Shown one piece after another: positions 1 to 64,000 of a stretch of DNA of 64,000 bases; positions within the stretch are counted from its first letter, which is position 1, and each line of letters begins with the position of its first letter. The notes under the pieces are model-generated. The model did no database searches and was not told where the DNA came from. It was given only the letters and a program-made list of their open reading frames with translations. This stretch comes from Gyrodactylus bullatarudis (lineage: Eukaryota; Platyhelminthes; Monogenea; Gyrodactylidea; Gyrodactylidae), in NCBI GenBank assembly GCA_012064415.1, contig SSNU01000321.1, forward strand, positions 62,001 through 126,000, given 5' to 3'. The position numbers and the translations under genes are program-made.

Positions 1-556
1 ATTTGATATGTAGATGAAAATCAACTTCTCTCTCTAAATAAAATGTCGACGGGTACTCAAATCTGGTACTTTAAGAGTATTCATGAATATCGTTATTGTG
101 GTTAGAGGAACATTCAGCGTTCTTGCTGATTGACCCAAAGCGCGAATTGAAGTTAGAAGAAAAATAATTCTTTATATAATACTTTTGTTCTGCTTTTATT
201 TTAAATAGTTCACAAGATTATCTATAGGTGATGATAATATTCTCTATTTATAATGATAATTTTGTTGAGTCATTTATAGCCGATAAGATTATCAAATTTC
301 CTTCCACATGGATTGAAGCGAAGAATTGGATGAATTATTCCTATTCTTATCGTGTTCCCCCATTTTGTTTGATTAACTTGTGGTCAGAATGGGTTAAATG
401 GATTAAATTTCAAAAATCTTCTCCAAAGAAATAAGATCCCTCTCAAAAAAGATATATTTATTTATTTTTGAAATTGCATTTCTCAATTAAGAGTTACTGG
501 TTTTGGAAGCAATGAAATATAAAAGGGGAAGCAAATTTCTTCAGCTTTTCCCAGCC
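1..556. other. AT-rich intergenic DNA
   Basis: No gene, RNA or clear repeat boundary is supported here. The only open frame is a 68-codon one with a non-ATG start and no recognisable composition. Confidence 0.5.
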
Positions 557-990
557 TTAACCCTTAAAGTCCCACTGGGTTATTTCTATCACATATCATT
601 TTAGCAACTCATTATTATTTATTTATTTATTTGAACCTCAGAAAATACTTCGTTTGTCCCCATTCGATAGGAAATTTATTAATATCCTGGAATACGCAAA
701 GATCTTGGCTCTATCATTCTAGAGAGTTGATTTCTTTCAAAAAATTATTTTTTATTTAACACGATTTTTTGAAAACCTACTTCCCAGTGTCATAGGTAGA
801 AAGTAAGTTAACTTTTATCGAGTAATCATACCTGTAGAATTCAAATATGCAATCGCCTGAACTCAATCTGCTGAAGCTACATAAATAGCCTGTTTTTGGA
901 TCAAAAAATGGCCCATTCTGAATCAAAAATAATTGCATTGAAACAACTGTAGATTCGTAATCAGCGTATTCACAAACCATGGGATAGACA
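557..990 (-). repeat. TTAA-flanked MITE, family T1, truncated
   Basis: The copy starts at a TTAA (557-560) followed by CCCTTAAAGTCCCA. It is the inverted counterpart of 45886-46346: both share the stretch around TTATCGAGTAATCATACC, the TTTTTTGAAAAACCTACTTCC-like segment and the AATCAGCGTATT segment. Homology stops near 990, so the other terminal repeat is missing. The 67-codon minus-strand frame inside is not a gene. TTAA targets and CCC termini are typical of piggyBac-mobilised MITEs. Confidence 0.65.
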
Positions 991-1985
991 AACGATTCAA
1001 TTTTGAAGGTTATTTAAAACTAAGCATTTTTTCCTATAACGTTGAACGCTTTCGAGTTTGTTCTCATATACAAAATCTCAATTGAACACATCATTATTTG
1101 ATTAAAGCATGTAACAGTGTTTGGAGAAAAATGCTGTATTACGCCTATACTCTTTTCATGGAACTAAAATTTCATTTCTTTTTCGCCAAAAGATATTACT
1201 TGTCAGATTTGACTTTTTCCATTATCTGGAATAAAGATGTCTTTTGTTCTCCTCTTCGTCTTCCTCTTAATCTGTGTATATTTTAACTGGCTTCGTGAAA
1301 ATGAAAGAGGGAATATATTCTCACAAAAAATGAATTGTAGCAATGATAACAGCTAAACTTTTTTAATTCTTAATCTCTCTTTGATAAAGACAGAAAAGGG
1401 GACAGATTAGGGTGGGGAATTAAAAAACAAATGGGAAATTGATGAGTTGAGTACAAGAACACAAGATAAAAAGCTCCCATCATCTCTTCCTCAACTTGTA
1501 ATAATCGTAATTAGCAGAGGAATAGAAATGGAAATTGTTCTGACTTGAGAGTTGTTTTTTTGACAGTTTTATCTTGGCTTAACAGCACACTCAACACCAT
1601 ACTAGTGCTGCTTTATAACAAAGAAATACATAGTCATATGACTTAAACAGTAAGGGAGTATGAGTTAAAACAATTTTATATCTCAATATTTAGCTTTGGG
1701 CAATCAGGACTCATGTTTGAAAGCACTAATTTATTCTAAATTCGAAATTTTTCATCTCAAAAATTTGAATTTTGAGTAACTTTTTCAAATATCAAAAGTT
1801 TATTTATCTACACCTAGTTAAAACGAAGATAAGAATTTCATAATAATTTGCTGGATTAAAATATATTCCGGAAAAAAACAATATTGCCAAAATTAATCAA
1901 TTTGAAAATTCAGATTGCTCAGGCTCCCAAAATAATAAAAAAATTCTGTGAACCTTTTCGACCATATCATCTGTTGATACCAAAT
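991..1985. other. Intergenic; short repeat piece at 1013-1085
   Basis: 1013-1085 (AAACTAAGCATTTTTTCCTA onwards) is repeated at about 44080-44155, so another repeat abuts the truncated MITE. The remainder shows no supported feature. Confidence 0.4.
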
Positions 1986-1989
1986 ATAA

Positions 1990-2378
1990 GCTTTTTAATT
2001 TTGGTCAGTTTGATCCGTCTGAAAAAATCCGAAAAGGTACCAAAAATAAAATTATTAATTTTCGATAATCTTGTAAAATAAATACTTTTTGAGAAAATTA
2101 TTCAAATTAAAATTCAAGAGCTTATAAAATGTCCAAAAGAAATTTGATACCTTCCTCTTCTTTGCAAGAACCATCTCTAAGGGTACCTAGGATCTTCATT
2201 GGACCTATCTATCGCTTCTCAAGCTTTGATTATAATAGATCAAGGTTTAATACTGTCAACCTACATATTAAAATTTTACTCAAGAGAAGAATTGTTAAAT
2301 ATTTTTTTTTTATATCTGAAGTAAAATTGTGGCGATTCGGAAATTTTCGGAATCTTTCTGAATCTGAAGAACCCTACC
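1990..2378. repeat. Dispersed repeat R2, copy 1 (MITE-like)
   Basis: This stretch shares several long near-identical blocks with 34282-34680, for example GATCCGTCTGAAAA near the left end and GTGGCGATTCGGAAATTTTC near the right end. The two ends are imperfect inverted repeats of each other (CAGATTC.GA..CGTCTGAAAA versus TTTCTGAATCTGAAG). The 84- and 65-codon frames inside are not conserved between copies, so it is read as a non-coding transposon. Confidence 0.6.
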
Positions 2379-3670
2379 TATGACTAACCGGATGAAAAAT
2401 GTTGAGTTTTTTGTAAAAATAGTAGATTCTCATTTCCATTTCAAATAGCTTCGTTTCATAATGAATTCTTGAAGAGTTTGATTATTATGAAATGGATTAA
2501 CCTCCATATCAATTTGATGAATGACTTATTTGATGACCGTTTAAATTATTCAATGTCAATACCTGCTCAATTTTACAGTAGGAAATTTCCTTGTGAATTA
2601 CTCAAGTTTCTTACATGCATTGGGTAAAATTACTAACATCTCGTTTCATTTACTCGTATGAAACATCGCTCTCATGGTTAGACAATACCCATTCTTTAGG
2701 GAAAAATATGAAAATGTATGCATAAATGGTCAAAGTTCAAAGGTTACCTCAACAAAAAAAGCTTCCTTAACATACATCGCCTACTCAAAGGGGGTAAAGA
2801 ATGAGTGAGCAGACAATATTCATGTTGGGGTCGTGCATCTTCTCTTTAACCTACTCTGTATTATTATTATTTTATGAGAAAAAGAATTTTCATTTATAGA
2901 ACAATGATATCATCGAAACTCAGTAAAGTGTATCAACAAATGAAGAAAAAAGTTGCTTAATTAATTTACACGAAGAAAAGAATAGAACATCGAGCGTAGA
3001 GTAAAAAAACAAAAATTTTCTCCAACTTTTTATTTTTTGCTTGAAATGGTATCTTCCTAATGTATTGGGTTTCTCGTCTTTTGTTGTCTCTCTTTTGGTA
3101 CACTGCTTCTGACTAATACAACTTGTACTGTTTTCTAGTATAGTTTTTTCGATTATAATTTAAATTCCATTCTTAGCTAGAAAGGTTAGAGAAAGTTTTG
3201 CCAATTTGTCAATGTACTTTAGGATGAATCCAGATCTTCAAATTTTCACTTCAAGAAAAGCTCATTTGAAATCACACTTGATTTGGGGGCTTCAAACGAT
3301 TTTTTTGACTTCAAAGGTTGAATTTTATTCAATACGGTTTGGGATCAGAGAAAATTGTAATTTTCAGAAAGAGTTAGATAATGTAAAAATATCTAAATTA
3401 AATATTGTGTTAAATTTTAGTGTTTATTTTTCCAAATTTTAATTTAGCGCTCATCAACTGATTATTTACCACCCTCTTGCAAGGGATTCGTTTTCATGGT
3501 CATCGATAATTAAAAGACAAACACGATTCCAAGTAAACTTTGAGAGAAATAAGAGGGGGCAACAATTCTCTAATTCAACCCTCTGACTTATTATTCTTGT
3601 AATAGCAAGATTTTATTTGATTTATATCGAAGTGAAAAAATAAATTTATGAAAAATAAATTCGAGTCGTA
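2379..3670. other. Intergenic AT-rich DNA
   Basis: A right-hand terminus of palindromic family F1 (TTGAGTTTTTTGTAAAAATA, then TTCTCATTTCCATTTC) lies at about 2402-2445. A short piece at 3546-3575 resembles the arm of the palindromic element at 62.7-63.2 kb. No gene is supported. Confidence 0.4.
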
Positions 3671-3675
3671 TTTAA

Positions 3676-3757
3676 CCCTCGCTTTGGATATGGGGGTTTA
3701 TACACCCCCATTTGTATTGAAACTCCCATAAGCGAAATTGAATATCCAGAGCGAGGG
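3676..3757. repeat. 82-bp TTAA-flanked hairpin MITE
   Basis: The element is bounded by TTAA at 3672-3675 and 3758-3761. Its ends are CCCTCGCTTTGGATAT and ATATCCAGAGCGAGGG, 16-bp inverted repeats with one mismatch. Inside is a second hairpin, TGGGGGT...ACCCCCA (about 3691-3711). The TTAA duplication and CCC terminus match piggyBac-type non-autonomous elements. It has no coding capacity. Confidence 0.8.
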
Positions 3758-3761
3758 TTAA

Positions 3762-5586
3762 AAAGATTTTAGTCATCTGGGATTCTTTCAAAGAAAAACT
3801 GTTTTTTGAATTGATACATTGAAGAGTTAAGATTTATCCGGAGCTTTAATCTGACATAGGTGGCAGTCCTTGTCATGATCGAGTAACACGGGTTATGACG
3901 GAAGGTGCAGAGTTGAAAATTTTTTTTTGATTTCAAGGTTTTAGAGAAATCAATAATTTATTTTTCTAAAAATCTCTATAAATTTAGCGGGTTAATTTCA
4001 CGATTTTTTCCACTGAAAGATAACCTATTTTGCATAAGGAGAGAATAGAACTTGGGCATAACTATTTTCCCTCTTGTGTTATACAGTAATAGTTACTAGC
4101 CAAGACTAAACACTGGAAGTGAAAAAGTATCATTCACGTCACAAATGTAAGCAGAAGAGGAAGTTAGCAAAGTTTTTTCAATCATCTCATATTATTAGTA
4201 TTATCAACTGTACGGTATGGATACTATGCTGGAAATGTTGGATATTTCCCCAATGAATTTGAATGAATCTATCCATTTAAATTTATATATGTGTATATTA
4301 TATATATAGAGAGAAAAAAAGTTTCCTTGTAACTACCTGAAGATCAGAACGAGGAAATGTAAACAAACATTTTCATGAATGCAATCTTCCCCACTCATAA
4401 CCATTCCTACCTTCGATACAAAAAATGCTCTTATGCGTGTACTGCAACTACAGATATGTAGACTTCAAAAATAACCACAGTGAAATGTATACGGAAGAGG
4501 GAGAAAAACTATCTCCCACGGGTAAAGGACACCTGAATGTTTTACCATCTTTTCATTTGAATGAAATTCCTTTGTTCAAATATCCTTTTCAAAATAAAGG
4601 TTGAAAAATCAAAACTAGAATAAACAATTTTTCAAATCATTTTAAAACTGTGGTTGATATGAATACGAGATATTTTGAGATCAATATTAGACAAAGGACT
4701 CAAATTTGGCTTTATAAAATTCAGTATTTTCAAGAAAAGGTTAAACGGAATTTCGGGTTGTTCTCCTTCATGGTGAAAAATTCGCCCTTTTTAAGAGTAT
4801 TGAAATACATCAAATTTCTGAGCAAAATGATACTGAGGTGAAATCATATTTGTTTTACTTTGTTTATTTCTAATCCCAAAAATGTGAACCTCTCCCTTTA
4901 GAATCAAAATATTTTTACAGCTTAAAAGGTCACAAAAATGAAAGTTTCGTGCCAAATTTTTCAAATCTTTTCGAAATTTTCATCATTCTTGAGTTCATCG
5001 AGATTTTCGTATAATTCATAAACTCCCAACTTATATCAATCAATTTTCAACTTGCAGAGGAAGAATACTCTCCCAAAATTCTAATACAAAAGATTAGATT
5101 TTTGCATTTGATAAGACTGAAAGAAATTTCAGAAACCCTTGAATTGAGTATAACTAGCCTATTGATTTTATTCTCTTTCCTGCGTTGTTTGCACTAGAAG
5201 AATTTAAAAATATTGGGAAATACCACATAATCTTCTTTTTACACGTAGGGAATCTTTGACCTGATTCATTCGTTTCATTATTACAACTAGTTCCATACCA
5301 AATGCTGGCCACATTACATATTATCAATGGTGTGAAATATAGAATGACGTAGGAATTTCTGATATGAGATTAGATTTAATCTCTTACTCAAGAAAAAAAT
5401 GGAAATTTGATGAATTTGTACAATCCACATTAAACATATAACGTCCTACAATGTAGGACCTACATATGCTCATATTATTGATGTTGCATGAAAATTATTA
5501 AAGTATTAAACATTCATTTAAGATAAGAAACCTACTAGCAAAGTGTGGTCATTGGTTATGTCTAATGTCTATTGAAATCTAACTTG
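3762..5586. other. Intergenic AT-rich DNA
   Basis: Contains an AT/TG microsatellite-like run at about 4281-4312 and a stray F1-family terminus (ACTCCCAACTTATATCAATC) near 5023. No gene is supported. Confidence 0.4.
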
Positions 5587-5716
5587 ATGGAGATTGTCTT
5601 CTCGGACAAGCAATTGTCAATTCCATAAGAGAGTCAAATAGTATTCAACTCACGGCCGCAAATGTAGACGCGTTTCGTCTCATTCCAATTTCCAGGTGCG
5701 GGAAGACAATCTCCAT
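5587..5716. repeat. Small foldback, 15-bp perfect arms
   Basis: ATGGAGATTGTCTTC (5587-5601) is repeated as its exact reverse complement at 5702-5716, enclosing about 100 bp that is less AT-rich than the surroundings. No target duplication is obvious. It may be a short MITE or chance structure in a decayed element. Confidence 0.4.
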
Positions 5717-7075
5717 AATCCGATAGTGAAAAATGGCATTAAAAAGAATTTTGTATTTTTATTTTCGAAATTTCTAATGACAGATTTATTGCTATTTATT
5801 TTACTATAGGTAAGACCTATCAAATATCCTTATTTTTGAAGTAGTAGTAAAGAAACGTATTTTTATGATTACAAAATGTCAAAAAACATCTCTGTAATGA
5901 GAAATTCTATTTTTTATCTAGGTTATTTTTATGTTTTGAGTCTTATTCGTGAAACTACTGTACAGCTACAATTATAATTGATCAAATTTATTTTCCCCAT
6001 CGGTTAAATTCTTTTTAAATTAAAACTTTGTACTTACCAGATAACAATTTTTCAATTTTTCGCGTCTAAAACTAGAGCATGCGATAAAATTATTAACACC
6101 CAGAGGCCATTTTTTGAATTTGGTCAATGAAGCTCATAGAAATTCGTTCTTTACAAGAAAAAATAAATTGCACTTCGTGATGATTGGAAGATTCATATGG
6201 TTTGATTCCTCATAATAATGCCAAATATCTCTGAACTTCAATTAGTTGATTTCAAAACCTCATAGATTTCAAGTTCAAAATAGTGGTAACTCAATACTTT
6301 GATTATTTTATCTTATCGCTCATGATAAATAAATAGTACATTTCGATTTCAGCAAATTTTCAAGTTTTCAGTGAAAATATTTCTAATTTCAGAACTTAAC
6401 TAGCTATCTATAGTTTCGTTGTGTCATTATAGATTCAATCTTGGTGTGATTATTATTCCTCTATGCTAACAGCGACAAGAGAAAAAAGTATTGAATTACA
6501 AAATTAATCGAATATCCCCTCATAGGGAATTTGATTTCTCCAACTATTTTTTCCATTTTAACAATCCCTACGCAGTGCGCACTGTTTGACTAATTAGTAA
6601 ATCATTTACCACTCTATTTTTTTCACTTTGCCAGAGACTCTTTATACATTTGAAATGCCAGAGGCTATCGGGAATATCTACATCTATCGTATTGCTTGAC
6701 TCATCAAATATATAAATATACTCTGTGATTGAATTCGTATCGAAAGAAAATTTGAAAAAATTAATAAATTAATGATTTAGCATATATTTAGAAGGAGAAA
6801 ATAAAGGTGAATCAGCCCTTCCTGTCTAAATCTATTTTATCTGATCCTCAGCACTTCATACTGGATCATACTTGTTAAATTAACATTTTCACTTTCGCAT
6901 CAACAAAAATAAATTTGTTCTTCCGTTTGATTCTTGCATTGATTTATTATAATCTAACCCTATCAAGATGAGAAAAATACAAAATCGATATCATACGATT
7001 CTAATGGAAATTTCTTACAATCAGGCTGCTTTTGAAACTTCCTGTCAAGTCGGTTTTCCATTGATAAATCCATTA
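5717..7075. other. Intergenic AT-rich DNA
   Basis: No gene, RNA or bounded repeat recognised. Confidence 0.4.
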
Positions 7076-7410
7076 GAGTAGAGATCCTAGGCTGTACCGG
7101 GTTCGAAGGCGAGTGACAATCGATCTAGTCATTACCCGTAGCGTTACCCCCGAAAAGATCTAGATTACCGTGACCACGTTTGATGGAACTTCTACATATT
7201 CATGTTCCACGTTGGGTAATCCATCTAATGCAATTCACAACCACAGTCAAAACTCTAAGGCGTGTTTCATCGAGCGCGGTAACGTCACTCAGCGTGTCAG
7301 TAAACCGCGGCTTAATAACGTCCTGATGTGTCCCAAGAGGTTCCGCAGGTTCATCGGAGCTTTTAGACAAGAATGAAATGCTATTCCATTGAGTTCGTAA
7401 GTTCTTTTTT
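7076..7410 (+). pseudogene. Decayed relative of the 95-codon gene at 29.67 kb
   Basis: Blocks align in the same order with the intact ORF at 29665-29952: GATCCTAGGCTGTACC with the copy's GTCCTAGGATGTACC, CACAGTCAAAACTCTAAGG with CACAGTCGAGACTCTAAGG, GATGTGTCCCAAGAGGTTCC with GATGTGTTCAAAGAGGTTCC, and CATTGAGTTCGTAAGTTCTT with CATTAAGTTCGTCGGTTCTT. The 7.1-kb copy carries extra bases around 7140-7220, and no single frame covers it, so it looks dead. The region is clearly richer in G and C than its flanks. Function unknown. Confidence 0.6.
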
Positions 7411-7859
7411 GAAGAAGGAAACCATTCTAACGGGATGGACCGCCAGACCAAAAACATCTTGTTCCAGACCTCCTGATGAACCGTATCTTAATGAGTTAGA
7501 ATATCGAAACCTCAACCTATATAATTCAGATTTTGCCCGAGGTACACCTAATTTGATCGTCAAGAGTGCACCCCCTTAAAGAGTTTCTACTACCTTCATT
7601 TAAAACACCCGAAGGTATTTTAAGAGACTTGGAACGAATACCTCACGTAACCATATCGCTATGGCTTCCATGGGAAACAAGAGGTGAACAGATTGCTCTT
7701 CACACGACCTTGCCTTTATCGACGCTGGTTTTATTTACTTGGAAAGCTCCAATGCATGCAAGCACTTCAGGGAACGGACTTAATAGTAACGATAAGTCTT
7801 TGTTTTTTCAGAGGTTTATGACTATAATATTGCCGTCACAATCAATGTTTCATTACTGA
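7373..7859 (+). pseudogene. Two overlapping open frames, possibly one frameshifted ORF
   Basis: One frame is open at 7373-7579 and another at 7566-7859, overlapping by 14 bases. Both have mixed, non-AT-driven composition, unlike the spurious frames elsewhere. The first ends ...LIVKSAPP and the second enters at HPLKEFLLP. Later residues include ERIPHVTISLWLPWETRGEQ. I recognise no family. It directly follows the decayed 7.1-kb copy, so it could be the next part of the same old gene or of a mobile element. No promoter or splice signal decides this. Confidence 0.35.
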
Positions 7860-7869
7860 TGACTAGAGC

Positions 7870-8690
7870 CTCAAAAAGTACCATGAAGGAGAAGCCGCTT
7901 TTTCGAAAAGTTCTTACAAAAATGAGGTTCAAAATTCACAATAATTTACTCAAAGTTTATAGATTTCCTGGAGACTTTACGGATCTGTTAAGATTCATTT
8001 AGTGTCAAATCATAAAATAGATTTACGAAATGACTGAGAATTTCTGACATTAAATAATCGCCAATCGGTTTTAGCACAGTCAGTAAGGCCAAAGAGTAAT
8101 AGATGATTGCATAGAATTCAGGTGCTTAATTGGTTTACGGGGAAAAAAATTCGTGAAGTATTAGCTCAAAGAATCAACTGTTTTTTGGAAGTGTTTTGGA
8201 AGGGCCTAAATAGATAATTAAGAGTGACGTGTGATGATTTTGAGAAAAATGATAATTGAATATTGCTCAAAAGAAATTTTTTTTTAATTTTCGTGTTGAA
8301 ATTCCAAAGAACTTATTAATTAGAAATTGTTTCAAAATGACTCTAGTTGCATTGCATGTGGCATAAATAGGCAGCTGCTGTTACTACCATCGAAATATCT
8401 TACTATTCCTTGAATTAGGACGAATTCCATTCTGATGTATAGAAAAATGTAATCTTTCCCTGTTGTCAAGATTGAAATATTTCCAAGCTATATCCCAATT
8501 TATATTATTCATTAGAAAAGGAGTTTTGTAAATTACTTTTTCTCGAATTTTAATAAGTGGGAGCCCTTGAAATTATACATTTATTAAAACAGTAAAAAGC
8601 ACCGAATAATTACAAAATAGAAATCTGGTACAAAAAGAACAGGTAAAAATAATAGTTTGATCATAATAGTCAAGTTTCACTATTTCTTCT
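7870..8690. other. Intergenic AT-rich DNA
   Basis: Nothing supported. Confidence 0.4.
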
Positions 8691-8699
8691 TAAGTTAGA

Positions 8700-8875
8700 A
8701 GCAGTTTTACTAGATGCTGGGATTCCCATGATATTTTTAATCAGATATTCGATCAATTAAGATGTGGATAAGGAAGATTTTAAATATTCTATTTTAGATC
8801 TTATATGAGCAATTACAGCTCTGAGCTCATTAAATTATCACATTCATGGAGAGAAATTTTTCTCTCTAAAATGTG
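8700..8875 (-). repeat. LINE-associated repeat fragment
   Basis: TTTTAGATCTTATATGAGCA and ATTCATGGAG here recur, diverged, at 59664-59725 beside the reverse-transcriptase relic at 59.86-60.19 kb. It is therefore probably a piece of the same non-LTR element. No frame is left. Confidence 0.4.
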
Positions 8876-8879
8876 GAGG

Positions 8880-10010
8880 CAGAAAAAAGGTTAAGTCGTT
8901 TATTGATGATGATTATCTTGACTGTGGGTAAAGTTTTAAGATTAGAAGAGATTTCAAATCCAAGGTACTCAAGAATGTGAAGATTAATTGGATGCCTTGA
9001 GATTCTTAATTAAAGCTAGCTACTACAAAATAACCCAATACTTTTTTCCGGAAGATTAGGAAGACAAATATTTGTTAAAACCCCTGTTTTTACCTAATGC
9101 TGATCTCAAATATCAGTTTTTAACAGCTTAAATTCTCCAAAATCAACAAAATTTATGAGCTCAAGCTTTAAAAAAAGGGGAGAAATCAAAAATAGGCTGA
9201 TTTCATTCCATTTTATTCCATGAAATTCAAAAAATATTTCTCTTTTAGCCTATTCTGACAAAAATATCTTATCAACTAGCTTTAGTTTTCGGAAATTTAT
9301 AACTCTGGATTAAAATTTTCAATAGAAATCCTTCATGTTCTTTTCGAGTATCTGAATTTCGTTAATTACTTAAGGCTATCAATTTTCACTTGAAATTTCT
9401 TTTTGAAACAATTGGCTTTCACCCAAGGCTCATCCTAATATAGGGAAGTGAGTTAGACATGTGTACTCAGACAGAAACCACTGGAAAATAAACAGAAAGC
9501 ATTCTCTTCTTAAACAGTAAACAGAAGAGGAAATTGAAAAAATATAGACCCAATCATTCATTCAAACTCTTCTCTGCAAATAAAATTTTTGTCCTATTGC
9601 CTGTATATCTCCAACTTCTTGTTCTTCATCTTCTCATGGAAATATCTAAACTGTGTGTCTCTCTCTATCTTTCTAAACGGAATGTCATTTAGTTTTTTTT
9701 ATTTTCCTCAATGAGCCAATGTTTGCTCCTTTTCCTGTCTTTACACATTCTAGATGAAGGAAATGGTTTTTTTCAGAACAAGGAAATTTACTCAGCTTAT
9801 GGTCATCTACTCATATGTCTCATAAAGTATTATTATTTTCCTTCAATACAGATAAAATTATCGATTTAGAATAAAGAAAATTCTAAAAGTCTTCTCTATC
9901 GTGTTAGAACAAATCTTTTCAAGTTTCTGAGGACTTAAAGCCTCATAGGAAAATCCCTTAGAATTGAATTACATGTAAAGCTACATGGGTTGTTGAAATA
10001 TAAAATTTTC
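8880..10010. other. Intergenic AT-rich DNA
   Basis: Nothing supported. Confidence 0.4.
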
Positions 10011-10135
10011 TGAACAAGTTCAATTTGGCCGAAATTATACTACTTTTTGAATTTTGAAAATGCGCAAATATCCTCTTTTCACAATTTTTTTTTCGTATTC
10101 AAAGATTTGTAGTAATTCGATACTTAAATTACATA
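10011..10135. repeat. Internal piece of palindromic family F1
   Basis: TTTGGCCGAAATTATAC onwards resembles the interior of the F1 copy at 51.1-51.3 kb. It places the gene fragments at 10.2-10.5 kb inside an old F1 element. Confidence 0.35.
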
Positions 10136-10189
10136 CCATACAAATGTACATTTGGTTCAATATAAAGATAATTCAGAATCATAATTTTG

Positions 10190-10273
10190 AACCAAATAGT
10201 TCTTCAGGGAGCTGTTCGGCATAGATTGACTATAACGTTGTTTGCTTGCTACCTGACTATGTTGTCTTCTGGC
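10190..10273 (-). pseudogene. Inverted 3' piece of a small gene
   Basis: Read on the minus strand this gives ARRQHSQVASK followed by about 27 more residues to a stop. ARRQHSQVAS is exactly what the + strand frame at 26535-26735 encodes after PIQ. The matching upstream part is found at 10369-10517 on the opposite strand, so an inversion has split this copy. The 68-codon + strand frame over the same bases is a shadow. Confidence 0.55.
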
Positions 10274-10368
10274 GACATGCAATCGAAATATTGTGTGAGT
10301 CCAAACTATTTTTATCTGTGTAACCCAAATGTTTTTTATTCTAATTTTAATTTTAATTTTCCATCAAG

Positions 10369-10517
10369 TGATGAATTATATTATCAGAGTTAATAATTCT
10401 GATTACTACATATATATAACAATCACAGTAATTTTATAATCCTTTTTTTTTAAGAAATACTAATCCTTTCTCTGCCCTTTCTTTTTCTACAGATAAACCA
10501 ATACAAGCCAGAAGACA
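10369..10517 (+). pseudogene. 5' piece of the same small gene, frameshifted
   Basis: Aligns with 26535-26672 from ATGAATTAT through the TTTAAGAAATACTA block to CAATACAAGCCAGAAGACAA. Small insertions put it out of frame, whereas the 26.5-kb copy stays open. Homology ends where an F1 terminus begins at about 10518. TTTTTCTACAG just before ATAAACC could also be a splice acceptor, so the original gene may have had an intron here. Confidence 0.5.
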
Positions 10518-11156
10518 ACATGATGTTGGGAATCTATGATTTTTACGAAAACATCAATTTTTTATCAAAATTCGAATAAGTTAAAGATTTTTTGGAATCC
10601 GACTCATGTTGCCCACTTTAACAATTTGAAGAAAAAAATCTGAAAAATTATTTTTCTAGAAAAATATGGTCATTTTTCAAATTACGATTTCAAAATCCCA
10701 TTTTTTCAAACGTTGAACTGAAATTTTTTATCGATTTCATAAAGAGCGAGAGTGATCAAAAGTCCTTTTTCAAATTACCTACCTTCTTACCTATCACTAA
10801 ATTTCCTATTTAAGTCGATTTTCGGGACGTTTTTGAAAGTTTTCGTGAATCAGTCGATGGAGATCATTGGAGGAGAAATTCGATTTCAGCCGTAGAGGTT
10901 GAAAGAGACTCGCCATCTCCAAAAAAAAGTTCAACTTCAAAATTTTCCTTTGTTATAATTCAAATTTTCAAATGAATTTATTTCCCACGGTAGTGACGAA
11001 TTTCTATTGACTTTTTTGGCGAATTCGAATTCTTTTTATCAGTATTTAATTTCTTCAAATTTTCGAAAATGATAAAAATTTTGAACTCCTGACTATCCGG
11101 AGAAGGAGTTTTTCGAAAAAATAGCAAATTCTCATCTTCATGTCAACCAACTTAAT
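10518..11156. repeat. Palindromic element family F1
   Basis: The left end GATGTTGGGAATCTATGATT and the right end TTCTCATCTTCATGTCAACC are inverted versions of each other and match the ends of the F1 copies at 25.1, 26.2, 31.3, 51.0 and 53.4 kb. The left half resembles that of 53405-54135 (GGAATCC.ACTCATGTTGCCC). No coding capacity. Confidence 0.55.
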
Positions 11157-14100
11157 ATCCTCTTAGCTTGATATCCGAGCTTAGATTAAATGTAATATTT
11201 GCTAAGTTAGAGAGATTATTTCTTAATGTTTCTCCGAGACTGTATTACAATTTTCAACAACCAAAAATTTCAAATTTATTATGTAGAAAGAAATAACCTC
11301 AGTCTAATATTTACTCATGAGTGGTGATAACAAAGATGAGATATACGTCCAAATAGTAATTAAAACTATTGTTCGTTAGCAAATAAACGAAAAAATACCT
11401 CAAAGTAATACTATTGTAGGGAATTTTCTAATGTAAAAGAGAATAGGCATCTTTATATTTAATAGATTTTTCTCGCTCATATACTAGGATCATCTTATCC
11501 ATTGTTTGAATAAATATTTGCTCATGTTAACCCTCACAAAAAACATAATTAAAAATAAGAGAAGTATAACCTCTGTGTTTATTACAAAGGAATACAACTG
11601 ATCATTTTAATAATTATTGAAAATAAAATCAGTCTACTCATGTTGTTCGACCTCAAAAATGATTGGCGCCAAATTTGAGTGAGAAAATGATTTCTAAAAA
11701 GGTGGGAGATTAATAGGACCATTGAATTTTTGACAGATTTTGAATCACCGAAAATTGAGTAGGAAATCAATTTTCACCTCCTAAACGAAAAAATGAGATT
11801 CCCAACTTCATATCGAGAAGATTCATGTGGAAGAAAACATGACTCAATGATTTATTTAGTTCGTAGAAATCTTGAATACTAAATGTGACCGTCATATTCA
11901 AAAAGTACACAGTTCGAAATGTCATTTTAGTTCTGGAGAACAGCACTCTATTGAATGATAAAAAAATACAAAACGATCAAAACAGAAACACCTTTCTTGC
12001 TTGGAATAAAATTTGAATAACAAAGAAGAAATGGTGAGACATCAACAGTGAAGATTTCTTGTGGATTTCTTGTTGACAAAAGAGATTTTTGTTCTCCAAG
12101 CCAGAAATACAAACAACAACATTATGAGAGAATGAAATTTATTCAAATTAATATATAAAAAACATAGATTTAAGTGTCTTTTGCTACAATACATCTCTCA
12201 TTTACTCACAAACATACATTATGTCAAGTATTTTATATTCAACTTTGTTTCTGCTGTTTATTGAGTTGAAAATAAAATGAAAACGAGAGAATGTTGAAAT
12301 AAATATCCTGTTACTTGTATACTCTAACATACTTTAACAATTTTTGGTGTAAAGTACCTTTGTGAATAGTATAAACTAATAATAATACAATATATAGTCT
12401 TAAGTCTCATAACTATTACAACTACCTCTCTGTATCTTCAACATCATCAAGTGTATTTACAATTGTGGAAAACACAATATAGAATTGAATTATACATTGA
12501 ATAATCAAATTCACCATCTTTGTAATAATAATTTTCAAGTATTCAGTAAAATAATATTAGACTATCATTTTAGTGAGATGGCAATCCTTTCTTTCTTAGG
12601 TGAGGGGGGAGTCATCACCCAAAAATGAGTTATTCTATTAAGCAGTTCATTGAAAAAAACGAAAAGTGACACGTGACAGGATGAAATAAAAGGCTCAATC
12701 TTATGCATGCGTAAATTTTCGAGAGAAAATTCCTTCTTTAATTTTGAACATAAATTGAGATTGGTATTTTGAAAAATAAAATAAAACATCAAAAGGATTT
12801 TATAATGAAAATTACGTGATTTTTTCCCCTATTCAAAATACCTGTAGAGAGGGGAAAAGAGAATTAATTGCCAGGAGACAGTACTGCTCAATATTGAAAT
12901 TTCTTTTAGAATTTTAATTAGCATCGTTGTTGGTTAGTTACCCATTGATTCTCAAATCTTTAATAAATAAAAACATTTTTGCTTGAAGGGATGAAAGAAA
13001 TTAATCATTAGAATTGTTACATTTAGATTTTTCTGTTAATTGAATGAAAAATTTTGATACAAAAGAACCCTCATCTCCACCTAATGACCCCTAATTTTCT
13101 TAGCCTATCACCCTTGAAGACTCACAGGTTAACTTTCAAAAGTTGGATTCACTTCCTTTCCTGATAAAATTCAATGAAAAATAAAGGCCAAAGAGCCACC
13201 TACTGATTTATCACGATAAAGTGAAAACATGTTGAGACTTCTTTGGATAAAGATGGGTTAATATCGACTCCCTTGAGTGCTTTTGGCTTCATTAATTCAT
13301 TCGGAAGGAGAGAAATAAGAGTTACTTGCTTACAAAAACAACCCCTAGTTGTGATAATGATATATATTTTTATTTGTATATTCCCTAATGAGAAGTTCGT
13401 GAGACTTTTTCTATATATATAGAAGAGGGGTGTTGTTGTTGAAAAAAGATTTGTGTTGGCCGACAACCTTCATCTCTTTTTTCATTAATTAAAATTGGGA
13501 AAAATTTTCATATGTATAGGGAAAAACACTCATGGCTTTCATCTTTTCTATCATTGGAAAATACTCCAAGGGGAGGGTCAAAAATTTCAATTAGGAACAG
13601 ATGAATGGACACTGAATAAATATTCACCCTCTCTCTATATCTTCTGGTATGTTGCTGGTAATTTTAATACCGGATATGTAGACAGACGTGGTTTTTCTCT
13701 TTTGTATTCCCGGTATGTTGAAGAATACAAGAGGTAAAGAGAAAGAGAGCTCAAGGCATCAACTTCTTTTCATATTAAAATTTAATCAAAGATTTTAATC
13801 AACAAAAGTAGTTACTAGTAGCATGAGTCTTATCAGATAACCGATGTACGAATTCAAGAAAAGTAAGCTTTTTTTGAGTTCTAAAAGAAAATGCGAATTT
13901 TGCTGCAAACAACGTACTTGAAATTTTATTCCCAACAAAATTTGTTATCTGCGTAAATTAGTAGTAAATACAGAGTCAAAAGTCATGTATTATAACTTTT
14001 CTTGTTGCTTCATTTCCTTTTGATGAAACTCATATTGGAGTATCAATATTTTACCTTTATAAAACTATCTATGATGTGTAGAGAGCGTTAAAATCTTTCC

Positions 14101-15420
14101 CTTCACAATTTAGAACCATTTTCTAACAAAATAACTATAATTTATTGCATTTTTTAATCCACTTTTTCAATGAAATTTTCTACTATAATTTTCAAGAAAT
14201 CATTTCTTAAATTGTAGGATTTTAATAGAGAACTCAGTGAATATTTCAAGTATAAATGCACATTTGCGAATTCATAATGGATTGAGAACACTAAGATCTG
14301 AAAATTGTAGGGTAAACTGAATATTCCCGGAGTAAAAAAAGTATTCACTACCCTTATTAATTTATTCTCTTGTAGATGTTTCATTTGAATGCAAGCAAAA
14401 ATCAATTTTTTGAATTTAAAATGTATTCCAAAAATAACAACACTAAAAATGAAAGAGGTAATATTTTTTCCCAAAAATTTGTGTCAAACATTTGATGACG
14501 ATACTAATAAAATTTTGTTACCATCTATCGTTTTCAGAATTATGACAGCCATCTTTCTCTCTCAATCCAGTTGTTTCTTGCCTTGATGAATGGGATTTTC
14601 CTTCTCTTCAGATTTATTCATGTGGTACACTTCCCTGCAAGCAAGCAAAATGTCCAAGATTAACAATACTGCATTTGTGGGGAGATTATGTATTAATCTT
14701 TCAACTTATTAAGTTTATTGAGTTTATCAGCTACCACTTACTTTGGTTGGTGTTTTTTTTGCTCTCTGTAATTTGTAAATTTTTCGTAAAGGCAAGCGAG
14801 ATGAGGAAGAAAACCGATGAAGCAATGGGGCATCTTTTATTTATTTAATTAATTAGTGAAGGAAACAGAGAGAAAGAGAGAGAAACTCATAAGATAATAA
14901 CGATAAGATTAATCTTTTTGACATTTCCAATGTCTTCTTCCCTCTATAATAATCCTTTTTTAGCTTTTATCCCTAGTTTTTATTTCCCTGTTACTATAGA
15001 GATAACTTATTATTATTAATTTATACATACAAATGAATATGTAATAATTATTTACAAATGTAGACATGTGAAAAATCTAGAGAAAATTGATCAAATTGAT
15101 ATAAAGTTGAGGAATCTATGATGATTAGGACGGTCACAAAATGGCATTTTTTCAGAAAAAAAATAGTGAAAGAAAAAATAAAATAAATAACTACTTGAAA
15201 GTAAATTATGAAAATGAGTTATTCGGTCGGGTAGAGCAGGATATTCTGTCTTGAAATTTGATTATAATTAATTAGTTATCAGAAATTTAATTATGGAATA
15301 TATAAAATTAAAATTATTGTAACGCAATTGAAGAGAAATAATTATTTTAATCAAGAAAAATAAGGTTCATCTGCAGGTTACCAATTATCTGACAAGGACA
15401 TAGCCTAGAAAAAAAAGTAA
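11157..15420. other. Long AT-rich intergenic stretch
   Basis: A lone F1 terminus (GATTCCCAACTTCATATCGA) lies at about 11797-11816. A TATATATATAG run sits at about 13411. The 80-106-codon frames in 13.2-14.6 kb start at non-ATG codons or have low-complexity composition and no supporting signals. No gene is supported. Confidence 0.4.
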
Positions 15421-15827
15421 AGCTAGTTAATATGAGGATCGGAATTTATGATTTATACAAAATTCTCATTTTTTCCATCAAAAAATCTATTTTTTGGGAT
15501 CTAGAACATAATATGGAGAAAAAAATTCAAAAAAATGAATTTTTAAGGAAATCATGTTTAGGAGTTGAATTTCAATTTTTTATGATCATTTTCACCCCTG
15601 TAGATCAATAAAATTTCAATAACCGATTTATTCAATTTTCAAATTTCGATCCTGATAGACTTTTTTTGACCGCCTTAAAAATTTTAAGTCACTGAAAAAT
15701 TTCCATTTCAATGAAAATCTAATTCTTCTTAACACAACGGATTTCAGAAATTCTTCATCATCATTGAGTTCTTTATGGAATATTTGAGATTTAAAAAAAT
15801 TATAGATTCCCAACTTTATATTAATCT
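15421..15827. repeat. Palindromic element family F1, short copy
   Basis: Left end AGCTAGTTAATATGAGGATC, right end GATTCCCAACTTTATATTAA; the two are inverted and related to the other F1 ends. The 78-codon minus frame inside is repeat-derived. Confidence 0.5.
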
Positions 15828-17080
15828 GTTGTCTGTGTGGACTTTTTGAATATTCAATTTTCAACCAATGCTAGAAACTTTGGCATATAAAAAAAAGAAA
15901 ATTACTTTCTTAGAAAAAACGGTGTCCGAATGGAAAATTTAACTCGTTCTTAGAAATCTAATAAAAAATAATAATGACCAAACTACTACTAAGTATATAC
16001 AACCATATTCGAATTTTAATCGATGATTTCTTACTTCTCCAGGGGTTACCTTATCATCGACAAGATCCGTGAAATTTTCTTTTCCATTACCAGAATTTCT
16101 TATGTTAAACGAAGAAAAATATGCCAAATGTAATAAACTAATTTTAGCACTAATTTTTTTCACACCTTAATAGGCAATCGATAATTGTTCTCCATTTAAT
16201 AGATAATTGTGGTATTGAATTTTTCGATAGAGATATAAAAAATATCTATTTGATTTAAAGAATTGTATTATTATAGCAAACATCCCAATTTTAATAATAT
16301 TTTCTGATAATTCTCACTGTATTTCCTAGTGAAAGTGAGCTGAAAAGAAGGTGACTAGGATTTCCTGTTTTATTTTTATTCAGAATTAAGAATAATACTG
16401 AAAACCAGAGGGAAAATTTATTCGATAGGCCCGTACTTTGCATGATTTGTTAATAATTCCGTTAAAGTGTTAACATAGGGGTAACTTTTTCTGAATGCTT
16501 ATTCGACCCTGAGGACATTTGGGGAAATTTCCGTTTTCATTTTTTCCTCAATCGATAGTCAAAGAAATCAATTAACCCTTTTTGATGTGTCAAAAATAAG
16601 ATTTAAGATATTTGCTTGACTCAATGCTATATACCGATTTATGAGGTAATCTTAAAAACAATGTTTTTCAACTCAAAAAGTATTAGAATGCTTACTTTAA
16701 CCAGCTATCCCCTCTGTTCTAGAAAAACATTTAAAACAACAAATGAGTTGCTGAAATAAAAAATTCAATTTCTGCGAACATGTTTAAACGGATTAGAATT
16801 CTTTGTTAAATGTTGTCGGCTTCTATCTGCTTCAAATCTTCGAAATCGATAAAAACTTACAAAGGTTCAAATTCCGGTGATAAAAATTATTGTCAGATTG
16901 GAATATTTTTCTTCTTAAAAATTTTATTGGGTCATTTCAAGATGGATTTCAAAAAATAATTATCAACTCTTTGAATGAAAACCTAATTTCTGACAATTTG
17001 AAGAAAAAATTATTCAAGAATTCAAAAAGGAATTTACTTCAGAGAGATAACTTTTCTGAGAAATTTTCACACGAAATAGA
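15828..17080. other. Intergenic AT-rich DNA
   Basis: F1-like internal words occur around 16830-16880. Otherwise nothing is supported. Confidence 0.35.
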
Positions 17081-17087
17081 CAGAGTC

Positions 17088-17095
17088 TATAAATA
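17088..17095 (+). promoter_or_regulatory. TATA box of microprotein gene A
   Basis: TATAAATA, 39 bp before the ATG at 17127. This spacing implies a 5' leader of only about 5-15 nt. Confidence 0.7.
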
Positions 17096-17126
17096 TCAAT
17101 AGTTTCGAGTAATCTTTTTCAACAAC

Positions 17127-17210
17127 ATGAAATGTGAAGGTTGTTGTGATGCCTGTTGTACCAGAGGCGAAGGAGGATTTATATTCCTTCTGGATGATAA
17201 CTTTTGTTGA
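17127..17210 (+). CDS. Microprotein A, 27-residue Cys-rich peptide
   Basis: Complete intronless ORF beginning MKCEGCCDACC and ending FLLDDNFC. It has six Cys (C3, C6, C7, C10, C11, C27) and a glycine-rich middle (GEGG). The tail D-D-N-F-C is shared with genes C and D, the head with genes E-G. The TATA box is at 17088 and AATAAA at 17215-17220, five bases after the stop. The start is fixed by the only ATG after the TATA box. There is no signal peptide, so the product is probably cytosolic. Paired and triple Cys could bind metal or form disulphides, but no family is recognised. Six relatives lie in the next 12 kb. Confidence 0.8.
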   Translation: MKCEGCCDACCTRGEGGFIFLLDDNFC

Positions 17211-18100
17211 TTTGAATAAATAATTTTATTAAAAGTTTAAAGTATTTTCAACTCTGTTCCACTACAATTCAAAGCTTATATTTACTAAGGTTAATATTAT
17301 TTAATAAATAATATTTATTCTTTTGATAGTACAGTTAGTCGGGAAGTAAACGATAACAGCTTGAAACTTATTGCATGCCTTCCTTAAGCTAATTAAGAGA
17401 AAGATGAGAATTTACAATTCTTGCAAAATACTCAATATTTCAATGGTTCTATTTATGTAAGTTTTTGAAAATTTTTCCACTAATTAAACCTTAAATTAAC
17501 CTTACTACTTAAAATTTTTTAAAACTAATCTGTATTGAGAGAGAGTTAACTTTATAGCGGCGTTGTGCGATGAAAAAAATCAAAGTTGCACAGAAAAATG
17601 AAATAAAATTTTAGAAAACATTTGTTTGAGTCAGTTATGTTAATTTTTCGCTGAGTTTTTAAATTGTAATTTCTGTGAAAAGTTTAGAAAAATACACGAA
17701 AGTCAAATGAATTCTAAAATAATTGAAACTAGTCAGCTCATGGCTCAAGAGAACTCCATAAAACTAGGATGGTAAATCTAACTAAAAGATAATTATTATT
17801 TAAAATATTATTATAATTATAATATGCTTGAAAAATATCCTAAAAAGGGATTACGGGGTCATTTAGAATAATTGGCTCATTCTGAAAGTAAAAGTGAAAT
17901 TAATTTAACTAAATGCAAGCAATATTGGTGATATTTCTCTTAGTTTGATCTAAAATGGATAAATAAACACTGATAATTTAAAAATGTCTGAAAAAACTTT
18001 CTTTTCAAACATGTTAATCATTCAGAATATCATAGTTTCTAGAGATATATTCAAGTTGAAATTCCTGAGATTTTTCATAGTTTCAGCTTCTAATTGGAAA
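17211..18100. other. Spacer between microprotein genes A and B
   Basis: AT-rich. Apart from the AATAAA of gene A nothing is recognised. Confidence 0.4.
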
Positions 18101-18107
18101 TAACAAG

Positions 18108-18115
18108 TATAAATA
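18108..18115 (+). promoter_or_regulatory. TATA box of microprotein gene B
   Basis: TATAAATA, 35 bp before the ATG at 18143. Confidence 0.65.
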
Positions 18116-18142
18116 TTGTCAGGTAAAGAGGCATTTTCAATC

Positions 18143-18214
18143 ATGAAGAAATGTCCAGGTTGTTGCTGCTGTGATGATGGGGGCGGAGATTTGTTTTTCT
18201 TGGAAATGTTCTGA
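18143..18214 (+). CDS. Microprotein B, 23-residue Cys-rich peptide
   Basis: ORF beginning MKKCPGCCCCDDGGGD, with five Cys (C4, C7-C10) and a short hydrophobic tail LFFLEMF. It is the most divergent member: the usual CDGG core appears as CDDGGG, and neither the DNFC nor the MGDG tail is present. It keeps the family layout of TATA box (18108), immediate ATG, no intron, and AATAAA at 18234-18239 shortly after the stop. Function unknown. It was assigned to the family by the Cys cluster plus Asp/Gly run and by position. Confidence 0.7.
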   Translation: MKKCPGCCCCDDGGGDLFFLEMF

Positions 18215-18563
18215 ATCCTATTTGATGTTATTTAATAAAAAATTATTTCTTTTACAACTGAATAATAATATCATTCAAAAGAGAAACATGGAGCGATATG
18301 ATAATTCAAGTAAAACAAGTAGCAAGAGCTAAGTAAATAACATGAAAGAAACCAACCCTGGATTATGATAATCTCGAAAACCCACATTTCGATAAACATT
18401 CCCCACATGAGTTTTATCCATGTAATTTATGGAAAAGACTGAAGATTGAAATTCCCACAAAACTTAACTTGAATGGGATTATTTTAGGTTGTGTGAAAAA
18501 ATCTTTCAACTTTCGATTTTGAATCTGTTATGTTAGGGCACAAAATATAATGAATAGTGCAGA

Positions 18564-18712
18564 ACCTATACTTACAAAGGTTGACTAGAAATATTTCGTT
18601 CTAGGTGCTTAGGTAATATATCCCACAGGAACGTCTTATTTGGTAACGTATGGGATATATTACCTGAGCACCTAGAACGAAATATTTCTAGTCAACCTTT
18701 GTAAGTATAGGT
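18564..18712. repeat. Foldback element, about 65-bp arms, copy 1
   Basis: ACCTATACTTACAAAGGTTG at the left is the exact reverse complement of CAACCTTTGTAAGTATAGGT at the right. Pairing continues through CTAGAAATATTTCGTTCTAG almost to the loop (about 18629-18660), with one or two mismatches. It would form a very stable hairpin. A partial relative lies at 22611-22690. Both copies are preceded by GAATAGTGCAG. Confidence 0.8.
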
Positions 18713-19222
18713 GTATTGTATTTCTAGTCAATAAATATAAACTATACACGAAAAGATTCAGTGATATCTGTAGAATTTGTTAATCGATTGATTTTTCAAA
18801 TAATCTGTCATGAATTTTACTGACTCTCAAATTCGAGCCATATATCATTAGTGATACAGCGTCAAAAGCTCTCAAATTGATGAAAAGAGGTCTTGGTTGA
18901 GTTGTTTCAATGTCTACGATTCAAAAATGTTATGGCTTTTTCAAAGATCTCGAGTTTTCATCAAAAACTTGTAAACCAGATTTTTTAACGACTAGAGAAA
19001 GATTTGAGCAGATGAGATGAGTCATTAGATCACAGAAAAATCGATTTATTTTCTCTAATATTGATTTTAGTTAATTCTAGCATTATTTTTAAAACAACAT
19101 TTGTAAATTATGCAAGAATTTCTTTCTTGGGAATGAAGAAGTATCTAATAAACTCTTTTTAGAGAAAACAATTAAAGAATTCTTTACAAATTTATGATAT
19201 TCTGAAATAATTGAGTACACTT
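18713..19222. other. Spacer
   Basis: No supported feature. The polyadenylation signal for gene C is unclear; the nearest minus-strand AATAAA is at about 19045. Confidence 0.35.
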
Positions 19223-19306
19223 TCAACAAAAGTTGTCATCCATCAGGAGTAAAAGACCTCCCCCACCACCATCACAACAGCATCCATCACAGCAGGCGTC
19301 ACACAT
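19223..19306 (-). CDS. Microprotein C, 27-residue Cys-rich peptide
   Basis: Minus-strand ORF beginning MCDACCDGCCCDGGGGG and ending MDDNFC. It has seven Cys at positions 2, 5, 6, 9, 10, 11 and 27. It is closest to gene D: of 27 codons, ten differ, five of them silently, and every Cys is kept. The TATA box is 58 bp upstream. Unlike most relatives there is no consensus AATAAA within 100 bp of the stop. Probably soluble and intracellular, since there is no signal peptide. Biochemical role unknown. Confidence 0.8.
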   Translation of the reverse strand: MCDACCDGCCCDGGGGGLLLLMDDNFC

Positions 19307-19356
19307 GTTTCTAATTTGATTTCTAGACTTTGACTTATTCTAAACCGTAGATAATA

Positions 19357-19364
19357 TATTTATA
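19357..19364 (-). promoter_or_regulatory. TATA box of microprotein gene C
   Basis: TATAAATA on the minus strand, 58 bp before the ATG. Confidence 0.65.
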
Positions 19365-19369
19365 TCTCG

Positions 19370-20099
19370 TAAGATGCTCTATGACATGCAGTAAACACGT
19401 TGACTAAGAAAATATTCCAAGTTTTTTAGTTTGATCGAAATGTAACAGTCTCATGTGATCAAATCTTTCTTGTTTATTAATAGAGCATTTCTAGACTTTG
19501 TCTACAGAAAATATTCTTGAAGGGGATAGAATTTCCATTTTTTATTAGAAAAATTCTTCAAAAAGGAAATAAATTTCTTAATTTCCCCTCATGGAAGAGG
19601 TCAGTCTCCCAAGTCACGATTGAAAGATGCTAAACCCTTTGAAAAACATAGCTAAACGAAAATAATTTTGAGTTTTATTCTTTCACCTAATTACTTCAAT
19701 TACATCAGGTTCTAAATTCTAAAGGATCGTGTATGACCTCTGATATCGGAGGAGATGAACTACTGGAAATTTAAAAGAGATTTAGGATATTTTTTACTAT
19801 CAAATGTAACATTTTTGAAAAAGCTTAATATCTCTGCTGTTGACCCCGATCAGGACGAAAATTATCCTTATTAAAATTTTATCAAAATGTGTATCCAAAA
19901 TTTTGAAGTGTATAAATTTGGTGATGGTAAAACAAATGTAAGATAATTTTTGCGTTAAATTTTCATGAACAGACTTTAGTAAAAGTTATAGAAGAAGAAG
20001 GAGTCTAGGATTCTTCCAAAAAATATAATATAATCAAGATCTTCTGAAACCAAGAAGCCCACTCTTTCTACTTGAGGAGAAAAATTATTTTAAATTGAT
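19370..20099. other. Spacer with MITE remnant
   Basis: GTATGACCTCTGATATCGG at about 19730-19750 resembles the core of the 81-bp MITE at 48050-48130, suggesting a decayed copy. Nothing else is supported. Confidence 0.35.
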
Positions 20100-20103
20100 T
20101 TAA

Positions 20104-20543
20104 CCCTTAAAGACCCAGAGAAAATTTTTTCAAGGTAAATAGCTGATATTGGAAATTGTGTATGGTTTCAGAATATCCTGATTACGAATATGCAATTTTT
20201 TTCCAAAAACCAACCTTTAGTTTAGGAGTTATTGACCCAAAAATAGCCATTTTTATACACAAATAGCTAAATTCTTTTGAACGTTACTAAAATTTTTCAT
20301 TTCAAGAGATGAATTCTGGTTTCTTCTCTTCGATCTCTGGGAGTGGTTTTTAAAAAAAACGAGACATTTTCAAGTCATAACTTCTCAATACTAAATCGTA
20401 GCTTGATAAGTCCCAGTTCATTCGAAAGAATATTAGTTCTTGTTCAGAAAAGTCGTCAATAAATTATTTTCAGTTTCTTCAAAACAGAATAATGGCTTGA
20501 GAAAGTGACCTGTCCCATATATGACCCGCTGGGGCTTAAAGGG
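20104..20543. repeat. TTAA-flanked MITE, family T1
   Basis: Begins TTAA|CCCTTAAAGACCC (20100 onwards) and ends GGGGCTTAAAGGG|TTAT. The first 12-13 bases of each end are imperfect inverted repeats. The interior, around GATTACGAATATGCAATT, resembles that of the T1 copy at 45.9-46.3 kb. Non-coding. Confidence 0.7.
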
Positions 20544-20795
20544 TTATAAAGGACTTGTTTTTAGGATTTCAACAAGACGAAGAAGATAAGATTTTAAACT
20601 TATTTTTTAAATATATTTTATGTTTTTCAGTCTCGTGTTGGGTAGACTAAAAATAAAATAATTTTGAAGAATTTTTATCTAATCGGTGAAGATAAGATAA
20701 TAATTTATTACAAGCAAACTTGTGTTCAACTTTTTCAAGCTTAAGAAATAGACGAATTAGTTGTCTACAACTAGAAATTTCTATACATTTATTTA

Positions 20796-20879
20796 TTAAC
20801 AAAAGTTTTCATCCAAAAGAAGTAAGATACTTCCTTCGCCACCATCACAACAGCAACCATCACAGCAAGCGTCACACAT
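20796..20879 (-). CDS. Microprotein D, 27-residue Cys-rich peptide
   Basis: Minus-strand peptide MCDACCDGCCCDGGEGS... ending LDENFC, with Cys at 2, 5, 6, 9, 10, 11 and 27 exactly as in gene C. The same frame is open 34 codons further upstream, but the TATA box at 20906-20913 lies inside that extension. The start is therefore placed at the ATG 34 bp downstream of the TATA box, matching the family. AATAAA (20788-20793 and again overlapping the stop) follows at once. The + strand 66-codon frame across it is a shadow. Confidence 0.82.
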   Translation of the reverse strand: MCDACCDGCCCDGGEGSILLLLDENFC

Positions 20880-20905
20880 TATTAAATCGTCTAGTTTCTC
20901 ATGCA

Positions 20906-20913
20906 TATTTATA
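20906..20913 (-). promoter_or_regulatory. TATA box of microprotein gene D
   Basis: TATAAATA on the minus strand, 34 bp before the chosen ATG. It rules out the longer reading of this frame as the main product. Confidence 0.7.
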
Positions 20914-20919
20914 CAGGTA

Positions 20920-22130
20920 AAAAAAGAAATGCATGATCTAAATATTTCTCTGACCTCATGACACAAGCTACTACTATTCACAACAAGTCACATTAGAAAT
21001 CAGCAAGTTGTAGAAATATTGAAAAAATGTTATCCTACCTACGCTTCCTAGCCGATTAAGTAGTCTATTATTGCACGCCCAATTTTATAATTTTGACCTG
21101 ATTGGCCTAAATTTTTTATGATTGATTATAAGCCTGTATTCATTTGAAATAGAAATCGTGAAATAATCCAAGAAAATTCACAAAAAACTATACCCAATGA
21201 AATACCAACCCTGATCAACTTACAAGTTGGGAAGGAGATTTTATACTTTTATTTTGACAAACTTTTCCATTAGTAAGTAAAACTAAGCCTCGTAACTATC
21301 GATTGTATTTTTATGCATATCTTTTCAAATAAATGTTATCGCTCTATGTCAGTGTCAATGTTGATGACGATAAAGTATTGTATTTTCATGAATTTTCCTA
21401 CTAAGATTTATAAGATAGAAAGGAAGAGGTTGTATGATGAAGCTTAATTATTGATTCAATGTTTCAAATGTTTCTTCTTCTATCGTAACGCATATATATT
21501 TAAATCGATATACTGCCTTTTTATATTCGTGCATATGAGTGTAATATTGAATAAATCAAATTAATGATCTAAGCTTTTGATCAGATAAACTTTGAAGAAT
21601 AATCATTGCATCTTAGATGACTGAAATTAATGTGAAGTATGCTACTAACTGTATCAAGAAACTGTAGAAAACGATCTCAGATGATTAACAAGAATGAACT
21701 AGGTTATCGTATGGCCAAAGAGATTCTGAAGCACTAAATAAATGATTGAAGTAATTAAAAAATACAAGGAGATAAATCAATGAAAAACCATCCCGATTAA
21801 TAAAGGAAAATTTGTCTTTGAGGAGTGGTAGACTTTTTGATCTAGCGGCATGACTTCCCAGGAAAAGAATAATAGTCCTGAAAGCCGATGTCCTGATGAT
21901 AATCCACATGAAAAATTTGAAAGATTGAAGAGTTGGCCCGAGTATTTAACAATTTGGGTTTACTTATGAATAATCGAAATCGATATTCATCAAAATAAAT
22001 ATTGAATTATTGTACTATACGAGAGATTTTTAATAAGTTAATTCATTTTAAAATAATGATGAAACATGGTTTCGGTATGCAAGCTCATTTTTTCTCATTT
22101 CTCCACAAGGAATTTAAACTTTTTGTTTGC
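20920..22130. other. Spacer between genes D and E
   Basis: AT-rich. The 74-codon minus frame at 21.7-21.9 kb has no supporting signals. Nothing else is supported. Confidence 0.4.
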
Positions 22131-22162
22131 AATTTTTATTTATTAAAACAGTGGTAAGAAAA

Positions 22163-22243
22163 TCAGCATCCATGGTAGCCGTCACCCATCATGAAAATCA
22201 TTCCTCCGTTACCACCATCACAGCAGCATCCATCACATTTCAT
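22163..22243 (-). CDS. Microprotein E, 26-residue Cys/Gly-rich peptide
   Basis: Minus-strand ORF MKCDGCCCDGGNGGMIF... ending GYHGC, with Cys at 3, 6, 7, 8 and 26. Compared with gene F, eight of the first 24 codons differ. Seven of these changes are silent and one is Tyr to Phe, a strong sign that the peptide itself is under selection. Gene E reads two residues further (Gly-Cys) before its stop. TATA box 22294-22301; AATAAA at 22135-22140. The hydrophobic run MIFMM is flanked by glycines. Function unknown. Confidence 0.85.
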   Translation of the reverse strand: MKCDGCCCDGGNGGMIFMMGDGYHGC

Positions 22244-22293
22244 GGTTTAAACGGTTTTTGAGATTATCTGATGTCCAATTCGAGACTGAATTA

Positions 22294-22301
22294 TTTTTAT
22301 A
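22294..22301 (-). promoter_or_regulatory. TATA box of microprotein gene E
   Basis: TATAAAAA on the minus strand, 51 bp upstream of the ATG at its near edge. Confidence 0.65.
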
Positions 22302-22610
22302 TCAAATCATAATACAATGATATCAATAATCTCCGTTATCTCTCCATATCTTTATCTATTATGAGTGCAGGCTGATCACGAGAAATCAAATGATTTTCAT
22401 GTGTAATGATAAACGAAACCAATTTAATAACTAACTGTTCAGTTTTTTAATGTTGAAGCTAATCTCGATGAATTTTGGAATTTATGTAAATAGGTTTTAT
22501 TGAGCTTTTCAATAATTTATGTTTTATAAATGTAGAATTCTAACATTGAAATAATCGGACGAAATATTCCAAAATCAACTTTCGATATAATAATACAAAT
22601 GAATAGTGCA

Positions 22611-22690
22611 GTACCTATACTTACAAAGTTTAACTAGAAATATTTCGTTCTAGGTGCTTAGGTCGTATATACGTCTTATTTGGTAAAGGA
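22611..22690. repeat. Half of foldback element, copy 2
   Basis: Matches the left arm and loop of 18564-18712 (ACCTATACTTACAAAG to GTCTTATTTGGTAA), but the right arm is replaced by unrelated sequence. GAATAGTGCAG occurs just before it and again at about 22889, so a repeat flanks the segment. Confidence 0.65.
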
Positions 22691-22796
22691 TTAGCCCATG
22701 CCACTGAATGTTACAGCTTACTAATGGATCCCACCGAGACTGGTACAAAAGAAACTTACAAAGCATTTAGAAATAATTTAAGTATACATAGATAGT
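22674..22796 (+). pseudogene. Short open fragment of unknown origin
   Basis: About 40 codons are open to a TAG, reading ...KGLAHATECYSLLMDPTETG and ending NNLSIHR. The composition is coding-like, but there is no start and no homologue in the window. It continues directly from the foldback loop, so it may be a remnant of the internal part of the larger parent element. Confidence 0.25.
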
Positions 22797-22899
22797 AGAC
22801 ATATACGCTCAATCCCCTCGTCCAACATCCCATGCAACTCGGATTAATTCTATATATTAGTTCGTACCCCTAGGGTTTTGCTAACTAATGAATAGTGCA

Positions 22900-23230
22900 G
22901 AATATGGAAGTAATCCGAGTTGTTTATATAAACGATTATATAAAACGATTGAGAGGTTAGGTATAATGACAGAATTCTACGTTATTGCCTACAACTCGAA
23001 ATGAAATGAATAATAAATCTCAGTTTTTAAGGAATCTTTGGCAATATATATATGACAACTTTTCTGGTTAATGAAAGATATTTTTTCAAAATTGCATTAT
23101 CAATCTGTATTAGTTTAGAAGAGTGTTTAAGATAAAGCAATCTCGTTCTAAGCAAAGTTGAAAGGTACCACCAGTTCCTCCCATAATTTAACGATTTAGC
23201 ACTGTTCTATTTGAATTAGCCTAATCAATG
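22900..23230. other. Spacer
   Basis: Nothing supported. Confidence 0.35.
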
Positions 23231-23243
23231 ATTAGTAATCATT

Positions 23244-23572
23244 TGGGCCTCAAAATTGGTACCAAATGAAATAAAAAGCAGTATCTTATAAATTGAAAAA
23301 TAAGAAGAAAATATTACGCTGAAGAAAATTTAAGAGATTTTGAGAAAAAATAGTACTTCACAGTAAATTCTTGCAAAATTTTAAAGTATTCAGATCTTGT
23401 GTCATCAAAATTTCAGATTTTTTGTCAATTTTTTCCCCCATTTAACTGTTATAGCGCATATTTTACAAAATAAATCCCATAGATGGGCAGATTTTTTCTT
23501 CAGATTATTGCAACTTAGCCAGTCCTTTGTTTAGAGTAAAAATATACCAAAATTAGTACTTTTTTGAGGCCC
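23244..23572. mobile_element. Mutator-like MITE with 11-bp target duplication
   Basis: Ends are (T)GGGCCTCAAAATTGGTAC and GTACTTTTTTGAGGCCC, imperfect inverted repeats. The element is flanked on both sides by TAGTAATCATT (23233-23243 and 23573-23583). A 9-11-bp duplication is typical of Mutator-like transposons. The 329-bp interior has no ORF. Confidence 0.7.
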
Positions 23573-23583
23573 TAGTAATCATT

Positions 23584-24745
23584 GAGCTTGGGACAAAATT
23601 CTTGAGTTCAGAGTATTAATAAACAGGGATAAATACAAAACGTGTGTAGAACGTTTATCCTTAAATTCTACAAACTGAACATCAGAAAGAAGAATTAAGC
23701 ATAAATTTAGTAAAATTTGCGGGACATTAGCTGCCTTATTTCCTGAAAAAATTCCTTATTAGTAAAATTTTTTTTGAATGAAAATTTATTGAAAAATCTT
23801 CTTTTTTTGGAAATGTACAGAATATACCTTCTAGTTATTGATGATCTCTCTTTTTATAACTATCCCTCATAAAAAATTTATTAAAATAAAGTTATTCTCG
23901 ATGAATTTTACAAAATTTTAATTTTTTCATCAGGGTATCAAAATTGGAGTGTGCGATTCTCATACACCAAAACTGATACACAACTGTATTATCAATAGAC
24001 AAAGAAACAAGTAATGGTTGTAGAGATTCGAATCAAGCAATATTTTTCAGAATCATCATTAGACAAAGGAAATATTTACTCTTATTTATTTTTATGATAA
24101 AACACTCCATTTACGTGCAAAAGTCTACTCATTATTTTTCGATCATTTTTACTGCTTGTAAATTGATAAATGAAGGGCTTTTTCAATAAAAGAATAATTA
24201 TTTTCTTTGTCTAATGATGATCCTAATTCTTCTCATACCTTGAGATCAACAAAAAGAATTGCGCTAGCTCAAGATTTAAAATTCAAACATTTTTTTTCTT
24301 AAATCAGTAAAAGTGTACATTTTGAATCAGTTACCAAAAATCCTGATACCTTGTAGATATTTGTAAAAATCATGATAAACTGTGAAAATTACAAAAAAAT
24401 CAATATATATTGAATATACAATTCACACACAAAGAAATGAGCCAATAATTTTTGGCCAAAATTAAAGTATTTCTGAAATTCTATTCAATTCAAATTTCTG
24501 TTTTTGCAACTTTTAAGCTCAAATTCTTATCGATTTCAAAGATTTTAAGCAATTCGATGTTGAGAGGCTATCATCAGACAAAGAATTCGAAATTGACGAT
24601 CGAGTTTAAGAGAAACTTCTAGAAAAAATTAAACTTCTTTTGGATCATTTTCCTTCGTGATAATCCAAAAAATTCAAATGGTTTAAATTTTAAGGTTCTT
24701 CTTAGGAAAAATACGCTTTTATCTTGAAACAAAAACAAAAGATTT
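23584..24745. other. Spacer
   Basis: AT-rich. Short words such as TAGACAAAG recur, perhaps from old F1 elements. Nothing firm. Confidence 0.35.
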
Positions 24746-24774
24746 AATTTTATTCAAATAAAAAAGTTCAAGTT

Positions 24775-24849
24775 TCAATGGAAGCCATCACCCATCATGA
24801 AGATCATACCTCCGTTTCCACCATCACAACAACATCCATCGCATTTCAT
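24775..24849 (-). CDS. Microprotein F, 24-residue Cys/Gly-rich peptide
   Basis: Minus-strand ORF MKCDGCCCDGGNGGMIF... ending MMGDGFH, with Cys at 3, 6, 7 and 8. Its protein is identical to the first 24 residues of gene E except Phe for Tyr, while the DNA differs at eight codons. TATA box 24890-24897, AATAAA at 24749-24754. It lacks the C-terminal Gly-Cys of gene E, so the last Cys is not essential to the family. No signal peptide or intron. Confidence 0.85.
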   Translation of the reverse strand: MKCDGCCCDGGNGGMIFMMGDGFH

Positions 24850-24889
24850 CTTTTTGGCTTGTTATAATTTTCAGTCTCGACCAAATTAT

Positions 24890-24897
24890 TATTTATA
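24890..24897 (-). promoter_or_regulatory. TATA box of microprotein gene F
   Basis: TATAAATA on the minus strand, 41-48 bp upstream of the ATG. Confidence 0.65.
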
Positions 24898-25148
24898 CAT
24901 TTTATTCTTTAGCATTTCATTTCATTCTCTATTACCACACAAATTCAGAATATCATCATAATAAATTGATGAGTGCATAATATGATGATACAGATAGATT
25001 ATTACAGATAATTCATCACGAGGAATTATCGAATGAACGATTAGTCTCTCCATCTCTCTGTTTTTGTCATATGACGATGACTAACTTTTTGGCTGGCTGA
25101 ATGGAATAGATTGCCATCTGAAATTAAAAATGAAACTAGTGTATACAC

Positions 25149-26085
25149 CTAGTTAATATGAAGATGGGAATTTATCATTTTTACAAAATTCTTATATTTT
25201 TCATCAAGAAATCGAATTTGATCAAGACTTTTTGGAATCTAGATCATGAGGCCCTCTTTCACGGTACGGAGAAAAAAATTTAGAAAAAGGTAGCGCCAAA
25301 TTCCTATTTTTTGAACTTAGAGTTGAAAATTTTTGTTGGTTTCAATGTGAGAGAGTGATCAAAAGTTGATTCTTAGGATCACAATTAGTCAAAGAAATTA
25401 TATATGCTGAATCTGGTTTTAAGAATCCCCCCATAATCGTGTCAAAATCAAATTTTGATTTTTTCATCATTTTCCCTACTTGAAAGTCGATGAAATTTGA
25501 TATTTCAAGGTCCCAGAAAAATGACAAATTTATCAAAATTTTTATTATGATCATCGGTTTTTTTTGTCTTATTGTGTTCCTAAAACTCAAATTTTGATCA
25601 CTCTTTCACATTGAAATCAACAAAAATATTCAACTCAAAGTTCAAAAAAATGGGAATTTGGCGCTACTTCAAGATTTCAAATCAGCCGTAGTTTCCTTAA
25701 AAATTGATATTAAAAAATTTTTTTTTCTCTGTATACTGATATCTCTTGCCTCATGATATAGATTCCAAAAAATGTTGATCAAATTCGATTTCTTGATGAA
25801 AAAATAAGAATTTTGTAAAAATCATAAATTCTCATTAGTTTTATAATAAAATTTATTAAAACTTAGGTCAATATTAGAATTCTCAGCCATGGTCATCCAA
25901 ACGTTTCGACGGTGATTGTCTTCACACGCCTTCTTTTTTTGACAAACTTTTCGTACCACTGAAGAAGGCGTGTGAAGACAATCACCGTCGAAACGTTTGG
26001 ATGACCATGGCTGAGAATTCTAATATTGACCTAAGTTTTAATACATTTTATTATAAAAATAAATTCTCATCTTCATATTAACTAG
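25149..26085. repeat. Palindromic element F1, interrupted by a foldback
   Basis: Left end CTAGTTAATATGAAGATGGG; right end CATCTTCATATTAACTAGC. Long inverted stretches include CATCAAGAAATCGAATTTGA with TCAAATTCGATTTCTTGATG, and AGAGTGATCAAAAGTTGA. The right end is separated from the rest by the insertion at 25836-26060. No coding capacity; the 82-codon frame inside is a by-product. Confidence 0.7.
25836..26060. mobile_element. Foldback element inserted in F1, about 95-bp arms
   Basis: Almost perfect hairpin: arms about 25840-25935 and 25962-26057, sharing for example GTTTCGACGGTGATTGTCTT with AAGACAATCACCGTCGAAAC. AAATTCTCAT occurs immediately on both sides (25826-25835 and 26061-26070) and fits a 10-bp target duplication. 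Removing the insert restores a normal F1 right end. Degraded relatives are seen at 54.87-54.97 kb and 58.95-59.14 kb. Confidence 0.8.
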
Positions 26086-26205
26086 CTTTAGATTTCTGTC
26101 ACTCCAGGACAATCTCCCACATTCTCAACATGTAATAGAATAATCTTTTTACAACAAACCAAAGTGTAAAAAGTATTGAAGAATGCTGTCGATTAAACCG
26201 ATTTT

Positions 26206-26861
26206 AAACCTAATTGACATGAAGATGAGATTCTCATCATGAGAATTTACTATTTTTACAAAAAACTCAATATTTATTTCCAGAAAGTCAGGAAAAAATT
26301 TATTCTTCGAATAAATAAGAAAATAAAATAAGCCAAAAAGGTGTGGAAATTAAGAGCATAAGAGAAAGAATTCGAATTTGGCAGTGGAGGTAAAAGGATT
26401 CTACTGTTTTCAAGAAAAAATTAAACTTTGAGATTTTGAATCTTTCCTCCTCGTGATTATCGATAAATTCAAATATTTCGATTTTCCACAATAATGACGA
26501 ATTTCTGTGATTTTTGGCAGCTGAATTCGCAGTTATGAATTATTATTATCCGAGTTATTACTATAACAATCACTATAATTTTTATAATCCTTGTTTTTTA
26601 AGAAATACTAGACCTTTCTATCCCAATTCTTTTTCTACAGATAGACCAATACAAGCCAGAAGACAACATAGTCAGGTAGCAAGCGAATGCTATTTTTCAT
26701 TAATTATGGTGGGTCTATCTAAAGTTCAATCTTGAAAATCAACTCAAAGTTCAAAAATGTTGGTTTTAGCTCATAGATGCCATGTTCTCTTGAGATCTTT
26801 ATGAAAAATTGGGATTTTTGAAAAAACAGCCTAAATTCTCATCTCCATATAAGCTAGTTTT
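26206..26861. repeat. Palindromic element F1 carrying a gene fragment
   Basis: Left end AAACCTAATTGACATGAAG, right end TTCTCATCTCCATATAAGC. F1-like sequence is interrupted at about 26520 and resumes at about 26725; the interval holds the small ORF described separately. This resembles gene-fragment capture by a transposon. Confidence 0.55.
26535..26735 (+). CDS. Small Tyr/Asn-rich ORF captured in F1
   Basis: 66 codons from ATG. The start region MNYYYPSYYYNNHYNFYNP is rich in Tyr and Asn, then DRPIQARRQHSQVAS leads into a tail that does not match the other copy. A diverged, frameshifted and inverted copy lies at 10.19-10.52 kb. There the sequence after QVAS continues differently, so the 26.5-kb copy is probably truncated and ends in foreign sequence. 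An acceptor-like TTTTTCTACAG precedes ATAGACC, so part of the upstream frame might be intron. Likely a gene fragment; function unknown. Confidence 0.4.
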   Translation: MNYYYPSYYYNNHYNFYNPCFLRNTRPFYPNSFSTDRPIQARRQHSQVASECYFSLIMVGLSKVQS

Positions 26862-26927
26862 ACAATGTATGGTAATTTAAAAAAATTTTAATTAATCCTA
26901 AAATAAATTGAGATAATTATGTAAATA

Positions 26928-27137
26928 TAGTGGTAGAAAAAATAAAAGTATTCACTAGAAATTGTCTCTAAATCACTTATTAAAAGTTATTGAAAATGGA
27001 AAGATGACCCATTCGATAGAGAATATTCGTTTCTATCAGAAATTACTTTTACTCGTACAAAGAGTTCATTCATATTTTCATAAATACAAATTTACAATAT
27101 TTCATTAAATTTCAAAACGAAAAATTAAAAGTATTCA
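26928..27137. repeat. Left terminal inverted repeat of the Tc1 element
   Basis: 210 bp, starting TAGTGGTAGAAAAAATAAAA. Outer and inner direct repeats are at about 26940-26958 and 27121-27137. Confidence 0.92.
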
Positions 27138-27140
27138 CTT

Positions 27141-28145
27141 TTATTTTGTAAAATCTCCCCTACCAAGTACAACATTTAAGCACCTTTTTGACATGGAATC
27201 ATACAAATTTTCTATTATTTCTTTTGGGATTGATTTCCACTCTTCATTGATTCTTTGAACTAGTTCTTGCCTATTTGAATATACTCTCCCTTGGGAATAG
27301 ACTTTTTGAGATAAAATTCCCCACAAGTTTTCAATCGGATTCAAGTCGGGGCTCCTAGCTGGCCATGACAAAATCTGTATCTCATTATCATCAAACCATG
27401 TTCTAGTTGATGCTGATCGATGACAGGGAGCATTATCTTGCTGGAATATCATCTCGCACTTATGAATTTCCTCCTTAAAGGGTAATAGCTGATCCTCAAG
27501 CAATTTCTGATATGAATTTGAATTAAGCTTCTCATCAATAACGACAAGATTTCCAGTTCCTTGCTTTGTGATAAACCCCCAAACCATTACATTGCCTCCA
27601 CCAAATCCTCGTTTGATTTTAGTAGGTCTAGGTAGAGACTTGTCAATCCAACAAGAAGAAAGGCCATCAGGTCCATCCAAATTGAATTTTTTCTCATCTG
27701 AAAACATGATTTTACTCCAATCTTGGTTTTGGACAATTTTATCATGAGCCCACTGGTATCTCGATTCCCTATCCTTGATACTTAGATTAGGAACCCTTTT
27801 TGGTCTTCCCCAATAGATATTAGGATTAGTATTCAAATAATTTTGAACTGTTCTAATGCTGACATTCAATTTAAGCTCAGCTTTTATTTGAGAAGCTGTT
27901 GCTTTTTTCTTGATGGCTAGATTGACAATTTTTTTAATCAGGCAATTGGGTATGGATCTCTTTCGGCCTCGCTTTTTCGGATTTAGCTTCTTTTGTTTGA
28001 CTGAAAACAAATTATTAACAGTTCTACATGAGCATCCGATTATTTTAGCTATCTTCCGATTGCTTGAGCCATCTTGTTTTAATTTGTTGACAAAATCTCT
28101 ATCACAGCCTCTCAGCTTCGAAAATTTCAATTTTTTAACGAACAT
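27141..28145 (-). CDS. Tc1/mariner transposase, DD34E
   Basis: 334 residues, full length for the family. It binds the element's ends and catalyses cut-and-paste transposition into TA in the nucleus. Two helix-turn-helix regions lie at about residues 8-48 and 68-105, joined by the basic KKRGRKR stretch (57-63) in the place of the GRPR/AT-hook motif. Catalytic residues are D150 (MFSDEKKF), D237 (FQQDNAPCH) and E272 (LNPIENLWG), with 34 residues between the last two. The glycine-rich box GFGGGNVMVWG is at 180-190. The stop lies just outside the left inverted repeat. No frameshift or internal stop, so the gene is probably functional. Confidence 0.97.
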   Translation of the reverse strand: MFVKKLKFSKLRGCDRDFVNKLKQDGSSNRKIAKIIGCSCRTVNNLFSVKQKKLNPKKRGRKRSIPNCLIKKIVNLAIKKKATASQIKAELKLNVSIRTVQNYLNTNPNIYWGRPKRVPNLSIKDRESRYQWAHDKIVQNQDWSKIMFSDEKKFNLDGPDGLSSCWIDKSLPRPTKIKRGFGGGNVMVWGFITKQGTGNLVVIDEKLNSNSYQKLLEDQLLPFKEEIHKCEMIFQQDNAPCHRSASTRTWFDDNEIQILSWPARSPDLNPIENLWGILSQKVYSQGRVYSNRQELVQRINEEWKSIPKEIIENLYDSMSKRCLNVVLGRGDFTK

Positions 28146-28261
28146 TTTTGAACTATGTTTAGTTTATTGGCGATAATATATTTGAATGTACTGTGTAAGA
28201 GATATAATGAAAATTCAGAATTCAAAGTCTAATTCTAACTGGGAAAAAAGGTGATTGAAAC

Positions 28262-28471
28262 TGAATACTTTTAATTTTTCGTTTTGAAATTTAATGAAAT
28301 ATTGTAAATTTGTATTTATGAAAATATGAATGAACTCTTTGTACGAGTAAAAGTAATTTCTGATAGAAACGAATATTCTCTATCGAATGGGTCATCTTTC
28401 CATTTTCAATAACTTTTAATAAGTGATTTAGAGACAATTTCTAGTGAATACTTTTATTTTTTCTACCACTA
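28262..28471. repeat. Right terminal inverted repeat of the Tc1 element
   Basis: Reverse complement of 26928-27137 with no difference found on reading through all 210 bases. Confidence 0.92.
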
Positions 28472-28473
28472 TA

Positions 28474-29280
28474 TATATATTTTCAACACTTAAACCTATC
28501 TCGAAAGCAGGTTCTTTTTTATGAACTTTGTATCGCTATTCTTTAGCTGAAAATACACAATAAACACAATTTTATGTTAAAGTGTTCTTCACACATGGCA
28601 GAGATGTTGAATAGAAGATAATCTATTTAGATCATTCTGGAGACTTTATCTGGGTTCTTTAATCACAATGATTCATCTACAAAAGTGATAACAATAAGAA
28701 TAATAATTTATCTACTGAATTCAACTTCAAATTTAAAGGTGTGTAGATTTTTATCACACTTGCATTAATCACCTTTGAATTACTTTTTTTTAATATTATT
28801 ATTATATTTTTATCTCTAAGATTCTATGTAAGTTTTTATTGTATATCCATCTGATCCATTCAAAAGTGCTGTATGAATTTAATCATTCTTTTCATAAAGT
28901 ACTGGCTTGTAGGGAATTTTTTCACTCAAGTATTTTAAAACTGAAGTTAAGAATACATTTTATAAATCAATTCAGCTCAGAATAATTGGATAGAATTTAT
29001 AGGATCGAATGACATGCTGATGATGGAATAACTGTGGCAGGCTTAACAACCAGAGCTCTAATACCCAAGTTAATTTCAAAATCCAAATAAAACCTCATTA
29101 AACAGGCAGGATAATTTATGTTTATGGTATCCCTGAGAATTTTCAAATTGAGTTCATCTTTCCAACTATAGAAAGAACCCCCTGGTAATATTAAGATGAA
29201 TGAATTGAAAGATATTTTTTTCGCTTAGCAATGATTGTGACGATAACCACATGATAGATACTGCTCACGTGTAAGAGAAG
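28474..29280. other. Spacer
   Basis: AT-rich. Nothing supported. Confidence 0.4.
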
Positions 29281-29286
29281 AAAACA

Positions 29287-29294
29287 TATAAAAG
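29287..29294 (+). promoter_or_regulatory. TATA box of microprotein gene G
   Basis: TATAAAAG, 57 bp before the ATG at 29344. Confidence 0.7.
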
Positions 29295-29343
29295 TCTAGA
29301 GGTTGAATTGAAAAGTTATTTAGAACATTTTTTTCAAGAAATC

Positions 29344-29430
29344 ATGAAATGTGATGGTTGTTGTGATGGCTGCTGTTGCGACGGTGGCGGACACGGAATG
29401 ATCTTCATGATGGGTGACGGATACTACTAA
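29344..29430 (+). CDS. Microprotein G, 28-residue Cys/Gly-rich peptide
   Basis: ORF MKCDGCCDGCCCDGGGHG... ending MMGDGYY, with six Cys (3, 6, 7, 10, 11, 12). It combines the long Cys cluster of genes C and D (CC-DG-CCC) with the MIFMMGDG tail of genes E and F, so it links the two subgroups. TATA box at 29287. No exact AATAAA is close; AATATA variants lie about 25 bp past the stop. No intron or signal peptide. It lies beyond the Tc1 insertion from its relatives and on the opposite strand to E and F. Confidence 0.83.
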   Translation: MKCDGCCDGCCCDGGGHGMIFMMGDGYY

Positions 29431-29664
29431 AACCTTTTTATTTTAAATTTAAAAATATAATATTTGAATTCTTCTCAATTTTCCAAGTGCATTTCGTAAT
29501 CAAATTTCAAAATCCAAAAATGGCCCTGTAGTAATCATTAATAGTGCATCAAAATTATTAACTAAAAGCTCAAATACCTTAAAAAACCTCATTCACAAAT
29601 TTTTCATTTTTACGCGACTTTGTGTGGCAGCTTTGGCATCATTTCAAGAGTTTAGAATATAGAT

Positions 29665-29952
29665 ATGCCTTCTTATAAGTATGATCCACATATTTTTAGA
29701 GGTCCTAGGATGTACCACGTTCGACGGCGAAGGACAAGTCAATCCGAAGATCTACTCATTGCTTGTAGCCTAGCCGGGGCCTGCTGTTTAGTGCCATTCA
29801 CATCCACAGTCGAGACTCTAAGGAGCGGGCACATTACTCATGTTAACGAGCTGATGTGTTCAAAGAGGTTCCCCAGGAATAATTGGAGCTGTTTAGGAGC
29901 AGCGATTGTTGGCTATACCATTAAGTTCGTCGGTTCTTTTTTAAAGAGTTAA
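29665..29952 (+). CDS. 95-residue protein of unknown function
   Basis: Intronless ORF starting MPSYKYDPHIFRG, then a basic patch (VRRRR, 19-23). There are two hydrophobic stretches, LIACSLAGACCLVPF (30-44) and CLGAAIVGYTIKFVGSFL (76-93), which could be membrane segments. Base composition is less AT-rich than the flanks. A decayed copy at 7.08-7.41 kb shows it belongs to a dispersed family, so it may derive from a mobile element or be a duplicated host gene. The ATG context is AGATATGC. No TATA box or nearby AATAAA was seen, leaving expression uncertain. No family recognised. Confidence 0.5.
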   Translation: MPSYKYDPHIFRGPRMYHVRRRRTSQSEDLLIACSLAGACCLVPFTSTVETLRSGHITHVNELMCSKRFPRNNWSCLGAAIVGYTIKFVGSFLKS

Positions 29953-29959
29953 ACTACTC

Positions 29960-31270
29960 AACGGATATAACTTTTTAACATAAAACCTTGCACCCCTTCT
30001 ACCTATACAAATGTGATATACATAACCTGTAAAATATGACTTTTTGATGGTTTATTTTTATAGATTCCCTTTTTTTGATTTTTGACTTTCTAAACACATA
30101 TCATAACCAACTCATCCTGCTCAAGGCAAAGTGTCAAGTATGAGTTGTTGAACAAAGAGAAAATAAACTAATGTTTGTCTTGTTACTGTTAGAGAAAGAA
30201 ATTTTTCAAAATGATATTGGCTTTTGGCTAGGTTAAATATTTGTATAATATTTCATTAATATTCACTTGGACTGATGACTTTTTTGATAGGCAATCCTTC
30301 ATCACACAGTGTTGTAGCGTGTTCTTTCCAATAAAGCCTTTCTTTACACAATGAATCTTCAAGTAGCATAGATAGTTAAGTTTGTATAGCAACAGTGAAT
30401 ATCCTCTTATTAATAGGCCTCTCCAAGATTTCTTAATCTAATGACAATACATTGAATCCACAATGATGACCAAAGGAGAATATGTAAATTTAAAATTAAA
30501 ATTCAACACTGAATAATGAGCTGATTAGGTGAAATATTTATTCATCTTTCTTATCAAGAGTCCAAATAGCTTCGAGGGTTGCTAACCTCATCTCCTTCAT
30601 AAGACGTGAATTAAGCATTATTGTTTTTCAAGAATTATCAGACAGATATCCATTCGGTTCTAAGCTGATTTTAAAAAATGCAGAAAGAGATTAATTACCA
30701 AAGTTTATTTCAGAAATTTCTCACCGGGCTCAAAGAACAATTTTTTGTTCTTAAAATCTTGCTGATGAATCATTGATTAAACTCTCACCCATGAGTTCAA
30801 GAACATGTTTTCAAACTTCTTTACTTCCTTCATCTTAAATAATAAAAAAGCCCTGTTTGTTCTGATTTTCAATAAATTTAAAATCTTTCCATACTAAGCA
30901 ATTATTATGTTTAGATAGATCAAATTTTTTTGATTTTATTCATAATTTAGGACAGCATTGTTTCTTTCGGCATCAGGTGGTAAATTTTAATTTTAAATTT
31001 AGATCAGTCATGTGAGCTACGTGCAGTAAGTAAATTTGAAAATACTTTCAGCTTCACGATGCTCTTTGAATTACATGGTTTATCTCGTTTATATTGATGA
31101 CTCATAAGTCATGAGTAACTTCGAATGACTCTTATCCAATGGAGAATATCCATGGTTTACAAAAGAGATTACGCTCAGCTTTCGGATTTATAAAAGCATT
31201 ATAATTACAACAGCTTTTCTAAGAAGCTTAAAAACCTTGAAAAAAACAAAATTAGAGTTATGAACCGCAA
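29960..31270. other. Intergenic AT-rich DNA
   Basis: Nothing supported. Confidence 0.4.
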
Positions 31271-31277
31271 AATAATT

Positions 31278-32250
31278 AGAGTTAGTTCACATGAAGATGA
31301 GTATTCACAATTTTTACAAAAAAACTTAATGTTTTTCTCCAGAATTCCATGATGGAATAAACTCCCTTAAATTGTTGGAATAAAAAAATTTTTTTTAATA
31401 TTGAACCTAGCCAAAATAAGGCCGATATTTTTTATTTTAAAAACTCCTTAATTTCTAGAGATTTTTATCGATTTCGAAGATTTAAAGCAATTCAACAATG
31501 ATATTTCGGATCAAGATTAGACAAATTCGGCGATAGAAAATCGAGATTTTCAACTAAAAGTTTAACTTTTCAATATTGAGTCATATTCCCCTTCATGATA
31601 ATTCAAAAATTCAGATTGGTCGATTTCACACATTGTTGACAAATTTCTGTGGGCAAATTTGAATACTCCGTCTAATCACGATCCTAAATATCAATGTTGA
31701 ATTGCTTTAAATCTTCGGAATCGATAAAAAATTTGACGTCAGTCTAATTTTGACCAGATTCAATATTTTTCTGAATTTAATTTTATTTATAAATTTTTTT
31801 TAATTCAAGAGAATTTATTCCACCATGGAATTCTATAAATATGAGGATAGGAATTTATGATTCTTAAGCAAAATTCTCAATTTTTCATCAAGATATCGAA
31901 TTTGATTAAGACTTTTTTTTGGAATTTAGATCATACTGCCAAAATTCACCATCTAAAGAAAAATAAATAAAAAAATCAAAATTTTATGAAAATTATAAAA
32001 TTTTTTGCCAAATTCCCATTTTTTGAACTTTAAGTTGAAGTTTTTTTGATTTCCAAGTGGGAGATCGAACAAAAGTTTGAACACGATTTTTTAAAGAAAT
32101 AAAATTTACCCTATCATTTTGTGAAAATTGAATTTTTATTACTTGAACCTTTTTACTGCTTGAAAACTATTGATCCAGGATCCCTGAAAAATAGGGAGTT
32201 TATCAAAAAATTACAGTTTTCTTGATAATGAATTCGATTTCTTGATATCT
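31278..32250. repeat. Two abutting or nested F1 elements
   Basis: A first palindrome starts CACATGAAGATGAG (about 31288) and pairs inward, for example TTCCATGATGGAATAAA near 31344 with TTTATTCCACCATGGAA near 31816. A second F1 left end, AAATATGAGGATAGGAA, begins at about 31841 and its homology fades near 32250. Non-coding. Confidence 0.5.
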
Positions 32251-32890
32251 GATTCTCATGTGGAACAGCTTTCAGTGGAAAAATAGTTGAGTCTTCTATT
32301 TAGTGTTTACTTTTTCTCCTAAAAATAAATCAAGAAGATACAGAATTTCCATCCAAATCTTTTTGCAATAATTCACATTTTGTTTATATTTACTTACTTT
32401 TTGTCTGTTGTATCATTATCAATTTTAAGATTTCCTGTGTGACCTTTTAGTTGAAATGATTAACTACTTTTTGCAATTTACTTAATTCACTGGATTATTT
32501 CTGAATCTTCATTCATATCTCCCCTTTCTCTTCTCCTTTCCTAGGGGTGTTTGTCTGGAATTGTCTGCATATTTCATTCTCTCTCACTGTGTTCTGATAA
32601 TGAAATTTAGATGTATTGTCAAAATTATCAAAAATTTTATTATAACAGGAGAAGGTTAAAAATTAGGATAACCTGAAAAATCATTTGCTGTCCATTCACC
32701 TTTTTTTCTAGAGACTGCAAGAGAGATAAGAAGTTTTCATGGGAATATGACCAAGAAAAGAAACATGGGCTTGATAAGAAAGTCATTAAATGGGAAAAAT
32801 AATCCCCCAGCAAAGTTTGGTCATTAGTAAATTTCTTTCCAAATGAGACTTTCAGAAAGTGTTAACTAACGTAATCTCATTTCTTTGATT
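32251..32890. other. Intergenic AT-rich DNA
   Basis: Nothing supported. Confidence 0.4.
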
Positions 32891-32896
32891 TTTTAA

Positions 32897-33200
32897 CCCT
32901 AGTACCAAAAATAAACAAACAAATGTTTAGAAATAATAAAAAAATTAAAATTTTCGTACAATTTATTTGCAATTTGAGCAAGCATTAACTAAATGATCAT
33001 TACTAACAGCTTTTTCGCATTTATCACATTTGGGCAAATTGTGCAACGAACCCTTTTCTTTGAGCACATAGACTCATTAATGAGGCATTCGTAAATTTGA
33101 GTTCAGACTTTTTTCTTATAAATGAAATAAACAAACTATTATTTCCTTATACTCGGCTAAAACCGCATTTGTTTCTTATGTTGGCCGAGTAAAATTAGGG
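32897..33200 (-). mobile_element. Internally deleted piggyBac-like element
   Basis: Starts TTAA|CCCTAGTACC (32893) and ends AAAATTAGGG|TAA. CCCTA termini at a TTAA target are the hallmark of piggyBac. A short subterminal hairpin (ACTCGGCTAAAA...GGCCGAGT) lies near the right end. The only coding remnant is the C-terminus of the transposase. Confidence 0.6.
32963..33107 (-). pseudogene. piggyBac transposase C-terminal Cys-rich remnant
   Basis: Minus strand. One frame gives CSKKRVRCTIC; after a frame change the next gives LPKCDKCEKAVSNDHLVNAC then SNCK and a stop. The order C-x2-C, C-x2-C, H, C-x2-C fits the RING-like Cys-rich domain at the end of piggyBac transposases. A frameshift separates the two parts, and everything upstream is missing, so the piece is dead. 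It is the only trace of a possible source for the TTAA-flanked MITEs in this window. Confidence 0.55.
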
Positions 33201-33414
33201 TAAAAATCAGATTAGTATCAATTTTTAAATTATTTTCACCAATCATTTTTCAAACCAGTATCAGTTTTTATTATTATTATTCATCATATTAGTATTAATA
33301 CCAATAATCATTCCTATAAATCAGCCATCTCAACAATTCAGTTTTATTCTAACTGCTTGATCCTTTAACTCCTAATTAATTAACTTCGTTCTCAAAAAAG
33401 GATAATTTTTTTAG

Positions 33415-33511
33415 CCTTGATTAAGGCGGAGGCCAAATATAAATTCCGTGATAGCCATCATTTTGACCTAGATATGAAGTTGGCCTCATTCCACAATGGG
33501 GCATGTGGCTC
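33415..33511 (+). CDS. Possible internal exon, 97 nt
   Basis: Preceded by a good acceptor (TAATTTTTTTAG) and followed by GTGAGA. Skipping the first two bases, 31 codons are open: LIKAEAKYKFRDSHHFDLDM then KLASFHNGACG. Composition is coding-like against the background. No flanking exons were identified, and the next in-frame codon after the donor is a stop, so this could also be a remnant. No family recognised. Confidence 0.3.
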
Positions 33512-34280
33512 GTGAGAAATGGCAGGAATATTCTCTAAATTATACTTTTAATTTAATTAAAAATAATGAATACAGTGTTCTCTCGTGAAGATTTAAATCC
33601 CCTTTCTTCACATAAGGGAATATAAACTTTTCTTTTCATAATTTGATTAAAATAATTCTCAACATTTGTGTGAAAGGTCTGTGAAGCATTAAATCCCCAA
33701 ATATACATATAAAAATGTTTCAGTATCTATTTTTACACATCTATTCATACATTTGAATAACAAAAACTGATTAAAATAATATCCTTTAAGAATTGTAAAG
33801 TGAAATAGGAAATGTATTAAAAACTTTTTTTTTGAATGACCTCTATTTTTCTCATTGTTGAGACGTATTTTTAATACGTTATCTCTTTTCTTAATTCAGG
33901 AGAATTTTAACAGGATTAGAAAAAAGAGCTATTCCTCTCTGACTATTTTGGTACAAAAGACTCAAGTTACCAAAACCTTGGAAAACTTTTTAAAAATCAT
34001 ACCCAAGAAATTTCAAGTTTCCTATGTGTGCTAAGAGGAAATTTTATGAAAATGTTCTCTTCCTTTGGACTTGGGAGTATTCAGCCAATTAGAGCCTCTA
34101 ATTTAGAGGACCCATATTTGAAAAATTCCTTGGTAAAAACATGTTTGAACTGATTGCAAGATCATTTAGTTTTTAAAGATTTAAGATAAAAATTTAGTCT
34201 AATAAAACTCTTGATGAAGTTGGTAATGAATATCATCTATGGAATCTATTCCTTGATTTGAATTCGCTATTCACTAATTC
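33512..34280. other. Intergenic AT-rich DNA
   Basis: Nothing supported. Confidence 0.35.
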
Positions 34281-34281
34281 T

Positions 34282-34680
34282 TCAGATAATTCAGATTCGG
34301 ATCCGTCTGAAAAATCCGAAAAGGTACCGAAAATAAAATTATTGAAACAAGTATTAATTTTCGATAATCTTGTGAAATATATATTTTTTCAAAAATTATT
34401 CATATTAAAATTCAAGAGAACCATCCCTAAGGATGCCTAGGATCTTATCTATCGTTCTTCAAGCTCTAATAATAATAGATGATATCAACCTATCATGGAG
34501 ATAGCTTAAGACATTATAAAATTTAACCTTAGAGAAGAATTGTTATTTGATTTAAAATGTGTAGAATTTCTATACTATAAAACAAATCAAAACTTATTTC
34601 ATAGTTATTTTTTTATATCAGAAGTAAAATTGTGGCGATTCGGAAATTTTCGGAATATTTCTGAATCTGAAGAACGCCAC
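34282..34680. repeat. Dispersed repeat R2, copy 2
   Basis: Homologous to 1990-2378, with the same order of blocks. The ends CAGATTCGGATCCGTCTGAA and TTCGGAATATTTCTGAATC are imperfect inverted repeats. The 60-codon frame at 34.26-34.44 kb is repeat-derived. Confidence 0.6.
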
Positions 34681-35142
34681 TATTCAGTTATTAGGGGCAT
34701 GAAATCGTGTTTATAAATTTTTAAGAACGATTCTGAAAATAAGGCTGCCTAGCAAAAATGTACCATAATAGGAAATTTGGAAAGTTTGGGATTCCTTCTA
34801 AAAAAGAATCATGAAGGAATCATTGTCAAAAGTACGTAAAAGAACATAACATATATAAAGGGTTGAGTTCTTATAAATACATATAACGTGTAGATTTTGA
34901 GAATAAAATGAAAATTAGTTAAATTCGTACTTATCATCTTGCTTAAATTTTTTTAGTCAATCGTCTTGTTTTATAGATAAAATAGGTTGGAGAACAAATT
35001 TAACATATTTAATTTATGTGAGGAATAATTTTTGAAAGATATTTCTTTTGAGAGATGTAATAATCATTGGAAGTTTCTATAAATCATTCTTGTCAGGCCA
35101 GAGTATGCAAATTATCCCTAAGAAATGCATACCTCTCTTCTT
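34681..35142. other. Spacer
   Basis: Nothing supported. Confidence 0.35.
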
Positions 35143-35679
35143 CTATAGAAATTTTATAATGACATTTAATACTTGTTCATTATAATTTTACGGAAGGAAT
35201 TGAGAATTTTAGCAATACTCGATTATTATTGAATTTGCAACCAGAAGAGAGGCTGGTGAATCAGTGCAATAGCTAGTTTTAGTTCGTTTTCTCACAAAAT
35301 TGGTAAAATGATGTAAGAAGGGAGGAAGTTATCCTCTAATGTTCCATAATAACCATAGAGTCATTTTGTTAAACCTTGTTGTCTAAAATGATCTAATAAA
35401 AAGTTATTGAAATAAAAAAAGATGAGAAAACCTATATATCAGTGTTTGGATGATGTGACCCTGGTTAACCCTTTCGGTGCCGGGACTATTACACAAATTT
35501 TCATAAAAACCGAAATTTAGCTATGAAGATATCAAGTTATTTGGCCAAAAATATTACTAATGCAAGTTCACATTGTGGGCTTCAATTTAAACTTTAATTG
35601 ATCCAGAAACCTATCAAACTGGTAGAGTTATGAAGGTTCAAAAAAATTGGAAAATGGACATATGCACCAAGAGGGTTAA
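35143..35679. repeat. Nested TTAA element T2, copy 1
   Basis: Nearly identical over about 537 bp to 56813-57345, in direct orientation. The 3' 207 bp (35469-35675, TTAA at 465-468 and 676-679) is itself a TTAA-flanked unit starting CCCTTTCGGTGC. The outer left end has lost its TTAACCC and keeps only CTATAGAAATTTT. Confidence 0.8.
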
Positions 35680-37050
35680 GTTTAAATTTTCAATCAAAAT
35701 TTTTTGGGATTTTTCTAATCTCTTCTTCACAGAAATTGTGTCAAAACTAGGGAAAGACGAGAAAGAGACACTCTCCAACTTTCCCCCTTAGCAAGAGGGA
35801 ATGCAAGAATGCAAATTTTGATGAGATTATGATCTCTTTTTTTCTTTTAGTTTTTTTTTCTTGTAGCTAGTGGAAAATAATTCATTTTTCCTGTATGTCT
35901 CTTATTTTTTATTTCTCTTTTTATAATTTCTATCATTCCTTGGGATTCATTAGGGATTTTGCTGGAAAAAATGATGATGATGAAGAAGAAGATGAAAAAG
36001 GAGAAACTTTCAGGAGAGCTGAGAGCTAAAGTGAGTAGTTGGGAGTTGAGCTCATTCCTACTCTTCTCCCCGATACGAGAGAGTAATCAGTCGGGAGAAG
36101 GAGGAAATTTCAATTCAACAAATGAATTACAATTTCCCACTGATTGCTATACACACTGAGAGAGCATTCAAGATAATGATGACGATAATAATACAACAAC
36201 CATTCACCCCCTAAAGAATAGACAAGCCTCCCCATCAAATCTCCCTCTATAGTCTTTCGATTCTTATATGTTCGTATGAATGAAATTTTATACTCATCAT
36301 CAAAATGATTAATAGTACGGTAGCAGTGTAATAATATACATCATTCTATTCTATGGTACATTCATTTGTGAAGATTGTCAGGTAAAAGGAAAAAAAAGAA
36401 GAGAATTCCTCCACAGAAGAATGGGAATGAATATAAATTTGGTCACAAACAAAAAAATGTAATCATGAGAAGTACTCATTTGGGATGGAGAGAAAAAATA
36501 TAGGCCACCTAGAATGAGTAGAAGACAAGTGATGGAAATATATATAGATGAAGGAAAAATCTAATCAACCCGGATAATATAGGTGATTATTATGAGAAGA
36601 AAAAAACAGCTAAATTTACATTACACGGTTGAGTGAAGAGCAACAACATGAATTGGGTGTATTGAGGGAGTGTCTTTTTCAAAAAAATAGACAAGATATT
36701 TTTTAAATTAATCCCAAAAGAAAAAGATGGCAAGAGGAACAATTATGCAGATTAAATGTACATTTAAGATTCATAAATAGGAATAAAAATGAGATATACC
36801 TGTATTTTAACAAGAGAAATTTACCCGTCTACTTGAGAGTATATATAGGAAAATAAAATTAAAGTCAAAACGAGGGTCGAACTTAATATGAAAGAGGTGA
36901 TATTCTCAAAAATGAGAATAGAAAAAATATAACAATGAATTTTTAACTTAAATGAAATTGTAAAGATAGTAAAGCAATCAGATAAAGAAATTTTAACTTT
37001 TTTCATAAATTTAATTTTGTGTCTACTTTAAAGTAGAAGTGTTTTGATTT
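35680..37050. other. Intergenic, partly less AT-rich
   Basis: An open frame from about 35989 (start MKKEKLSGELRAKVSSWE) to 36159 lies in a locally GC-richer patch. It has no splice signals or relatives and may be transcribed leader or chance. Otherwise nothing is supported. Confidence 0.3.
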
Positions 37051-37052
37051 CA

Positions 37053-37145
37053 ATGAACCAACCCGATAACCAGGATGATTGCATGTGCAGAGTTACTAAT
37101 ATTATGGACATGATTAAGGGTCGATTCAATAGGAATGCTAATCCA
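37053..37145 (+). CDS. Possible upstream exon of paralogue P1
   Basis: 31 open codons from ATG (MNQPDNQDDCMC...) end at a consensus donor, CCA|GTAAGC. The next acceptor, ATATGCAG at 37190, would give a 45-nt intron. However, this exon ends in phase 0 while the downstream exon needs phase 1, so a direct join does not keep frame. Either this exon is not coding in that frame or another exon is used. Confidence 0.3.
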
Positions 37146-37190
37146 GTAAGCAAAGATAAATTATTATCAAATAGAGTTATAAATATGCAG

Positions 37191-37438
37191 TTACTTCAGA
37201 TGATCCATCAACCCTGATCCGAAGTAAGCTAAGAGGGGAAACGGGTTTCCTCTATCAAGATAAAGAATTATTTGATCCGACACAGTATGAGAAAAACGTT
37301 CCATATAACTTATTTATCAACAATAGATATAATGAGTTAGTGAGGGATCTAGACATGTATCCTGGTGAAAGGGTTGGTCGCAATCAAAGACTTCGTTGGG
37401 AAAGGACCCAGCGTAAAGAAGAAATTTGCCGAAGATGA
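37191..37438 (+). CDS. Terminal exon of paralogue P1
   Basis: Acceptor AAATATGCAG, then TT plus 81 open codons to TGA, with AATAAA at 37463. Shared with P2: RSK-x-RGE-x-GFLYQD near the start and RYN-x3-RDL-x-MYPGER further on. Across the conserved blocks most nucleotide differences between P1 and P2 are silent (AGT/AGC, GGG/GGT, CTC/CTT, TAT/TAC, CAA/CAG), so this strand and frame are real protein. The tail is basic (RLRWERTQRKEEICRR). P1 has about 12 residues between the blocks not shared with P2. Function unknown; earlier exons unresolved. Confidence 0.7.
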
Positions 37439-37619
37439 AATATTTTATTTTAGTAATTTCTCAATAAAATATACTTTTATCTGGAATTAAATTTATCATT
37501 AATCAAATCCATATTACTAGAAAATTCATTTATAAATTAATTTAAATGATTGAAGCAGGGGATGCATGCATATATCTCAACGATCTGATAGTAATTAGTT
37601 TAATCATGATTAAGTTCAG

Positions 37620-37849
37620 TTGCATTCTACGATCAACCTAGTCTGTTTAGAAGCAAATTCAGAGGTGAAGCTGGATTCCTTTACCAGGATGACAAACCTT
37701 CGGAACCTACTATGTATAGCTTGGGAACAGACAGATATAATATGATAATCAGAGATCTTAGAATGTACCCTGGTGAAAGAGCCAGAATATATCAACTGTT
37801 CATCAATAGTCATTTATACATGAAGAATGGCAAAGTGATAGATACATAA
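37620..37849 (+). CDS. Terminal exon of paralogue P2
   Basis: Acceptor TTAAGTTCAG, TT, then 75 open codons to TAA, with AATAAA at 37874. It starts in the same phase as P1 and aligns with it: RSKFRGEAGFLYQDDK and RYNMIIRDLRMYPGER. It ends NGKVIDT, unlike P1. Only 181 bp separates the stop of P1 from this exon, so P2 is a tandem duplicate, or both are alternative last exons of one gene. The 65-codon minus-strand frame opposite is a shadow, because the P1/P2 substitution pattern fits the + strand. No family recognised. Confidence 0.68.
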
Positions 37850-37870
37850 TATTTTATTTGAACAAATTAC

Positions 37871-38857
37871 CTAAATAAAATTTAAAATAAGATCAGATTG
37901 AATAAATAGTCACGAATCCATGCACGTTTACTTCATCAACTTAAGTTCCTTCAGAATAGCTTACCTAGAAAAGTTGAACTATTAATTGAAATATCAGTTT
38001 AAAGGGTTTATCGACATATCTATAACGTCCCGAAAGATTTCATCACAATAGTTTTGCTTACCTTGAGATTTCCATCTGCGCAAATCTAGGGAAGAAAACT
38101 CATTAGTTTTCAGCTTGAACAAGTTAATCACGAATCTATGCACGTTTACTTCATCAATAAATACAGTATAACCCACTTACCATTGTTTACAGCAACCTAG
38201 TCCAGGGAGCCGGGTCTATGTAAGATAAAGTTGTTAGTCTATAAAAATCAGATTGGTTTTTCTCATCTGAGAGCAGTTGCCAGTAGTTTTTCATCAAAGT
38301 TTGGTGCTTACCTGAAAAATAGATTAGAATTAATATTAATATCAGAGTTTTGGTGTTTATGCTTATTTCATGACTCTAAGTGGTGCATGATCATCAAATA
38401 GACTAACCTTGGTACTTCATTTTCCAGGAACCTGAAAGTAATGAGTTATTACTAATAACATTAGGTTGTTAATATATCAGACATTAGATCTACATGATTT
38501 GTTCGGAATCTGCCCTAAATTTTCATCATTTGACTTACTTATTTGTTGAAGATATTACTAGGCTGCCTTGCCACTAGAAAGGAATGGATTGGTTAGTTTC
38601 AGCGTTAAAAAGCTCGTGTAATAATTCATAAGTCTTAGTTGGATCTGTAATCATCATTCTGTCCGCAAATGTTGTGTTACTTACATGTCTGAACTTGCGA
38701 TTAGACGAGAGAATTCATCTAAAGCATAGAAAAATTAGTATTTCAGCGTTAAAAAGCTCGTGCAATAATTCATGAGTCTTAGTTGGATCTGTAATCATCA
38801 TACAAGTGGACTTACCGAACATTCCAGAGGAGCGTGCAACAAGCATGCTGTTTTCAT
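37871..38857 (-). other. Micro-exon array
   Basis: Minus-strand acceptor/donor pairs define short exons: 38816-38857 (42 nt if it starts at ATG; MKTACLLHAPLECS), 38685-38718 (34), 38539-38573 (35), 38408-38431 (24), 38181-38215 (35) and 38062-38085 (24). Donors are GTAAGY, or GTTAGT once. Acceptors have pyrimidine tracts (CTTCCCTAG, TTACTTTCAG, CCTTTCTAG). At 38311/38312, 37964/37965 and 37870/37871 an acceptor is followed immediately by GTAAG/GTAAT with no exon. Introns are 94-111 nt. The 35- and 24-nt exons each occur twice and look duplicated. Not all exons can be joined in one open frame, so the coding status is unresolved. Confidence 0.5.
38599..38800. repeat. Tandem duplication of intron segments
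   Basis: CAGCGTTAAAAAGCTCGTG through GGATCTGTAATCATCAT occurs at 38599 and again 145 bp on at 38744. Within the same array, TGCACGTTTACTTCATCAA occurs at 37921 and again 216 bp on. These spacings equal exon-plus-intron lengths of the micro-exon array. Confidence 0.75.
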
Positions 38858-38933
38858 ATTAATGAACAGAGAAAACCATTTAAACTCTATGGTCAAAATT
38901 TCAAGGAAAAACTTTGTTATAACAATGTACAAT

Positions 38934-38940
38934 TATAAAG
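38934..38940 (+). promoter_or_regulatory. TATA box of the 156-codon gene
   Basis: TATAAAG, 33 bp before the ATG at 38967. Confidence 0.5.
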
Positions 38941-38966
38941 TTTTAATTCAAAATTTCTAAATCAAC

Positions 38967-39437
38967 ATGGCTTTTAATCAAAAAGATAACATGAAATTAG
39001 AGAATCTTACTAATTTTTTCAGAAATAAGTACTCTACAGCATTGGAAAAGATTTCCAATCGAACTACAGATTTTTTACAAGCTCAAACTGAACACTTTAA
39101 TTCTATCCAAAGACAGAAAGATAAAGAAGATTCTAAAAAATTCCAAGATAAATTTGACGAGTTATTCAATAACGCTATTCTACCTCTTGAAAAATTCTTT
39201 TTACTTCATTTAGTCCGTAACAACTCCGATCCTACAAGTTTTTGCCTTGAATTTGACCTATTTTGCCAGCAATTTTGTCTACCAGAAATCATTCCCTCGA
39301 TCAAACTCAGTTATAATGAAAAATCTTTCAAACATATATCCTGTAAAAATTATCCTGATTTATTAAAATCTGAACTTGAAATACTGACAATGGCTCTTAA
39401 AAAATGTAGAGATGCTCTTGAATCTTGCCTGTTGTGA
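38967..39437 (+). CDS. 156-residue protein of unknown function
   Basis: Intronless ORF starting MAFNQKDNMKLENL. The N-terminal half is strongly charged and predicted helical (TALEKISNRTTDFLQAQTEH, then QRQKDKEDSKKFQDKFDEL). The C-terminal half has several Cys and ends ALKKCRDALESCLL. ATG context AACATGG is good. The TATA box is 33 bp upstream, and AATAAA (39437-39442) overlaps the stop codon, the same compact layout as the microprotein genes 10-20 kb away. No signal peptide or family recognised. It could be a host gene or a captured one. Confidence 0.6.
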   Translation: MAFNQKDNMKLENLTNFFRNKYSTALEKISNRTTDFLQAQTEHFNSIQRQKDKEDSKKFQDKFDELFNNAILPLEKFFLLHLVRNNSDPTSFCLEFDLFCQQFCLPEIIPSIKLSYNEKSFKHISCKNYPDLLKSELEILTMALKKCRDALESCLL

Positions 39438-39799
39438 ATAAAAATAATTTGATCAAATTGTCATCTTTTACATGTATACTTGCACGTATTTACATTTCAT
39501 TATTAATAGTGAGTCTTATATATTTTTAATCTACCTGTATTAAATTGAGTCCTTTACAAACATCAAAATCATTAGAGGGTCAAATTTAGAGTAAAATACT
39601 TTTTGAGAGGTTAATCATGGGTTTACGCCAAAAATAGCTCAAGGTCAGTTATTATGGGCTTTATGGCAGAGTTGACTGGACAAGGAATTTTAATACATAA
39701 ACTGCATTTGAGGAGTTGAGGATTAAATAAACTCCAAAGTGATTTTCATTGAGAACGTTCTGCTTGATATTCATTGAAGAAAAGAAGATAGGTAAGAAG

Positions 39800-40162
39800 A
39801 TGGATAAGAAAAAGAAAAAATTGGTTTTCAAGGAAATCCAGACCATTCCGTGTACTTATTTGCATTCGCCGTACGCTGAAAACTGTGAGAGTGCGATAAG
39901 GGCATTGACGAAGAATCCCCTCATTCGAAGAAGGATTCGTCATGAATTTTTTCCAGTTGATGTGCTCAAGTTGAAGAGGAAAAATCCTTATCCAGTTGGT
40001 CCGGAAGAGGCACTTGAAGAATTGAATCAAAATCCAGATTTGAATATGGCCATGTTGGCGATGAACATTATTGAGAATGTAAATGACGAGAAAAGTTACA
40101 ATATTTCTGAATATGATTATGATGAAAATGATGCTATTAATTGCATTGAGAAATTTATTTAA
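39800..40162 (+). CDS. 120-residue protein of unknown function
   Basis: ORF starting MDKKKKKLVFKEIQTIPC. The same frame is open 17 codons further upstream but without an ATG. The N-terminus is Lys-rich and the middle basic (IRRRIRHEFFPVDVLKLKRK). The C-terminal third is acidic and Asn/Asp/Tyr-rich (ENVNDEKSYNISEYDYDEND). No clear TATA box; ATTAAA lies about 75 bp past the stop. It sits 362 bp after the 156-codon gene on the same strand. No known domain recognised. Overlapping minus-strand frames are shadows. Confidence 0.5.
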   Translation: MDKKKKKLVFKEIQTIPCTYLHSPYAENCESAIRALTKNPLIRRRIRHEFFPVDVLKLKRKNPYPVGPEEALEELNQNPDLNMAMLAMNIIENVNDEKSYNISEYDYDENDAINCIEKFI

Positions 40163-40329
40163 ATATACTCGGATATACTAACAAGTAACTACACAAATTA
40201 TTGATAATAATTTTTCATAATAGAAACTTTACTTTATTAAAAAATTAAAATAACAGTTACTATTTAATAAATAGTATTTATTATTATTATCTGGTACATA
40301 AATTGAAAAAATAGGAATAATCTGGGATA

Positions 40330-40700
40330 TCTTTTGAGTTTTAAAACCATCAAAATTGAGTTGAAATCTGTCTCTGCGTTGTGAGAAGGATCGTGAAACC
40401 TCTTGAGGAGCAAGGGTGGTAATTTCGGTTAGTAGTAGGCGAGATCTTGTGATAGAGTACAGCTGAAAATGTGATTCTCTTCAGCAAGGTAGGGCATTGA
40501 TCTGCCTTGGCTAGACGTTATTTATTGAAGTAAGGACCAAAGTTTGAACAGAGAAATTGAAATAAGAGGTCCTCAGTTTTCTTAATTGTTCCGGTAGACA
40601 GGTTGGAGAGGAGGGAGTCTCCATAGTCCAGATGGGGTAGTATGCACTGCTTAAATAGAAGTAGAAGAGGAAAAAAGTTTTCTAAGAAAATAGGATTTGA
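40330..40700 (-). pseudogene. LINE reverse-transcriptase C-terminal relic
   Basis: On the minus strand one frame gives LLLLFKQCILPHLDYGDSLL, the post-catalytic LPHLDYG region common in non-LTR retrotransposon polymerases. The reading then shifts frame and meets stops, but LVLTSINN and DRFQLNFDGFK-type pieces follow. Dead fragment; clade not assignable by eye. Confidence 0.6.
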
Positions 40701-43700
40701 TTCTTAAAGTTTTGAGAATGGTGGTAGCATGAATCGTATTGCCAAGTTTGTTGGAGCAATTTAATCCCAAGTCATAAATTTGAGATACAATGAGATCCGG
40801 AGCTAGTGTAATTGTGGTAGATAGGCAGAGTATTCTCTGAAATTTTTGAGCTCGACTGTATTTTTTCAGTTATTCATTTTGAAAAGTCTAGCTTTTGGGA
40901 TTAGTTCAGGGAATTCTTTAATTCGAAAGCTGCTTGTTGCTGGAATTAATTGGGGATAAAAACTAACTGATTAATTCGGTTCTTTAGATGAATAATATTC
41001 TTTTTGTAGCCTTTCACGTTAACGATATTCCTAATTAACAATAAAGAACATACATGTAGCAAGTTATTGATATTCATTATCATACTGTATTTTGCTTATT
41101 AGATATTTCAAGATCTCATTCTTTCCCTACAATAAATGTAATTGCAAGTCTATTTTTCCGAAGAGAAAATTCTTTTATTATTACGTGTGTTTATGTGAAA
41201 AAAGAATGATTTCTTCCTTTTTTCTGGTTAATACAGTAGCAAGTTTCTGCAATTTTTCTCAACTCAAATCCTGTAGTTTATTTAATAACGAGATTTCCTA
41301 TCGCACTAATCAATTTTTACTTTAAAAAAGATCAAGTCTAAGATTGATAATTTTACTATCCGTATTCGGGAAAAATTAAAAATTAGAAAAATTGCTCAAG
41401 TTTTATTATCTCAGATAATTTATCTGAAAGAAAAACAAACTTTAGGAGATAGAAAATCAAAATTGAGAGAATTAAATCTCTGATCAATGTTTTCAGATTT
41501 ACCTGATCCCCTTAGAACACTTTCCCCGTTTTTTAATTCCATTTGTAAAAGATCCTACAGTTATTTAATGAAAATTTACTAATCGTTTTAAGCATATTTT
41601 AATTAATGATATCAGTGTCTTGGTAAATTTGTTCCTGAAAATCCGTTAACCACCTTGTTTATTCGGTCAATTTGGCAGAAGTAAGGAAATTATTGAAAAT
41701 CAGAAAATTACCCACTTTTTTTTCCAAAATTCGAGTTTGATCAATTTTTTGCAGCTGTGAATTTGCATCACTGGCAGAAGCGATTGCGATCAATGCATAA
41801 CTCTGAAATGATACATTTTGATTAAACAAACACCTTTTTAATACAAGTCTTAAGATCCCCTTATGGATTGAAGCAGTTATTAAAAAATCCAAATGAGACT
41901 AATGGGAAATGCGAAAACCGATAGGTAATCTCAGGAGGGATTAATATTGTCTTAAATATATAAGAAACTCATTTGAGATTATGTGAAAACAGAGAAAACC
42001 AATTAACGAACGGCTTGAGTTAAAAAATACATTTTTGGGTTCAAAATTTCCCAAAAACATTATCAAGTTATTAAATATCTAGAAGAATATTTCCAGATTT
42101 CAATATGGAAAAACTCTAGATGAAAACTGTAACTATGGTGGAAATCAGTTAGATTATCACATGTGAAATTTACTTTCCAAATAAATTCAGCCCTGGGCTA
42201 AATATAAATACAAAAAGATACTTTCCATGTTGAAAAATGAAAACAGATGAAAAAGAATTAAAACATCATATCTTTGAACGAATGCTTATGAAAAGATGTC
42301 TCTCCATTTCTCGATTTAGATCATAGCCTTGAGATCATAAACTCATGTAAGCCTACGATGATCTTGCTATAGAAAATCTATAAATAGTCTAAACTACAAA
42401 TTGGCCACATGAGAATAATCCAGAAATGTTTCATTACACCTTTTTTTGCTAGTTAATAACTAGTAGTTATGGCACCCCCATGAGAGATGAAACATGTGTA
42501 AAATCTGTCCGAATGTTTCTTCCTCTATTGTTTCTGTGTGTCTAAGGGAAAAACTTTGATAAACATTATTACAGTGTTATTATTTTACAATAAAATTCCA
42601 TAAATAAGAGGCATAGAAATAAGAGAGGAATGTTCAGCTTGGCATAAGAATATTGTGCTAATAATAATACTTTTCAGCATATTTGATGATGTAATAATAA
42701 TACAAATTAAAAATTGTTTTTCCTCCCAAAAGAAAACTTTTGGTTACCAAGATGAAGATTTTATTCAACACATTGCGCAATAAATTTAAAGGCGCCAAAA
42801 TCTTTTATCTCACGCTGTGATAGTGTAACCTTCCTTATCCCCATATAAGAGATATTTCCGCTAATGCATTTCACAGGAACCCTCTCAGCTTAGAGACCGT
42901 GTCAATAAAAAATGTCTTTCAGCTTAAATGTCAGATACTTTTACCTAGATGGCGATATTTCATTCATTCTTAAGTGAAAAATAAACCAAATGTATATCTT
43001 GAAGATTTAGAGCTAAACTCTCCATAATACTGGACAAAATGTAAGCAGTAACCATTACGAATGAATTTTACTGTCTGATGCAAAGCAAAGCGACCCAATT
43101 AGACTATCATTTATGACATGACATCAATCAGAACCTGTATTAATTACAAATTATAATTCTCTCAGAGAAATGACATGAACTTTCTTCTTGAATGGAACCA
43201 GTGTAGAACCTATCATTTGACACTTTGTGAAAGATGAAAAGAACATTTTCAATTAAATAATCTTGATAGTTATTAAATTTCGTGTATCTCTTTCTCGGCT
43301 TTAATAAAAGAAAAAGACAAATAAGAGAAAAAATTTTTCTCCGGTTACTTTCTGGTGTATTGCGATAGGCTTTTTAATCATGGTTATCATTGATATGCTT
43401 ATAATTGTGCATTTCTACATTCGAAAAAAAAATACACACATAACACATTCCAATGTGTAGAGAAAGCAACGTTAATGAAGATGATATTGTGTTCTTAAGA
43501 GAAAACTACAATTCTTGATTGATAGTTTATTATCAATGGTTACATTCAATGATGCTTTTGTATGGTTTTTTGAAAGAAATAACTGATTAACCTCTCATTA
43601 ATAATATGTTTATTTCATTAAAAATTTGTAAATTTATCTTGACTCGGCTTTAGACAAACAAGGCTTTTATTGTGGAAATCTTTGTTAGGAGAAATAAATA

Positions 43701-44079
43701 TTCCAAAAGGTGAGTTATTTATCAATTGGCTGATTATAATTTAATAACCTATCTCATCTTAAGTTAGGCTACGCAGGAAATAGGAAAAATAATTTTCAAA
43801 AATACCATTCTATGGACGAATTATTTTTTATTATTTTTTTATAAAGGCAGTTCCATATTTGAAATCTACAGCTATTGTTTTTCAATTGTTCTAAAGATGT
43901 GATGTAGAGTTAATTCTCAAAAAAAAGAAAAAAAATCTCTTTTCGATAGATTTTTTTTCAATTTCATTTTTTTCTAAGGCCTCAACAAATAAAAAAAAAA
44001 ATATTTTTAAATATGAGTATTAGAGTAGGCCAAATTTTTCAAAATTTCCCAGCCCTAATCTCATTTTGAAGATTATCGA
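40701..44079. other. Long AT-rich intergenic stretch
   Basis: 40701-40870 is probably more of the LINE relic. Open frames of 77 codons at 41.1 and 41.7-41.9 kb have no supporting signals. Nothing else is recognised. Confidence 0.4.
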
Positions 44080-44605
44080 AAACTAAGCATTTTTTCCTAT
44101 AAAACCATACGTTTTCGTGTTTGTTCTGATATACAAAATCTCGATTGAAGATGACAATTTTTGAACATGCGCCAAGATTTTTTCAATGAATTTCACTACG
44201 AGAAAGGACAAAATTGAGATTTTTGAATAGTTTTTGCAACATTTTGAATAAAAATAGGGCTTTTAGTAAAAATTGAGTGTTCTTTCTCATGTCGGAAGAA
44301 AGTCCCAGGAAGTTAGGTAAATTTTGATGATTTTAGGGAAAATGGGATTTTTGTATAACAGAACATGAAAATTTTCATTTTGATCTTCAAAAATGTGTTT
44401 TTCATGGTTAACACATCAAATTTTGTATTACCCTAATGAATATACATAATTTCTCAAGTAACTTTGGTTAGAATCAGTGAAAAGTTATCTTTATGAATTA
44501 TACATATTTTTGTAGCTCAAGAAATTTACTTCTGGTATCTTTTAGGTTAAATTAGCGCTCAAGAAAGTACTGTGTTCCACTGGTGGAACAATGGGACACG
44601 AAGGG
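44080..44605. repeat. Dispersed repeat R3, copy 1
   Basis: The start repeats 1018-1085. AAGTAACTTTGGTTAGAATC here has its inverted counterpart at about 48255-48275. The end, GGGACACGAAGGG|TTAA (606-609), looks like a TTAA-type terminus. Left border uncertain. Confidence 0.45.
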
Positions 44606-44609
44606 TTAA

Positions 44610-45881
44610 ATATAAAAATAGCCAAGATAGAACTTTTGCGAAAGTGGATTTCTACTGAGAACCTTAATAAGTTGGAGATCAAGTGCAAAAGTGTAATTCT
44701 GATCGATTTATTGCTGCAGGAAAATACTCTCTATCAAATTAAACATTATTTTTTTAATAGAAAAATTCTTACATCATCCTTCCTGATTTGTATGTAGATA
44801 GGAATAAAAGTTAGCGTATTCCCTAGATTAAATAGTGATCTTTTGTGTATGACTAGGAAATAAATTATGCCAGCATTAGATAACTAGTTAAAATGATAAA
44901 TGAACATTAGCAGATCGTACATGCTAGATATCCTTTAACATGGAATTGGAAAATATTTAAATTTGTAATGAATTCTTTTTATGCATAGCCCTTGTTCCTA
45001 CCAGGTATTACACACATTGAATACTGTAAATAGAATGAATAAAATTTTCATTTTGCCGGGCTAATAATATGTATGCATTGTATAAGATTGATTTATTAAT
45101 TGAAACTTTGATGTTCTCTGTATTTTATGGTATTTCTTAAATGAAATTATTAATGAGGAATTATTGTAGCATGCGAAATTCAAGAGCCCGAAATTGTTTA
45201 CAAATAGGAAGTGGAACTTTTCGTTTCATGCATTTTATCCGCAAAATTTTCTTGGCTAAAGATTTTTATTAGAAATATATTTCAAGAGTTCAATTTGGAT
45301 GGTTTCGAAACTTGTTCAAATGTAGTGTAAGTATACTTTTTTAATACATAATTTGTACGCATAAAATATTATCAAATTATTTATCAACAAAAAATGAAGA
45401 AACTTCAGAATAGAGTTAATTAATGCAAAGAATATTTTAGCGTTCTTTTCAATTCTAAACCTAGATGATAAGAAGTTATCTCAATTTTTGATCAGAAACT
45501 CAAGATTTTTGAGGATCATTAACTCTAGATTCAAGATATATTTCCAGAAATAGATTTGCTCTTTTATGAAATTTTAGAGTTTTGAATTTGGAATCGAAGT
45601 TCATTAATAAAAAAATTTCAAATTCTTCATCAATTAGATGTCATAAATTTTTCAAGCAGTAAAAACGATCAGGAAACCGAAATTTGACTTTCATAATACG
45701 ACCGGGGGATTTTCAAAATCTTATTGCGCATATTTGATCTCCTCGGCTAATCGTGTTCTGTTCAAATCTCCCACTTTGAAGTTTCTTGAAAATTGATGGA
45801 ACTCCTACGATCCTTACCTAGTTGTAATTCTGAATAACAAATCTGATTTACACTCTCTTACTTAGGAATTTACAAGAAATT
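44610..45881. other. Intergenic AT-rich DNA
   Basis: F1-like internal words occur near 45.5-45.8 kb. No gene. Confidence 0.35.
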
Positions 45882-45885
45882 TTAA

Positions 45886-46346
45886 CCCTTAAAATCCAAG
45901 AGAATTTATTTTCATGATCCGCATTCAATTTAATGCCTATCCTATGGTTTGTTAATACGCTGATTACGAATCTACAGTTGTTTTAATGCAATTATTTTTT
46001 GTTCAGAAGTTATCGATCAAAAATAGTCTATCTTTGTAGTTTCACCAGATAGAGTTCAGACGATTGAGACATTTGAGTTCTATAGGTATGATTACTCGAT
46101 AAAAGTTATCTTACTTTTTACATATGACCCTGGGAAGTAGGTTTTTCAAAAAAAAGTTTTAAACACAGACTAATTTTTTCAAAAAAATCAACTCTCTTTG
46201 AATTAGTATGGCACGAGTTTGACAAATGATAGAGGCAGGATCCAAGAGATTAATAAATTTCCTATCGAATTTTCTTAGGCTTAAATAAATAATAATGAGT
46301 TGCTAAAATGATATGTGATAGAAATATCACTGTGGGACTTAGAGGG
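45886..46346. repeat. TTAA-flanked MITE, family T1, full length
   Basis: TTAA at 45882-45885 and 46347-46350. Ends are CCCTTAAAATCCAA and TGGGACTTAGAGGG, imperfect inverted repeats. Diverged copies lie at 557-990 (inverted) and 20104-20543. Non-coding. Confidence 0.75.
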
Positions 46347-46350
46347 TTAA

Positions 46351-48045
46351 ACTCAAAGTTTGGAGTCGAATGAATTTTGAAGTGTGTCAAAGCGTCCGTT
46401 TTATCTAAATTGGCCTATGATGGTGAAAATAATAAACCAGGAATATCCTAATGTGACTTTTGTGAATAAATGAATTTTTATCTTAGGCAAAAGATAAAAA
46501 ATCGACAAGTTTAATGTCTGATAATAGAGGAAAATGTCAAAAAAATGTTTGATGTGATAATTACTTGGCCTTTCACTTCTTCTCATGGCGAATTTATCAT
46601 ATCCGGAAGCATTAATATTATTTGGAAAATCTTTATTATATATAAAGTTTTTGGTTGCCCAAAAAAAGTTTTGAATTGTTTAACAATTAGCCATTTCTTT
46701 TAATCCTATGGATCCTATTTTCACCTAAACCCCGAACTTTTAATAACAATGACATATCATAGAATTTGTCACTGCTTAACCTGAAATAATAATTGGTTCT
46801 ATTTACTTTCTTGCGTGATTCCTTTTTATGCTTGAGAAGAAAATTTCAAATGATACCTAGGTATATTTCTCTAAAACCATGTGTACTCTTAAAATTTTAA
46901 TTCCAATGACCAAGTACATAACCTAAATAGGGGTCTAGATTAGAATTGTTACATGAAATTTCCTACCAGATGTAAATTCAAGGATACCTTGGTTACTTGG
47001 TGGAAGACTTTGTCGAAGAAAAAATTCATATCACAGATTAGTAAAATTCATCCTTGAAGAAAAATTTCAAAATAGCGATACATTTCTTAGTGTTTTCTGA
47101 TACAAATTCAACACATGCTCTAACAACATCATACTCTTAAATAAAAGATATGGATATATATAATATATATTCCCTATTTTCTGTGAAGTTTTAAAACAAT
47201 AAATTGCACAAAACATCTTCAGGATTATTATTATTATCATTAGAATGCTAGTTAACCATCTATTCCCTTGTATATATATCCATATTATTCAGGCGGTAAG
47301 AAAAATTAAGGAATATTCCTGTTCACCCCTGTTCAACAAGAGAGATGATTTGAAAAGATGCTATCTTGGAAAAATTACATTATCATCAGGCAACATTCAC
47401 AGTCTCACTTTTCTTCCAGCATACATGTGATGTATTTATTACACTTTGCGAATTTTGTGTGTCCAAATTCAAAAAAAAATTCTAACTGCTTGTACTTACA
47501 CATTCAAAACGTGGGTAGAGAAAAATATGTTAAACTTCGTGCGTATCAGAAAATTTTTTATTTCTGTTAGACTCTTCACGCGTATTTCCTTAATACCCAT
47601 TGCGATATTCTCCAAACCAGAATAATGAGGAGAAAGGAGGAATTTTCTCTAGGAAAAATACCAAATACAAATATAGAGGAAACTTTTTGAAAGAGGTTTA
47701 CTAACCATCTTGTCGAGAATAATAAAAATTATCTAGTTTACAGTTGTATTTCCTGCCTTGTGGAATGAACATTCTTTACAACATCAAGCAAGCAAGGGAA
47801 AACCACAAACTCATAATTTTATGATAATTTCTCACTCTTGTTGTTGAAATTTGTTATTTTTTACTTTTTTAAACAAATTTCCATGTCCTACAATTTCATC
47901 GATTGAAATAATCCCTAGGCTGGGTTTAAAAATTCGATGTATTTTCTTTTTCCAAGAAGAATCTAGTGAAAACTATGACGTTGTAAAGAAGTTTATTTCA
48001 AAAGAACATATAATGTGATTATCATGTCCCTTTTTCATAAATTAA
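46351..48045. other. Intergenic AT-rich DNA
   Basis: A TATATATAATATATAT run lies at about 47155. Frames of 60-70 codons lack support. Confidence 0.4.
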
Positions 48046-48049
48046 TTAA

Positions 48050-48130
48050 CCCCTTCGAATTCGTTAAAATGCAGCGATCGCCTAAAACTGTTGATTTAGA
48101 GGTCGTATACGACCTCTGGGATCGAAGGGG
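48050..48130. repeat. 81-bp TTAA-flanked hairpin MITE
   Basis: TTAA at 48046-48049 and 48131-48134. Ends CCCCTTCGAAT and GGGATCGAAGGGG. The centre carries the perfect palindrome AGAGGTCGTATACGACCTCT. Confidence 0.78.
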
Positions 48131-48134
48131 TTAA

Positions 48135-48602
48135 TGAAATGAAAGACATAGAAAATTGAACCATTCATGTCCCATTATTCCACAATTCTTCTTCTCGAGC
48201 GATAATTTGAACTAAAAAATATGTATAATTCATTAAGATAGCTTTTTACTGATGCTAACCAAAGTTACTTGAAGTTATTTTTAAATACTTCTTATGAAAA
48301 TTTATTTGCTGAAGCCTTAGAAAAAATTATTTTCTTTCGTAAAACAATTGCTGTAGATTTCAAATATGAAACAAATATATTAAGTATCTAAAATACTTAA
48401 ATAATAAAAAAAACAAAAAATATAAATATAGAACCGCCTGTTTGATATTTCTTGTAGTTTAGAACCCGAAAAGTCAATTTCAACTATCATTATCTTTATA
48501 AATAATAATTTGGCTTTAAAATATAATTCAAAATCAGGGTAATGATGCAAGTTTTTTGAGTTGTGTGATGAAAAAATAATAATTTGGGACATGAAGGGTT
48601 TA
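48135..48602. repeat. Dispersed repeat R3, copy 2 (inverted)
   Basis: GCTAACCAAAGTTACTTGA and the ATATGTATAATTCAT region match 44.46-44.51 kb in reverse. GGGACATGAAGGGTTTAA at its end matches the terminus at 44.6 kb. Boundaries approximate. Confidence 0.4.
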
Positions 48603-49050
48603 AATTTCGAAAAATGTCTTTCTGAAAAAAACCACTCTCCTTTTCGAATGAGTTCATAATTCTTATCGATTTCCAGGATTTAATCGAATTTTGCCAAAGA
48701 ATTTCTTTCAAAAATCTTTCTTCTTTTCAATCGTCTCGTTTCATTGTGAGAATTTTGAAGAGAAATATTGAGTCCTTCTGTATCAACCAGTAAAAATAAT
48801 TTTTTCTTGCAAATTGATCTTAATCTACGCCTCTTTCGAAAATATCATTTATTTGGTTCGCAATAAAATCGTATTTTTAACGGCAGCATCAAATCTAAGG
48901 CGAAGACTATTTCCAGAACAGTTTCAAGATCAAATTAACTCATCTATTATTCAGAGAATTTGAAAATATTTTTTTTTAAAGAGAAACTAATAATTCTTCG
49001 AAATAAATATTTACGTATATATACGTCCGAATATCCCATAGACAAATTCA

Positions 49051-49268
49051 TTATTGGATGTTTTTAAAAAGAACTTTATTGAATACGTATTTCGCCAGGT
49101 CTTATCGATCTCTAATCCTGGTCTGATATATGTTTATAAAATTATGAATTTTATTTAAAAAATTGTTAATGAAATTGTAAAGTTGTGGAGAAAAAATTTC
49201 AAATTAATGAAAAACCAAAAAAAACGTATTTCTCTTCAATAAAGTTTCTTTTTTAAAACATCCAATAA
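49051..49268. repeat. Foldback MITE, about 40-bp arms
   Basis: TTATTGGATGTTTTT...GAACTTTATTGAA is mirrored by TTCAATAAAGTTTC...AAAACATCCAATAA, with few mismatches, around about 130 bp of non-coding DNA. Confidence 0.7.
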
Positions 49269-51013
49269 TAATTTTTTGACTTAACTATGATCCATTTAGC
49301 AACGATAAATTATTGAGGAGCTATGATAATTTCAAGATTGTTTTTGAAAAAATCCAAAAATTTCTGTGAAACGTTTTTTGCAAACCTATTAGCCGAGGTC
49401 AAGAAGAAGAACGAAAGAGTCGTTCAGCGGGTAAACATATCCATAAAATTCAAACATATAATCAGCTTGACATCATCGCTTGAGATTAAAGTAGGTTTTA
49501 AGAAATCGCATATTCGTTATCAACATATTCTTAAACCATGAAAGATTTTCAATCTTAGCAATGACCCTCGAAAGAAAATTCTCTGGCTATTTAAAGGGTT
49601 AAAATGAAATTACAGATTTATTCTTGCGGAATATTAAATTACAATGTGATATCAGTAAATTTTTTAGATGACACATGCCTTCTGACAAAATAGTTTAGAC
49701 ACTTTCGAATTTTCTGTATATATTTTACACCTTTTAATTCTGACAAGCAACATCAATTTGATTTATTTTTCACAGAGCCATTAACTTTTTGATTAGGTCA
49801 CATTGGTAACCTGAATCGTCTGTAGAAATATCTATATCATGACACAAGTTTTGATAATATTTCTGTGCTAATCCAGTTACCATAGTTAATTAGAAAATTT
49901 TAATTAATAAAATATTCTCCGGTTATTTCGTAACTTCTTAATAATGTAATTTATTTCAGGTCTTTTTTGTGTGTCTCTTAAAGTATTTCTTTTGTCATAT
50001 TTTGTCAATTTAACATTTTTAATGAATTTCTATTGTTAAACCTTTTTTCGTTATAATCGTTGATCGACAAACATTAGCTGATGATTTTCATTTTTTAGAG
50101 GTAATACACAACGGTATGTGAATGACCAAATAATAAATAGGTTACGTCATGTATCTTTTTTTGTGAAACCCTTAAAAGAATAATAAGTCTAATTAACTTT
50201 AATTGTTTCATTCAAATCAATATGAAAAATTTTGCACTTTTTTGTGATACAAGTGATGATAAAATAAAAAGAATATTCACACCCTTAAGTAGATCTTTGA
50301 TGAAGGAAGGTGTTCCTCTATACTGAAAAAAACCTCAGAAATGGATAGTTACATTGGAAATTGCCCACCAATAGTCCCACCAAAGGTAGAAAAATTTTAT
50401 GGGGAAAGGAATAGATTGAAATCCAGAGAATTTCTTGTTTCCATCTAAAGAACATGGTTTTCACAAGATGGGAATAGAAGAAAATTTATTATTTTTCTTC
50501 TTAGTTTGCATAATAATATTGAAAATTTATTTCCCAAAAATTTTTGTAATCAGGCTCTAAAATAACAATTTTCAGGAATAAGCTAGAATAGACAATCGAT
50601 TACATCGATCTTTGAAACATGGTCGGACCTAGTAGAGTAAAATTACTAAAATCATCTGTCAATATGATAAAAATAATTATTTTTCTAATTCTAAGGCCAG
50701 ATGTGAAATCAGTGTGAAATTTCGAATCAAAAACACATAGATCTTACCCAATTACTTTTTTGAAATATTTTTTGACACACAGTGTAATCTTCACTCTTTT
50801 AACATCATCCCCCCAAATTTCACTCCAAAATTTCCCAATGCTTTTGTAATAAGTTTAGGAAGATATTCAAATTAAAAACGTTTTTGAAGCTCTACTGAAT
50901 TAAAATTTACACTTGTCGACGTGAAATATTTTTCAATCAACAGATTATCATCTTTGAATTGATATATATATATCTTTCAAACCTATTTGGAGTAGTTAAA
51001 ATTTTCGGCCAGT
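49269..51013. other. Intergenic AT-rich DNA
   Basis: A 72-codon frame at 49.3 kb (MIISRLFLKKSKNFCETFF...) starts with ATG but has no other support. Nothing else. Confidence 0.35.
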
Positions 51014-51527
51014 TAACTAAACCTAATTGACATGAAGATGGGAATTTACTATTTTTACAAAAAACTCAATATTTTTCTCTGGATTTACAGAAACAAATTA
51101 TTTTTTTCAATTCTAAAACGGAATGAGCTAATAAGATGAGACTATTCGAAAAAATTCCGAAATTAGGCCGTTTTTCGAATTTCGAAAATGTACCAAATTT
51201 CCACTTTTTCAACTTTTGAACCCAAAATTTTTATTGATTTCGATGATTCGAAGCAGTTAAGTGATGATATTTGGGATCAACATTAGACAAAGAATTCGAA
51301 TCCACCTGTAGAAGTTCACTGAAGTTCGATACATTTTTGAAATTCGAAAAACGGCCTAATTTTGGTCAGATTGAATTTTTTTCGGAATTTTTTCGAATAA
51401 TCTCATCTTATTAGCTCATTCCGTTTCAGAATTCAAAAAATTATTTGTTGCTGTGAATTCAGAGAAAAATATTGAGTTTTTTGTGAAAATATTAAATTCC
51501 CATCTTCATGTCAATTAGGTTTAGTTA
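51014..51527. repeat. Palindromic element F1, best-preserved copy
   Basis: 514 bp. TAACTAAACCTAATTGACAT at the left pairs with ATGTCAATTAGGTTTAGTTA at the right. Pairing continues through AAAACTCAATATTTTTCTC and the block around ATGAGCTAATAAGATGAGA to the middle. Nearly the whole element is one inverted repeat. No ORF. Confidence 0.8.
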
Positions 51528-52130
51528 TAACCCAAATGCTTCATAAAAAACTAAGAATTACAATCAGAAAAAACAACTTGATGAAATGGGATATTTTTTT
51601 GGAAACACAACAATAATTATTAGAAAATTATAATTTTCTAATTATCTTTGATAGTTTAGCTTAAATAATAATAATAATAGTTTGATTTCATGTGATTTTG
51701 AAGTCTCAATGGGACCACTTCATTCCATTGACCTTATTTATCAACGTATTAATTTTCACAATGATAAACTTGATACAAAAAGGCTTTTATATCTAGAGAT
51801 TCTATAAATAGACTACATGGCTGAGGAAATAGCTAATTTTGAAGAAAATGAACTACTAAGAACCAAAAATAAAGAACTAAATCTCCAGCAATTTGAAGAC
51901 AAAATAATAAAATAGGAATTTTACCCAGAAGATCATAGCTATGTAATTTAGCAAAAATTCTAACATCATCGAACTTGGAAACTCAGATTCTAGGTACCGA
52001 AAAAAAGATACGGCTAATTCCTTACAATGAGATTTATTTTTTGAATTATTATTCATCAAAAGAACGTATTGTATTTTGAAAAATTTCTTCTAGTAGGACA
52101 AGACTCCTAAATGTCCTCATAGAGTCTCAT
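51528..52130. other. Spacer
   Basis: A 32-codon ATG frame at 51819 (MAEEIANFEENELLRTKNKE...) begins only about 10 bp after a TATAAATA (51806). It would therefore lie upstream of, or at, the expected start site and is not called. Confidence 0.3.
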
Positions 52131-52132
52131 GA

Positions 52133-52309
52133 GAGACTTTGAAATCCAAAAACTGGTTTAATGCTGGCTCCTCAAATGAAATCATTGAGTGGAGCACGAA
52201 GTTTATCTTACAACACCTCAATAATTGTCTTCACACTGGCACTAACTTAAATGGGCGACCAATGAGTTGTGCAGATCAACTCCAATCATCATGCGAGGAA
52301 AAAGTATAA
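52133..52309 (+). pseudogene. 58-codon coding-like open stretch without a start
   Basis: Open from just after a TGA to TAA, reading LKSKNWFNAGSSNEIIEWST then KFILQHLNNCLHTGTN... and ending SSCEEKV. Mixed composition suggests former or exonic coding sequence. The only nearby acceptor-like site (TTTCTTCTAG at about 52091) would lead into a stop. No family recognised. Confidence 0.3.
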
Positions 52310-53400
52310 AACCCCCAAGAACATGTTAATTTTATTGAATTTTAAAAAATTTATTTAACAGGTTATAAATCAAACGAGTATCAATGTACATGAAAATGTA
52401 AAAGGGACCATAGTATACTCCAGAGAGAGAGACAGAATATTAAATTCTTTTATCATTAAACCTTGGTTACTCTTCTCTAACACCATGTGATAGATGCACT
52501 TAACCTATGATATTGTTTTTCTCAATAAAACTAAAAGTAGCCGGAATAATTCAGTGGTCACATCTTCCGATAAGAAATTTGGAAAGTAGGCGTTGAGATG
52601 ATAGTGGTGGCTTGTCAATTTATCTCCGACACATAGATATTATTCATTCACCCTTAAATCAAATCATCCCAGGAATAAATCAAAATTTATTTGCTAGCGG
52701 ACATCTTCTCTCTCTCACTTTATAATAACTCTATTATAATATGCAAAGAAAATTTTTATCATTTTCCCTTCATAAACATACACTTTTTCCTTTCCAAAAA
52801 ATGAAAAAAAACTGATATTTTTCAATTCATCTTTAACAATTCAAAGTAATGAGAGAAGACAAGAGACTTCCTTTACGAACCGTTTTATCCATATACAATG
52901 ATTGTATAGCGTAATAATTCAAGGATTAATGTACTACGCACATAAAAAGATTATCATTTAAAAACTACTATATTCAACGAAAATGGAATAAAATCATAAT
53001 TCATTCATACAGGGATGTTATTATTCAGTAAAAAATATTATTTTCAATTTGATTTCTTAAACTTTGAATGTTTTATTTATGACAAGGAATGCTTTCAAGG
53101 AATAAATTGTTATAAATTTAATAGTGTAAGAAGGCTTTAGTCCCAGATTTTGAATTATTAAAATAAATTTTTTAGATCAGATCAGAAGAGTTCTCTATTA
53201 CATTCATAATATTGACAGGTTTTTAAAACCTTAATGAACATATTTTAATTACATTTCCAATATTTAGGAAGGCATTTTAATCTGTACTTTTAATGAAACA
53301 ATTGAGACGATTTCTGTTTGTATAATCAACATTGAAATTTTGAAGCAAATTTTAGTAATGAATCTGAAGAAACAAATTAAAAAAGCTACTTTGTTTGTTA
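52310..53400. other. Intergenic AT-rich DNA
   Basis: Nothing supported. Confidence 0.4.
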
Positions 53401-53404
53401 CTAT

Positions 53405-54135
53405 CTAAAGTTGGTTGATATGAAGTTGGGAATCTATGAGTTTTACAGAAATCTCGATTTTTTCATCAATCATTCGAATTTGTTAAAGATATTTTGGAAT
53501 CCTACTCATGTTGCCCACTTTTACCATTTGAAGAAAAAAATTCTGAAATAAAAAAATTTTCAATGAAAAAATGGCCATTTTTCAAATATCAATTTGGCGC
53601 CATTTTTTCGAAATTTGAACCGAAAATTTTTATTGATTTGAAAGTTGGAGATTGATCAAAAGAGGTTTTTCAGGATCAAGATTAGACAAAAAAGCTGAAT
53701 AGCACCGTCAAATTATCAACAGTTTCCCCATTTTCGAAAGATTTTGAATTCTCAAAGTTTCATTGATTTTCAAGTAGTGAAAATGATCAAAAAATCGAAT
53801 TTCAGTTCCCAAACCATAATAAGGCTATGCATCAGATAAGATTGAGTTGGACTGATTTTCTTGTCTTATCTTGACCCTGAAAAACCTCTTTGATCAATCT
53901 CCAACTTTCAAATCAATAAAAATTTTCGGTTCAAATTTCGAAAAATTGGCGCCAAATTGATATTTGAAAAATGGCCATTTTTTCATTGAAAATTTTTTTA
54001 TTTCAGAATTTTTTTCTTCAAATGGTAAAAGTGGGCAACATGAGTAGGATTCCAAAATATCTTTAACAAATTCGAATGATTGATGAAAAAATCGAGATTT
54101 CTGTAAAAATCATAACTTCATATCAATTAGCTTTA
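53405..54135. repeat. Palindromic element F1, long copy
   Basis: 731 bp. Left CTAAAGTTGGTTGATATGAAG, right CTTCATATCAATTAGCTTTAA. The halves mirror each other over hundreds of bases, for example TCCTACTCATGTTGCCCACT with GTGGGCAACATGAGTAGGAT. No ORF. Confidence 0.8.
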
Positions 54136-54544
54136 AAAGAAATGCTGATAAAGTTTGCTTTCATCCTTAGAAGTCGGAGAAAGGTGTCATTTTCACAGGT
54201 AATCTGAGAATTTAAATCTAGACTATCTGTCGTCTAGTTCATAATTTAAATACTGAAACTTGGTACCGAAATTAGACAAAACATTCGAGTTTGACTAAAG
54301 TAGATCATCATTTGTAGGAAATCAAATCATCTAAAAAAATAATTGAGTTTAACTTTTTCTTGGGAATAATGATATCCCCTGAACTTTTATAGCCAAATTA
54401 GATTTATTTCTCTATGAATCAAACTCAATAAATTTTTTGGATTAAAATTTCTTTTCAAAAACTTATTCTAATGCACTTCTTCGTTGTGACCTTGATCTCT
54501 ATAATTTTTTTTTTGGAATTGAAACATTTATATTTATTTATAGA

Positions 54545-54660
54545 AATTATTTGTACAAACAGGAACAGGGAAAGAGTGTTCAATGTGTGGACCGAGAGTA
54601 AGAGGGTCCGAATGAGAGGTGAGAGAGATACCACTACGCCACACCGGGCTCAAATGAATT
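54545..54660 (-). repeat. Possible tRNA-derived SINE head
   Basis: On the minus strand, AGCCCGGTGTGGCGTAGTGG contains an excellent RNA polymerase III A box (TGGCGTAGTGG, 54631-54641). It is followed by GTATCTCTCTCACC, much as in a tRNA D-arm/anticodon region. The expected B box is only weakly matched (CTCGGTCCACAC), and the cloverleaf is not intact. The segment is much less AT-rich than its flanks. A SINE remnant is the best guess. Confidence 0.35.
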
Positions 54661-54864
54661 TTAATATTTCCATAATTCTCATTGAACACTGTTTTTTGGT
54701 TTAACTGATGTTCTGCAGTGCTTTTGGTTCTAATTCCCTGTAATAGTAGTTTGTCTTGGACCTTCTGGTCACTACTGTGAGTTCAAGAACGTACAGTTTC
54801 TTATTTTATCATACTCATTGTGAATATACTCTTAATGAATTCGGTAAAAAATGATCTAAAATTA

Positions 54865-54965
54865 GTTTTATAATAGTATTTATTTTGAACCAATGTAAAT
54901 ATTCACACGCCTTTTATAGTAGGGGAGATAATCACCGTCAAAATGTTTTTTGGATTCAAAATATG
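54865..54965. repeat. Degraded relative of the 25.9-kb foldback
   Basis: TTCACACGCCTT and ATAATCACCGTC.AAA match that element's arm, with losses in between. Confidence 0.45.
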
Positions 54966-56134
54966 AATTTTTCCTGATTTTTTGGAGGAAAAAATAATGA
55001 GCTCATTTGTAAAAATAGCTCATCTTCTTCATTTAAACTAGCTTTAGATAATTTTCTTGGCGCAAAATGACCATACTGATCATTAAGGAAGAATGTTTTT
55101 TGGAAAATTTTAAATTTTAGATTATTTTTCATTCATTTATAGTTTACCTTGTTAAATCTGGTAGAAAAAATTTATCATAAAATATCTTCATCTTTTTACG
55201 TGATTAAAGTCAGTTAAACTTAAAAAATACGTTTGTACAAGAGTGAATAACTTTTTCAAAATCTATACGAGATTTTATCTGGTTTAATTGATAAAATTCT
55301 CGTGTTTGGTTAATATTTAATTCAAGTGAATTTTCTTATTTCCCAATTAAATTCTCACATGATACTAATATAAGAGAGTTCTGCAGGGGAAAAAGGGTTT
55401 ATAATTAATAAAATCAACATTGCTAACAAGGTGGTAACCCCCACCTCCCTAGAATTCTTCTTCTTTATTATTTGGTAGAGCGTAAGTACAAGTGTGATTT
55501 TTTCCATAAAAGTGGTAATTACAAATTTCCCTAGATTGGAAAAATATCATACACCATCTATGCGAAATATGGGAATAATTTTGTACATCTAAATACAGAT
55601 ACTATTCATATCTGGTGATCTGTGTGTGTGTTTATCTCAGACTATTCACTGAGCATACACCGATATAATATATATCTATTTGTGTATAGATTATATTCAC
55701 ACATCCGTACGATAATGATTTTTTATTAGAGAAAATTCCCTTTTTTCCAACGTTAAAAAATGCTTTTGCATTTAACACAACTTTCTTTCTCTGGGGGAAG
55801 GCAGAATAACTTGATGATGTGATTGTGTGTGGAAAATAGAATTCGCCTATCTCTCACTTATTCTAATATATTTTTCTTCCACCAGAACGAGAGAGATAGA
55901 GATAGCACAGGAAGAAAGGCAAAGAAGAAGCAGCAGATTGGAGGAAATATCTCACATATAAAAAATACACGCATAATAGACAGGAAAATACACATTCAAC
56001 TGTTGGAAGATTCAAATCCACCAGGGAAGGATAAAAAATAATCTATTTATAAATCGTGGGAAAAAAGAAGCAAGCACAGATAGAGAAAAGAGCGCAATTC
56101 ACAGAGGTATCCGAGAAAAGGATCTTTTAGTATC
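54966..56134. other. Probable promoter and 5' leader of the 56.1-kb gene
   Basis: A TG repeat lies at about 55620. From about 55820 the sequence becomes less AT-rich (GAACGAGAGAGATAGAGATA, AGGCAAAGAAGAAGCAGCAG), as expected for a 5' untranslated region. A 72-codon frame (55823-56041) covers part of it but has no ATG start that fits. No TATA box stands out. Confidence 0.4.
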
Positions 56135-56245
56135 ATGACAAAACTTCAACATTCAATCAGTTTCCTCCTGGGTGATGTCTGCAATGATGAGGAGGGTGAA
56201 TCTATCGAGTCAAATCAGAGTCCGCCGAGGAAAACTCCATCTCCT
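56135..56245 (+). CDS. First coding exon of a host gene, eh1-like motif
   Basis: ATG plus 36 codons, MTKLQHSISFLLGDVCNDEE followed by an acidic/Ser-Pro stretch ending SPPRKTPSP, then a consensus donor CCT|GTGAGT in phase 0. HSISFLL near the N-terminus resembles the engrailed-homology-1 motif (FSIxxIL) by which many homeodomain and forkhead factors bind Groucho. The partner exon at 63804 also begins in phase 0. The gene is therefore probably a nuclear regulator, but no DNA-binding domain is in the window, so this is inference. Confidence 0.65.
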
Positions 56246-56812
56246 GTGAGTTATTTTTGTTTCGTTTTTAAATTTATACTTCTATTTTGGTGAAGCAATT
56301 TAAAAAATATTTTGAGACCTTGATGAGAAAATGAGATTTTTGTAAAATTCAAATATTCCCAAATTCATCAAGAATAGCTATAATAAAAAGATACTGACAA
56401 GTTGGATAAGCTAACAATTTCGCTATAAACTCTGAGATAATATATCTAGGAAATTTCGAATTCCACCCTGCAGAAGATTCGAACTCTGAATGTGTAAAAG
56501 TTAATTACTGATGGCTAGGATACACTAAGTCAGACAACTTTTCATCTTCCTAATCTAGAAATACTCCCACAAACTTTTTGTTATTTTGAAATACATATTC
56601 GAGCATATCATTAAAGCCTGGATATACCCCTCCATGTGAATAAATATCTTAAGAAAAGTCGTGTTCTTGTAAATAGTTCCTGTATATAGTTTGGTTTGCC
56701 ACCTGAATAGATTATCTTCTGCTTGTTTTTCGATTTCATGAAGAGAAGGTTCTCTATTACAGCTGTCAATAACCCAATATTGACAGGAAGAGAGAACTGA
56801 TCATCATCTTAA

Positions 56813-57345
56813 CCCTATAGAAATTTTATAATGACATTTAATATTTTTTCATAATTATACGGAAGGAATTGAGAATTTTAGCAATACTCGATTATTATTG
56901 AATTTGCAACCAGAAAAGAGGCTGGTGAATCAGTGCAATAGTTAGTTTTAGTTCGTTTTCCCACAAAATTGGTTTAATGATGTAAGAAGGGAGGAAGTTA
57001 TCCTCTAATGTTCCATAATAACCATAGAGTCATTTTGTTAAACCTTGTTGTCTAAAATGATCTAATAAAAAGTTATTGAAATAAAAAAAAGATGAGAAAA
57101 CCTATATATCAGTGTTTGGATGATGTGACCCTGGTTAACCCTTTCGGTGCCGGGACTATTACACAAATTTTCATAAAAACCGAAATTTAGCTATGAAGAT
57201 ATCAAGTTATTTGGCCAAAAATATTACTAATGCAAGTTCACATTGTGGGCTTCAATTTAAACTTTAATTGATCCAGAAACCTATCAAACTGGTAGAGTTA
57301 TGAAGGTTCAAAAAAATTGGAAAATGGACATATGCACCGAAAGGG
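56813..57345. repeat. Nested TTAA element T2, copy 2, intact ends
   Basis: TTAA (56809-56812) then CCCTATAGAAATTT at the left; GCACCGAAAGGG then TTAA (57346-57349) at the right. An inner unit (57139-57345) starts at its own TTAA|CCCTTTCGGTGC and shares the right end, forming 12-bp perfect inverted repeats. Copy 1 is at 35143-35679. Non-coding. Confidence 0.82.
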
Positions 57346-58954
57346 TTAAGGTTTTTATATGAATAAAATAGATCTGTATTCTATTGGAAATAGTTTATAA
57401 TCGTAAACTCATTGAGTAAATTTGCTGCAGCTTATTCAAAATTTGTTCACAGTCAGAACAAATTTAAATCAAACCTGGAAATATCCTGTAAATACATTTA
57501 ATACTGTAGTACAGTCGGTAGCAAAACTTATTGACCATTTAATTTTAAGGCTTATCAGTGTACAAACTTTTTACTTTTCAAAAATATGCTAAATTTATAA
57601 AAAATATAGAGAGGATTATAGTGAGTTGTTTGGAGAAAAACAAATTTCACCCGTTGGCTAATTCAAAAAAATCAAAATTTTTTAAGGAAAAAAAAATAAA
57701 GGGTAAAATTTAGAAGTGCAAAAATTTGAGCTTTTGAAGCTTTATTTGTGAGTGAGCATATAAAACAAGTATGTTCATTGAACAATTTTATCTAACTCAT
57801 CCAACTTTTCTTCAAGTGTTTTTCAAATACACGTTGTTGATATGAAGATGAGATTTCATGTTTTTGAATGAATAAATACATCTAGGACATATATTTTGCA
57901 CTGAAATATAGAAAATTAGGATCATTCTTCGTTACCATTGAATATATGAAAAACGGATTGTTCTTATTGTGAAATTTTACTCACTTATCACACCAAAAAT
58001 TTCTAGAAAAAAATCCTCGTTAATTATTTTCTAATAACCATCTTATTATTCTAATAACTCATTTAGAATCAGTGAAATTGAAAAATCAGATTGAAATATT
58101 CAATATTGAAAATCTATACATTTTGATCTAGGTCTTAATCTGAGTTGTAGAGAGAAGTATTAATTACACAAAGAATGAATCATAGTCTTTGCCAATAGGC
58201 TGTGATTGGTTGAGTTGATGGGAATTCAGAATAGAATCTTGACAAAAATTATTTTATCAATTGGAGAAAATATGTAAACAAAGTATTTCCCTGAATAAAG
58301 ATGAAAATTTTATCATTCGGCCTCATTCCAAGCAGAGTGAGAGTGTATCTACTTCCCTTCGCTTGCTTTCCTGCAAATGAGGTTAGAACATGTTATTATT
58401 CAGGAGTGAAAACCTCTTTTAGCGGATTCCCACAGAGTTTTGATTATGTTAAGCTTTCATTATGCAACAATTCAAGATAGATTGTACCATGCGCTTTTGT
58501 GTCTATTCGCTTTCTTTACACGAATAGAGTAAGACCTTTTAGTTTCATGATTTCAATGTGTGCTTGTAGAAAATACATGCAACAATAAAATAAATAATCA
58601 GGGAAAAGTCCTATCAAAGTAAAGAGGCCTTCTTGTACTTTCTCATATAAGGTGTACACTGGCTCCCATAAAAATAATAATACAGATTGTATCTCAATCA
58701 TATTTTGAAATATCAAAGCGATAAGAAAAGTTTTCTTTATTCATACAGGTTCTGCTGGGATAATTTCATCCTATTCTGGTTTGTCCAGATTAATTGAATT
58801 AAAATCATTATATAAAATAAAATTAAGATTATCTTATCTCTATCAGTACTTGAGATTGCACCATAAGGGAAAGGAGTTTTACGTTGAGGATCTTATACTC
58901 ATTAATCTCCTCCAATCACAGTAAAGAAAGACAATGTTGAAAATGTAAAGATAA

Positions 58955-59140
58955 AACTAGTCGGGATTCTCAGATATTTTGGTCTCTCCAGACGTTTCGA
59001 CCATGTACAACTCATATTCTTCAATGGTTTGATGAGTTCCTAAAAGACTGACTAAGACATGTTGAAGTCCATCGCCATTGTAACGTTTGTAGTGACCAAA
59101 ATATATATTGACTTCAGTTTTAATAAATTTATTACAAAAT
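58955..59140. repeat. Diverged relative of the 25.9-kb foldback
   Basis: CCAGACGTTTCGACC near the left and ATTGACTTCAGTTTTAATAA at the right match parts of that element. The arms no longer pair along their length. Confidence 0.4.
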
Positions 59141-59296
59141 TATGTGTAAGAATTAAACATTCACGTTATCTTTCAAAAACGTTCTAGAATTATTTTGAAT
59201 TCATATTTCAAAAGTTTCTTGATTGTCCGTCCTATGTATAAAGTGCATTGAAAATTATAAATTAATAGTCTTTTCTTTGGATTTGAGTGAGTCATT

Positions 59297-59482
59297 ATGG
59301 ATCAAACTGAACAATTTCTGAGTTGTAAATTTAAAATTATTAATCAGTCTTCTTCTAATTTCATTACTAAAACCTTTAAAATTAAACTTGATGAAGATTT
59401 GTGCTGCCTGTATCATCTATCTATATCAGATCTATTGGGGGAATTGCTTCACAAATTTGGCTGGATATTATCCAGTGGATAA
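59297..59482 (+). CDS. Possible 61-residue small gene
   Basis: ATG frame starting MDQTEQFLSCKFKII and ending HKFGWILSSG. A TATAAATT lies at 59256-59263, 41 bp upstream, similar to the microprotein genes. It is inside the inferred intron on the same strand. No close AATAAA and no relative in the window, so it may be chance. Confidence 0.3.
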   Translation: MDQTEQFLSCKFKIINQSSSNFITKTFKIKLDEDLCCLYHLSISDLLGELLHKFGWILSSG

Positions 59483-59639
59483 CCATTTCCCAATGTAGGC
59501 TCATAACAGTCAAACCTCACCTTCTACCTAAATTAGAAGTGGTCAAATTAATCGGTTACTAAAATTCCATGATATTTCAAAACAAATAATTTTTCAATAA
59601 GGTATAATTATAACTATTATTAATCATTGAGAGTGGGGA

Positions 59640-60190
59640 CAAAGAAGGGATTTTGAATAGTCAATTTTAGATCTTATACGAGTAATTATAGATTTGAGAT
59701 CATTAAAATTGTCAAATTCATGGAGCGTGGAAAATTCTGATTCAGCATAATCGTGATCAACTTTTGATTAAAATTAAAATTGAAAAATAAAAACTTGTAA
59801 ATCTGTAAGAAATTCATTAATCATCTGGTTTATGAAGAGACATTACTAATTTTAGATTAGTAAGGTTCAGCTAAATCGAATTTTGAGTAAATATAGTAAA
59901 GAGCAGACTTAATTTTATCATTACGGAGATTATAGCTACTTTGACCTGTAGAATAAGTTTCCGAGAATTTTTTTACTTAGAATGCATATCTGCGAACCCA
60001 GAGTGGTTGAAGCCCTGAGACAGATTTAAGTGCATTATAAGAGTCTAACTGAGGGTAAATAGAATGTAAGAATCTATATTGGATCCTTTCTATTTCCAGA
60101 CACTGAGAGTTATTAATTTTTGGTAAAATAGGAAAGATATAATCAAAAAGAGGAAGAATAAGTGATTTATACGCTTTTAATCTTACATTA
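59640..60190 (-). pseudogene. LINE reverse-transcriptase C-terminal relic
   Basis: Minus strand: SLILPLFDYIFPILPK and LEIERIQYRFLHSIYP, then LKSVSGLQPLWVRRYAF, a stop, and KKFSETYSTGQSSYNLRND. The LPLFDY motif followed by a helix starting IERIQ and ending in a YNLR-type block is the usual C-terminal region of non-LTR polymerases. The frame is broken by at least one stop and truncated. The flanking 59640-59740 matches 8.8 kb. Confidence 0.65.
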
Positions 60191-62680
60191 CAGGAGAGCG
60201 AAAATTTTTTATAATAAATATATGTGACTTAATTTTAGGCAAATTAGACAATGGGTCTATTTTTAAATTAGAGTTGATACTGATACCCATGGAATTCTAA
60301 TTCTAATTGATTAAAGTGGGAGAAACTAACCCTTTAATGGCACTATAATTTACACCACGAGTAACGAGAAAAGTAATCAGGTGATGAAAGAGTAATGTTA
60401 CCCTGTGTTTATGATCTCTAGAAAGGCAGAAAAATACATCCAAAAATTCTTTAGCCTACCAAAAGTATTGTATCAATATAATAAATATATGTGTGTGTAT
60501 GATAAAAAGAAAAGAAATCTCATAAATAACTCTTTTTCTATCAGAAATAAAACCAAGAAAGAAAATGCAAAATTATCATGTACAATGTACTACTTGTTAG
60601 ATATATATATTTATTTTATTAGTAATTAGTGGTTCACTTTTATAATTAACATTGAAACTATATATACCTATAAGGGTTCATCCACAATCAGTGAATCTTT
60701 CCTCTTTTGATTACAAGAATATTTTTTTATTCCTTCTTCTTTTTTGTTATACACAGAACACAAACACTCAGGGGAAACACAGAAGTATTGTGTAAAGTAT
60801 CTACACAGAGTGTGTGTACTAAAAAGTGAAAAAACTTAAAAATCAGCAACAAAGTGTCAATTTCACCTCTAGTGAGTGAGTGAGTGAAAGTTTTATTGAC
60901 TCTCTTACATACATGTAAAAGTGTATAGTGGAGATATCAATGGATGGACGCTAATAACAAACATCAGTCTCAGGATAGGAAGACTTATCAGAATAATATT
61001 TTCAAAGTTTTCTTTTTCCCTCTCTGAAGCGTAAGCAACTGTATGCATGTTTTTGACTTTTGATGGAATAATGATTTTTACCAATCAAAATAGACTTGAT
61101 TTTGACACATTTTTTCTCTCTAACTTGAAACAGATGTAAACTTTACAAGGTAGTAAATTGGTGTATTTGGAAAGACCCTAATTATTAGAAACTCTAGAGG
61201 CCTTTCATCTCAAGCAAGGTGCTCTTTTGCTTGCGTTACAAGTTACCAGATCATGCCCTTTAAACTCAAAAAGTGAGGATGGATCAGTTTGTATCTTAGC
61301 TCAAGGTGTTGTATTTTAAAAATATTACATAGGGCTCAGCACGATATCAGTCGAGTAGAATGGATAAAAATTTCTGATCAAAGAGAAAAAAATTTTGATT
61401 TGAGATTTCCATTGATAAAATATTATGATGAATCAATTCTAAAACTGACCCAAAAAATCTTCTGACACTAATTTCTTTTGTTAGTTCATTCAAAAATTGA
61501 ATAGTGACAATTGGTTTCTCCGTCTTGATTACTCTCACTCATTGAAATGAACAAAAAAAAATTTAACTCTAAAAAATGATTTAAAAAAACTCCTTTTTCT
61601 ACTATTAATTTCAGAGAAATTGTTTTTCCCAATTTTGTCTGAAGTTTCTCAATAAAATGATATAAAATAATGGGTTCAAACAAGTCTGAAAACTTAATTC
61701 AAAATCCTTAATTATACGATAATTCTTGAATTGATTCCAATTGTATTTCATTCTTGTATAGAAAATTAACCCAAATTTGCTTTTTCTGCCTCTACTATTT
61801 TGAAAATTTCTACAACCAACAGACTAATTTTCTCTGAGTGAATAAGAAAATTTTAAAGATTTTGTTTTTATCAGTGTTCAAATTACTAATTCGTATTTGA
61901 TCTATTTCACTAAAAAGATATCATCATGTGGAACCGTCATTGAGTTATAATGACCGATTGAGTTATTACTTCAAATGAGGATTGGATTTTAGAATGAATA
62001 TTCTCTTGACACTAGAAAGCTTTCTGTCCTGGTGTGTGTGTATTTCTCTTGGCATTATCTGACATTTTCTTTTTTCTTCTTTTCCCATTGAAGTGTTTCA
62101 TTCTAGGAAGAAAAAGAAACAGAGGGAATAAAAAGCAATGCATTCCAAAAATATCAAGCTTAAACACACACAAACCCCAGTAATGTGTGTGTATGATGGG
62201 GAATACCCACAGCAGAATCCTACGCTGGCAAGGGAGAGTTGATTAGCTTATCAAAGTAGAATTCTCTCGTAAAATACGAGAAATGGCTAATAAGAGAGAT
62301 ACCATGCAGTAGTAGGGAGAAAATCCATTCTAAGAGATTCTACCTGAAAAAAAACAGAGGGAACCGGGGAAAAACTGAAAAAAATTTAATAAGCACTTCT
62401 TGGGTGGTAAGCAAGAGAAAGAGAATCTACATTTTTATCATCAGTGTGAGATGGGTATTACATCATGTATAAATTTTAATTAGGTCACAAACCCATTGTG
62501 CAGAGATTTGTGAATAATGAAAGTCTACAGACAACTAGCAAAACATTCATTTAAACCCAATTTTCTTCCCTTGGAAAATAAATCAATAAGAGTTTTAACA
62601 CCAGTCCATATTAGCTTAGATGAATTCTTCAATACTGTGGGTTATTTTATCCAAGTTCTATTTGGGGTATTTGCAAAGTT

Positions 62681-63244
62681 GGAGAGAAATAAAAGGAAGC
62701 AACTATTCTCAAATCAGTTTAAAAATAGAAGAGGGGTATTCTCGGACAATTTAGGTTACTTTTTTACATTGGATTTGAGGGCCCCAAAAAATTAGTTACA
62801 CTTTGAAATTTTATAATTGCATTCATAGATAGTCCTCCCAGTAATGAATGCTATTTATTTTGCAATTATGGTTACAATCTTGAAAAATCTGTTTTTCATG
62901 AGTATTTTTATTCAGGACTATTTCTAAGTGCTGACTTGTATTTACTAGAATTTGAATCAAGTTAATTTTCTGAAACAATTCAAAATACAATGAATCCATT
63001 CTAGAGGAATTACTCAGTACTTAAAAGTAGCGGGATTAGATTTTGATATACATATAGGCAAATCAGTAATAGGACATAGTCCTGAATAAAAATACTCATG
63101 ATTAAACTTTGAAAGCCATCAAAAACAGATCTTACAACCAAAATTTTAGTATGACCTACCACTGTAACCCAAATGAGAATGTCCGAGAATACCCCTTTCT
63201 ATTTTTAAATTGATTTGAGAATAGTTGCTCCCTCTTATTTCTCG
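62681..63244. repeat. Palindromic element, about 565 bp
   Basis: AACTATTCTCAAATCAGTTT and AGGGGTATTCTCGGACA at the left are mirrored near 63.16-63.22 kb. Inside, CATGAGTATTTTTATTCAGG (62896) is mirrored at about 63077-63100. The 92-codon frame at 62.52-62.80 kb overlaps the left arm and is therefore not called a gene. A fragment of the arm is also at about 3546. Confidence 0.65.
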
Positions 63245-63803
63245 GATTCATTCCGACTTGAAGCAGTGATATTATTTGCAATTAAGCAAAGAATGTTCTT
63301 TTCTAGAATTTTTACTAGTCGAAAAATTCGAATGAGTTTTAATTGAACCTTTATTATTTATTATTCATTATTATAATCAAACTACTTCAAAGTAAAGATA
63401 TTTAAAAGATATTTATAAATAAATTTGTAAATTTCTTTCATAATCTGACAGTTATCAACTGCTATGAAAAAAAACAAAATTAATAGAACATCATTAGGAG
63501 AGACGATTTCAAAATTATTTGAAAATTCAAACAAAATAATTTGAGATCTATGTTCAATACTAATTCATTCGATTTATAAATACAAAATTTTGTATAAGAA
63601 TCTGTTATATAGATGTCTCATTGTTTGGTTTAACATTTTTACACAATCTCGAAAATCGTAAATATCTTTTCGATATCGTATTATTAGTTTAGAAGAATTT
63701 TTTTAATTTCATTCATAAAAAATTGATTATTTCACTACGAGTATATATAGTTTATAATATCAATATACTTACAAGTAGAACTCAGAAAAATAAATATATT
63801 TAG

Positions 63804-64000
63804 ATTTTACGCAAATGTCGGCCATTCCAAGATTACAATATTGACTTAACAATTCGAAAGAGGTCAGAGAATGATGAAAGAAACCTAATTCATACAAAAT
63901 TGGCAAAATTGCCTTTGATGGAAGAGGTGAAAGCTTCTTCTCCCAGGGAACAAGATGAAGATCAAAAGGTAGAACGCATAAAAAGCCGGCACATGCACCT
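63804..64000 (+). CDS. Second exon of the 56.1-kb gene, partial
   Basis: After ATATATTTAG, 65 codons are open in phase 0 to the window end. They read ILRKCRPFQDYNIDLTIRKR, then an acidic/basic mix (MEEVKASSPREQDEDQKVER) to IKSRHMH. Phase and strand agree with the exon at 56135, and composition is clearly coding. No domain is recognisable yet; the charged, low-hydrophobic sequence suits a linker before a DNA-binding domain. The exon continues beyond the window. Confidence 0.6.
   Translation, partial: MLRKCRPFQDYNIDLTIRKRSENDERNLIHTKLAKLPLMEEVKASSPREQDEDQKVERIKSRHMH

What the first reader, a model, noticed from the sequence alone, without database searches (positions are those of the whole stretch)
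17127..29430. Cluster of seven TATA-driven genes for 23-28-residue Cys/Gly-rich microproteins
Seven tiny intronless ORFs (17127+, 18143+, 19223-, 20796-, 22163-, 24775-, 29344+) share an M-K-C or M-C start, CC/CCC clusters and a C-D-G-G core. Each has its own TATA box, and five have AATAAA within about 30 bp. They are below the length cut-off of gene finders. Tight Cys spacing suggests metal binding or disulphide-packed peptides; no known family came to mind.
Basis: partly seen in the sequence, partly recalled or inferred. Interest (0 to 1): 0.92.

Follow-up and report, generated by a model that had tools for sequence, protein, structure and literature searches.

The report
Flatworm cluster of cysteine-rich microproteins
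A small-genome flatworm, probably a fish-skin parasite of the Gyrodactylus group, carries a cluster of seven real but tiny genes for 23-28-residue cysteine- and glycine-rich proteins of no known family; they may be sulphur cross-linkers of its hard parts, but that role is unproven.

Summary
Seven intronless ORFs encode related 23-28-residue Cys/Gly-rich peptides. All 7 have TATAAA[A/T] 34-58 bp before the ATG (11 of 424 other short ORFs do); 5 of 7 have AATAAA within 30 nt of the stop; both together occur in 5 of 7 against 0 of 424. In the two closest pairs homology starts at the ATG and ends within 6 nt of the stops; one pair differs by 7 synonymous and 1 non-synonymous change. So the peptides are very probably translated and selected. 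Two relatives lie at one other locus (C100), one with an apparent signal peptide before the same core. No Pfam or PDB relative was found. The mitochondrial contig uses the flatworm code; with a 77-Mb, ~30% GC genome this points to a gyrodactylid monogenean. Gyrodactylus hooks are reported to be sulphur-rich and keratin-like, so my favoured, unproven reading is a convergent analogue of keratin-associated proteins: cytosolic peptides that cross-link hard parts through disulphides. Metal binding and secretion are the main rivals. The genes are secure; the function is not.

The parts
17088..17220 (+). Gene 1: TATAAAT 17088-17094, CDS 17127-17210 (27 aa MKCEGCCDACCTRGEGGFIFLLDDNFC), AATAAA 17215-17220
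18108..18239 (+). Gene 2: TATAAAT 18108-18114, CDS 18143-18214 (23 aa MKKCPGCCCCDDGGGDLFFLEMF), AATAAA 18234-18239; shares CPGC..CCC and GGGDLF.L with the signal-peptide relative on C100
19223..19364 (-). Gene 3: TATAAAT 19358-19364, CDS 19223-19306 (27 aa MCDACCDGCCCDGGGGGLLLLMDDNFC); no AATAAA within 60 nt
20788..20913 (-). Gene 4: TATAAAT 20907-20913, CDS 20796-20879 (27 aa MCDACCDGCCCDGGEGSILLLLDENFC; the upstream in-frame ATG at 20906 directly follows the TATA box and is not the likely start), AATAAA 20788-20793
22139..22301 (-). Gene 5: TATAAAA 22295-22301, CDS 22163-22243 (26 aa MKCDGCCCDGGNGGMIFMMGDGYHGC), AATAAA 22139-22144
24749..24897 (-). Gene 6: TATAAAT 24891-24897, CDS 24775-24849 (24 aa MKCDGCCCDGGNGGMIFMMGDGFH), AATAAA 24749-24754
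29287..29430 (+). Gene 7: TATAAAA 29287-29293, CDS 29344-29430 (28 aa MKCDGCCDGCCCDGGGHGMIFMMGDGYY); no AATAAA within 60 nt

Best explanation
A duplicated family of genuine microprotein genes (seven here, two more on contig C100) in a flatworm, most likely a gyrodactylid monogenean. SHOWN: each window gene is one short open frame with a TATA box close upstream, most have a close poly(A) signal, and the ORF is the conserved unit. INFERRED: each gives a very short mRNA with a very short 5' leader (TATA-to-ATG spacing puts the start site roughly 1-30 nt before the ATG), translated in the cytosol. INFERRED, main functional claim: the acidic, Cys/Gly-rich peptides stay reduced in the cell and become intermolecular disulphide cross-linkers of a hardened structure, working like keratin-associated proteins of hair; the best candidate structure is the sulphur-rich, keratin-like haptoral sclerites (hooks) by which such worms hold their host.
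For: Gene reality: 7/7 TATA vs 11/424; both signals 5/7 vs 0/424; shuffles mean 0.03. In the two closest pairs the blast block begins at the ATG and ends within 6 nt of both stops (one search is similar). 22163-/24775-: 7 synonymous vs 1 non-synonymous difference, codon-position differences 0/1/7, 0 of 20,000 neutral simulations as extreme. Specificity: reversed-pattern controls gave 0, and 3 where one mismatch was allowed. Function (indirect): Cys 4-7 per window peptide, odd in 4 of 7 (5, 7, 7, 5), with spacings C-x2-CC-x2-CC, C-x2-CCCC, C-x2-CC-x2-CCC and C-x2-CCC, which fits cross-linking rather than one fold. No signal peptide in 8 of 9 genes, judged by eye. Single-exon, clustered, Cys/Gly-rich, as described for mammalian KRTAPs, with an independently evolved KRTAP-like cluster in lamprey teeth (PMC12101200, passages). 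Gyrodactylus sclerites: high sulphur and 'keratin-like', as cited in PMC5428946 (passages). In another flatworm class (cestodes) the oncospheral hook primordium appears within the oncoblast cytoplasm (PMC5040746, passages), which would suit leaderless proteins. The same genome has a tandem pair whose second exons give open frames of 137 and 144 residues with 56 and 54 Cys (C163), resembling an ultra-high-sulphur class.
Against: No expression or localisation data. The sclerite link rests on the organism's biology, not on these genes; the species is inferred, not named. One C100 relative has an apparent signal peptide, so at least one member probably enters the secretory route; and the cestode paper describes extended Golgi regions at the hook-forming centre and says rostellar hooks originate differently from oncospheral ones (PMC5040746). 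PMC5428946 also cites collagen for the Gyrodactylus ventral bar and chitin or resilin-like protein for diplozoid sclerites, so 'keratin-like' is not the only reading of monogenean hard parts. No keratin or filament partner was sought. The peptides are much smaller than KRTAPs. For 19223-/20796- the excess of synonymous changes was not significant in the simulation (1,545 of 20,000 as extreme), though codon-position differences were 3/2/8. Many of the 36 pairs are saturated at synonymous sites, and two distant pairs gave dN/dS of 0.85 and 0.91. In one of five pairs (24775-/29344+) weak similarity runs about 30 nt past the stop.
Confidence: 0.38

Rival explanations
1. Metallothionein-like microproteins: the CC/CCC clusters and acidic residues bind Cu(I), Zn or Cd in the cytosol for storage or detoxification.
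For: Length and Cys number are like the ~25-residue, 7-Cys fungal copper metallothioneins (recalled). Leaderless peptides. Metals are reported in the sclerites and vitellaria of a diplozoid monogenean (PMC5428946, passages). Many KRTAPs show sequence similarity to metallothionein (PMC10029157, passages), so composition does not separate the two.
Against: No Pfam family, metallothioneins included, matched any of the 7 peptides or the two C100 relatives. Phe and/or Tyr occur in 7 of the 7 window peptides and in both C100 relatives (read), whereas metallothioneins usually lack aromatics (recalled). A conserved hydrophobic C-terminal half is not expected. Cys number varies from 4 to 7 between copies.
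Confidence: 0.22
2. Secreted peptides (gland, adhesive or surface products): the C100 signal-peptide gene shows the original form, and window members use an unconventional route or an unseen leader exon.
For: C100:72464-72607(-) encodes MLKAIYQGIVLVTLVWIFFVSSAVA followed by CPGCCEGCCCCDGGGGDLFLLGI, by eye a typical signal peptide with an A-x-A site directly before the family core.
Against: 8 of 9 genes start with M(K)(K)C and show no hydrophobic leader in the 25 upstream in-frame codons printed. A TATA box 34-58 bp before each window ATG leaves no room for a leader in the same exon. Cys frameworks are not conserved.
Confidence: 0.2
3. Sperm or testis structural peptides, like the small Cys-rich Mst(3)CGP genes of Drosophila.
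For: Small, leaderless, clustered, Cys/Gly-rich; likeness to Mst genes is recalled only.
Against: No CGP tripeptide in any of the 7 peptides. Nothing in the data points to testis.
Confidence: 0.08
4. Chance ORFs or relics of a repeat without a protein product.
For: Low-complexity codons; repeats lie nearby; synonymous excess not significant for one of the two pairs simulated.
Against:: signals, homology nearly limited to the ORF in the two closest pairs, strong synonymous bias in one pair; outside the ORF the five pairs compared share only short matches (E 0.027 or worse) apart from one weak 3' extension of about 30 nt.
Confidence: 0.04

Closest known systems
Mammalian keratin-associated proteins (KRTAP/KAP)
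   Same: Small, Cys- and/or Gly-rich, single-exon genes in clusters made by duplication; no specific fold or sequence motif shared by all (PMC12101200, passages).
   Different: KRTAPs are longer (105-residue KRTAP17-1 is called one of the smallest of its group in PMC10029157). [quoted passage not shown] No Pfam match here; expression in a keratinised organ not shown; one relative has an apparent signal peptide.
[quoted passage not shown]
   Same: A clustered family of small Cys/Gly genes on chromosome 2, some of them added to annotation only in a PhyloCSF study (PMC6886504, passages).
   Different: About 80-100 residues (recalled), mammalian; no direct sequence comparison was run.
Lamprey KRTAP-like genes (KRTAPL)
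   Same: Clustered small proteins rich in Gly and Cys, in horny teeth, evolved independently of KRTAPs (PMC12101200, passages).
   Different: Two exons, also Tyr- and His-rich, slightly basic, masses in the KRTAP range. The C163 pair of this genome (two exons by reading, Cys/His/Gly-rich) is closer to that design than the window genes are.
Fungal 25-residue copper metallothioneins (recalled)
   Same: Size and Cys number.
   Different: C-x-C spacing without aromatics in the fungal peptides (recalled); here CC/CCC with Phe/Tyr and a hydrophobic tail; no family match.
Drosophila Mst(3)CGP sperm proteins (recalled)
   Same: Small leaderless Cys/Gly-rich clustered genes.
   Different: CGP repeats absent here; no testis evidence.

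Membership tests
Keratin-associated proteins (KRTAP) | Single-exon small genes in duplicated clusters | tested here: met
   seven ORFs in 12.3 kb, both strands, each uninterrupted from near its TATA box; no cDNA to prove the exon structure
Keratin-associated proteins (KRTAP) | High Cys and/or Gly content | tested here: met
   Cys 4-7 and Gly 4-8 in 23-28 residues
Keratin-associated proteins (KRTAP) | Sequence match to a KRTAP family model | tested here: not met
   no Pfam family in 7 window peptides and 2 C100 relatives; host is a flatworm by its mitochondrial code. So not filed as a KRTAP; only 'works like' is proposed
Keratin-associated proteins (KRTAP) | No signal peptide (cytosolic; criterion recalled) | tested here: inconclusive
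   8 of 9 genes lack one; the C100 48-mer has one; judged by eye, no predictor available
Keratin-associated proteins (KRTAP) | Expressed in, and cross-linked into, a hardened appendage | not testable with these tools
   no expression or proteomic data
Metallothioneins | Match to a metallothionein family model | tested here: not met
   Searches (7 window peptides; 2 C100 relatives): no Pfam family
Metallothioneins | Absence of aromatic residues (criterion recalled) | tested here: not met
   Phe and/or Tyr in 7 of 7 window peptides and both C100 relatives
Metallothioneins | Stoichiometric metal binding | not testable with these tools
   needs peptide chemistry
Secreted disulphide-rich peptides | Signal peptide | tested here: not met
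   by eye: absent in 7 of 7 window genes; present in one of two C100 relatives
Secreted disulphide-rich peptides | Conserved even-numbered Cys framework (criterion recalled) | tested here: not met
   4, 5, 5, 6, 6, 7, 7 Cys; spacing varies
Mst(3)CGP sperm proteins | CGP tripeptide repeats (criterion recalled) | tested here: not met
   none in any of the 7 peptides

The most novel reading that the evidence does not exclude
A flatworm lineage independently evolved a keratin-associated-protein-like system at the smallest scale known to me: disulphide-curing peptides of 22-28 residues, made from near-leaderless mRNAs of roughly 110-155 nt before the poly(A) tail (estimate for the five genes with AATAAA), which, with the ultra-high-sulphur proteins of contig C163, harden the haptoral hooks. 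That would give a first molecular identity for the sulphur-rich sclerite protein, which the papers I saw describe only from staining and elemental analysis.
Probability: 0.22. Interest if true: 0.85.

Novelty: new variant of a known kind. Interest (0 to 1): 0.6.

Why it matters
Genes this short fall below the cut-offs of usual annotation, so a whole conserved protein family can be missed. If the sclerite reading holds, it names candidate building blocks of the hooks that let parasitic flatworms hold on to fish, adds another independent case of sulphur-rich cross-linkers hardening an appendage, and gives specific probes for an open question (what the keratin-like hook protein is). Even without it, the cluster is a clean example of probably translated microproteins with a shared core, of which one relative carries an apparent signal peptide and the others do not.

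Tried and rejected
Family searches of the peptides: PDB with a profile of the 7 and Pfam with all 7 gave nothing up to E=10; Pfam with the two C100 and two C163 proteins and NCBIfam with 4 proteins, 2 of them window peptides, gave nothing up to E=1. Protein database: the 48-aa C100 protein and exon-like frame 37175-37435 shared too few words with anything; a C163 frame had 53 candidates, none at E<=0.001. That database may hold few eukaryotes, so these misses say little about conservation; the 23-28-residue peptides themselves are too short for it. Rfam and tRNA: none in the window. Upstream motif other than TATA: the only 8-mer found (one mismatch allowed) in at least 6 of 7 upstream stretches was also in 31% of 150 random ones, so rejected. 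Pattern was too strict (0 hits) and was replaced. Other genome hits: one search gave 8 places: 5 window genes, 1 C100, and C187 and C431, which are not family (no start-proximal core; a longer unlike ORF). One search gave 8: 4 window, 1 C100, 2 C163 large proteins, 1 C410 unrelated short frame. One search gave 16: 5 perfect (4 window, 1 C100) and 11 with one mismatch, of which one is window gene 18143 and the other 10 are not family; its reversed control gave 3. The peptide searches missed the C100 22-mer, so further divergent members may exist. Spliced-leader acceptor or hidden leader exon: no consistent acceptor seen by eye between TATA and ATG; not tested further. Structure prediction not run: window peptides are under the 30-residue minimum. 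In alignment A1 gene 4 lacks its first Met because I gave a start 3 nt too short.
Full report
WHAT WAS CHECKED. The window is G000:C309:62001-126000 of an assembly held as 77,324,412 bases in 471 contigs. All seven ORFs exist. They encode 27, 23, 27, 27, 26, 24 and 28 residues. The fourth is 27 residues from the ATG at 20879; the longer 36-residue ORF in the listing uses an ATG at 20906 that directly follows the TATA box. The finding's 'C-D-G-G core' holds for five of seven.

MORE THAN CHANCE. Among window ORFs of 20-60 aa, 7 have at least 16% Cys and two CC pairs; by the listing they are the same seven. In 100 dinucleotide-preserving shuffles the mean was 0.03 and the maximum 1. A TATAAA[A/T] between -65 and -30 is present in 7 of 7 family members and in 11 of 424 other ORFs; AATAAA within 36 nt of the stop in 5 of 7 and 37 of 424; both in 5 of 7 and 0 of 424. 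The criteria were set after seeing the genes, and the 424 ORFs overlap in part.

THE ORF IS THE UNIT OF CONSERVATION. I aligned 400 bp upstream + CDS + 400 bp downstream for five pairs. In the two closest pairs the best block starts at the first base of the ATG and ends within 6 nt of both stop codons. In a third pair (17127/19223-) it runs from 3 nt before the ATG to the stop; in the fourth it lies inside the ORF; in the fifth (24775-/29344+) a weak block (72% identity) runs about 30 nt past the stop. The repeat finder, without knowledge of the ORFs, stopped within a few bases of the same borders for the two closest pairs. The pair 22163-/24775- differs at 7 synonymous and 1 non-synonymous position, with codon-position differences 0, 1, 7, and none of 20,000 neutral simulations had as many synonymous changes. 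For 19223-/20796- codon-position differences are 3, 2, 8 and dN/dS is 0.11 by counting, but the codon-wise simulation was not significant (1,545 of 20,000). Many of the 36 pairs are saturated, and two distant pairs gave 0.85 and 0.91. Taken together this makes translated, selected peptides very likely, more directly than any promoter match.

HOW FAR THE FAMILY REACHES. Back-translated patterns and peptide searches of the whole genome found the family in this 12.3-kb stretch and at one other locus, contig C100. There, in L045, lie a 48-residue ORF (MLKAIYQGIVLVTLVWIFFVSSAVA-CPGCCEGCCCCDGGGGDLFLLGI) with what looks like a signal peptide directly before the family core, and about 0.85 kb further a leaderless 22-mer, MKCPGCCECCCGSTAGLIFLAI, first seen by reading the fetched stretch and then matched by pattern. 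Both have AATAAA within 20 nt of the stop; neither has TATAAA[A/T] at -30 to -65 (nearest TATA-like words at -69 and -98). The peptide searches missed the 22-mer, and the tool scores only its best candidates, so the count of nine is a lower bound.

WHAT ORGANISM. The COX1 contig (C13, 14,926 bp with a 127-bp terminal overlap, so about 14.8 kb circular) reads 12 TGA codons through. Against aligned COX1 proteins, 2 of 3 AAA codons fall at Asn (the third at Asp) and 3 of 4 AAG codons at Lys (the fourth at Asp) (alignments, codons): this fits the echinoderm/flatworm code. All 11 code-9 frames of at least 90 aa lie on one strand, and 8 of 10 tested matched mitochondrial families in Pfam, the nad6 match below its curated cut-off (nad2 and atp6 are my guess for the two without a match). 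Paragyrodactylus has 14,517 bp and all genes on one strand (PMC4150975, passages). Gyrodactylus genomes are 67-91 Mb with 31-39% GC, G. bullatarudis 84.35 Mb and 31.26% (PMC12677651, passages). The window is about 30% GC. I therefore read the host as a gyrodactylid monogenean; the species is not shown.

HOW IT MOST LIKELY WORKS. Shown: TATA box, ORF, and in five genes a poly(A) signal, in a span of 126-163 bp. Inferred: with a start site about 30 bp after the TATA box, three genes (spacing 34, 35, 39) would have leaders of roughly 1-12 nt and the other four of about 15-31 nt. The peptides have a Cys/Asp/Gly head and a hydrophobic tail, with ends such as DDNFC or MMGDGY/F. Cys number is 4, 5, 5, 6, 6, 7, 7 in the window and the spacing shifts between copies, which is unlike a single packed disulphide fold. 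I favour intermolecular cross-linking, as for keratin-associated proteins, over metal binding. The structure I would look in first is the haptoral sclerites: for three Gyrodactylus species they are reported to be high in sulphur (Shinn et al.) and suggested to be keratin-like (Lyons; Shinn et al.), both as cited in PMC5428946 (passages; the original papers were not seen). Cestode oncospheral hooks arise inside the cytoplasm of oncoblasts, though with extended Golgi regions at the forming centre (PMC5040746, passages); whether monogenean hooks form inside cells was not checked. The same genome holds, on C163, a tandem pair of genes whose second exons give open frames of 137 and 144 residues with 56 and 54 Cys; these look like an ultra-high-sulphur class. 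None of this is expression evidence.

WHAT SPEAKS AGAINST IT. The C100 signal peptide implies at least one member enters the secretory path. The sclerite link is by organism, not by data on these genes, and PMC5428946 also cites collagen for the ventral bar and chitin or resilin-like protein for diplozoid sclerites. Metal binding is not excluded; many KRTAPs themselves show sequence similarity to metallothionein (PMC10029157, passages).

COMPARISON WITH THE KNOWN. No Pfam or PDB match for the 7 peptides, no NCBIfam match for the 2 of 7 tested, no Pfam match for the C100 and C163 proteins. KRTAPs share single-exon genes, clusters and composition, but no family match here; [quoted passage not shown] Lamprey KRTAP-like genes show that such systems can arise independently (PMC12101200). 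Human SCYGR genes are a cluster of small Cys/Gly genes, some annotated only in a PhyloCSF study (PMC6886504, passages). None of my nine paper searches (a PubMed Central subset) named these peptides, and none was aimed at their sequences, so I do not claim absence from print.

VERDICT. Real genes: about 0.95. Family new to the databases searched: likely. KAP-like cross-linking role: about 0.38. Hook-specific role: about 0.22.

Noticed in passing
L045 4962-5108(-) and 4048-4116(-) (C100): Second family locus: a relative with an apparent signal peptide directly before the Cys/Gly core and, about 0.85 kb away, a leaderless 22-residue member.
   Followed up: yes
L066 about 892-1397(+) and 3222-3680(+) (C163): Tandem pair of Cys/Gly/His-rich genes: a tiny first exon reading MCCCGC..., a GT donor, then a 137- or 144-residue open frame with 56 or 54 Cys; TATA-like word upstream. 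No Pfam match for either; no NCBIfam or protein-database match for the first.
   Followed up: partly
17088-17127, 18108-18143, 20879-20913: TATA-to-ATG spacing of only 34-39 bp in three genes implies almost leaderless mRNAs, which would be unusual for an animal nuclear gene (the judgement of unusual is recalled).
   Followed up: no
26919-28480: Tc1/mariner-like element inside the cluster: DDE_3 transposase ORF of 334 aa on the minus strand and 223-nt terminal inverted repeats 99% complementary, so probably a recent insertion.
   Followed up: no
25835-26062, 25298-25658, 18564-18712: Fold-back repeats with arms of 62-101 nt, 85-98% complementary; a 73-nt stretch at 18549 overlapping the last has a 93% copy at 22598.
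   Followed up: no
37175-37435, 37610-37846: Two exon-like open frames with similar sequence (...RSK.RGE.GFLYQD...YPGER...), apparently a tandem duplicate; no Pfam match for either, and no homologue found for the first.
   Followed up: partly
L062 (C319), frame around 1500: Longer ORF with a KKCC..CCYEKKCPDCCCQRKCCGCCSCGNC stretch after a hydrophobic segment: another Cys-rich protein of this genome, unlike in layout.
   Followed up: no
29665-29952(+): 95-aa ORF shortly after the last microprotein gene (MPSYKYDPHIFRGPRMYHVRRRRTS...), no Pfam match.
   Followed up: no
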